Part shown: positions 1 through 28,182 of the stretch, one piece after another
Numbering within the stretch: the stretch's first letter is position 1
Layout: each line of letters opens with the position of its first letter
DNA from: a virus
DNA length: 28,182 nt
IMG/VR virus record: IMGVR_UViG_3300038450_000113
Span: 1-28,182 of that record
Reading direction: 5' to 3' (one strand)
Made by a program: the position numbers and the translations under genes
The notes under the pieces: model-generated
What the model was told of the DNA's origin: nothing
What the model saw: only the letters and a program-made list of their open reading frames with translations
Database searches by the model: none

Positions 1-27
1 TTTCTATGCAGAGAAAGGACAACAGTA

Positions 28-234
28 ATGACAGTTGGAGAGCTGAAAGCAGTAATCGCAGGGATGAACGATCAGGACCGCATTGAAGTAGCTGTTCGCG
101 TATACACCAAACCCTATGCCGTTGCCTATGTGGAGCCGCTTGACGTTAGGAAGACCACAGGTGACATCTTAAGAATGACCATTTCTCTCCCTGAGGGATA
201 CGTAATTTCGAAGCGGAAAGGGGCGAAAGACTAA
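28..234 (+). CDS. Hypothetical protein, 68 aa
   Basis: A short soluble protein without signal peptide, membrane segment or metal motif; I do not recognise it. The start is supported by a purine-rich site (GAGAAAGGA) about 10 bases upstream of ATG. Its stop TAA shares one base with the ATG of the next gene, so the two are probably translationally coupled. The N-terminus (MTVGELKAVI) resembles small phage proteins of unknown role, but this is only an impression. Confidence 0.7.
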   Translation: MTVGELKAVIAGMNDQDRIEVAVRVYTKPYAVAYVEPLDVRKTTGDILRMTISLPEGYVISKRKGAKD

Positions 235-683
235 TGACAGCCTTAGACATTTCCACGCGCACGATACACGTTGACAATCTTGATTTCCATTACGCAGAAA
301 AAGACTTTGTCAATCCTGATTCCTATGATTTCCATCACCACGTTTGGGGAAACAGCAACCCTCAAGCTTATGTGATTCACAATGCTGGGTTCGTGGCCGC
401 AATTGTCTTTCCAGAGTATTTTGCCTATTGCGAGCAAGATGCTTTCGACGCAGCTGCGGACAGTGGGCATCTTGATTTCTTGCTAGTCACAGAGAAAGAA
501 CTGCCCGATTACCAGACAGGCACGGACAGCGAAGGTTATCCGGAATACGCAGGCATTATCAACTTAGGGAACGCAAGCGAACCTTTCGACCAAGAAAACC
601 TTAATATGTTCACCGTTCCGGCGGAACTGTTCGCGGCTGATCCTGTAATCGCTGCGATCATTGCCACTAACCCAGATGAGTAA
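234..683 (+). CDS. Hypothetical acidic protein, 149 aa
   Basis: Acidic protein, rich in Asp, Glu, Phe and Tyr, with a His cluster (HHHVWG) near residue 35. No signal or membrane segment is visible and I do not recognise the family. Its ATG overlaps the previous stop by one base (TAATG), which fixes the start by coupling. The C-terminal half (acidic, ending in ATNPDE) looks like an ordinary soluble phage accessory protein. Function unknown. Confidence 0.7.
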   Translation: MTALDISTRTIHVDNLDFHYAEKDFVNPDSYDFHHHVWGNSNPQAYVIHNAGFVAAIVFPEYFAYCEQDAFDAAADSGHLDFLLVTEKELPDYQTGTDSEGYPEYAGIINLGNASEPFDQENLNMFTVPAELFAADPVIAAIIATNPDE

Positions 684-927
684 ACAAATGACAGACGAAC
701 CCAATTTAATTGCAAACCTGAAGGCCATCCTTCGCCCGCATGGAAACGGAAAAATTGTAGCTGTGCGCTCTGAACTCTACGTGGATGACGACTTTATAGC
801 TGCATGTTTAGAGGATTTAGAGCGGAAATCGAAGATTTGGCTTGCCATCCATGAAGACCTTACTGCATTAGATCAGCTGGCGCTCATGGTGCTGATAAAT
901 GCAGCTGGTTTAGACAGAAAGCTGTAA
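676..927 (+). CDS. Hypothetical protein, 83 aa
   Basis: A small soluble, probably helical protein of unknown function. The open frame extends upstream to 661, but I prefer the ATG at 676, which overlaps the upstream stop by 8 bases; an ATG at 688 (MTDEPN) is an equally reasonable start. Neither has a clear Shine-Dalgarno site, so translation is probably coupled to the gene before it. Confidence 0.6.
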   Translation: MSKQMTDEPNLIANLKAILRPHGNGKIVAVRSELYVDDDFIAACLEDLERKSKIWLAIHEDLTALDQLALMVLINAAGLDRKL

Positions 928-944
928 AACCGTAACGCAACGGC

Positions 945-962
945 AACCAGCCGTTAGGAGAT
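945..962 (+). repeat. 18-bp leader repeat, copy 1
   Basis: AACCAGCCGTTAGGAGAT occurs here and again at 1263-1280. In each case it carries the AGGAG ribosome-binding site of the following gene. The duplicated stretch covers the intercistronic leader only, not the coding sequence, so the spacing and sequence around the ribosome site were copied or conserved. Confidence 0.8.
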
Positions 963-968
963 ATGGGA

Positions 969-1262
969 ATGAAAGTAAATTTAGGTACAGGCAGCTGTAG
1001 CCTGATACGCGAAACTGGAGATAAGCGCATCGCAAAGGAATCAACCGTAGTATTCCATATGCGCAACCTGCTTAATGCACAAGGTCACCATTTTGTACGC
1101 ATTAACCCATCACATTATGGACTCAATAGCTGTAAATGCGGCCTTGCTGATCACAAGGCCGGTATTGTCCTCTGGCATGAGCGCTATGCAGTTGAAGCCG
1201 CTCACGAAGCTTTTAACAAAGAGATGCGTGTAACATTTCAGCGCGTTAACGAACAACGGTAA
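969..1262 (+). CDS. Hypothetical protein, 97 aa
   Basis: Starts at the second ATG (MKVNLG): AGGAG at 956-960 is 8 bases from it, whereas the ATG at 963 would leave only 2 bases. The protein has CKCGLADH near its middle and several His residues (HHFVRINPSHYG), so metal binding is possible but unproven. No membrane segment. Not recognised. It shares its leader sequence with the next gene. Confidence 0.65.
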   Translation: MKVNLGTGSCSLIRETGDKRIAKESTVVFHMRNLLNAQGHHFVRINPSHYGLNSCKCGLADHKAGIVLWHERYAVEAAHEAFNKEMRVTFQRVNEQR

Positions 1263-1280
1263 AACCAGCCGTTAGGAGAT
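1263..1280 (+). repeat. 18-bp leader repeat, copy 2
   Basis: Exact second copy of the leader at 945-962, again supplying AGGAG, here 9 bases before the ATG at 1287. Confidence 0.8.
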
Positions 1281-1286
1281 GAAGCA

Positions 1287-1940
1287 ATGACACATATGCA
1301 ACAGCAGATTACAGGAAAGCAGAATTGGCTTGAAGTTGAGACGAGCGACGGAACAGAGTTTCTACCAGCTGGCGATTTAGGCTTATTCGTCCGCGATTCT
1401 GAAACGCAAGTGCAACCGCTAACCGATGACGAGCGAGAGAAGTACAAGAAAGCGATTTGGCAATACACAGCAGGGGAACCGCATGAATGGAAGAACATTC
1501 AAGGTTACGGCGCACGGCTGAGTGCCCCCGGTTACTTGGATTGTACCGATTGGAGCGTATACGACACGGAAGAGGAAGCAAAAGCCTCCCTAGCTGAGGA
1601 CGAAGACGAAGCGGAGACGGAAGACGAGCAACCGCAGCCGAAAACCGTTGACATCACTCCGATAGGCTTGCAGACGCCAGAGGGCCAGAAACGGGTAGCG
1701 AATGCTCAAAGCGTTCTAGAAGATGCGACGGTGATTGTCGCCAACACAGCAACGTTTCTTCTAAAGGATGCGGGCGATTTGATCGATGGAATGTTGCGAG
1801 AGCGCAACAGCATTGCCGTTTATCACTTGGAAGCGTTGAACAATGCCGTAGCGATGCGTGAGAAAGCTCAAGAGGAGTTCGTCAGGGCCATTGCAGGACG
1901 GGCGCCTTATGGCTGGGATAGTGTCGGCGGTGACAAGTGA
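1287..1940 (+). CDS. Hypothetical protein with acidic linker, 217 aa
   Basis: Preceded by a strong AGGAG site. The N-terminal half (to about residue 95) is a compact Trp/Tyr-containing segment. It is followed by a strongly acidic linker of Asp/Glu/Ala (about residues 96-115), then a helical C-terminal region of about 85 residues (IGLQTPEGQKR, then LLRERNSIAVYHLEALNNA). Two domains joined by a flexible acidic linker is the simplest reading. No catalytic motif is recognised. Confidence 0.7.
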   Translation: MTHMQQQITGKQNWLEVETSDGTEFLPAGDLGLFVRDSETQVQPLTDDEREKYKKAIWQYTAGEPHEWKNIQGYGARLSAPGYLDCTDWSVYDTEEEAKASLAEDEDEAETEDEQPQPKTVDITPIGLQTPEGQKRVANAQSVLEDATVIVANTATFLLKDAGDLIDGMLRERNSIAVYHLEALNNAVAMREKAQEEFVRAIAGRAPYGWDSVGGDK

Positions 1941-2137
1941 ACCCAATTCACCCTTACCAGCTCAAGGCATGGCAAAGAGACAAGGCTCTTGCTCTCGTCG
2001 CCAAGTATGCCGTGACAAACCCAGCTGAGGCAGACTTCCAGCGCCAAACCGCAGCGCGTCTAGAGCGAGAGCTCCAGACAACACCGTTCCCAGCTGCGGA
2101 AGTCTGGCAAAGCTTGCCTGATCCTAGTCAAGTCTGA
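1937..2137 (+). CDS. Hypothetical protein, 66 aa
   Basis: GTG start overlapping the previous stop (GTGA), typical of coupled phage genes. A small, charged, probably helical protein with no cysteines and no membrane segment. Not recognised. It is followed at once by a perfect hairpin at 2144-2170. Confidence 0.6.
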   Translation: MNPIHPYQLKAWQRDKALALVAKYAVTNPAEADFQRQTAARLERELQTTPFPAAEVWQSLPDPSQV

Positions 2138-2143
2138 GTCCAA

Positions 2144-2170
2144 TTATGGGACGGTTCGGCCGTCCCATAA
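2144..2170 (+). terminator. Perfect 11-bp hairpin, terminator or operator
   Basis: TTATGGGACGG at 2144-2154 pairs completely with CCGTCCCATAA at 2160-2170 around a 5-base TTCGG loop. No U-run follows, so a classical intrinsic terminator is not certain; a protein-binding dyad or mRNA-end structure is equally possible. It sits between two genes of one apparent operon. A decayed relative of the whole block lies at about 2646-2686. Confidence 0.7.
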
Positions 2171-2188
2171 CTCCAAGGGAGATTAAAG

Positions 2189-2407
2189 ATGCTGAAAACC
2201 GAAACCAATACGCGAGCGATAGAAGCAAGAGTCATGGACGCAGCTAGTCAAATCATAGACCGTGAGGGACTATGCGCACACTTCGAACATGGGCAGTGGT
2301 GGATTACTGAACCTGAAACCGGCGCCGCTTGGTCCGTGGTAGACGCAGAAGGCGGAACTGCCGTCGATGGCTTCGACTTCGAGCAAGTTGCAGAGGGGGA
2401 AGAATGA
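2189..2407 (+). CDS. Hypothetical acidic protein, 72 aa
   Basis: Preceded by AAGGGAG about 9 bases from ATG. An acidic small protein with the pattern HFEHGQWWITEPETGAAWSV, which reads as a small beta-rich fold. No metal or membrane motif. Its stop overlaps the next start (ATGA). Function unknown. Confidence 0.65.
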   Translation: MLKTETNTRAIEARVMDAASQIIDREGLCAHFEHGQWWITEPETGAAWSVVDAEGGTAVDGFDFEQVAEGEE

Positions 2408-2595
2408 AGTTGAAGCTTGAAATTACGTTGGATAACGATGCCATGCAAACGGCATGGGAAGTGACAGATGCAATTGTTAGGTCAATCGGACGTTCAACTT
2501 ACACTAATGAAGTGTTAAACCCGTCCATCAATGGGTTTATCCATGATGAGAATGGTAGCAAGGTTGGAGAATGGAACGTGATCGAAGAAGACTAA
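2404..2595 (+). CDS. Hypothetical protein, 63 aa
   Basis: The open frame extends upstream, but the ATG at 2404 overlaps the previous stop (ATGA) and follows a GAGGGGGAAG ribosome site, so MKLKLEITLD is the likely start. It is a small phage protein ending in GSKVGEWNVIEED, a beta-strand-like finish common in short phage proteins. It is the last gene before the hairpin at 2612. Confidence 0.65.
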   Translation: MKLKLEITLDNDAMQTAWEVTDAIVRSIGRSTYTNEVLNPSINGFIHDENGSKVGEWNVIEED

Positions 2596-2611
2596 ACCTC
2601 TCTCAGGTGAG

Positions 2612-2646
2612 ACAAAGCCCAGCTTTCGAGCTGGGCTTTGTGTTTG
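2612..2646 (+). terminator. Intrinsic terminator
   Basis: CAAAGCCCAGCT (2613-2624), a TTCG tetraloop and AGCTGGGCTTTG (2629-2640) form a 12-bp perfect stem, extended to 13 by A2612-T2641, followed by TGTTTG. The AAAGCCC/GGGCTTT pattern is that of a bidirectional terminator. It ends the leftmost operon 17 bases after its last stop codon. Confidence 0.85.
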
Positions 2647-2847
2647 AGTCCAATAATCGGACAATTCCGCCATGCCATAGCACCTTGACGCTTCCGGCGA
2701 TGCGTTATAGAGCATCCTAAGAGGTCGTTTCGGTCGGATTCGGCCGTAATCCTGCAAGAGGACTCCAAAGACCGTCAACGCTTGCCCGAAACCGTTAGGC
2801 TCTTAGGATCTTCTCAAGTCTCAAGAGATGCTAAGAGAGAGAAGAGA

Positions 2848-2891
2848 CGCTCTCAGCTCTCGAACGCCTCTCAGCGCTCTGCCGCTCTCGA
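2848..2891 (+). repeat. CTCTC-type short direct repeats (iteron-like)
   Basis: The units GCTCTCAG, CTCTCGAACG, CCTCTCAG, GCTCTGCC and GCTCTCGAAG follow each other at roughly 7-11 base spacing. The spacing is imperfect, so these may be protein-binding iterons or simple low-complexity drift. They directly precede the C/A-rich stretch. Confidence 0.4.
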
Positions 2892-2909
2892 AGTCATCCA
2901 ATCGCATAT

Positions 2910-3085
2910 CAACAAACCCTCAAACGCAATGCACAGCCTTACAGCCTGCACAGCAAGCAATCCTCAGTCATTTCCCCTGGCCCAAACTCAGCAACATCCC
3001 CAACAAACCCAGCACGCAGCCACTCAGCAAGCACAGCCGCACTCGAAACACCCTGCAAAACACCACAACAGCACGAAAACCAGTA
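2910..3085 (+). promoter_or_regulatory. C/A-rich, G-poor tract; possible Rho-utilisation site
   Basis: Across this stretch the + strand is dominated by C and A. By my count G is about one base in eight, and strong secondary structure is absent. Unstructured C-rich, G-poor RNA is the known binding preference of Rho. The reading frame through it gives a Gln/His/Pro/Thr-rich protein that I regard as an artefact of composition. Confidence 0.35.
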
Positions 3086-3102
3086 ATAAAGTTACGAAGA
3101 CC

Positions 3103-3234
3103 ATGAAAGAGACGTCTGACGCTCGTCGCCCGTGCGATTGGGTTATTGTCGCGTGGAATTCGGGCAAGCTCACAGACGCCTATGTGAACGATGTCGCGTT
3201 GCCAGGTCGCAAACGTCCTAAAACTTGGCGCTAG
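3103..3234 (+). CDS. Doubtful small protein, 43 aa
   Basis: From ATG 3103 the frame has ordinary mixed codon use, unlike the low-complexity sequence upstream, and encodes a small basic protein (DWVIVAWNSGKLTDAYVND in the middle). There is no good ribosome site (only GAAG about 5 bases upstream) and no coupling to a neighbour. It may be real or a remnant of a larger gene. Confidence 0.25.
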   Translation: MKETSDARRPCDWVIVAWNSGKLTDAYVNDVALPGRKRPKTWR

Positions 3235-3417
3235 GATGCCCTATAACGCGTCCGCTAACCCTCCTAGGTGCTACGACATAGCTCAAATGCGCGTCTGGAG
3301 CGGCTTTCAGACCGTTCCCCTTACGGTCCTTTGGTGTACGGATAGCTCCGAATACACCTTTGGTGAACGGGACGCGACGGCTTTCCGCTCGAAAGGAGGG
3401 TGGGCAGCGGGCGCGAA

Positions 3418-3439
3418 GGGCGGGGGCAAGGGGGTAGGG
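3418..3439 (+). other. G-quadruplex motif on the + strand
   Basis: Four G-runs, GGG (3418), GGGGG (3422), GGGGG (3430) and GGG (3437), are separated by loops of 1, 3 and 2 bases, a textbook intramolecular quadruplex pattern with short loops. More G-pairs and triplets lie just upstream (3396-3412). It lies about 40 bases before the AT-rich promoter-like block. Confidence 0.65.
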
Positions 3440-3476
3440 AGACACACCGGGCGCGCCAAAAGACTTGACTCCCCAT

Positions 3477-3524
3477 GTAGAAATATTTTTCTCTCCAGAT
3501 TTTATTTCTTATTTGTGCTACAAG
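3477..3524 (+). promoter_or_regulatory. Promoter-like block, copy 1
   Basis: GTAGAAATATTT at 3477 and TTGTGCTACAA at 3513-3523 recur with near-identical spacing at 4866 and 4903. TGCTACAAG fits an extended -10 (TGn then TACAAG), but no good -35 is present at 17 bases. TTGT-GCT-ACAA is also a short dyad and could be an operator. It lies 44 bases before the first gene of the next operon. Confidence 0.5.
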
Positions 3525-3566
3525 TATTCCGTAGCGATAACCAGGAAAGGGGATTTGTGAACGTCG

Positions 3567-3761
3567 ATGACAATTGAAGAAGCTGTAGAGATTGAACGTA
3601 GAAAAATAGACTACCTGGAGAATGAAATCAGGCTTCGTGAGCAGTTTGTAAAAGTTCTTAAATCGGTTCAGCAGATAGCAGGAGAAAGAGACGTTACAGT
3701 CGCAGAGCAGACCTTAAAAGAGGCTGACGACGATGGGACTCCCGAGACCGATTTGAGATGA
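3567..3761 (+). CDS. Hypothetical coiled-coil protein, 64 aa
   Basis: Highly charged small helical protein; residues 5-45 show the heptad-like spacing of a coiled coil (IERRKIDYLENEIRLREQF). Nearest ribosome site is AGGAAAGGGG, ending 14 bases upstream, which is distant. A 6-codon GTG mini-frame (3557-3577) overlaps the start and might act as a coupling leader. First gene of a long operon of overlapping small genes. Function unknown. Confidence 0.6.
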   Translation: MTIEEAVEIERRKIDYLENEIRLREQFVKVLKSVQQIAGERDVTVAEQTLKEADDDGTPETDLR

Positions 3762-4048
3762 GCACATGTCCAGCCTGTTACGGGATGCGTAAATATTGTC
3801 GTAAGTGCAAGAAGAATCATTGCTTATGTTCGTGGGCGCAATGCAGAGGGAAGGATCTTCCGAAAGCGGTTGTTCATTACGCGACGAGTCGGGAGGCAAT
3901 ACGTTTTGGGGTCCCGGCAACGATCATCTCCACGTTGTGTGGCAGGAGCAACCGGCAGTCGAAAGATGGGATGAACTCATCTGGGGAGCAAGACAGCGTG
4001 ACCTGTAAGTTCTGTCTTGCCTTGATAAGAAAGAGGGAGGAACGATGA
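3758..4048 (+). CDS. Cys-rich zinc-binding protein, 96 aa
   Basis: Start overlaps the previous stop (ATGA). The N-terminus is packed with cysteines (C4, C7, C14, C17, C22, C24, C29) and there is another CxxC at 83-86, strongly suggesting one or two zinc sites. The central part (FGVPATIISTLCG, about 50-62) looks structured. Small zinc-ribbon proteins are common among phage accessory genes; its partner (nucleic acid or protein) cannot be told. Confidence 0.65.
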   Translation: MSTCPACYGMRKYCRKCKKNHCLCSWAQCRGKDLPKAVVHYATSREAIRFGVPATIISTLCGRSNRQSKDGMNSSGEQDSVTCKFCLALIRKREER

Positions 4049-4239
4049 GAGGGTATTTGGAACTGTTGATATTGGCTCATATCGCGGTGATGGTGACGAT
4101 AGGGGTGAGGGGTTTGTCGCATTTGTGGCGGGTGATGCATCGGATCGAGGCGCGGCTGGCGCTGATGTATCCACTCCATCCGGAGACGGACAAGATGGAG
4201 GAGATCTTGAAGGCCTCCGAGTTTGTAGGGATCGAGTGA
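4045..4239 (+). CDS. Small membrane-anchored protein, 64 aa
   Basis: ATGA overlap fixes the start. Residues 4-22 (LELLILAHIAVMVTIGV) form one hydrophobic segment, followed by a charged helical tail of about 40 residues. Overall layout is a single-span inner-membrane protein. Its position among accessory genes does not indicate a lysis role, although a holin or pinholin cannot be excluded. Confidence 0.6.
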   Translation: MRGYLELLILAHIAVMVTIGVRGLSHLWRVMHRIEARLALMYPLHPETDKMEEILKASEFVGIE

Positions 4240-4745
4240 AGGCGTATAGCGACTGGACAAGGCGGCTCAACGAGTTCGATTCCGAATTTCAGTTGATGAT
4301 TGTGAAGCAGCTGGATCTACTTAGGCAGCAGCAGCACTCTTTTCAGCGGAAGGCTAAAGGGTTCTGCTACAGCGGGACAGAGGATTATCTGCTGCGGCAT
4401 GGGATCTGGTATTCGCCAGAGCCGTGGCGGGAGGAGTGGGAGAGAGGGCCGGAAGGGGCCTGCTATGCGCACTCGCTTCGCTGTTGTCTGAACAATCCGC
4501 AATTGCGCTATGTGGAGGGCGTGGCGGTTAAGCGCGGTATTCCTCGCGTGGCTCATCATGCTTGGGTTACGGATCGGGATAGACGGTTGATCGACGGGGT
4601 TTGGGTCAACGAGGGGGCGGCTTACCTGGGCTGTACTTTTCCGCTAGATGTGGTCTCCAAAGCAGGCGGAATGCCGCTGCTCGATTATCCACGTAATCTC
4701 TGTCTGTTGCGCGAAAGGCGGCGGGAGGAAGATCTTAGTTACTAA
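4236..4745 (+). CDS. Cys-His-Asp (transglutaminase/papain-like) protein, 169 aa
   Basis: The frame is open from 4125, but a GTG at 4236 overlaps the upstream stop (GTGA), giving MKAYSDWTRR. Conserved-looking elements are EGACYAHSLRCC (Cys76), YVEGVAVKR (92-100), HHAWVTD (His108) and LIDGVWVN (Asp120). Cys, then HAW, then a hydrophobic-Asp is the order of a papain or transglutaminase-like triad. Phage proteins with a C...YVEGxA...HAW...D pattern are common and mostly uncharacterised. It may cleave or cross-link a peptide, but activity is inference. Last gene of this operon segment; a hairpin follows at 4799. Confidence 0.65.
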   Translation: MKAYSDWTRRLNEFDSEFQLMIVKQLDLLRQQQHSFQRKAKGFCYSGTEDYLLRHGIWYSPEPWREEWERGPEGACYAHSLRCCLNNPQLRYVEGVAVKRGIPRVAHHAWVTDRDRRLIDGVWVNEGAAYLGCTFPLDVVSKAGGMPLLDYPRNLCLLRERRREEDLSY

Positions 4746-4798
4746 CTTATAAACTTTCGCCTTGGTTTTCGAGTGGATATCTGTCTTTTCCGCTTAAC

Positions 4799-4826
4799 GG
4801 ATCTAAAGGACTTAGATCCAGTTTTC
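4799..4826 (+). terminator. Probable terminator hairpin
   Basis: GGATCTAA (4799-4806) and TTAGATCC (4812-4819) form a perfect 8-bp stem with loop AGGAC, followed by AGTTTTCTC. The T-run is short and the stem AT-rich, so termination may be partial. It lies 54 bases after the stop at 4745, in a gene-free gap of about 190 bases before the next promoter-like block. Confidence 0.5.
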
Positions 4827-4865
4827 TCGGCTCGGTATCCAGGTTATCAAGTAGTAATAGTTGGC

Positions 4866-4914
4866 GTGGAAATATTTCTGGAATAGTATTCTCGGAATAT
4901 TCTTGTGCTACAAA
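4866..4914 (+). promoter_or_regulatory. Promoter-like block, copy 2
   Basis: GTGGAAATATTT (4866) and TTGTGCTACAA (4903-4913) repeat the block at 3477-3523 with spacing changed by one base. TGCTACAAA is an extended -10-like sequence. It lies 26 bases before the 26-aa gene at 4940, so transcription could begin close to that gene's ribosome site. Confidence 0.55.
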
Positions 4915-4939
4915 TGTAGGGTCCTGAAGGGAAGTAGAA

Positions 4940-5020
4940 ATGCCAGCTTCTAGTGAGGTCAAGGCGGAACTCGGGCTTACTTGGGAAGACTTCCTCGCAA
5001 AGCCGAAGAAGAAGCAATGA
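4940..5020 (+). CDS. Short peptide gene, 26 aa
   Basis: A purine-rich site (GAAGGGAAG) precedes ATG 4940. The product is a soluble charged peptide with an amphipathic middle (ELGLTWEDFLAKP) and a KKKQ end. Its stop overlaps the ATG at 5017 of the large next gene (ATGA). That overlap and the promoter-like block just upstream argue that it is a genuine leader cistron. Function unknown; it may chiefly couple translation of the next gene. Confidence 0.55.
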   Translation: MPASSEVKAELGLTWEDFLAKPKKKQ

Positions 5021-6036
5021 AGGATCTGCTATATCTGCGGGCGGTGTCGACCGGTGAGCGGGAGTTTACCGGGACGGAGCTGCGCAACTATATGGACGGG
5101 ATCGCCGAGGTAGAACCCCGACTCTGCCGTCTGGCCTATCCCCGGCACTACGAAGAACCCAGCGGCTGTGGGCAATATTTCTCGCCCCGTTTTCCAGCCA
5201 GCCAGATCGTCAGCAATAGCCTCAAGGTCATGAGTGGCACCAACGGCGAAGGCGAACTCTATCAGTTCGTCGCGATGTCTCACCTCGTTCGCTACGGCGT
5301 TCCCATGTACTGGCTCGGCAAGGATCTCTCTCAGGCCATTCGGAAAACAGCCCCTCCCCAGAAGTTCGACTGGTATAACATGCCGCTGCCGTTCCCAGCC
5401 TGCGTCTTCATGCTCCCCAAGGGCTGCCTACGGAACGATGCCGAAGGCGAGGTCGCCTTCGTGGCTTATGCCCGCCTTCATAGCGGAGACGAATTCGAGT
5501 CCAAACTGATCCCCGGAAAGCAGTACGGCATTACGAACGGAAGCTTCATCCTTATGGCCGGGATGGTCAACGGCGCTCTGTGCCATTGGAATATCCCCGT
5601 CGACGCCTACGGCTCCTATCTCAGCATCCCCGACATCGCCACGCTCATGGACCAACACAAGAACAACGTCCATAAGGGCGGCTTCTGGGAGCGCGAGGGC
5701 GTCACCATGACTCCCGCCGATAACCAACTCGGCCTCGAAGTGATGCACTTGGTCTTCAGCACCCTCTTCGTCATGGAGGCCCGTCCGGAACTGGTCACGA
5801 CCGGAAGCCTGAAAAAGAAGGTCACTGCGAAAAAAGGGAAGACAGCGAAAGAATTCTGGAACCCCAATGTTATCGGGGAGCATTATAAGATCCGTAGAGA
5901 AGGAATCCACGGAGACGGAACGCATGCCTCGCCAAGATTCCACTGGGTCTGTGGCGCAATGAAACAACAACCCTACGGACCTGGGCGTAGCCTGCGCAAG
6001 ACTATCTGGATTGAGCCGTATACGAGAGGAGTTTGA
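5017..6036 (+). CDS. Large phage protein, possible AcrVA2-like, 339 aa
   Basis: I choose ATG 5017 (MKDLLYLRAV), coupled to the peptide gene, over the upstream TTG at 4981. The centre is a mixed fold with no membrane segment. The C-terminus carries a strong pattern: WNPNVIGEHYKI, then HASPRFHWVCG, QQPYGPGRS and IWIEPYTRG. From memory, this His-Trp...PYGPGRS...WIEP ending recurs in phage and plasmid proteins, some annotated as AcrVA2-family anti-CRISPR. That assignment is tentative: I cannot align the N-terminal part. A Lys-rich insert (SLKKKVTAKKGKTAKEF) precedes the conserved end. It is the largest protein in the accessory operon. Confidence 0.65.
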   Translation: MKDLLYLRAVSTGEREFTGTELRNYMDGIAEVEPRLCRLAYPRHYEEPSGCGQYFSPRFPASQIVSNSLKVMSGTNGEGELYQFVAMSHLVRYGVPMYWLGKDLSQAIRKTAPPQKFDWYNMPLPFPACVFMLPKGCLRNDAEGEVAFVAYARLHSGDEFESKLIPGKQYGITNGSFILMAGMVNGALCHWNIPVDAYGSYLSIPDIATLMDQHKNNVHKGGFWEREGVTMTPADNQLGLEVMHLVFSTLFVMEARPELVTTGSLKKKVTAKKGKTAKEFWNPNVIGEHYKIRREGIHGDGTHASPRFHWVCGAMKQQPYGPGRSLRKTIWIEPYTRGV

Positions 6037-6294
6037 GTGTCGCTAAACATTGAAGAGATCGAAAAGAACCTCATGATCCACCTCGTGCATACCTATGCCG
6101 ACTTCCACAAGATCCTCGAAGAGGATCACTTCGAAAGCATGCAGGATGTCTGGGAGAGCTTCGTCGCCTTCCAAGTAGCGCAGCTGGAGAAAGCGAGAGC
6201 AAAGAAGGGATTTGAAGATGCTTGTCACGATACTCGACAACGACGAGAGTCAGGAAACTTTCCTGATCATTGTTCTCCAAAAGAACAATCTTGA
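6037..6294 (+). CDS. Hypothetical helical protein, 85 aa
   Basis: GTG start directly after the previous stop, with AGAGGAG about 10 bases upstream. The first 60 residues are acidic and helical. The tail from residue 61 (ACHDTRQRRES) overlaps the next gene by 77 bases and has weak coding character, so the original stop may have been lost by a small indel near 6210; a TGA in another frame lies at 6213-6215, just before the next ATG. Function unknown. Confidence 0.5.
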   Translation: MSLNIEEIEKNLMIHLVHTYADFHKILEEDHFESMQDVWESFVAFQVAQLEKARAKKGFEDACHDTRQRRESGNFPDHCSPKEQS

Positions 6295-6545
6295 TCGCAT
6301 GAAAAAAAGCCGATCCTGCTACGCTCGAAGCGCCAGAACGCGGCGGGATGCTGAAGCGCTTTAAATATCCAGCCGTCAGTGTATTGATCGCCTACGAAGA
6401 GAATGAGGTCGAACTGCTGAAGTATGTGAAAGAAGGACGTCCTGCAGCGGAGTTGCTGAAATATCTGGAGAGAGGCACAAAGTTTATTCCCGGAGTCGAT
6501 GGAGCTGTACGGGTTGTTTCATTAAGCAAAGGGACAGTGCAATGA
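6218..6545 (+). CDS. Frameshifted gene at an A7 tract, 108 aa if joined
   Basis: ATG 6218 has a good ribosome site (GAAGGG, 8 bases away) and reads to MKK at 6299-6307, where it meets seven A bases (6302-6308). In the plain frame the product ends after 48 residues with a basic, unlikely tail. Skipping one A gives a smooth join through ADPATLEAPERGG into the open frame at 6348-6545, with ordinary phage-like sequence throughout. Possible causes are sequencing error, a mutation, or programmed slippage on A7. The open part alone would start at ATG 6348, which lacks proper ribosome spacing. Role unknown. Confidence 0.55.
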
Positions 6546-6730
6546 GCGGGAATCAGTGGCTGCATTCTATCTGCGATCATTGCTGGCAGGAATTCGAAGG
6601 TGACCGGCGCCCCCATCGCCTCATCGAGCGGAACAAAGAATTCTGCTGCATCTGCGGGAAAAGACACTGCTCCGGGATCTACCTTCACAAAGATCCGAAG
6701 ATGTTGCCTTGTAAAGGAATGCATATATGA
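6542..6730 (+). CDS. Small zinc-finger protein, 62 aa
   Basis: ATGA overlap sets the start. Pattern: CDHC (11-14), CCIC (35-38), HCSGIY (42-47), and C57 with H61 at the end, a likely two-site zinc-binding fold. A short protein with CxxC, CCxCG, SGIY and C...H is familiar among phages, although no function is known to me. Confidence 0.65.
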   Translation: MSGNQWLHSICDHCWQEFEGDRRPHRLIERNKEFCCICGKRHCSGIYLHKDPKMLPCKGMHI

Positions 6731-7059
6731 CTCGGAAATACTCGAAGGCCTTCGAGGCGATTGCACAAACCTACGAACAACTAACTAAAGACCCGGTCTC
6801 CGATGACGGCGTCACCCTCGCCTTCTTAAGGCTCAACATCAATGCAGAAAAACAGGAGGGATGCGTCAATTTTATGTGGTTGCCTTATATGTTTCTCGGC
6901 AACAAGGAGATTCTCCCCAATGAGCTTCGAGCAGAGATCGTCAAGACGCTTCGCTTCCATGCCGACATGCTAGAGAAGCACGACATCGACACACGCATGA
7001 AAGAGATACAGAGCATCTTGGAATCGGAGGCCGACGACGAAGATCGTAGAGTTAACTGA
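6727..7059 (+). CDS. Hypothetical protein, 110 aa
   Basis: Start overlaps the upstream stop (ATGA). Helical soluble protein; the middle (CVNFMWLPYMFLGN) is hydrophobic but too polar and short for a certain membrane span. The acidic C-terminus (LESEADDEDRR) overlaps the possible start of the next frame. Not recognised. Confidence 0.6.
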   Translation: MTRKYSKAFEAIAQTYEQLTKDPVSDDGVTLAFLRLNINAEKQEGCVNFMWLPYMFLGNKEILPNELRAEIVKTLRFHADMLEKHDIDTRMKEIQSILESEADDEDRRVN

Positions 7060-7093
7060 TCTTGAATGGAATACGCTTAACATCGCACTGGGA

Positions 7094-7234
7094 TTGGCGT
7101 CCGCAACGGCTGTTCTCCATTGTAACGACCGGGTCTTCGCAGGAGAGATTCTTAAGTTGCTGAACAAGATCAACGGCGACATTCCTGGATTTGTGCCGTA
7201 CACATTACCCAAAGAACAACGGAAGGAGGCATAG
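7094..7234 (+). CDS. Small protein with unclear start, at least 46 aa
   Basis: A good-looking frame runs from about 7043 to the TAG at 7232-7234 and encodes VELTDLEWNTLNIALGLA followed by a helical stretch ending LPKEQRKEA. It has no ATG, GTG or TTG before the TTG at 7094, although the sequence resembles coding from 7043. GGAGG (7026-7030) is 12 bases before an ATC at 7043. Either a rare start is used, or an upstream indel removed the true start. Annotated here from the first standard start. Confidence 0.4.
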   Translation: MASATAVLHCNDRVFAGEILKLLNKINGDIPGFVPYTLPKEQRKEA

Positions 7235-7235
7235 A

Positions 7236-7463
7236 ATGCCCGATGTAAATCTGGACGAAGCCACCAAAGCAGGCCGGATGCTAGTCAAGTTTTTGCGGGA
7301 TCGCGGGATCTTCGCTTGGCCCGATACAGCGGTCATGGAATTGCTCCAAAGCGATGTCGTTCGAGAGTGGGTGAACGACATCAAAGACGTTCCGATGGAA
7401 GGACTGATCGTCGGTTGGATGCCTATCGGAGATCGAAACAACGAACCGAAACGAAGGGGGTAA
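7236..7463 (+). CDS. Hypothetical protein, 75 aa
   Basis: The ATG at 7236 has an excellent site (GGAAGGAGG, about 6 bases away) and is preferred over an upstream GTG at 7191. A small acidic-to-neutral helical protein (EATKAGRMLVKFLRDRGIF) ending in a basic tail, with no cysteines or membrane segment. Unknown role. Confidence 0.65.
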   Translation: MPDVNLDEATKAGRMLVKFLRDRGIFAWPDTAVMELLQSDVVREWVNDIKDVPMEGLIVGWMPIGDRNNEPKRRG

Positions 7464-7468
7464 CACTT

Positions 7469-7735
7469 GTGAGCAGACAAACAACGAGAAGGGGATTCTT
7501 CAAGTTTCTCGGAGCCGGGTCCGTAGTCGGCGCAGTGGCTGGCTTAGGCGCTCCGATATCTAGGGCAGAAACCAAAGACAAGACCGCGCTGCGCTATGTC
7601 TGCTATTGCGGCAATCAGATCGTGGCCGAAGTTCCCGAGAAAGCCGGAAGCGTTGTCCATGTCGACTGCAGCTGCGGGAAGAAATGGGACATGGAGTGGA
7701 TGGGCGATTACTTCAAAACGAGATGCAGCCAATGA
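7469..7735 (+). CDS. Tat-exported small metal-binding protein, 88 aa
   Basis: GTG 7469 is chosen because AAGGGGG lies 8 bases upstream and it yields a complete signal. Residues 5-14 (TTRRGFFKFL) match the twin-arginine motif (Arg7-Arg8), followed by a moderately hydrophobic Gly/Ala-rich stretch and a cleavage-like ISRA-ET after residue 33. The mature part of about 55 residues has CYC (45-47), CSC (67-69) and Cys86, a likely zinc or other metal site. Tat export carries already folded, often metal-bound proteins to the periplasm, so this protein probably acts outside the cytoplasm. Carriage by a phage is unusual. Confidence 0.7.
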   Translation: MSRQTTRRGFFKFLGAGSVVGAVAGLGAPISRAETKDKTALRYVCYCGNQIVAEVPEKAGSVVHVDCSCGKKWDMEWMGDYFKTRCSQ

Positions 7736-7902
7736 GTTTGAAACAGCGGAAACGCATTGAAGGCGCGATATGTATTGTCCTCGCCTTCGGGTTCGGCTGT
7801 CAGCCACATCCTCCATGGGGCAATGGCGCTGTCATCATAGGACTCGCGCTATGGGCTGGATATTTGTGGGCGAAATCGAACGATTCCGAGGGAGAGAAAT
7901 GA
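7732..7902 (+). CDS. Two-span small membrane protein, 56 aa
   Basis: ATGA overlap with the Tat protein gene. Two hydrophobic segments (about residues 11-24, IEGAICIVLAFGFG, and 34-48, AVIIGLALWAGYLW), separated by a short turn with Pro-His-Pro-Pro, and a charged tail. The shape fits a small inner-membrane protein and could be a class II-type holin, but it is far from the endolysin. The paired order with the exported protein suggests a shared envelope role. Confidence 0.6.
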   Translation: MSLKQRKRIEGAICIVLAFGFGCQPHPPWGNGAVIIGLALWAGYLWAKSNDSEGEK

Positions 7903-8309
7903 CTATCGAAAATAAGGCCTCCTGGGAGGAGGTTCGAGCCGCAACGCCAGGGACGATCTTCGTCGATATTGCGCAGGACGGGTTTCGCTTTGCCATTCTT
8001 CGAGGGCGTTCAGCCCTATGCGCCTATCTCGGAATCCCGCTCAATCATCCCCTGGCTTGGCGGAAGTACAAATCTATCGATGTGCGGGTGCATGGCGGAC
8101 TCACCTACGACGCCCCTGGCGGCGATGGCTATCTGCCTGAGGGGTATTACTGGTACGGATGGGATTACGGCCATGCCGGAGACAAGGTGTGTTTCGCCGA
8201 GGAGGTCGAAAACATCCTGGCTTCAACGAAAGAAGAATCGCCAATCCCGTCAACCGACTCGATCTGCTGGATAGAGATGTCAAGTGGACCGTCGAGATGG
8301 TGGAGATAG
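7899..8309 (+). CDS. Conserved phage protein with HAGD motif, 136 aa
   Basis: ATGA overlap fixes the start. The segment VHGGLTYDAP (about 66-75), then YYWYGWDYGHAGDKVCF (about 87-103) matches a pattern I know from many phage proteins (HGGLTY...WWFGFDCAHAGD), whose function is not established. The last about 25 residues after ILAST have weak coding character and overlap the next frame, so the true protein may be shorter or the end frameshifted. Confidence 0.65.
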   Translation: MTIENKASWEEVRAATPGTIFVDIAQDGFRFAILRGRSALCAYLGIPLNHPLAWRKYKSIDVRVHGGLTYDAPGGDGYLPEGYYWYGWDYGHAGDKVCFAEEVENILASTKEESPIPSTDSICWIEMSSGPSRWWR

Positions 8310-8560
8310 ACTCCGTCGAGGCTTTAGTGCGATTCAAAGAGCTGGTCGATCAGGCTGAGTCTTGGGACAACTTCCTATTGAAGGCGATGCGAAGTCTCTA
8401 TTCCGGATCTCTCAGAGTTTGGATTTGGCGAAGATGGCAACCAGTTTGCTGGCGAATCAAGATGTGGAGAATGAGAAGAGCTCTCGCAAAGCTACAAGAA
8501 CTCCCATCGTTAAAGGGGAAAGAAGCAAATGGCGCGAACGAAACTAAAACGCCCGAATAA
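8297..8560 (+). CDS. Doubtful protein with frame ambiguity, 87 aa
   Basis: From ATG 8297 the first 37 residues (MVEIDSVEALVRFKELVDQA and on) look real. Beyond about 8405 the frame becomes Trp/Arg-rich, while the -1 frame (to a stop at 8547) has better-looking codons (LDLAKMATSLLANQDVENEK). A frameshift near 8400 would join the two. No good ribosome site is visible. It overlaps the following gene by 32 bases. Confidence 0.35.
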   Translation: MVEIDSVEALVRFKELVDQAESWDNFLLKAMRSLYSGSLRVWIWRRWQPVCWRIKMWRMRRALAKLQELPSLKGKEANGANETKTPE

Positions 8561-8726
8561 CTTACAACTCACCGAACTCTCGCTTCGGGTGCCAGCCTGG
8601 ATGAAGCAACAAGTTTCGGCGATGGCGAAGGTCAGTGGACACTCGGCCGGTCACTACTGGCGCGAAGCCATGCAGGTCTATTTGGAGGGACGAGTGATTG
8701 TTCAAGGTCCTCGTTCGAGCAAATGA
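8529..8726 (+). CDS. Possible ribbon-helix-helix protein, 65 aa
   Basis: AAAGGGGAAAG precedes ATG 8529 at a normal distance. The sequence LTELSLRVPAWMKQQVSAMA then SAGHYWREAMQVYLEGR resembles a strand followed by two helices, as in Arc/CopG-type DNA-binding proteins. It is small and basic at both ends, which fits a DNA binder. It may regulate phage promoters, but targets are unknown. Confidence 0.5.
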   Translation: MARTKLKRPNNLQLTELSLRVPAWMKQQVSAMAKVSGHSAGHYWREAMQVYLEGRVIVQGPRSSK

Positions 8727-9013
8727 AACATCTGAGCGATGGATCGAAGCCGCTCGAACCCACGGAGGTCCTTCCTCCTGGGCACATCACGCCGGAAGAG
8801 AGAGCCAAGATCGCTTATGACTCCGATGGCGAGTTCTATCCCATGATCCGAAACGTCACGCCGGTTTGGTCCTTCGCTCGCTTCGAGCATCGGATACGGC
8901 AACAGTATTACGGCGACGAGCCGTATCGACAAGAGGCGGGCTGCGCTCATACCCGCAAGCGGTTCACGGGCGGGACATGGTACTGCCGGGACTGCGGTCA
9001 GGAGTTGAGATGA
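8723..9013 (+). CDS. Small protein with C-terminal zinc motif, 96 aa
   Basis: ATGA overlap with the previous gene. A flexible N-terminus rich in Pro, Glu and charged residues precedes a C-terminal C74-H76...C88-RD-C91-G motif (TWYCRDCGQELR), a likely zinc ribbon. Role unknown; it lies in a run of zinc-ribbon genes. Confidence 0.6.
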   Translation: MKHLSDGSKPLEPTEVLPPGHITPEERAKIAYDSDGEFYPMIRNVTPVWSFARFEHRIRQQYYGDEPYRQEAGCAHTRKRFTGGTWYCRDCGQELR

Positions 9014-9234
9014 CAAGACGTGAGCGCATTACTCAGATGTTTCCGCGATGCAGGCAATGTAAGAAGACCTTCGAGATCGTCGTTCCAGACGAGGCCTATC
9101 AGCGCTGGGAGGATGGAGAGCTTATTCAGAAAGCTCTTCCCATGCTGACCGCAGGGGAGCGCGAACTCCTGATCAACGGAATATGTGAATCGTGTTTCGA
9201 CAAACTCTTCAAGGCTCTCGACGAAGAGAAATAA
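9010..9234 (+). CDS. Conserved phage zinc-ribbon protein, 74 aa
   Basis: ATGA overlap determines the start. CRQC (14-17) and CESC (59-62) would bind zinc; between them lies an acidic helical span with ALPMLTAGERELLINGIC. This layout (CxxC, then W..G..IQ.A.P.L, RELLI.GIC..C) is one I recognise as a widespread small phage protein of unknown function. Confidence 0.65.
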   Translation: MTRRERITQMFPRCRQCKKTFEIVVPDEAYQRWEDGELIQKALPMLTAGERELLINGICESCFDKLFKALDEEK

Positions 9235-9251
9235 ATCCAAGGGAGGAATAC

Positions 9252-9536
9252 ATGGATGTAGTCATCAATCCGCCAAACGAGCTGGACCGAATCGAAAAGG
9301 TCTACGCAGTCTTATCTCGCGACGCGAACGGCAAAGAAGGCGTGGTCGGCTTCAAGGTGCCGGGAATGGGCATGCAACCGATGCTCACCGTCAACCCACG
9401 GCTCTGGAAGAGGATCTATCTACCCGAAGCTGAAAGATTGCAGCCTTATCTGGGCGCGACCGGCAAGACGGTGCATATTGTGGAATTTATGGCTCGCGTC
9501 GATGTCCGGGAGATTAAGTCAGATGCCCACGACTAG
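9252..9536 (+). CDS. Hypothetical protein, 94 aa
   Basis: ATG 9252 follows AAGGGAGGAA at ideal distance, preferred over the upstream start at 9192. Mixed alpha/beta protein (LDRIEKVYAVLSRDANGKEG, then a basic central part). No cysteines or membrane segments. Resembles small phage proteins without known function. Confidence 0.65.
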   Translation: MDVVINPPNELDRIEKVYAVLSRDANGKEGVVGFKVPGMGMQPMLTVNPRLWKRIYLPEAERLQPYLGATGKTVHIVEFMARVDVREIKSDAHD

Positions 9537-9774
9537 GCTTCGGATCTCCAAAGCTAGGAGAGCCGTCACTATCGAAGTCTCGGGCCGGGAGTACAAGGCC
9601 AAAGTTCTCTTCGAATCGGGGAACCGGAAGAGTCTGATGCTCGATCTCGGGGAGGAAGGCATTCGTTTCGATAGCGGTCTGATTGTCGGCCTGTTGCCGG
9701 TCTTAGGAGATCCGGCAACCGGAGAGTATGTCGATCTGATCTTCGAAACGAGCTTGAGAGTAATATCGGGTTGA
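9523..9774 (+). CDS. Hypothetical beta-rich protein, 83 aa
   Basis: ATG 9523 overlaps the previous gene by 14 bases; the open frame extends upstream but has no better start. A basic N-terminus (TTRLRISKARRAV) is followed by alternating hydrophobic residues suggesting beta structure. Last gene of the accessory operon, followed by an AT-rich promoter gap. Confidence 0.55.
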   Translation: MPTTRLRISKARRAVTIEVSGREYKAKVLFESGNRKSLMLDLGEEGIRFDSGLIVGLLPVLGDPATGEYVDLIFETSLRVISG

Positions 9775-9800
9775 CGAGATCGAGTCGGCAAGAATCAACC

Positions 9801-9830
9801 TCGACAACTTTTTGTTCTTTAAGCTATAGA
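9801..9830 (+). promoter_or_regulatory. Sigma70-like promoter before the zinc-finger gene
   Basis: TCGACA (9801-9806), an 18-base spacer and TATAGA (9825-9830) match sigma70 boxes at 5/6 and 4/6. The gap 9775-9927 is AT-rich and otherwise empty. The predicted start near 9837 lies about 90 bases before ATG 9928. A short dyad, TTGT-TAC-ACAA (9844-9854), follows and resembles the TTGT-GCT-ACAA of the other promoter-like blocks. Confidence 0.5.
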
Positions 9831-9927
9831 AAAATGGAGATTTTTGTTACACAATTTGTTAAAACGTTCGCAAGAAACGGCAACAGATTCACTAATTTAC
9901 TTATCGCCATAGGTTGAAGGGTAACAA

Positions 9928-10854
9928 ATGAACGCAAAAACCCAAGGGGATACGCCGCAAGAGTTTAAATGCGAGAAGTGCGGCGCCGAGTATAAGGACA
10001 AACAACATCTTGGCATTCACAAGCTGGCTGCTCATGGGATTAGGGGACATTCCAAGTCAGCGAAACAACGAGCAATCGCGAAGGCTCGAAGAGAACAGCT
10101 AGCGAAAGTCCAGGAATCGGACGCGATAGATTCGACGAAGATCTCTACCGAAATCAAACGCGACAAACAAGGGAAATACCTCTGTCCGGAATGTCTGGCG
10201 ATAGGGATCGAGAGTTCCTATGAAAAGCTAACCGGCTTAGGTTCTCATCGCCGTCAACATGGAGTCGCCGGAAGTTCCGCTTCGGTGGTGGCAATGAGAA
10301 AAAGAAAAACAGAAGCTGTTGCAGAGCAGCCGATCCCAGCGCCAGCCTTACCCGAGGCCCCAGCTGCGACGCCGATCTCTACCATGAAGATCAAACCGAA
10401 ACGAAACGGTAAGTTCGTTTGTCCCGAGTGCGGCATCGAAATGCTTGACCGCAGACAGTTGGGGATTCATCGATCCCACGATCACGGCGTCAAAGGCATG
10501 ACCGCTTCCTCGATTCGGGCGCGGTCAGTGCGCCGGGAAGCAAGAGAAGCAAAGGCTCAAGAGAAAAAACTTGGCTTAACACGGCAGTCGCCCCAGACTG
10601 CGCTGGTTCAGAACGAAGACCAAACGATCACAGTGAAGTCAGTCAAGATCATTCACGGAGAACTAGAATATGGCGGCAACAACCCCAGCACCGATTCCCA
10701 CGAACACGAAGAAGACATCTCCCAAATCACTATCACCCTCGCATTCGCCAAGTGCGAATCCATCATCGATCAATACGCGAAGGCTCACGACTGCTCTTAC
10801 AAGGAGCTTACCCTCCGAGTCGCTGAACTTCTTTCACGCTCGGCGGGCCGGTAA
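9928..10854 (+). CDS. Three-finger C2H2 zinc-finger protein, 308 aa
   Basis: Three separated fingers: C15/C18-H31/H36, C86/C89-H107/H111 and C165/C168-H181/H186. Each ends in LGxH-x3-4-H then HG(I/V)xG and a Ser-rich basic segment (GHSKSAKQR, GSSASVVAM, GMTASSIRA). The helix-like pattern LGIHRSHDHGVKG is a C2H2 fold, normally DNA or RNA binding. Linkers are basic (finger 1 to 2) and Pro/Ala-rich (finger 2 to 3); the C-terminal about 60 residues are acidic then helical. Three fingers in one phage protein are notable. It is the first gene of its operon, so it may be a regulator or recombination accessory. Targets unknown. Confidence 0.75.
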   Translation: MNAKTQGDTPQEFKCEKCGAEYKDKQHLGIHKLAAHGIRGHSKSAKQRAIAKARREQLAKVQESDAIDSTKISTEIKRDKQGKYLCPECLAIGIESSYEKLTGLGSHRRQHGVAGSSASVVAMRKRKTEAVAEQPIPAPALPEAPAATPISTMKIKPKRNGKFVCPECGIEMLDRRQLGIHRSHDHGVKGMTASSIRARSVRREAREAKAQEKKLGLTRQSPQTALVQNEDQTITVKSVKIIHGELEYGGNNPSTDSHEHEEDISQITITLAFAKCESIIDQYAKAHDCSYKELTLRVAELLSRSAGR

Positions 10855-10858
10855 CTAC

Positions 10859-11029
10859 ATGGGTCTTGCCATCGTCTGCCCGCATTGCGAGGAGCGGCCT
10901 CCGAGGACCGTTCCGCCGTGGGGGAGATGGCGTTGGCTCAGCTGCCACATCGTCGCGATGCATCGCAAAGGCGTGCCCAAGACGATCAGCGGCGGGCCAC
11001 TTCACATCATCAGGAAGCAGTTACCGTGA
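10859..11029 (+). CDS. Single C2H2-finger protein, 56 aa
   Basis: ATG 10859 lies four bases after the stop of the three-finger gene. CPHC (7-10) and H30-x4-H35 followed by RKGVPKTISG form one finger with the same post-finger motif (HxKGVP...G) as its large neighbour. The spacing between Cys and His pairs is longer than usual (Trp-rich WGRWRW lies between). It probably arose within the same zinc-finger family. Its ribosome site is unclear, so coupling is likely. Confidence 0.6.
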   Translation: MGLAIVCPHCEERPPRTVPPWGRWRWLSCHIVAMHRKGVPKTISGGPLHIIRKQLP

Positions 11030-11030
11030 T

Positions 11031-11303
11031 ATGGTGAGCCACGACTACAGACTGAACTCTAAGCCTTTTTGCCCAAACTGCAAGGCTATCCTGGACGGAG
11101 CTACGGCGGTGACCGGCATAGGTCACCCTCGTCCAGGAGATGTAACCGTCTGTAGCTATTGCGCGGAGATCCTTGTCTTCGAGGAGCACGAAACGCTGCG
11201 GACTCTTCGTCCAGGAGAGTTCGCAGAATTCGCAAACAAGAATCCACATAAGGCGGCGATCATAAGGGCCGTTGCCGGTGTTATTCGGTCGAGGATAAAT
11301 TGA
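11031..11303 (+). CDS. Conserved phage zinc-ribbon protein, 90 aa
   Basis: ATG 11031 lies next to the upstream stop; a GTG at 11034 is the alternative. CPNC (14-17) and PGDVTVCSYC (36-44) are the zinc ligands, followed by EILVFEEHETLRTLRPGEF. This CPxC...PGDhxVCxYCxExhhF...LR layout is a pattern I recognise in many phages, of unknown function. The C-terminal tail is helical and basic. Confidence 0.7.
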   Translation: MVSHDYRLNSKPFCPNCKAILDGATAVTGIGHPRPGDVTVCSYCAEILVFEEHETLRTLRPGEFAEFANKNPHKAAIIRAVAGVIRSRIN

Positions 11304-12067
11304 ACAAATATCTACTCGTTTTAACTGCTTGCGTCGATCCATCTGCCGGAACTTATAAGTTAGCCATTGCCGATCCAAAAGAAAGATTGGCCGAATATAG
11401 ACAGTCGTTAAGGTGGTGGATTTGCAACGGCGATCCTCGGCTGTCTCGCATCTTGTTCATCGAAAATAGCGGATGGCCTTTAGGCCCCGATTTTCAACAA
11501 GAGAGATCGATGGCAACAGCTCACGATAGGCATCTCGAATTTGTAAGCTTGAACTGCAACAGTTATCCCGCAAATGGCCATTACGGATATGCCGAAGTCA
11601 AGATGATCGATTTTGGATTGAAAGCAAGTCGGTTGCGGCAATGTACCGATCATATTGTCAAGGTCACCGGAAGGCTGCAATTTCCCAAGCTCGGTAAATT
11701 GCTGGATCGCTGTCAGGACGATTTCGACGTTGTGGCCGATGGCAGAGGGTGGAGAGACCTGTTTCATAAGCACGACAAGCCGTATTTGAGCACCCAGTTA
11801 ATTCTGTTCTCCCACAGGTTTTATGCTGCGTACCTGCAGGAATCCTGGAAAGAAATGGGGACAGGGCATATGGAAGGTCTCTTCTATGACAAAGTTCTCC
11901 CGTTCGCCAACCAGAAAAAACCGAGAGTCTCTATGAGGTTTCCGGTTAACGTAGAGCCAGTCGGGATCGCCGCGCATAGCGGGAAATCATACACTACCAC
12001 GCGAAGGCTGCTTGCGAATGCGGTCAGAGGCGTTTCGAGGAAGGTATGCCCCAACCTATGGTTGTGA
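11300..12067 (+). CDS. Glycosyltransferase-like protein, 255 aa
   Basis: TTG 11300 overlaps the upstream stop (TTGA), with GAGG just before it. Blocks in order: YLLVLTACVDP (4-14), LSRILFIENSGWPL (48-61), HYGYAEVKMIDFGLKAS (94-110), IVKVTGRL (119-126) and an acidic DFDVVAD (141-147). The order ENSG, then GxGExxxhxxAhxxS, then KVTGRL is typical of a poorly characterised GT-A-like family found in surface polysaccharide loci. The likely role is modifying a sugar on host envelope or on a phage component. Donor, acceptor and activity are inference. Confidence 0.6.
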   Translation: MNKYLLVLTACVDPSAGTYKLAIADPKERLAEYRQSLRWWICNGDPRLSRILFIENSGWPLGPDFQQERSMATAHDRHLEFVSLNCNSYPANGHYGYAEVKMIDFGLKASRLRQCTDHIVKVTGRLQFPKLGKLLDRCQDDFDVVADGRGWRDLFHKHDKPYLSTQLILFSHRFYAAYLQESWKEMGTGHMEGLFYDKVLPFANQKKPRVSMRFPVNVEPVGIAAHSGKSYTTTRRLLANAVRGVSRKVCPNLWL

Positions 12068-12093
12068 CGCTAAAGATCGAAGAGGATAAATCG

Positions 12094-12315
12094 ATGAGCG
12101 AGTTGGCGATATATACCATCTACGAGAATCCTAAAGATTACCCAGGGCTGTTTGTCGTACGCCGTTGGGAGATCATGCCGGGGTCGGTACAGGTAAGCCG
12201 TTGGGTCAGAACGGCTCTCACCATAAATCAGGCCCGTGCGCTTCTACCTTACGGAGTCGTTTGTCTGCCCCGTAATCCCGAAGACGACCCCTGCATCGTG
12301 GAAAGTTGGATCTGA
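12094..12315 (+). CDS. Conserved small phage protein, 73 aa
   Basis: ATG 12094 has GAGGATAA upstream and avoids overlap with the glycosyltransferase-like gene; the frame extends to 12046. AIYTIYENPKDYPGLFVVRRW and the ending DDPCIVESWI match a very frequent phage protein pattern (IYTIYxxPxDYPxxFVVRxW...DDPxIVExWI) of unknown function. The stop shares one base with the next start (TGATG). Confidence 0.7.
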   Translation: MSELAIYTIYENPKDYPGLFVVRRWEIMPGSVQVSRWVRTALTINQARALLPYGVVCLPRNPEDDPCIVESWI

Positions 12316-12770
12316 TGATTGCGATCGCCGAGGGCGACATCTTCGATTCGAACGCAGAGATTCTGGTGAACCCGGTCAACTGCGTCGGAGTTTCCGGAGC
12401 GGGATTGGCGCTGCTATTCAAGGTTCGCTTCCCGCGCAACCAGAAAATGTACGAACTTGCCTGCAGGAACGGGATCATGCGTCCCGGCGAAATCATCATG
12501 CATCTGAATAGCTACACGTTCAATCCCAGGTTTATTTTTAACTTTCCAACCAAGATGCATTGGAGAAACCGCAGCGAACTCCTCTTTATTTCTCAAGGAT
12601 TAGAAGACCTTACCGCGAAGCTCCACATCCTGCGGGTAAAGTCCATCGCCATCCCGGCGCTGGGCTGCGGATTCGGCCAGCTTTCCTGGTCAGAGGTCGA
12701 GCCACTTATCCGGCAAGCCTTCGAAAGTCTCCCCGACGTAAAAGTGTTACTCTACCCTCCTCGGGATTGA
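12315..12770 (+). CDS. DarG-type macro domain protein, 151 aa
   Basis: ATG 12315 (MIAIAEGDIF) overlaps the preceding TGA. The whole protein is one macro domain: GDIFDSNAEILVNPVNCVG (7-25), SGAGLALLFKVRFP (27-40), NFPTKMHWR (76-84), SIAIPALGCGFG (about 112-123). This binds ADP-ribose. FPTK places a lysine at residue 80, the position known as catalytic in DarG (Lys80), which removes ADP-ribose from DNA thymidine. No DarT toxin gene is adjacent, and DarG's C-terminal toxin-binding domain is absent. A counter-defence role against host DarT-type DNA ADP-ribosylation is the attractive inference; hydrolysis of another ADP-ribosyl product is the alternative. Confidence 0.85.
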   Translation: MIAIAEGDIFDSNAEILVNPVNCVGVSGAGLALLFKVRFPRNQKMYELACRNGIMRPGEIIMHLNSYTFNPRFIFNFPTKMHWRNRSELLFISQGLEDLTAKLHILRVKSIAIPALGCGFGQLSWSEVEPLIRQAFESLPDVKVLLYPPRD

Positions 12771-12812
12771 TGTTGGACCCCAGCCACCATTAGTCCCTGC
12801 GGAAGGGAATCC

Positions 12813-13085
12813 ATGCTTGTGGCGAAGGTGGAAGTGTGGCCGGGTGGAATTGCTCAGCGCAGCCAGACGATTGGCGTTATCGAGATCGTGAACATTACCG
12901 GGTCGGCTCCGGTTTCCAACTATTTTGTAACTCTTGCCAAGAAGAATCCCGACACGGGCGAGGAAACCATCGTCAAGCAGGGGACGGTCTATGGATTTCC
13001 CCGTAACAAGAGGGACACTTTTGAGCTAATATCGTTAGCGCTGCAGAGTTGTTTAGGAACTCCAGAAGATGCAAAAGTGGGTTGA
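12813..13085 (+). CDS. Hypothetical protein, 90 aa
   Basis: Preceded by GGAAGGGAA at normal distance. Beta-rich sequence (VEVWPGGIAQRSQTIGVIEI, with a central AKKNPDTGEET loop) and a helical end. Resembles small conserved phage proteins of unknown function. Its 3' end overlaps the next gene by 17 bases. Confidence 0.65.
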   Translation: MLVAKVEVWPGGIAQRSQTIGVIEIVNITGSAPVSNYFVTLAKKNPDTGEETIVKQGTVYGFPRNKRDTFELISLALQSCLGTPEDAKVG

Positions 13086-13434
13086 CGAAGTTATTCCCTG
13101 GATACTCCCTAACGGTTGGGTGATTTCCGGAGAGACCGACGACGGCAGATCGTTCGTGAATCGGATGCGGCGGCTTAGCGTAATCGTTAGCGGAGACACA
13201 GAGCAAGACGGCAAGCGATGGATACATTTCTCCGTTGCTTCGCCAGACAGATTGCCGTCGTGGGATACATTAGTGGAGATGAAGGAATTGTTTCTCGGAC
13301 AGGATCGCAAAGCTATCCAGGTGATTCCGCCAAAGTCGGAACATGTAAACATTCATCCCAACTGCTTGCATCTGTTCGTATGTGTCGACAATGACCCTTT
13401 GCCCGATTTCACGCGTGGCGAGGGGCTTCTTTAA
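13069..13434 (+). CDS. Conserved phage protein, 121 aa
   Basis: The ATG at 13069 lies inside the end of the previous gene. The pattern RLPSWDTLVEMKELFLGQDRK, AIQVIPPKSEHVNIHPN and LHLFVCVDNDPLPDF matches a frequent phage family (lPSWxxl...FlG.d..AiQvlPP...yVNihp..lHLw.c) of unknown function. No signal or membrane segment. It is a reasonably confident real gene with unassigned role. Confidence 0.7.
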   Translation: MQKWVDEVIPWILPNGWVISGETDDGRSFVNRMRRLSVIVSGDTEQDGKRWIHFSVASPDRLPSWDTLVEMKELFLGQDRKAIQVIPPKSEHVNIHPNCLHLFVCVDNDPLPDFTRGEGLL

Positions 13435-13445
13435 AAGGAGAGCCG

Positions 13446-13661
13446 ATGGAGAAGGAAGAGGGTGCAAGGATCATATCCTGCCAAGTAAGAGCCAGGAACG
13501 CCACGTTATTCCACGGGAATGTCACGTTTTTCTTTCACGAAGGCGGATCGTTAGTGGGAGATCTGGGTGACGAGACAGTTTTTGTTTACCGGCTTCGCGA
13601 GGGAGAATTTGTGACCTTCAAGCACGAGAAAAACTCCCTAGAGGTACAAATCGATGAGTGA
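13446..13661 (+). CDS. Hypothetical protein, 71 aa
   Basis: AAAAGGAG precedes ATG 13446 by 7 bases. A short beta-rich protein (RNATLFHGNVTFFFHEGGSL) with an acidic end. Not recognised. Overlaps the next gene by 8 bases. Confidence 0.6.
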   Translation: MEKEEGARIISCQVRARNATLFHGNVTFFFHEGGSLVGDLGDETVFVYRLREGEFVTFKHEKNSLEVQIDE

Positions 13662-14070
13662 TGAAGATGGAATCGAGCGGTGGCCATCCTACGCCGAGAC
13701 TCCGGAGCAGTCCCATTCCTGGACTGAGATCGCCTACACGGTGCAACCGCGAGTGATTCCCGGCGTTGGGCTGGTAGCTATCGCAGGGCAGGCCTATGCC
13801 ACTCGCGACGACGGCGCTAGCTACTTCGCGTCCTACGATCTGCCGTTGAATTACCCGGCAGGCTTCGACTGGACAGCGGCGGTGAAGGAGAGGCTGGACA
13901 CCTTTCTGGATAAGGATTGCAGCTGCAGCCGTTTCGGTCCATGCGCCTTGCATACGATGAAATCGGATGAGTGGTCGAAGCAGGATACGCAGCGGAATCG
14001 AATCGTCGAGGCAGATATTCCCGGTCCACTCAAGAAGCTCCTAGTACAAAGTTCTGTGAGGTTGAGTTAG
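13654..14070 (+). CDS. Hypothetical protein, 138 aa
   Basis: Start overlaps the previous gene, with AGAGG upstream. An acidic N-terminus is followed by a mixed region and CSCSRFGPCALH near residue 89-100, a Cys cluster that may bind metal. Ends immediately before the endolysin gene (TAG then ATG). Unknown function. Confidence 0.6.
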   Translation: MSDEDGIERWPSYAETPEQSHSWTEIAYTVQPRVIPGVGLVAIAGQAYATRDDGASYFASYDLPLNYPAGFDWTAAVKERLDTFLDKDCSCSRFGPCALHTMKSDEWSKQDTQRNRIVEADIPGPLKKLLVQSSVRLS

Positions 14071-14613
14071 ATGGCTACCTTCGAAGCAGCATTGCCGGTC
14101 ATTCACGAGCACGAGGGCGGGAAGGGGAAACTCCCCGGAGATCCTGGAGGAGAAACCAACTTCGGAGTTAGTTCGGCCCTTTGTAAGTCTATCGGGAAAC
14201 CGTTACCGCAAACCAGAGAAGAGGCAGACGAGATCTTCCGCGAGGTTTTCTGGAGCCCGCTCTTCAATAAGATCGTCAACCAAACTTTTGCAACGAAGTT
14301 GGTAGACGACTGCATCAACCAGGGGATCGACGAAGCGGTAACCATACTACAGGAATCGATGTGTTCCGTTGGAAGTATTGTCGCCGTAGATGGTAAGTTC
14401 GGAACAGCTACGCTAACCGGATTGAATTATATCCCGGAGACAAAGTTACTCAACCCATGGAGACAGCGGCAATATCGAAGCTATAGCGATTGGATCGGCA
14501 AGAACCCGGCAGAGAGGGAGGGTCTACGATTCGGTCTGGCGCGCAGGGCAGCGTGGCCATCGCAGGACGATTCGATTGCGCAATTGCTAATCAAGCACCT
14601 TCCGGGGAGTTAG
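14071..14613 (+). CDS. Endolysin, GH108 N-acetylmuramidase-like, 180 aa
   Basis: Residues 12-33 read HEHEGGKGKLPGDP then GGETNFGVS, the signature of GH108 muramidases (hEGG...D.GG.TnfGIs), with Glu15 as catalytic acid. These enzymes cut the beta-1,4 bond between MurNAc and GlcNAc in peptidoglycan at the end of infection. The second half (VDGKFGTATLTGL, then WRQRQYRSYSDWI) fits the family's C-terminal peptidoglycan-binding domain. No signal peptide, so export would need a holin. GAGG lies upstream of the ATG that follows directly after the previous stop. Confidence 0.85.
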   Translation: MATFEAALPVIHEHEGGKGKLPGDPGGETNFGVSSALCKSIGKPLPQTREEADEIFREVFWSPLFNKIVNQTFATKLVDDCINQGIDEAVTILQESMCSVGSIVAVDGKFGTATLTGLNYIPETKLLNPWRQRQYRSYSDWIGKNPAEREGLRFGLARRAAWPSQDDSIAQLLIKHLPGS

Positions 14614-14615
14614 AT

Positions 14616-15179
14616 ATGGCAAGGAAGACAGTAGACTTGGCCGAAAAGGATATCCAGGAGCTTGCGCCAGCCTATCCATGGACTCTTATTCGCTTCCTTG
14701 GCGAAGGGTCGGAGAAAAAAGAAAACGCCTGTTTCTTCACTGGATGGAAGGGCGACATTCAAGGAGTACAGCTCGCCTTGCTTTTGCCGCCTGCCACTAT
14801 CGAATATTCCTTGTCGGATATTTCCTATGTAGCGCAGTGGATCTATTGGACGAGAAACGAACAGGGATATAGCATCGCACTCTACGTCAATCTTCCCGGC
14901 ATGGAGTCGGGAGAGATCCTGGCCGGACAGACGTTGAATATCGGGAAGGAACGAATCCACGTAGGAGACTCGCAAACGAAGGTCGATCGCCTTGTTGCGC
15001 TTGGATACCGGAGGCTGCAAGAGTTGATTGCGGCCAGGACAAAGAAAACATCCGAGGCGCAATCGGCGCCCCCCGAAGATCCTGTTCTGAAACAAGAAAG
15101 TGCGGCGGAACCGGAAAAACAAAAAGTCTACGATCCGGAAGAGCCGACAAAGTACGATAGACCGGATTACTATTTTTAG
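14616..15179 (+). CDS. Hypothetical protein, 187 aa
   Basis: ATG 14616 begins two bases after the endolysin stop, with GGGGAG upstream. The first about 135 residues look like a mixed alpha/beta domain; the last 45 are a Pro/Glu/Lys-rich disordered tail ending in a YDRPDYYF motif. No membrane segment is seen, so it is not a clear holin or spanin. Unknown role. Confidence 0.6.
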   Translation: MARKTVDLAEKDIQELAPAYPWTLIRFLGEGSEKKENACFFTGWKGDIQGVQLALLLPPATIEYSLSDISYVAQWIYWTRNEQGYSIALYVNLPGMESGEILAGQTLNIGKERIHVGDSQTKVDRLVALGYRRLQELIAARTKKTSEAQSAPPEDPVLKQESAAEPEKQKVYDPEEPTKYDRPDYYF

Positions 15180-15181
15180 CC

Positions 15182-15397
15182 ATGGCATTTCCAAAGACAT
15201 CCGACGATTTGAAAGCAATGGGGTACGTCTTCATCGACGACGCCGAATGCAAGGGTTGCGGCGAAGCGATTGAATGGTATCGCACCCCGAAAGGTAAGAG
15301 CATCCCGATAAATCCAATGGGCCGTGGGAGCGACAAGGCCATACCTCATTGGACGACCTGCACGGAAGCAGATTTTTTCCACAAGAAGAAGATCTAA
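15182..15397 (+). CDS. Small zinc-binding phage protein, 71 aa
   Basis: CKGCGEAIEWYRTPKGK (23-39), IPINPMG (41-47) and HWTTC (56-60) match a frequent phage protein pattern (CxGCGxxIxWxxTPxGKxxPhxPM...HWxTC) with a likely zinc site of three Cys and one His. Function unknown. The stop shares one base with the next ATG. Confidence 0.7.
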   Translation: MAFPKTSDDLKAMGYVFIDDAECKGCGEAIEWYRTPKGKSIPINPMGRGSDKAIPHWTTCTEADFFHKKKI

Positions 15398-15561
15398 TGA
15401 AATACCGTAGAGTCGAGCAACGAGAAACGATGTGGAGGAAGCGCCGTTCGGGATGCAGCGTCTTCCTTAAAAAGCTTGCCAGTAGAGCGATGCGGAGAGC
15501 TGCAAAGCAAGACCCGGAGAGTGCTCCTGTTAAGCCGAGATATCAAGGTTACGAACATTGA
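15397..15561 (+). CDS. Small basic protein, 54 aa
   Basis: Coupled start (TAATG). Arg/Lys-rich in the first 35 residues (MWRKRRSGCSVFLKKLASRA), which would fit nucleic acid binding; the tail is polar. No known family. Real but functionally blank. Confidence 0.5.
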   Translation: MKYRRVEQRETMWRKRRSGCSVFLKKLASRAMRRAAKQDPESAPVKPRYQGYEH

Positions 15562-15572
15562 AAGGAAGAACA

Positions 15573-15773
15573 ATGCTACCGGAACTTAATCCTATTATGG
15601 CTCCCGATGCGTACTGCTCCATGTGCGGGGAGAAGATGACGGTAACCCAGGAGAAGGGGCCAAATGGAAAGCTGCATCAGATTGTGTATACCTGCAGCAA
15701 TGAAAAGACGGGTTGCAGTTACCAGATTCATCACGATCAACGACTTACCGGCATGGCGACAAGAGTGAAATAG
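15573..15773 (+). CDS. Zinc-ribbon protein, 66 aa
   Basis: ATG 15573 follows AAAGGAAG; a TTG at 15558 is the alternative. CSMCGEKM (15-22) and C41/C48 around SNEKTG form a classic zinc ribbon, with HH at 53-54. Such ribbons commonly bind nucleic acid or RNA polymerase. It is two genes upstream of the late promoter, so a regulatory role is possible but unproven. Confidence 0.65.
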   Translation: MLPELNPIMAPDAYCSMCGEKMTVTQEKGPNGKLHQIVYTCSNEKTGCSYQIHHDQRLTGMATRVK

Positions 15774-15774
15774 A

Positions 15775-16287
15775 ATGTCGAACTTCGATCAACTCCTTGT
15801 GGGCGGGATCATGGGAGCTTGTATCCTGGCCTTGAGCTTTCTTATCTACTGGAGCGCCAAATGGATTGTGGCGACCAATAAACAATTGCAGTTGGTTGTT
15901 TCCGGGATGGATCGATTAGCGAATGTATTCGAAGGAGCTGCGCAGATATCGTCGTCGATGACGTCCATGGTCCAGGTGAACCGGCGACTGATAACGTCGA
16001 CAGAGTCGATGGCGGCGGCGGTCAAGACATTCACGGCGCTGGTAGTGCAGGCGCCGACCGAACATCCGGAAACGGCCTTCGCTGTTCGCGGTGGGCCTCT
16101 ACCGGCGCCGCCGAACTTCTACGAGGAAGACTATGCTAAGCCAGAAGATGCCGGACTGTTATCGCAAAGCGATAGCGACTTGGCAAAGCTGGACTTAGAG
16201 AATGAGTTGAGGGCGCAGGGGATCGAGACGTCGCCGGACAAGATCCCGCTTCCCGACCCCTCTCAGGTGAACTATGTAGAGAGCTGA
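15775..16287 (+). CDS. Membrane-anchored coiled-coil-like protein, 170 aa
   Basis: One hydrophobic span at about residues 9-31 (GGIMGACILALSFLIYW) is followed by an Ala/Ser/Thr-rich helical region (about 40-95), then a Pro-rich and acidic soluble tail. Topology is probably N-out with a cytoplasmic tail, or the reverse. It is the last gene before the late promoter and sits downstream of the endolysin, so a holin or lysis-accessory role is a reasonable guess, no more. Confidence 0.6.
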   Translation: MSNFDQLLVGGIMGACILALSFLIYWSAKWIVATNKQLQLVVSGMDRLANVFEGAAQISSSMTSMVQVNRRLITSTESMAAAVKTFTALVVQAPTEHPETAFAVRGGPLPAPPNFYEEDYAKPEDAGLLSQSDSDLAKLDLENELRAQGIETSPDKIPLPDPSQVNYVES

Positions 16288-16289
16288 TG

Positions 16290-16378
16290 GAGCGGCGGCT
16301 TCGCCGCCGCAGCTGGAGGGTAGCGACGCCTTCGGCGTCCGAGCAAGAAGCAGCGAGGGCTTCGCCCTCCTAGCTAAA
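16290..16378 (+). repeat. Covarying hairpin repeats, cluster A (3 copies)
   Basis: Three hairpins about 30-31 bases apart: GCGGCGGC/GCCGCCGC around 16300; GACGCC/GGCGTC around 16331; GAGGGC/GCCCTC around 16361. All have TTC loops. Each starts with AGC and ends with 3 bases plus GC(T/A). Stem sequences differ while remaining paired, so the structure rather than the sequence is kept. The cluster begins a few bases after the stop codon at 16287 and precedes the late promoter. Confidence 0.8.
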
Positions 16379-16384
16379 GACTTG

Positions 16385-16413
16385 TTGACAGCCGAGTTGG
16401 CTGGCTCCAGGAT
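16385..16413 (+). promoter_or_regulatory. Late promoter A, upstream of TerS
   Basis: TTGACA (perfect -35) at 16385-16390, a 17-base spacer and CAGGAT at 16408-16413 (weak -10). The same -35 and spacer occur at 22356-22384, and the following leader is similar without gaps for 38 bases. Initiation is predicted near 16420. Confidence 0.6.
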
Positions 16414-16419
16414 AAATAC

Positions 16420-16514
16420 GAACGAGCACCGAATCTAAACTGCGGTCGAAAGACGAAACCGCTCAGTGCAGATTGGCTCACGGAGAAATTCTCTCCGTGG
16501 GCCTTTTTCTTTTT
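16420..16514 (+). ncRNA. Structured leader or small RNA, copy A
   Basis: Predicted transcript of about 95 nt from promoter A to the terminator. It contains GAGCACCGAATC, a hairpin GCGGTCG/CGA-ACCGC (about 16442-16462), and possible AATCT/AGATT pairing around it. The block aligns with the second unit at 22391-22478. It may be a stable small RNA, or a cis antitermination/leader element acting on the terminator at its end. Start site is inferred, not seen. Confidence 0.5.
16475..16514 (+). terminator. Intrinsic terminator of leader A
   Basis: GGCTCACGGAGA (16475-16486) pairs with TCTCCGTGGGCC (16492-16503) with one G-T, loop AATTC, followed by TTTTTCTTTTT. A strong canonical terminator placed between the promoter and the first late gene, so genes downstream need read-through or antitermination. 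Confidence 0.85.
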
Positions 16515-16524
16515 GGACGGAAGA

Positions 16525-17130
16525 ATGCCACGAACCAAAGCCAGCCCGAAAACGTCGACGCTTGCGCAGACACAGGCGCGCCACTACATGCGCTATCTGC
16601 GCAAGGATATGGGCGAGAAGGTCGAAGAGATCGCTCAGTCGGAAGGCGTCAGCATAAAGGCTATCGAGAAATCCATCCGGCAGGTTTCGATGGAACGCGC
16701 TGTTCATACTCAGCAAAACCTGAGCACGGCCGTGATCTCGATGCTGATGGGAAACATGCGCGGCGTGGATCAGGCCTTTAAGAAAGGGCTAAAGGCGCAG
16801 AACTTCCTGGAGCGCAAGAATGCGGACGGAAGCAACCAGTTTGTTCCCGTAGACGATACGGAGACGCAGTTGAAAACGCTGCAGGTGTACGGCAAGTTTC
16901 TGGAGGCGATGCAGCCCAAAGGCAGCGGCATCAGCGTAAGCGTACAGCAGAATAACGCGAACCAAGCCAACCAGACGAATATGCGCAACGGCGGTTACGA
17001 AAGCATGCTGCGCTCCGTGCTCGATAAAGTACACGCCCATAACGAACTACCCAGAGAGACGGCAGACGTCATCGAAGCGGAAAAGGAAGACGACAGCAGC
17101 GACGAGGATGAAGGGATGGTGCAGGCGTAA
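16525..17130 (+). CDS. terS: Terminase small subunit, 201 aa
   Basis: Directly upstream of TerL with a one-base overlap. Residues 33-54 (VEEIAQSEGVSIKAIEKSIRQV) form a helix-turn-helix typical of DNA-recognising small terminase subunits. A helical oligomerisation region follows, then a Gln/Asn-rich segment (VQQNNANQANQTN) and an acidic C-terminus that could contact TerL. TerS selects the packaging site on concatemeric DNA. ATG 16525 is preferred to the TTG at 16513, which lies in the terminator T-run. GGACGGAAG is a modest ribosome site. Confidence 0.8.
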   Translation: MPRTKASPKTSTLAQTQARHYMRYLRKDMGEKVEEIAQSEGVSIKAIEKSIRQVSMERAVHTQQNLSTAVISMLMGNMRGVDQAFKKGLKAQNFLERKNADGSNQFVPVDDTETQLKTLQVYGKFLEAMQPKGSGISVSVQQNNANQANQTNMRNGGYESMLRSVLDKVHAHNELPRETADVIEAEKEDDSSDEDEGMVQA

Positions 17131-19265
17131 TGGACATTATCCGCGCCAATCCTCACTTGAACGAGTTCATCGAAATGATGGACGAGTATTACATTGCCGT
17201 GCAAGGCAACACGTATCTCGCCTGGGAAAAGCTGGGCACAACCGAGAAGGATTTTATCGCGGGAGAGATCCTGCACTGCGTCACCGATCCCCGCTATTAC
17301 CTGGAAAACTACCACATCATCCGAACCGAGCACCAAGGGTTGAAGACGCTTTCTCCTTTCTGGGATTCGCAGGAAATCTTCTATGAAGCCGTGATCGAAC
17401 TGAAGACTGCCGGAGGGCAAGTCAAGATCATGATTTTGAAGGCCCGCCAGCTGGGCCTGTCGACGATCTGCGAAGGCATGGTCTTCTGGAAGACGCTCTT
17501 CACCCCAACGTGCAACACGCTGATCGTCGCTACGGACACGATGAAGGCCGACGACCAGTTCGAGATGTCCCGACTGGCGTACGACTGCTTGCCCTGGTGG
17601 ATGCGCCCCGAAGTCCGCTACGACCAGAAGGGGCGCGTGCTGCAGTTCGACCGCAAGGACGACCTGATGCGCAAGATGAGTCCCGGCATGCGCTCGAACA
17701 TCTTTGTCGAAGCAGCGAACAAAGATACCGGCGTCGCTCGCGGGAAGACGATCCGCTGCTGCCACATGAGCGAGCTGGCTACGTGGGATAACGGCGAAGC
17801 CCTGACGCAGCAGATCTTCCCGACGATGAATGCTCCGGACGTGATGGCCTTCATGGAGTCCACGGCCGAAGGGCGCAGCGGCTTCTGGTATCGTTTCTGG
17901 CGCGACACGGTCGACGGCAAGACGACCTGGCACCCTGTCTTCATTCCTTTCTATCGCGTGCGCAAGTATTCCTTGCCGATCAAGAAGGGCGAGACCTTCA
18001 TCGCCACGGCAGACGAAGAGGAGTACCGGAAGAAGATCCTGGAAGATTCCGCGTTCAACATCAGCGACGAAGTCTTGAATTGGCGCCGCATAAAAGCTGC
18101 GGAATTCGTATCGCTCGAAGGCGACGAATTCGGATTCATGCAGGAATATCCATCGAACTGGATGGAGGCCTTCCAAGGCTCCGGCGTGTGCGCCTTCAAT
18201 CGGCGTCTCCTCTATAAATTGCTGGCGACAACGTGCGTCGCGCCCCGGTTTGTCGGAGAAATCAATTACGACCGGGATGCGCGCAAAGAGCGAGTGGCGT
18301 TGCACCCAGTCAACAAGGGAGAGATCCTCCACAATCCCAAGACAGAAGACCGCTTCTGGGTCTGGGAAAAGCCAGAGGAGGAGGCCACCTATTACGTATC
18401 TGGAGATGTTGCACAAGGCGTCGAGGGCGGCGACTTCAGCTGCATCGAAGTGCTGAAGATCGGCGCAGGCATGGAGCCCGATGTTCAGGTAGCGGAGTGG
18501 CGCGGCTGGATCAATCCGACGCCCTTCGCCTACATTGTTTGCGCCGTCGCCACTTACTACAACATGGCGCAGGTGGCGGTCGAATGCAACAACGTCGGCA
18601 AGGTCACGAATAACGAGATCTTCCGGGTCATCGAGTACGACAACATCTATCGGTGGAAGCATCTCGACAAGGTCAAGAACTTCATGACCGATTTCATGGG
18701 GTGGGAGACGAACTGGAAATCCCGCGACGCGATCATCGCCAAGATGAACGAGGCGCTGCTGGAGCGCTCCATCGTCCTGCGCAGCGAATTGCTGATCGAC
18801 GAGATGATGGATTTCGCCTTCGACGAAAACGGAGAGGGCAAGGCGAAGGGCCGCGCTACAAAAGACGACCGCGTCATGGCCATGATGATCTGCCGTTACT
18901 GCGCGCATGAGTCCGACTATGGGAAGGCGGCGCTAGCCAGGCCGATGAACTCTTCCTCGGCTGGAAATTCCACATGGTACGTCCTCGATAAGTTCAACCG
19001 GAAGATCGGGGAATACAAAGAGCGGGCCGTCGCCTACGCGGAATTCCAGAAGTATCCAGGCGGCTCGATTATGGCGGCGCCGCAGGCTACGGATCACTTC
19101 AACACGATCTACTCGCCGATCTACAACAGCAGCGGCATTCGTAGCCGTATGTATTACGACCTCGGCTATACGCCGGAATCGATCAATCACGAAACGGTAA
19201 CGCTGGAGCAGATAGCGGAGGAGCCTCCGGATATCAGCGATCCGAATGCATGGCTGCAATTTTAG
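17130..19265 (+). CDS. terL: Terminase large subunit, 711 aa
   Basis: Motor ATPase and nuclease that pumps DNA into the prohead. Walker A-like KARQLGLST at 104-112; Walker B-type IRCCHMSE at about 208-215; coupling motif ESTAEG at 243-248. The RNase H-like nuclease domain begins with SGDVAQGVEGGDFS (Asp426, Asp435), with further acidic positions near Glu485 and KDDRV (579-582). The length is above the usual 450-650 aa, with extra C-terminal residues after about 600. The start ATG shares a base with the TerS stop. The TAG stop is also the first triplet of a hairpin repeat. Confidence 0.95.
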   Translation: MDIIRANPHLNEFIEMMDEYYIAVQGNTYLAWEKLGTTEKDFIAGEILHCVTDPRYYLENYHIIRTEHQGLKTLSPFWDSQEIFYEAVIELKTAGGQVKIMILKARQLGLSTICEGMVFWKTLFTPTCNTLIVATDTMKADDQFEMSRLAYDCLPWWMRPEVRYDQKGRVLQFDRKDDLMRKMSPGMRSNIFVEAANKDTGVARGKTIRCCHMSELATWDNGEALTQQIFPTMNAPDVMAFMESTAEGRSGFWYRFWRDTVDGKTTWHPVFIPFYRVRKYSLPIKKGETFIATADEEEYRKKILEDSAFNISDEVLNWRRIKAAEFVSLEGDEFGFMQEYPSNWMEAFQGSGVCAFNRRLLYKLLATTCVAPRFVGEINYDRDARKERVALHPVNKGEILHNPKTEDRFWVWEKPEEEATYYVSGDVAQGVEGGDFSCIEVLKIGAGMEPDVQVAEWRGWINPTPFAYIVCAVATYYNMAQVAVECNNVGKVTNNEIFRVIEYDNIYRWKHLDKVKNFMTDFMGWETNWKSRDAIIAKMNEALLERSIVLRSELLIDEMMDFAFDENGEGKAKGRATKDDRVMAMMICRYCAHESDYGKAALARPMNSSSAGNSTWYVLDKFNRKIGEYKERAVAYAEFQKYPGGSIMAAPQATDHFNTIYSPIYNSSGIRSRMYYDLGYTPESINHETVTLEQIAEEPPDISDPNAWLQF

Positions 19266-19350
19266 CGGCGCGGAGCGCCGCTGCTGGGAAGTAGCGAGCG
19301 GCTGCGCCGCTCCGAGCGAAAGACAGCGACGACCTGGCGGCCGTCCGAGC
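19263..19350 (+). repeat. Covarying hairpin repeats, cluster B (3 copies)
   Basis: Hairpins: GCGGCGC/GCGCCGC around 19272 (loop GGA); GAGCGGC/GCCGCTC around 19303 (loop TGC); and a degenerate GACG...CGTC around 19336. The TAG stop of TerL (19263-19265) forms the first bases of the first copy. Flanks (YAGC before, CGAGC after) match cluster A. The last hairpin ends 14 bases before the next ATG. Confidence 0.8.
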
Positions 19351-19363
19351 GGGAGGAAGTTCG

Positions 19364-19585
19364 ATGGCAGAGTCAACAACCGACAGGAGCGCATCGGCGA
19401 CGTTGATGGGCGCGCTCGAAGAGGTCGAGGATGCGCAGGATTGCCTGATCATCTTCGTGAATAAGGATGGGTCGATCTCCTGGCACACGACGACGACGGC
19501 CGACCATCGGAAGCTCGGCATGGTGGAGTTTGTCGCCGCCGTGATTAAAGGGCGAATTGCAAGAGAGGGAATAGGAAATGCCTAG
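19364..19585 (+). CDS. Small conserved phage protein, 73 aa
   Basis: GGGAGGAAG precedes ATG 19364. Sequence AESTTDRSASATLMGALEEV, DAQDCLIIFVNKDGSISWHT and KLGMVEFVAAVIKGRI follows the pattern of a small protein often found near terminase genes in phages (helix, two strands, helix). Unknown role. Overlaps the next gene by 8 bases. Confidence 0.65.
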   Translation: MAESTTDRSASATLMGALEEVEDAQDCLIIFVNKDGSISWHTTTTADHRKLGMVEFVAAVIKGRIAREGIGNA

Positions 19586-20210
19586 AGTGAGAGCAGGTCT
19601 GGCGTGTCCACTATGCGACATAGTGGGAGTTACGTCGGAACTATACGCAGAAGTACCGGGGATGAAAGTCTCCTGTGAAACGGGAAACGATGCACACACC
19701 TGGAATGACATGTACGAGCTACGTGAGCTAAGGCCGCGAATGCTGAAGGTTGCGCCGAAGCCCAACATCGTTCAGCAGAACTACACGAAATTCGAAGTCG
19801 GCGTGCCGGAGAATACGCGCAAAGCGTTGGAGGCAAAGTATGGAGACAAGCTGGTTCCCAGTATCTCCAGTATCTTGCAGGCCTGCGCCGAGCCGGAGAT
19901 GCTGATCGTCTCCAGTTCCGACATCGAGAGGATCGGGCAGCGGCTGGGCAAGAAACCGGAGAGCTCCTCCGAGTTATTTGGGATGATCTTCCAACTCGGC
20001 GAGGAGATCAAAGATCTCCGCTTTCAGAAAGAGCAGCTGGAAAAGCAGGTGGGCGCCGGGAAAGCGACGGGATCGGTGCAAGGCGTCGGCGTCGACCTGG
20101 GTGCATGGACGATGAAGGCCATGATCAAAGCCAACGAAAATTCCGTTTCACTAGAGGACTTTCTTAGCAAGTATCTGCAGGACGCACTTGAGAACGACTG
20201 GATAAGCTAG
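19578..20210 (+). CDS. Hypothetical protein with N-terminal zinc-like motif, 210 aa
   Basis: Starts inside the previous gene end. CPLC at 10-13 and a CETGNDAHTW segment (about 33-42) suggest a small zinc-ribbon start. It is followed by a long soluble region with a coiled-coil-like stretch (ELGEEIKDLRFQKEQLEKQV-like, about 145-165) and an acidic C-terminal helix. It lies between TerL and portal, where head-associated proteins are common. Not recognised. Confidence 0.6.
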   Translation: MPRVRAGLACPLCDIVGVTSELYAEVPGMKVSCETGNDAHTWNDMYELRELRPRMLKVAPKPNIVQQNYTKFEVGVPENTRKALEAKYGDKLVPSISSILQACAEPEMLIVSSSDIERIGQRLGKKPESSSELFGMIFQLGEEIKDLRFQKEQLEKQVGAGKATGSVQGVGVDLGAWTMKAMIKANENSVSLEDFLSKYLQDALENDWIS

Positions 20211-22039
20211 TGTCTTCAATACTCACAGAATCGGAGATCCATTCCTCTGCCGGAGCAGCGCAGGGAGGAACGACGACGCCTACCACGTCGGACTACTCTG
20301 CGCAGATCCGTCAATTCTGCAACTCGGCCTACGAAGAAGCTAAGCGCAACAACGAAGATGCCGAGGAGATGAAACAGATGAACACGTATCTGGATTATCT
20401 CTCGGGCATGCAGTGGAAGGGACAGGTTCCGGCTCATCGCGCTAAGCCGGTGACGAACCGGATGCGCCGATTGTTCTGGGAGACGGTCGGGCTGCTGACG
20501 GATATCCGGCCGATTTTCGAAGTGCATGCCATCGATAAGACAGAGATCTATTCCCGCACCCAGGACATATTGAATCGAATCACGCGGGCCTGGGCTCTGA
20601 TGACGAACTTCGACGTAAAGCTAAGCATGGTCACGATGTACGCCATGCTCAGCACGGGATACGCAAAGATCGAGTGGGACCCCTTTGCGGATAGCGGAAG
20701 AGGCGATATCGTGATTCTCCCGGTATCGCCCTTGTCGCTGCTGCAGCTGGGCGCGGACAACGACATCCAAGAAGCAGAACTGGTGATCTATCGGCGAGTG
20801 GTCACGCTCGAATTTCTGCGGCGCAAGTATCCTCTGACCGGCTATGCGGTGCAGCCGGATGCGAACTATTCCAAGTTCGAGATGAACTCCAGCGCCCCGG
20901 CGCACATATCGCCGCAACTCTTTATGAGCCTTTCTCCAGGGATGCGCAGAAAGATCGGGCAAGCAGCCGAACAAACATTCAGCGTCTTCCCCAAGGCGGA
21001 GTTAAGGGAATTCTGGCTGCGCGATTCCACGGTAAATAAATCCAACAAGCCGGTTCTGGTAGGGAAGAAAGACACCAACTGGTGTTACGAAGTTCAGCCG
21101 AATCAGCCGCTCTATCCGCGAGGGCGGGTGATCGTCATGGCGAACAACGTGATCCTGGACGACCAGCCGAATCCTTATTGGCATGGGAGATATCCGTTCG
21201 CGATGTTGCGATTGCAGGCTGTGCCATGGCAATTCCATGGAGAGAGCGTCATCAAGCCATGGATGAGCATGCAGGACGTGATCAACCAGATCATCGGCGG
21301 CGTGCTGAACATGGTCAAGCTGGCGGTAAGCCCGCCGCTGCTGGCGCCGAAGAATGCTTTCAGTCCGGAGGCATGGAAGGGGCTGGACATGTCACGGCCG
21401 AACGAGAAGGCGCAATACAGCGCGAACTCTCCACATCGACCGGAGTTCCGGCCGCCGCCCAATGTCCCGGCCTACGTGCTGCAACTTAACTCGATTGTTT
21501 CTCAGGAAATGGACATGTCGTCCGGCGCGTCGGCGGTCGCCGACGCAGCGCGGAAAAAACAGATTCCCAGTGGAGACTCGCTGGAGCAGCTGCAAAATGC
21601 GCGCAATACGCCGATCCGCATGATGGGCCGAAGCATCGAGGGATTCATCGGCGATTTGGGAATGCTTTTCATTCCCTGCGTGCTACAGTTCTATACCGCA
21701 GAAAGAAGGGTTGAGCTGCTGGGAAGTCAGGGAATGACGCCCGCAGATTTCGACGCCAGTCCGGGAACCCTGGTTCCTGCCGGGATGGAACCCGAAGCCT
21801 ATGCACGTAAGTTTAAATTCAAGATCGAACGCGGATCGCTCCTCAGCACGCAAAGGATGGAACGAGTTAACTATGCCATGAAGCTTTACATGGCAAAGGC
21901 GATGTCGCTACGGGAACTTTATCGCATCCTCGACATCAATGTGGATGTAGATCGCATGATACAAGAGATGCTAGAGGAAGCTAAACTGAGAGCTGTGGTT
22001 TCGCCAACACCAGCTAAAGGGCAGAAGAAGGCAGGATAA
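20210..22039 (+). CDS. Portal protein, 609 aa
   Basis: Follows TerL and precedes the scaffold-like protein and MCP, the canonical portal position. The GTG start shares a base with the previous stop. The fold hints are as expected: an N-terminal helical region, a mixed alpha/beta wing region (RGDIVILPVSPLSLL and later), a clip/stem region (WHGRYPFAMLRLQAVPWQ, then SVIKPWMSMQDVINQIIGG) and a helical C-terminus. Portals form a twelve-subunit ring at one vertex through which DNA passes. The 609-aa length fits the larger podovirus-like portals. The ribosome site is weak, so coupling is likely. Confidence 0.85.
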   Translation: MSSILTESEIHSSAGAAQGGTTTPTTSDYSAQIRQFCNSAYEEAKRNNEDAEEMKQMNTYLDYLSGMQWKGQVPAHRAKPVTNRMRRLFWETVGLLTDIRPIFEVHAIDKTEIYSRTQDILNRITRAWALMTNFDVKLSMVTMYAMLSTGYAKIEWDPFADSGRGDIVILPVSPLSLLQLGADNDIQEAELVIYRRVVTLEFLRRKYPLTGYAVQPDANYSKFEMNSSAPAHISPQLFMSLSPGMRRKIGQAAEQTFSVFPKAELREFWLRDSTVNKSNKPVLVGKKDTNWCYEVQPNQPLYPRGRVIVMANNVILDDQPNPYWHGRYPFAMLRLQAVPWQFHGESVIKPWMSMQDVINQIIGGVLNMVKLAVSPPLLAPKNAFSPEAWKGLDMSRPNEKAQYSANSPHRPEFRPPPNVPAYVLQLNSIVSQEMDMSSGASAVADAARKKQIPSGDSLEQLQNARNTPIRMMGRSIEGFIGDLGMLFIPCVLQFYTAERRVELLGSQGMTPADFDASPGTLVPAGMEPEAYARKFKFKIERGSLLSTQRMERVNYAMKLYMAKAMSLRELYRILDINVDVDRMIQEMLEEAKLRAVVSPTPAKGQKKAG

Positions 22040-22044
22040 AAAAT

Positions 22045-22248
22045 ATGGCGACGATGGCGCAGAGACGTGACGTGGTGAACGTGAAAGTCCAGTACGGTTC
22101 TGGAGATGTCGATCTCGAACTTCCGCTGGAGCTGGTAAAAGCGATGGTCGACTTCCGTTCCAATAAGGACAGCGGACGGATCGAAATGCATTATTCGCAG
22201 GGGGGCGTGGCGAAGATATTTGCGAACGTGGCGAGGACGTATAAGTAG
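22045..22248 (+). CDS. Small conserved protein, 67 aa
   Basis: AGGATAA precedes ATG 22045, just after the portal stop. A basic N-terminal half and a beta-rich middle (VKVQYGSGDVDLELPLELV), ending RTYK. No recognised family. Its TAG stop is the first triplet of hairpin cluster C. Confidence 0.55.
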   Translation: MATMAQRRDVVNVKVQYGSGDVDLELPLELVKAMVDFRSNKDSGRIEMHYSQGGVAKIFANVARTYK

Positions 22249-22325
22249 CGAGCGGCTTCGCCGCTCCAAGCTAAGGGCCGGTCAGCTAAAAAGCGGTCAG
22301 CGAGGGCTTCGCCCTCCAAGCAAAA
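22246..22325 (+). repeat. Covarying hairpin repeats, cluster C (2 copies)
   Basis: GAGCGGC/GCCGCTC (22250-22266) and GAGGGC/GCCCTC (22302-22316), both with TTC loops, flanked by AGC before and CAAGC after. The first copy includes the stop TAG of the upstream gene. Between them lies GGTCAGC twice (22280 and 22295). Confidence 0.8.
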
Positions 22326-22355
22326 GCAAGAAACGGAACAAAATTTGTTTAGGAC

Positions 22356-22384
22356 TTGACATTTGTTGCGAATGACATAAGTAT
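22356..22384 (+). promoter_or_regulatory. Late promoter B inside the head operon
   Basis: TTGACA at 22356-22361, a 17-base spacer and AAGTAT at 22379-22384. The leader downstream aligns with that of promoter A from the -10 onward with no gaps. A dyad AACAAA-A-TTTGTT lies immediately upstream and may be an operator or UP element; ATTTGTT is repeated between the boxes. Confidence 0.55.
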
Positions 22385-22390
22385 CTAAGT

Positions 22391-22478
22391 CGACGGGCAA
22401 AGAATCCGACCTCCGGCGAGTCCGGTCAGCGAAGTTTAGCCCCCACAGAGTTAACAGCTCTGTGGGGGCTTTTTCTTT
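22391..22478 (+). ncRNA. Structured leader or small RNA, copy B
   Basis: Predicted transcript of about 88 nt from promoter B. It has GGGCAAAGAATCCGACCTCCGG, in pieces GGGCAAAGAATC and CCTCCGG, matching copy A at the same distance from the promoter, a CCGG-CGAGT-CCGG hairpin (22413-22425), then GTCAGCG and the terminator. The unit is homologous to 16420-16514. Confidence 0.5.
22438..22478 (+). terminator. Intrinsic terminator of leader B
   Basis: AGCCCCCACAGAG (22438-22450) pairs with CTCTGTGGGGGCT (22458-22470) over 13 perfect bases, loop TTAACAG, then TTTTTCTTT. Very strong. Like terminator A, it separates a promoter from the genes downstream. Confidence 0.9.
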
Positions 22479-22603
22479 GCCGCAGTAGTGATTCCTCCAA
22501 TAGTTGTTGCGGTGGAGGCCGCGAGGGGCGAAGTACCTCAAACAAGGCTACTCGCGCACTCAATAAAACCCCGCCAGGGAAACCTGGAGAAAAGGAGGCA
22601 GCT

Positions 22604-22663
22604 ATGTTCGGTGAGACTTTTGTCGCGAACCGTCGTAAGCATGGTCGTAAAACCAAGCGGTAA
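22604..22663 (+). CDS. Very short basic peptide, 19 aa
   Basis: AAAAGGAGG stands 6 bases before the ATG, among the best ribosome sites of the window, and the frame gives MFGETFVANRR then KHGRKTKR and a stop. Basic, with a likely nucleic-acid-binding tail, similar in feel to the Lys/Arg-rich ends of the small proteins at 26745 and 27107. It sits between terminator B and the next gene. Confidence 0.5.
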   Translation: MFGETFVANRRKHGRKTKR

Positions 22664-22693
22664 GCAGTGATTGTCTGGAGACAGACTAACCAA

Positions 22694-22726
22694 GAGGGGT
22701 GAAGGCGCGCAGGTTTTCACCCCCTT
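22694..22726 (+). terminator. Hairpin with short T-run, weak terminator
   Basis: GGGGTGAA (22694-22701) pairs with TTCACCCC (22714-22721), loop of 12, followed by CCTTTATC. The T-run is poor, so this is probably a partial terminator or attenuator between the 19-aa peptide gene and the next. Confidence 0.4.
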
Positions 22727-22754
22727 TATCCAAAGAGCGATTGGAGTCGATGCA

Positions 22755-22946
22755 ATGTCTTCCGTGAAGAAAAAGACTGACCCCGGATACGAGAACCACG
22801 GGGAGAATTCGCAGCCACCCAGCGTTCGCAAAGGGAAGTTCGAGGCTGTGGGCACTTACATGGACGCAGGCGCCATGACCAGCACCTTTCCGAAGGCGAC
22901 CTCGCCGAACGTCAAAACAGGGACCAGCTCGGGCATGGAGCAGTAA
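22755..22946 (+). CDS. Hypothetical protein, 63 aa
   Basis: ATG 22755 (MSSVKKKTDP) has GGAG 8 bases upstream and is preferred to the longer frame from 22671, which crosses the hairpin at 22694. A polar, low-hydrophobicity sequence rich in Lys, Gly, Pro, Ser and Thr suggests disorder. In head operons such short disordered proteins can be minor structural components. Unrecognised. Confidence 0.5.
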   Translation: MSSVKKKTDPGYENHGENSQPPSVRKGKFEAVGTYMDAGAMTSTFPKATSPNVKTGTSSGMEQ

Positions 22947-22955
22947 GAGATAACG

Positions 22956-23309
22956 ATGGCTACTCGTCCAATGGCGATGGAGAGGCCTCCGGTTTCTCCA
23001 GACATACAAGCGCAACTCGGCGGTGGCGGCGGCGGTGGAGAGACTCCGTTCGCGGGCGTCGGCGGCATGATGGCGCAACGCGACGCGGCGGGTAACCCGC
23101 TGAAGAATGCCTACGATGGGGTGGAAAAAGTTCTGACAAACATGGTCAGGATGAACAACAAGATGGGGCCATATGTGCAGAGGGCCATCGCCATCTTAAA
23201 GGCAGGCATGGAAGAAGCCGGAGGGCAGAAGCCCGAAGGCCAGACACAAGGCAGAGAGAATGCCGGAGCGGTTCCTCAGGGAGCGTCTGCCGGTAACATG
23301 CCTGGATAA
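22956..23309 (+). CDS. Hypothetical Gly-rich protein, 117 aa
   Basis: AGAGATAA precedes ATG 22956. Contains a run of seven Gly residues (about 23-29), then a helical middle (NAYDGVEKVLTNMVRMNNKM, KMGPYVQRAIAILKAGM) and a polar tail. The order portal, small genes, scaffold, capsid makes a head-assembly role plausible. Not recognised. Confidence 0.6.
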   Translation: MATRPMAMERPPVSPDIQAQLGGGGGGGETPFAGVGGMMAQRDAAGNPLKNAYDGVEKVLTNMVRMNNKMGPYVQRAIAILKAGMEEAGGQKPEGQTQGRENAGAVPQGASAGNMPG

Positions 23310-23393
23310 GTAACGAGTCGATAGCTAATTTGCACTCCGCAGCTTTGCCCAGCCCAGGCAGTAGATGGGAAGCGAAGAAGGAGAGAGGGAAAG

Positions 23394-24314
23394 ATGGCTG
23401 AAATCACAGGTTTGACGGCTGACGATCTGGCCGAACTTCTTCCGCATATGGCGAAAGAAGATGCAGCGGTCTTTGAAAACATACTGAAGCGAAACGGCGA
23501 CTTCAATAAGAAGCTTGCGGAGCGCGGCTTGCGGCAATCGGACTACGACCGTTACATGAACAAAACAAAAGGCGACGTAGACAAGGCGACGAAGCGAGCG
23601 AAAGAACTTGAGGACTGGTACACGGAGAACAAGCCCATTCACGACCGGGCTTTGGAGCATGCGCAGGAGCTGGAGAAGCAGGCAAACGAACTGCAGAAAC
23701 AGCTGGAAGAAGCGAAGGTGCAACGTGTAGCCGAGGGAGGAGATCAAGTGGACGCCGCTGAGTTGGAACGCCGTGTAAAAGAGACGATCGCCGGGTTGGG
23801 ATATGTTTCCAAGACCGAGATCGGCGAGATCATCAAGACGCATAAGTCGGAGATGGCTTTGGAAGAAGCACAGAAGTATGTGCAGGACGCCAACAAGAAG
23901 TATTACGAGGAGACGTTGCCTGCCACGACGAACTTTATCGCCGACGTCACGGAGCTGGTGATGGATCATAAGGCGGAATTCGGCGGGAACTTAAACCGCC
24001 AGGAGTTTGCCGATTTTATGCGAGAGCGCAATTTGGTCGATCCGAAGAAGGCTTACGAAGAGTATGTCCGACCGAAGCGCCAGGAGAAGGAATTGGAGAC
24101 CAAGGTCGAAGAGCGCATGAAGGTAAGAGAAGCCGAACTTCGCCAACAGTTTTCCGGACAGGCTTTAAACGGTGGCACTCCTTCGAGCGGCTTTGCCCCG
24201 AAGGGCGCCTTGCAAATGAAGATTGAGAAGGACAACGCCGAGAAGCAGGCAGCGGGAAGCGGCGTACTTGCCGCGCAGGCCGCCGCCGAGCTTCGGGCTG
24301 AAAACAAGTTTTAG
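23394..24314 (+). CDS. Scaffold-like protein, 306 aa
   Basis: Lies directly upstream of the major capsid gene, where the scaffold is normally encoded. It is rich in Glu, Lys, Gln and Ala with extended coiled-coil runs (EHAQELEKQANELQKQLEEA, and later VKETIAGLGYVS). A C-terminal Ala/Lys-rich helix (KDNAEKQAAGSGVLAAQAAA) could bind the capsid protein, as scaffold C-termini do. Scaffolds guide the coat into a prohead and then leave or are cleaved. AAGGAGAGAGG is an excellent ribosome site. Its TAG stop is followed by CGGCGC, as in the hairpin repeats. Confidence 0.75.
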   Translation: MAEITGLTADDLAELLPHMAKEDAAVFENILKRNGDFNKKLAERGLRQSDYDRYMNKTKGDVDKATKRAKELEDWYTENKPIHDRALEHAQELEKQANELQKQLEEAKVQRVAEGGDQVDAAELERRVKETIAGLGYVSKTEIGEIIKTHKSEMALEEAQKYVQDANKKYYEETLPATTNFIADVTELVMDHKAEFGGNLNRQEFADFMRERNLVDPKKAYEEYVRPKRQEKELETKVEERMKVREAELRQQFSGQALNGGTPSSGFAPKGALQMKIEKDNAEKQAAGSGVLAAQAAAELRAENKF

Positions 24315-24550
24315 CGGCGCAAGTTTTATGGGGCCTTCGGGCTCCACCAGTTCGATCTGCACCAGAGGGAAGGAGCCCGGCTCCGCAGCCTGAAGGCGAC
24401 AGAGATATCCAGTCAGCAAGAAGTCCAGGAATCGGACTTTGGTTCGGTTCCTCTTGGGACGCAGCTTGCGGCTGAGGAACGCGATATATCTCTGCCCTAT
24501 CTAGGGCTGAAAGGGAATGCCACGGATAGTTGGGTGGCAATAACGGAGCT
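24315..24550 (+). other. Capsid-gene leader region without genes
   Basis: A 236-base gap before the capsid ATG. It contains a hairpin GGGGCC-TTCG-GGCTCC (24330-24345, one G-T), GGAGCC/GGCTCC inverted repeats, the three-helix element 24400-24494, a small GCCCT/AGGGC hairpin (24494-24507) and a TGCCAC/GTGGCA hairpin (24518-24539) ending just before the CGGAG ribosome site. Confidence 0.7.
24400..24494 (+). ncRNA. Candidate three-helix RNA in the capsid leader
   Basis: CAGAGATAT (24400-24408) pairs with ATATCTCTG (24486-24494) and encloses two hairpins: AAGTCC/GGACTT (24421-24439) and GTTCCTC/GAGGAAC (24447-24480), the latter with an inner CGCA-GCT-TGCG. The result is a closed three-way-junction-like layout. 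It could be a regulatory leader of capsid translation or a structural signal for mRNA processing. No known RNA family is recognised. Confidence 0.5.
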
Positions 24551-25510
24551 ATGTTAACTTACGACGATGTAAGTTCAAAAACAAATAAGTTCATCATTCC
24601 GGGGCTGATCGACGAAGTTTACAAGTCCTCGCCTGTGTTGACGCGGTTGCGGACGCGAAATATGGAGCGGTTCGATGGTGGTCTGACCATCCGTCAACCG
24701 ATCATGTATGCGGCCCTGAAGGGTGGTCCCTTCGCACGCGGCTCTTCTTTCGACACCAGCTACGTCCAGACCGATACCGCACTCGAAGTCAACGTCAAGT
24801 ATTACTATGTCAACGCGACTCTGTTCGGAACCGACAACGTTCTGAACCGTGGCCCCGAAGCCGCGATGAGTTACGTCGAGTCGAAGATGGTCAACGCTGC
24901 CGGCCGCATGGCGCAGTTGCTGGCTACCGATATGTATCTCGACGGCCAGGGAACCAACAGCCAGCCCATCGCTTTGGATGGAGCCGACGCCGCCATCAAT
25001 ATCCCTGCGAACTACGCAAGTTACGGCGGCATCACCCGTTCCGACATTTCGACGGTAGCGAATACCGGCATCAATGCGTATTACGCAAGCAACGCCGTTT
25101 TCGCCCTTTCTCAGCTGCAGACAGCTTACGGCGCCGCATGGTTCGGCGCGGAGCATGTCGATCTGATCGCCACCACTCAGCCCTTGTGGGACAGCATCTG
25201 GTCGAAGATCCAACCGCAGCAACGTTTCCTCGAAGAGTCGAGCGACGTTGCGAAGGTCGGCTTCCAGTCGCTGCGCTTCAACGGCAGCTCGATTGTCGTC
25301 GATCAGTATTGCCCAACCGGCAAGATCTGGGGACTTAACACTGCCTACATCCAGTTCTGGATTTCGACACTGCCATTGTTCCAATTCGGATTCACGGGTT
25401 GGAAGGAAGCGCAGAACTCCATCGATGTCTGCGGACAGTACGCCTTTGGCGGGAACCTTCTGTTTGTCGCGCCACGCTTGTTCTTCCAACTTGCTGGGTA
25501 CACGAGCTAA
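24551..25510 (+). CDS. Major capsid protein, 319 aa
   Basis: Follows the scaffold-like gene and has the composition of a coat protein: balanced, rich in Gly, Ala, Tyr, Phe and Asn with few charges. An N-arm-like region (MLTYDDVSSKTNKFIIPGL), a long helix region (VESKMVNAAGRMAQLLATD) and a C-terminal strand block (CPTGKIWGLNTAYIQFWIST) fit the HK97 fold, although no single signature proves it. Many copies build the shell. ATG 24551 has CGGAG before it and is preferred to the GTG at 24530. A 7-bp hairpin lies in codons 2-9. Confidence 0.85.
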   Translation: MLTYDDVSSKTNKFIIPGLIDEVYKSSPVLTRLRTRNMERFDGGLTIRQPIMYAALKGGPFARGSSFDTSYVQTDTALEVNVKYYYVNATLFGTDNVLNRGPEAAMSYVESKMVNAAGRMAQLLATDMYLDGQGTNSQPIALDGADAAINIPANYASYGGITRSDISTVANTGINAYYASNAVFALSQLQTAYGAAWFGAEHVDLIATTQPLWDSIWSKIQPQQRFLEESSDVAKVGFQSLRFNGSSIVVDQYCPTGKIWGLNTAYIQFWISTLPLFQFGFTGWKEAQNSIDVCGQYAFGGNLLFVAPRLFFQLAGYTS

Positions 25511-25537
25511 GCGAGCGGAGAGGAGAGGAGAAAAAAT

Positions 25538-26176
25538 ATGGCACAGTTCGGAGCTTCAATTCAAACCGCTCAAGTTACTTCGGGTAATTTCCAGACCACA
25601 GTTGACCCTTCGGTCAGCGGGTATGCAGGTTACCCAAACAATCCCGGCAACCGCAATCCGCTGGGGGCTGCATATTACGACTCCACCGGCACCTTTTCAA
25701 ATCCTTGGGGAGTACCGGGAAAGTACCGCTACGTGCAGTATGTCGATGCAGGGAACACGGCGATTACACTGCTGACCGCGCCTGCGATCTGTTATTGGGT
25801 AGACGCAACCTTTACATCAGTCACCCCGCTTTATAGCGCCTCAGGATGGGGGATTAACGGCGTCGCCGGACTTATCATGCCGAATACGACCGCCATCCCG
25901 AATCTGGTGCTATCCGGCGCCACGTCGGTTCAAACCAATCTGAATAACAACTTCATCTGGATCTGTGTTGGTGGTTACGTAAGCGGAGCACTCGCTACCT
26001 CTCCGACAGGATCGATTACAGCTGGAGCCGCGATCATTGGTTCTACGACAGCATTCGAATCTGCTTTCGTAACAGCGAATACTGCGCCGACCAATCGTGT
26101 ACTCGGATGGGCAGTGACAGCGACAGGGACACCTTCGACCGGCTTGTACAACATCCTGGTCACGCTGGAGAGCTAA
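25538..26176 (+). CDS. Probable capsid decoration or head protein, 212 aa
   Basis: Immediately after the capsid gene, preceded by GGAGAGGAG. Low in charge, rich in Gly, Ser, Thr and Asn with hydrophobic strands (GALATSPTGSITAGAAIIGS), the look of a beta-rich surface protein. Its first 80 residues include NPGNRNPLGAAYYDSTG. Head-decoration or head-fibre proteins occupy this position in many phages. The family is not identified, so the function is positional inference. Confidence 0.6.
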   Translation: MAQFGASIQTAQVTSGNFQTTVDPSVSGYAGYPNNPGNRNPLGAAYYDSTGTFSNPWGVPGKYRYVQYVDAGNTAITLLTAPAICYWVDATFTSVTPLYSASGWGINGVAGLIMPNTTAIPNLVLSGATSVQTNLNNNFIWICVGGYVSGALATSPTGSITAGAAIIGSTTAFESAFVTANTAPTNRVLGWAVTATGTPSTGLYNILVTLES

Positions 26177-26185
26177 GGAGACGCG

Positions 26186-26656
26186 ATGGCTTATACGATC
26201 ACATTAATGGCGACGCTGAGCCTGGATGTCTGGGGAAAGACAGAGGTCCGTTTTGTTCAGCTCGTACCAGCCGCGAGCGATTATCCGACCGGGGGTTATG
26301 CAATAACCCCCGGAGTGAATATCAGTTTGCGGGCTGTCTATGGGGTGGTATCGATAGGTGGGCAAGGCGGCTACCTTCCCGTATGGGTGCCGACAACCGG
26401 CAAGTTGATGATTCGTTCCGTGGGCAGCGTCACGCCAAGCGGCACGATCTCAATTCCGATTGCTACGAACGTAGGCACGACATCTCCTGTCTATGCAGGC
26501 AATGTCGCCAACCAGTTCACGACAACTGGCTCAGCTACCAGCATCACAAACGCAACCTTCACGGGTGCAGCAACAGCTGCAGCTCAGGCCGCAGAAGTTG
26601 GCGCGGGTACAGATTTGTCGAGCTTCACGTTCCTGTTAATGGTGCTCGGCAACTAA
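26186..26656 (+). CDS. Probable structural protein, 156 aa
   Basis: AGGAGACG precedes ATG 26186. Ser/Thr/Gly/Val-rich with strand-forming segments (EVRFVQLVPAASDYPTGGYA), and an Ala-rich C-terminal part before LSSFTFLLMVLGN. It resembles its upstream neighbour in composition, so the two may be paired surface proteins of the capsid. No family is recognised. Confidence 0.55.
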   Translation: MAYTITLMATLSLDVWGKTEVRFVQLVPAASDYPTGGYAITPGVNISLRAVYGVVSIGGQGGYLPVWVPTTGKLMIRSVGSVTPSGTISIPIATNVGTTSPVYAGNVANQFTTTGSATSITNATFTGAATAAAQAAEVGAGTDLSSFTFLLMVLGN

Positions 26657-26665
26657 GTAACGGGG

Positions 26666-26718
26666 AGATAGGGCTATCTAAGCGGTCAGCGGTAATAGCC
26701 ACCGCTGACCGCTTTTTT
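26666..26718 (+). terminator. Strong intrinsic terminator
   Basis: AGCGGTCAGCGGT (26681-26693) and ACCGCTGACCGCT (26701-26713) form a perfect 13-bp stem, loop AATAGCC, with T6 (26713-26718). A small AGATA/TATCT hairpin (26666-26679) stands just upstream. It separates the capsid group from the small basic genes, although another promoter for those is not visible. Confidence 0.9.
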
Positions 26719-26744
26719 CGGTTGGCTATGGGAACGGCTCTATT

Positions 26745-27104
26745 ATGGGACCTTTCGACAACGGCGATAGCGACAGCGGCAGCGACTCCAGCTCCAGCTC
26801 GAATTCCAGCTCTAGCCCTAGCTCATCCTCTACGTCAGGGAGCCAGAGCAGTTCCTCGGGATATAGAAAAGCCGCAAAGAAGGCAGGTCGCTCGATGCAG
26901 AGCTATGGGCAGGGCGTGCTGGAAGATACCCGCGAGGAAGCGGCCAGCTTGGCGAATCAGCCGGTGCGCGCCTCTTACAAGCATGGCGGCACAGTGAGAA
27001 AGACCGGACTCGCCAAGGTGCATCGCGGCGAATATGTCGTCCCTGCCCACAAAGCCCGGAAGGCCAAGAAGCTTTTGAAACGCAAAAGCGGGAGGGGGAT
27101 GTAG
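26745..27104 (+). CDS. Ser-rich basic protein, 119 aa
   Basis: Residues 8-39 are almost entirely Ser with Asp, Gly, Asn and Pro (about 25 Ser). The second half is basic with KHGGTVRKTGLAKVHRGEYV and PAHKARKAKKLLKRKSGRGM. The GGxVxKTGxAxVHxGExVVPAxK pattern is familiar from small phage head-region proteins of unknown role. No clear ribosome site is visible before the ATG. Its last codons share an 18-base repeat with the next gene end. Confidence 0.6.
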   Translation: MGPFDNGDSDSGSDSSSSSNSSSSPSSSSTSGSQSSSSGYRKAAKKAGRSMQSYGQGVLEDTREEAASLANQPVRASYKHGGTVRKTGLAKVHRGEYVVPAHKARKAKKLLKRKSGRGM

Positions 27105-27106
27105 CG
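27089..27106 (+). repeat. 18-bp gene-end repeat, copy 1
   Basis: CGGGAGGGGGATGTAGCG recurs exactly at 27292-27309. It encodes the common ending RGM-stop of two consecutive basic proteins. The first copy also provides the ribosome site of the second gene. Confidence 0.8.
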
Positions 27107-27307
27107 ATGGCGGGAGAGAAATTTATTCAGGAAGCACGCGAAGGGATGGAGCGCAAGGGCACGGTGGGCGCATTCGGAAAGGCCACCTCCAAGAAGATCG
27201 CCAGGGGCAAAGCGAAAGGCGGAGTTCAAAAGAAACGCGCCGTCTTCGCCGAGAACATGAAGAAGATTGCCAAGAAGCACAAGCGTAAGACCGGGAGGGG
27301 GATGTAG
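27107..27307 (+). CDS. Small basic phage protein, 66 aa
   Basis: ATG 27107 follows GGAGGGGG in the 3' end of the previous gene. The Lys/Arg/Gly-rich sequence KFIQEAREGMERKGTVGAFG, then KKIARGKAKGGVQKKRA and KKHKRKTGRGM, matches a common type of very basic phage protein near head genes, perhaps DNA-associated or an assembly factor. The stop TAG is the first triplet of hairpin cluster D. Confidence 0.65.
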   Translation: MAGEKFIQEAREGMERKGTVGAFGKATSKKIARGKAKGGVQKKRAVFAENMKKIAKKHKRKTGRGM

Positions 27308-27309
27308 CG
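27292..27309 (+). repeat. 18-bp gene-end repeat, copy 2
   Basis: Second exact copy of the repeat at 27089-27106, at the 3' end of the gene 27107-27307. No ATG follows here at a usable distance, so the ribosome-site role is not shared. Confidence 0.8.
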
Positions 27310-27364
27310 CGACTACGTCGCCAAGCTAAGGTCCGGATAGCGACGGCTTCGCCGTCCGAGCGAG
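27305..27364 (+). repeat. Covarying hairpin repeats, cluster D (2 copies)
   Basis: GCGAC/GTCGC with loop TAC (27309-27321) and GACGGC/GCCGTC with loop TTC (27342-27356). Both start with TAGC and are followed by C(A/G)AGC. The first begins at the stop codon of the preceding gene, as in clusters B and C. Confidence 0.8.
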
Positions 27365-27404
27365 GAACAAGGAAGTTTTAAGGGCGCTGCTGGGAGTAAC
27401 TGTA

Positions 27405-28182
27405 ATGCCAATCGTTCCTGGGAATCCGCTATTCCCGAATCAATACGGGTTCAACGGCACACAGCCGTATACGACGCAGCTGAACTTCGGCCAGATGATC
27501 GGCGAGGTGCAGTTGTGGAATCCGGATATCGATCCGTTGTTGATCGCCCGCATGATCAACAACAATTACCGCAAGGTGATCGAGCGGCGCTATTGGTACG
27601 GGCTGATGCTGCGCGGACAGATCAACACGCCGCAGATGACGACCGTCGGCTCTGTTTCCGTAGTCAATGGATCGACAGCGGTGACGGGAATCGGAACCAG
27701 CTGGACCGTCTCCCTGCAGGGGCAGCAATTCCGCGTCGGCTTCACCAATCCCTGGCAGACGATTGTGCAGGTCATCGATGCAACGCATTTGATTCTGGAC
27801 GTCCCTTACGGCGGCTCTACGCTGACGACGACCGGCTATCAGATCGCCGCAGTCTATTGGACCTTAGGCGCCAACGTGCGTTACATCCTGGACGCGGTGA
27901 ATCAGCAGCAGGGCTGGCGCATGTCCGTCAATGTGCCGGTGCAGTCCGTGAACGAGGCGGATGCTTGGCGCACCAGCGTTGGCTGGTCGTATTTCTTTGT
28001 CAACCGGGAACCGACGCCGGATGGGCAGTTGCAGATCGAGATCTATCCTTCGCCGTTCTTCCTGCAGGTCTTTCCGTTCTGGGCGGCGACCCAGCCACCG
28101 AATCTGAATGCGGATGCAGATAGCCCGGTGGCCTTTATCCGCGCCGACGTGCTGGTGAAGCTGACGATTGCGGACGCCTTGT
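27405..28182 (+). CDS. Connector or head-completion-like protein, partial
   Basis: Open from ATG 27405 to the window end (259 complete codons), cut at its 3' side. GGGAG lies upstream. Composition and blocks (MPIVPGNPLFPNQYGFNGTQ, PLLIARMINNNYRKVIERRY, TAVTGIGTSWTVSLQGQQF) resemble large tail- or head-connector proteins that follow the capsid genes in podovirus-like phages. The protein is rich in Asn, Gln, Val and aromatic residues with little Lys, as expected of a structural protein. Exact role (adaptor, stopper or tail component) cannot be decided from a partial gene. Confidence 0.6.
   Translation, partial: MPIVPGNPLFPNQYGFNGTQPYTTQLNFGQMIGEVQLWNPDIDPLLIARMINNNYRKVIERRYWYGLMLRGQINTPQMTTVGSVSVVNGSTAVTGIGTSWTVSLQGQQFRVGFTNPWQTIVQVIDATHLILDVPYGGSTLTTTGYQIAAVYWTLGANVRYILDAVNQQQGWRMSVNVPVQSVNEADAWRTSVGWSYFFVNREPTPDGQLQIEIYPSPFFLQVFPFWAATQPPNLNADADSPVAFIRADVLVKLTIADAL

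Follow-up and report, generated by a model that had tools for sequence, protein, structure and literature searches.

Predicted RNA attenuators ahead of the terminase-portal and capsid operons of an uncultured phage

Introduction

The closest described counterparts of the units reported here are the BglG/LicT/SacY systems, in which a RAT element in the RNA works with a CAT-domain protein in sugar operons, whereas our units stand before phage terminase and capsid operons. The RAT of LicT and BglG is a hairpin with an asymmetric internal loop that overlaps the 5′ arm of a terminator, and our predicted folds agree with it in shape, the feature that was compared. In ANTAR antitermination (AmiR, NasR, and EutV), a second hairpin, stabilized by a protein, overlaps the terminator, and this overlap is common to ANTAR RNAs and our units. 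ANTAR RNAs carry two hairpins with hexanucleotide loops. The put RNA of phage HK022 is a short cis-acting leader that occurs in two related copies, as here; however, it is described as two stem-loops, without overlap with a terminator arm as part of that description, and the structure predicted here differs.

We know of no RNA antiterminator that overlaps the terminator tR′ of lambda. According to PMC9371919, Q proteins act through a binding element that lies within the late promoter and also require a −10-like pause sequence, and the AlpA element lies between −10 and −35. In the same source, lambda Q (pR′-tR′) and AlpA (PalpB-tB) both have a terminator between promoter and genes, as in our phage, but their protein site is in promoter DNA, whereas the part in which our units are alike is in the RNA leader. 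No description of such a leader was found in the open-licence literature searched.

Results

Two promoter-leader-terminator units precede late genes

We analyzed a stretch of 28,182 nucleotides (IMGVR_UViG_3300038450_000113, the window). The first-pass annotation had reported two promoter-leader-terminator units, at 16385-16514 (unit 1) and 22356-22478 (unit 2), and both are present on the plus strand. The predicted promoter of unit 1 (16385-16413) consists of TTGACA (16385-16390), a 17-base spacer, and CAGGAT (16408-16413), with a start site expected near 16420; that of unit 2 (22356-22384) consists of TTGACA, a 17-base spacer, and AAGTAT (22379-22384), with a start site expected near 22391. 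The −10 boxes are weak, and because each agrees with TATAAT at only 3/6 positions, a sigma-70 scan omits both promoters. The −35 boxes of 23 homologous units were picked by eye; a −10 with A2, T6, at least 3/6 matches and a spacing of 16-18 follows in 16 of them, compared with 3.8 expected, and none of 2000 shuffles reached 16 units. Between unit 2 and the capsid gene, the sigma-70 scan, which misses the units' own promoters as well, gave no plus-strand match.

The two units are alike mainly in the transcribed part. Their −35 boxes are identical (6/6), as had been claimed, and account for two of the four TTGACA on the plus strand of the window. The spacers, by contrast, had been called identical, which holds for their length but not for their sequence (5/17 bases match). 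The likeness beyond the spacer was also borne out, although the 24 of 38 identities originally counted became 22 of 38 on recounting; 22 identities between random 38-mer pairs of the window occur at a frequency of 4.5e-5 in 200,000 trials. This likeness is unevenly distributed, with 4/6 identical bases in the −10, 1/8 in the 8 bases that follow, and 12/17 in the leader block. The core ACG.GC...GAATC is found within the window at units 1 and 2 only.

Each unit ends in an intrinsic terminator on the plus strand. That of unit 1 (16475-16514, −22.0 kcal/mol) has its stem at 16475-16503, followed by TTTTTCTTTTT, and that of unit 2 (22438-22478, −28.4 kcal/mol) has its stem at 22438-22470 with the T-tract TTTTTCTTT, which is identical in both units. 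The strong stems noted earlier were confirmed, as both are among the three terminators richest in stem pairs within 10000-28182. The third of these is at 26680-26714.

In each unit, the terminator lies between the promoter and the genes it faces, and these genes would therefore need read-through. Behind unit 1 is a TerS-like gene (16525-17130, plus strand), assigned by its position and conserved order, with no PHROG or Pfam match; TerL (17130-19265) and the portal gene (20210-22039) follow on the same strand in the unit 1 operon. Behind unit 2 are a tiny basic ORF, small ORFs, a gene that is scaffold-like by position only, and the capsid gene. The tiny ORF (22604-22663, plus strand; MFGETFVANRRKHGRKTKR, 19 aa) is the first behind unit 2 to bear a Shine-Dalgarno sequence.

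The leader can pair with the terminator arm

Predicted folds reveal a helix, P1, in which the 5′ leader pairs with the 5′ arm of the terminator and encloses an irregular hairpin. In unit 1, the 5′ strand GAGC (16424-16427), inside the ACGAGCACCGAATC block, pairs with GCTC (16476-16479), which doubles as the base of the terminator 5′ arm, and the enclosed hairpin AATCT...AGATT spans 16432-16474. In unit 2, GGGC (22395-22398), inside ACGGGCAAAGAATC, pairs with GCCC (22439-22442), again the base of the terminator 5′ arm, around an inner hairpin region (22399-22438) that contains a CCGG/CCGG stem and an AAA/TTT extension of P1. All these elements lie on the plus strand; the 5′ strands were placed by truncated-transcript and P1-enforced folds and the 3′ strands by P1-enforced folds. 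The P1 5′ strand sits inside the motif ACGxGCAxxGAATC that the first-pass annotation had singled out. Its proposal of a hairpin at the same distance in both units holds in part: the hairpin of unit 1 is stable, whereas that of unit 2 is weaker.

Transcripts that end at 16479-16499 in unit 1 or at 22442-22466 in unit 2 have P1 as their minimum-energy state; beyond these points, the terminator wins. The P1 and terminator states come to −27.3 versus −35.7 kcal/mol (unit 1) and −29.1 versus −39.6 kcal/mol (unit 2). The P1 state is thus less stable than the terminator by 8-11 kcal/mol, which counts against reading the units as attenuators.

Leader-arm pairing exceeds chance across related units

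We examined 23 nonredundant units, obtained from 26 by removing the near-duplicates L027, L039, and L043. A P1 helix between a stretch of the leader and part of the terminator is possible in all of them (23/23). Its sequence varies across phages with both strands altered (GGC/GCC, GAGC/GCTC, GGGC/GCCC, GGTC/GACC, GGCT/AGCC, and GAGCCG/CGGCTC). In L037 and L098 it has 3 bp only, a point against the attenuator reading. The P1 claim rests on permutation tests, because MAFFT aligned the units too poorly to support a covariance model that bears P1.

As a set, the units show leader-arm pairing beyond chance. At least 3 leader-arm pairs form in the truncated-transcript fold of 23/23 units, whereas shuffled leaders reach a mean of 16.4 and a maximum of 20/23. 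Each leader scores 0.69-0.71 with its own arm versus 0.57-0.60 with swapped arms (p 8e-5 to 4e-4); the difference persists when two close relatives are left out (n = 21, p 3.6e-4) and when the window's two units are left out as well (n = 19, p 0.001). Shuffled leaders score 0.49 (p 5e-5 versus own pairing). Seventeen other terminators of these loci score 0.43 (p 3.5e-4 versus the units), a comparison set picked by the authors with promoters unchecked, with two near-identical pairs and with some high values (0.83 and 0.76).

The signal belongs to the set rather than to its members, as few single-unit shuffle tests are significant (w1 0.025, w2 0.04) and most give values above 0.1. With longer duplex windows, the swap test loses strength (p up to 0.22), and an initial test of complementarity, in which the arm was always 8 bases long, gave a weaker signal (Fisher p 0.003 and 0.016). 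The later test located the start of the G+C core by one uniform rule for all units, fixed after A-U extensions had spoiled four of them. A scan of both strands of the collected loci for terminators accompanied by a −35-like box yielded 20 distinct sites at an antiterminator score of at least 0.55. Of these, 16 were units of this kind and four were not (scores 0.65-0.87); some ten known units are absent from the list.

Unit 2, but not unit 1, is traced to diverged relatives

The first-pass annotation had regarded relatives lacking both the leader likeness and the terminator as evidence against it; instead, 24 related loci have a unit homologous to unit 2 behind the portal gene (21 when near-duplicates are removed). 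These far-diverged relatives may carry the same kind of switch at this position, as their RNA is predicted to be able to fold either way. The covariance search it had suggested succeeded for one unit: a model, R1, built from seven relatives' units and holding the inner stem and terminator only, detects unit 2 (E 0.0016) but not unit 1, and has no other match in the window at E ≤10. R1 is weak on L022, L027, L030, L034, L050, and L089 (E 0.12 to 8.5) and misses the units of L021, L029, L044, L088, L098, L109, and L151, including those of the closest relatives, L098 and L044. It also gives a few matches that are not units, two of which fall on the opposite strand of units used to build it (E 0.0044 and 2.2), and its genome search reported nothing in two near-identical genomes.

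A counterpart of unit 1 is absent in L008, L044, and L046, which have <40 nt between the matched genes. A TerS scan returned five loci, all of them in the window's species or on the L007 and L044 contigs, so unit 1 cannot be traced in diverged relatives. The L007 contig starts at TTCTTTTATG, exactly where such a terminator would end. The near-identical genomes also carry elsewhere a related unit 3, which lies outside the 23 and has ACGAGCACC in common with unit 1. It scores 0.13-0.17 and fails the uniform P1 rule; a 6-bp pairing further up the arm gives 0.81-0.83 when the arm window is shifted.

A DNA search of 15600-23500 against 50,697 phage records gave no match, and a scan of genome contigs found no relative. 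Rfam gave no match at the gathering score across the whole window and only weak ones below it.

Discussion

We consider it probable, on the predicted folds and the pairing tests, that each unit is an attenuator with mutually exclusive antiterminator and terminator states, controlling the terminase-portal operon (unit 1) and the capsid operon (unit 2). Each would begin with a promoter of the sigma-70 type and continue through a leader of about 48-55 nt to an intrinsic terminator, the base of which the leader can dismantle. The emerging terminator 5′ arm would pair with the short leader segment (GAGC with GCTC, or GGGC with GCCC) and thereby close a hairpin whose internal loops are asymmetric. 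In this state, the terminator stem would be shortened and shifted off the U-tract, and polymerase would read on into TerS-TerL-portal from unit 1 and, from unit 2, into the tiny ORF and on to the scaffold-like and capsid genes. With P1 open, the full terminator would form and a short RNA would be released. We infer that read-through is regulated, with the switch as its control point. As the window's species has two units and a related third before different genes, a trans-acting factor from phage or host presumably sets P1. The likelihoods that we attach to this reading and to the alternatives below overlap and should not be summed.

Among the alternatives, a plain weak terminator with constant leak, merely tuned by P1 and without regulation, is unlikely. 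Sequence does fix the thermodynamic balance, and no ligand or protein is known, but both P1 strands change over many lineages around an elaborate enclosed hairpin, which suggests more than tuning.

The first-pass annotation had compared the units to lambda pR′-tR′ with Q antitermination, where a phage protein loads onto polymerase at the late promoter, the terminator is ignored, and leader structure is incidental. The order of promoter, short leader, terminator, and late genes is indeed that of pR′-tR′, and AlpA is alike. However, a protein site shared by the two promoters is not apparent, as their spacers differ while the leaders, which contain the predicted RNA antiterminator, are alike; the leader-arm coupling argues against Q antitermination as well. 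Phage_antitermQ (PF06530), the one Q family searched, matched 0/11 phage records at E 0.001 and 2/14 control genomes. We regard this reading as improbable. Since the conserved part is RNA rather than promoter spacer, the units are best read as working like LicT/RAT rather than lambda Q. CAT_RBD (PF03123) matched 0/11 phage records at E 0.001 and 4/14 control genomes, and a host protein may take this role; the ANTAR domain matched 0/11 phage records and likewise none of the control genomes.

Equally improbable is that the units are two small-RNA genes, each with a promoter and a terminator of its own, in which the hairpins are the functional RNA and the downstream genes are read from elsewhere. 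The released RNA would measure roughly 77-106 nt in every unit, and the position is conserved, yet the sequences vary widely and, as noted, the window has no Rfam match at the gathering score. Moreover, in many relatives (e.g. L022, L027, L030, L047, and L089), GGAG and a start codon lie directly 3′ of the T-tract, so the next gene must be read through the terminator. The earlier suggestion of two copies of one small RNA is disfavored because the RNAs differ outside the P1 strand, the relatives' model finds unit 2 alone, and this ribosome-binding site abuts the T-tract.

A put-like RNA, whose leader hairpin would modify polymerase to pass this and later terminators without protein, is very unlikely: HK022 put, of ~70 nt, has one copy just behind its promoter, but the conserved helix here uses the terminator's own arm, which put, with its two stem-loops, would not need. 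Three further ideas were set aside: a phi29-type packaging RNA, as TerL and a TerS-like gene are present; a trp-type leader peptide, as the window's leaders have no ATG (unit 1 has GTG) and only 6/23 leaders have one; and insulation from upstream transcription, which would place the promoter behind the terminator.

If the attenuator reading is true, an uncultured phage group controls the step from packaging to capsid genes by an RNA fold and not by a promoter-bound Q-type antiterminator, and such a unit appears to have been copied before other operons of one phage. Altering a single strand of the 4-bp P1 helix would then be a precise and cheap test, and the switch would offer a way to the factor behind the timing of capsid production. 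The units would form a candidate RNA family with no match in Rfam 15.

A broader proposal is speculative and rather unlikely as a whole: an undescribed, widespread class of phage RNA switch at the portal/capsid border of a large group of uncultured phages would time capsid synthesis via a phage-encoded RNA-binding factor, and in the window's species would have been copied before the terminase genes and, modified, before a third operon to form a small regulon. In one group, the factor could be the tiny Arg/Lys-rich peptide whose ORF comes directly after the terminator, acting on a GNRA-like hairpin, comparable with lambda N, which acts on boxB. The tiny basic ORF is weakened as such an antiterminator, because it is kept without a recognized terminator in L072, L078, L079, L085, and L087 (the last four judged by eye) and is replaced by other basic ORFs in some relatives.

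Between unit 2 and this ORF, a second leader stretch (22479-22603, plus strand) appears conserved in a by-eye comparison, without statistics, of 14 printed stretches including the window's. It contains a GCGG-TGGAGG-CCGC hairpin, CAATAAAACCC, and AAAGGAGG.

Two related units in the late genes

The virus record behind the window comprises 28,182 bases. Its right half begins with an endolysin and a small protein with a hydrophobic N-terminal start, continues with unit 1 (16385–16514), a TerS-like gene, TerL, an unknown gene, the portal, and a small gene, and after unit 2 (22356–22478) proceeds through small ORFs and a scaffold-like gene, named by its position and without a family match, to the major capsid protein. 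Both promoter–leader–terminator units are present as the first-pass annotation described them, small corrections aside. The ungapped likeness that it saw after the spacer is real, but covers 22 of 38 bases instead of 24, and the spacers it called identical are equal in length but agree at just 5 of 17 bases. The matching block lies within the transcribed leader (12 of 17 bases). While the −10 hexamers of both units are weak, a plausible −10 at a spacing of 16 to 18 is present in 16 of 23 homologous units versus 3.8 in shuffles, with the −35 boxes picked by eye for this count.

Hairpins of the GGCTTCGCC type recur at 16291–16370, 19276–19368, and 22250–22310 (the third by eye), in the gaps immediately 5′ of the units and 3′ of TerL, and a related copy lies past the window's end in the near-identical L003 and L006. 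In addition, a strong terminator at 26680–26714, 3′ of the head genes, has no unit-type promoter by eye; in many relatives, terminators occur about as far from TerL.

Units in related phages

IMG/VR searches with TerL and portal returned near-identical contigs and, among the matches listed, at least 75 and at least 73 further loci, respectively, many drawn from the same contigs. The near-identical contigs of L003 and L006 contain both units, and L002 terminates within unit 2. A unit-2-type unit stands behind the portal in 24 diverged loci: 18 from the first scan, L037 and L043 from 26 rescanned loci, L088 by eye, and L098, L109, and L151, which were new among 35 scanned of the best 80 portal loci. 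TerL identity in these loci, where listed, is 36 to 52%, and L007 has 59%; judged by the portal region, L098 is a longer sister contig of L007. In L029 and L030, 3.9 and 5.3 kb separate the portal from the downstream unit. Most other rescanned loci gave no unit-2-type unit, although several may simply be too short to show one. A group with TerL near 38 to 39% (L053, L056, L058, L067, L071, and others) seems to be without the unit, and L072, L078, L079, L085, and L087 retain a stretch resembling a promoter, with no terminator recognised.

A covariance model built on seven units, none of them from the window, matched window unit 2 by direct cmsearch (E 0.0016) as well as L047 and L043 (E 4e-6 and 0.003). 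It did not find window unit 1, and many other units scored weakly or not at all. The same model gave no match in two near-identical genomes in a separate genome search; we place more trust in the direct cmsearch outcome.

Predicted pairing of the leader with the terminator arm

Transcripts were folded only up to the 5′ arm of the terminator. The 20 folds inspected all have the same general shape, in which a helix between the leader and the first bases of the arm (P1) encloses an irregular hairpin, often with a 1×3 internal loop and a GAAA-type loop. At least three leader–arm pairs are predicted in 23 of 23 non-redundant units, whereas shuffled leaders reach this in 16.4 units on average and in 20 at most. 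The pairing score of each leader with its own arm was 0.69 to 0.71, compared with 0.57 to 0.60 when arms were swapped (p 8e-5 to 4e-4), and 0.49 with shuffled leaders (p 5e-5). Seventeen other terminators from these loci averaged 0.43 (p 3.5e-4); this set includes two near-identical pairs, was taken without regard to promoters, and has single values of up to 0.83. The swap effect persisted after removal of two close relatives (p 3.6e-4) and of these together with the window's units (p 0.001). For the terminator's 3′ arm, no special pairing with the leader was seen (p 0.67 to 0.90). Earlier and wider pairing tests gave weaker results, and individual units were seldom significant when tested alone. 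In a scan of both strands of the loci, 16 of the 20 distinct sites scoring at least 0.55 are these units, the others being in L056, L054 (at 18610), L084, and L018; about ten known units, and also unit 3, are absent from this list.

A candidate attenuator

P1 is the best predicted fold for RNA ending at 16479–16499 in unit 1 and 22442–22466 in unit 2, and the P1 state is less stable than the complete terminator by 8 to 11 kcal/mol. While P1 is closed, the upper part of the terminator would still be able to fold, but shortened and distant from the U-tract. This predicted state resembles what PMC3369936 describes for LicT and ANTAR leaders. Given an early preference for P1, a more stable complete terminator, and this likeness, the unit as modeled looks like an attenuator, and whatever keeps P1 closed would switch the operon on. 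The arrangement suggests that genes 3′ of the unit would need read-through, since GGAG and a start codon abut the T-tract in many relatives and no other plus-strand promoter match lies ahead of the capsid gene, in a scan that also overlooks the units' own weak promoters. Control through a leader peptide is unlikely, because the window's leaders contain no ATG and just 6 of 23 leaders overall have one.

Rfam returned no family match at gathering score anywhere in the window, and just weak ones below that score. Neither CAT-domain (PF03123) nor Phage_antitermQ (PF06530) proteins were detected at E 0.001 in 11 records; an ANTAR-domain search was likewise empty (0 of 11) but, run without a positive control, carries little weight. 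The put RNA is described as two stem-loops in PMC9378689. Mutually exclusive antiterminators are an already known kind; in the open-licence literature searched, we found no description of one serving as a conserved gate upstream of the capsid genes of phages.

A third unit and the origin of unit 1

A third, related unit precedes a DUF7873 gene in the near-identical 79-kb genome (G002) and consists of TTGTCA, 16 bases, TATAGT, ACGAGCACCTACTC, and a terminator. It has ACGAGCACC in common with unit 1, with no other occurrence in that genome. Its leader is able to pair ACGAGC with GCTCGT in the upper part of the arm, and it scores 0.13 to 0.17 under the rule applied to the other units. The near-identical 64.7-kb genome (L174) also carries unit 3, and, of 16 records, two were found to have DUF7873, each from the window's species. 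Diverged loci in which the place before TerS is readable (L008, L044, and L046) have fewer than 40 nt between the matched genes, so unit 1 seems to have been gained locally.

Elements behind unit 2 and other genes

One phage group has a tiny, extremely basic ORF (12–24 aa) behind the terminator of unit 2 or the corresponding place; this ORF occupies 22604–22663 in the window and is also present in L036, L037, L039, L044, L046, L051, L052, L054, L072, L073, and L098 (the last by eye). In Tunturiibacter phage Tunturi_1 (L176), a tiny ORF rich in lysine was seen by eye a short way behind the portal. Between the unit-2 terminator and the tiny ORF, a second, conserved-looking RNA element was noted by eye (22479–22603 and equivalents), with a hairpin whose stem is variable and whose loop retains a GGAGG-like purine run. 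ACCTC, which could pair with this loop, is often upstream, and AATAAAACCC follows (by eye).

G002 encodes a large serine recombinase (L019:18213–19958, minus strand) and, at other places, RecT and a C5 methylase, and the phage may therefore be temperate; an IS66 transposase is on the same contig as the recombinase. Outside the window, G002 also has a Cas9 gene of 1067 aa (L020:12855–16058, plus strand), identified by PADLOC (Cas9, 4e-77) and Pfam HNH_4, in which the usual place of the RuvC-I aspartate reads LGLQINASSIGWA. Near this gene are repeat arrays and, by eye, tracr-like hairpins.
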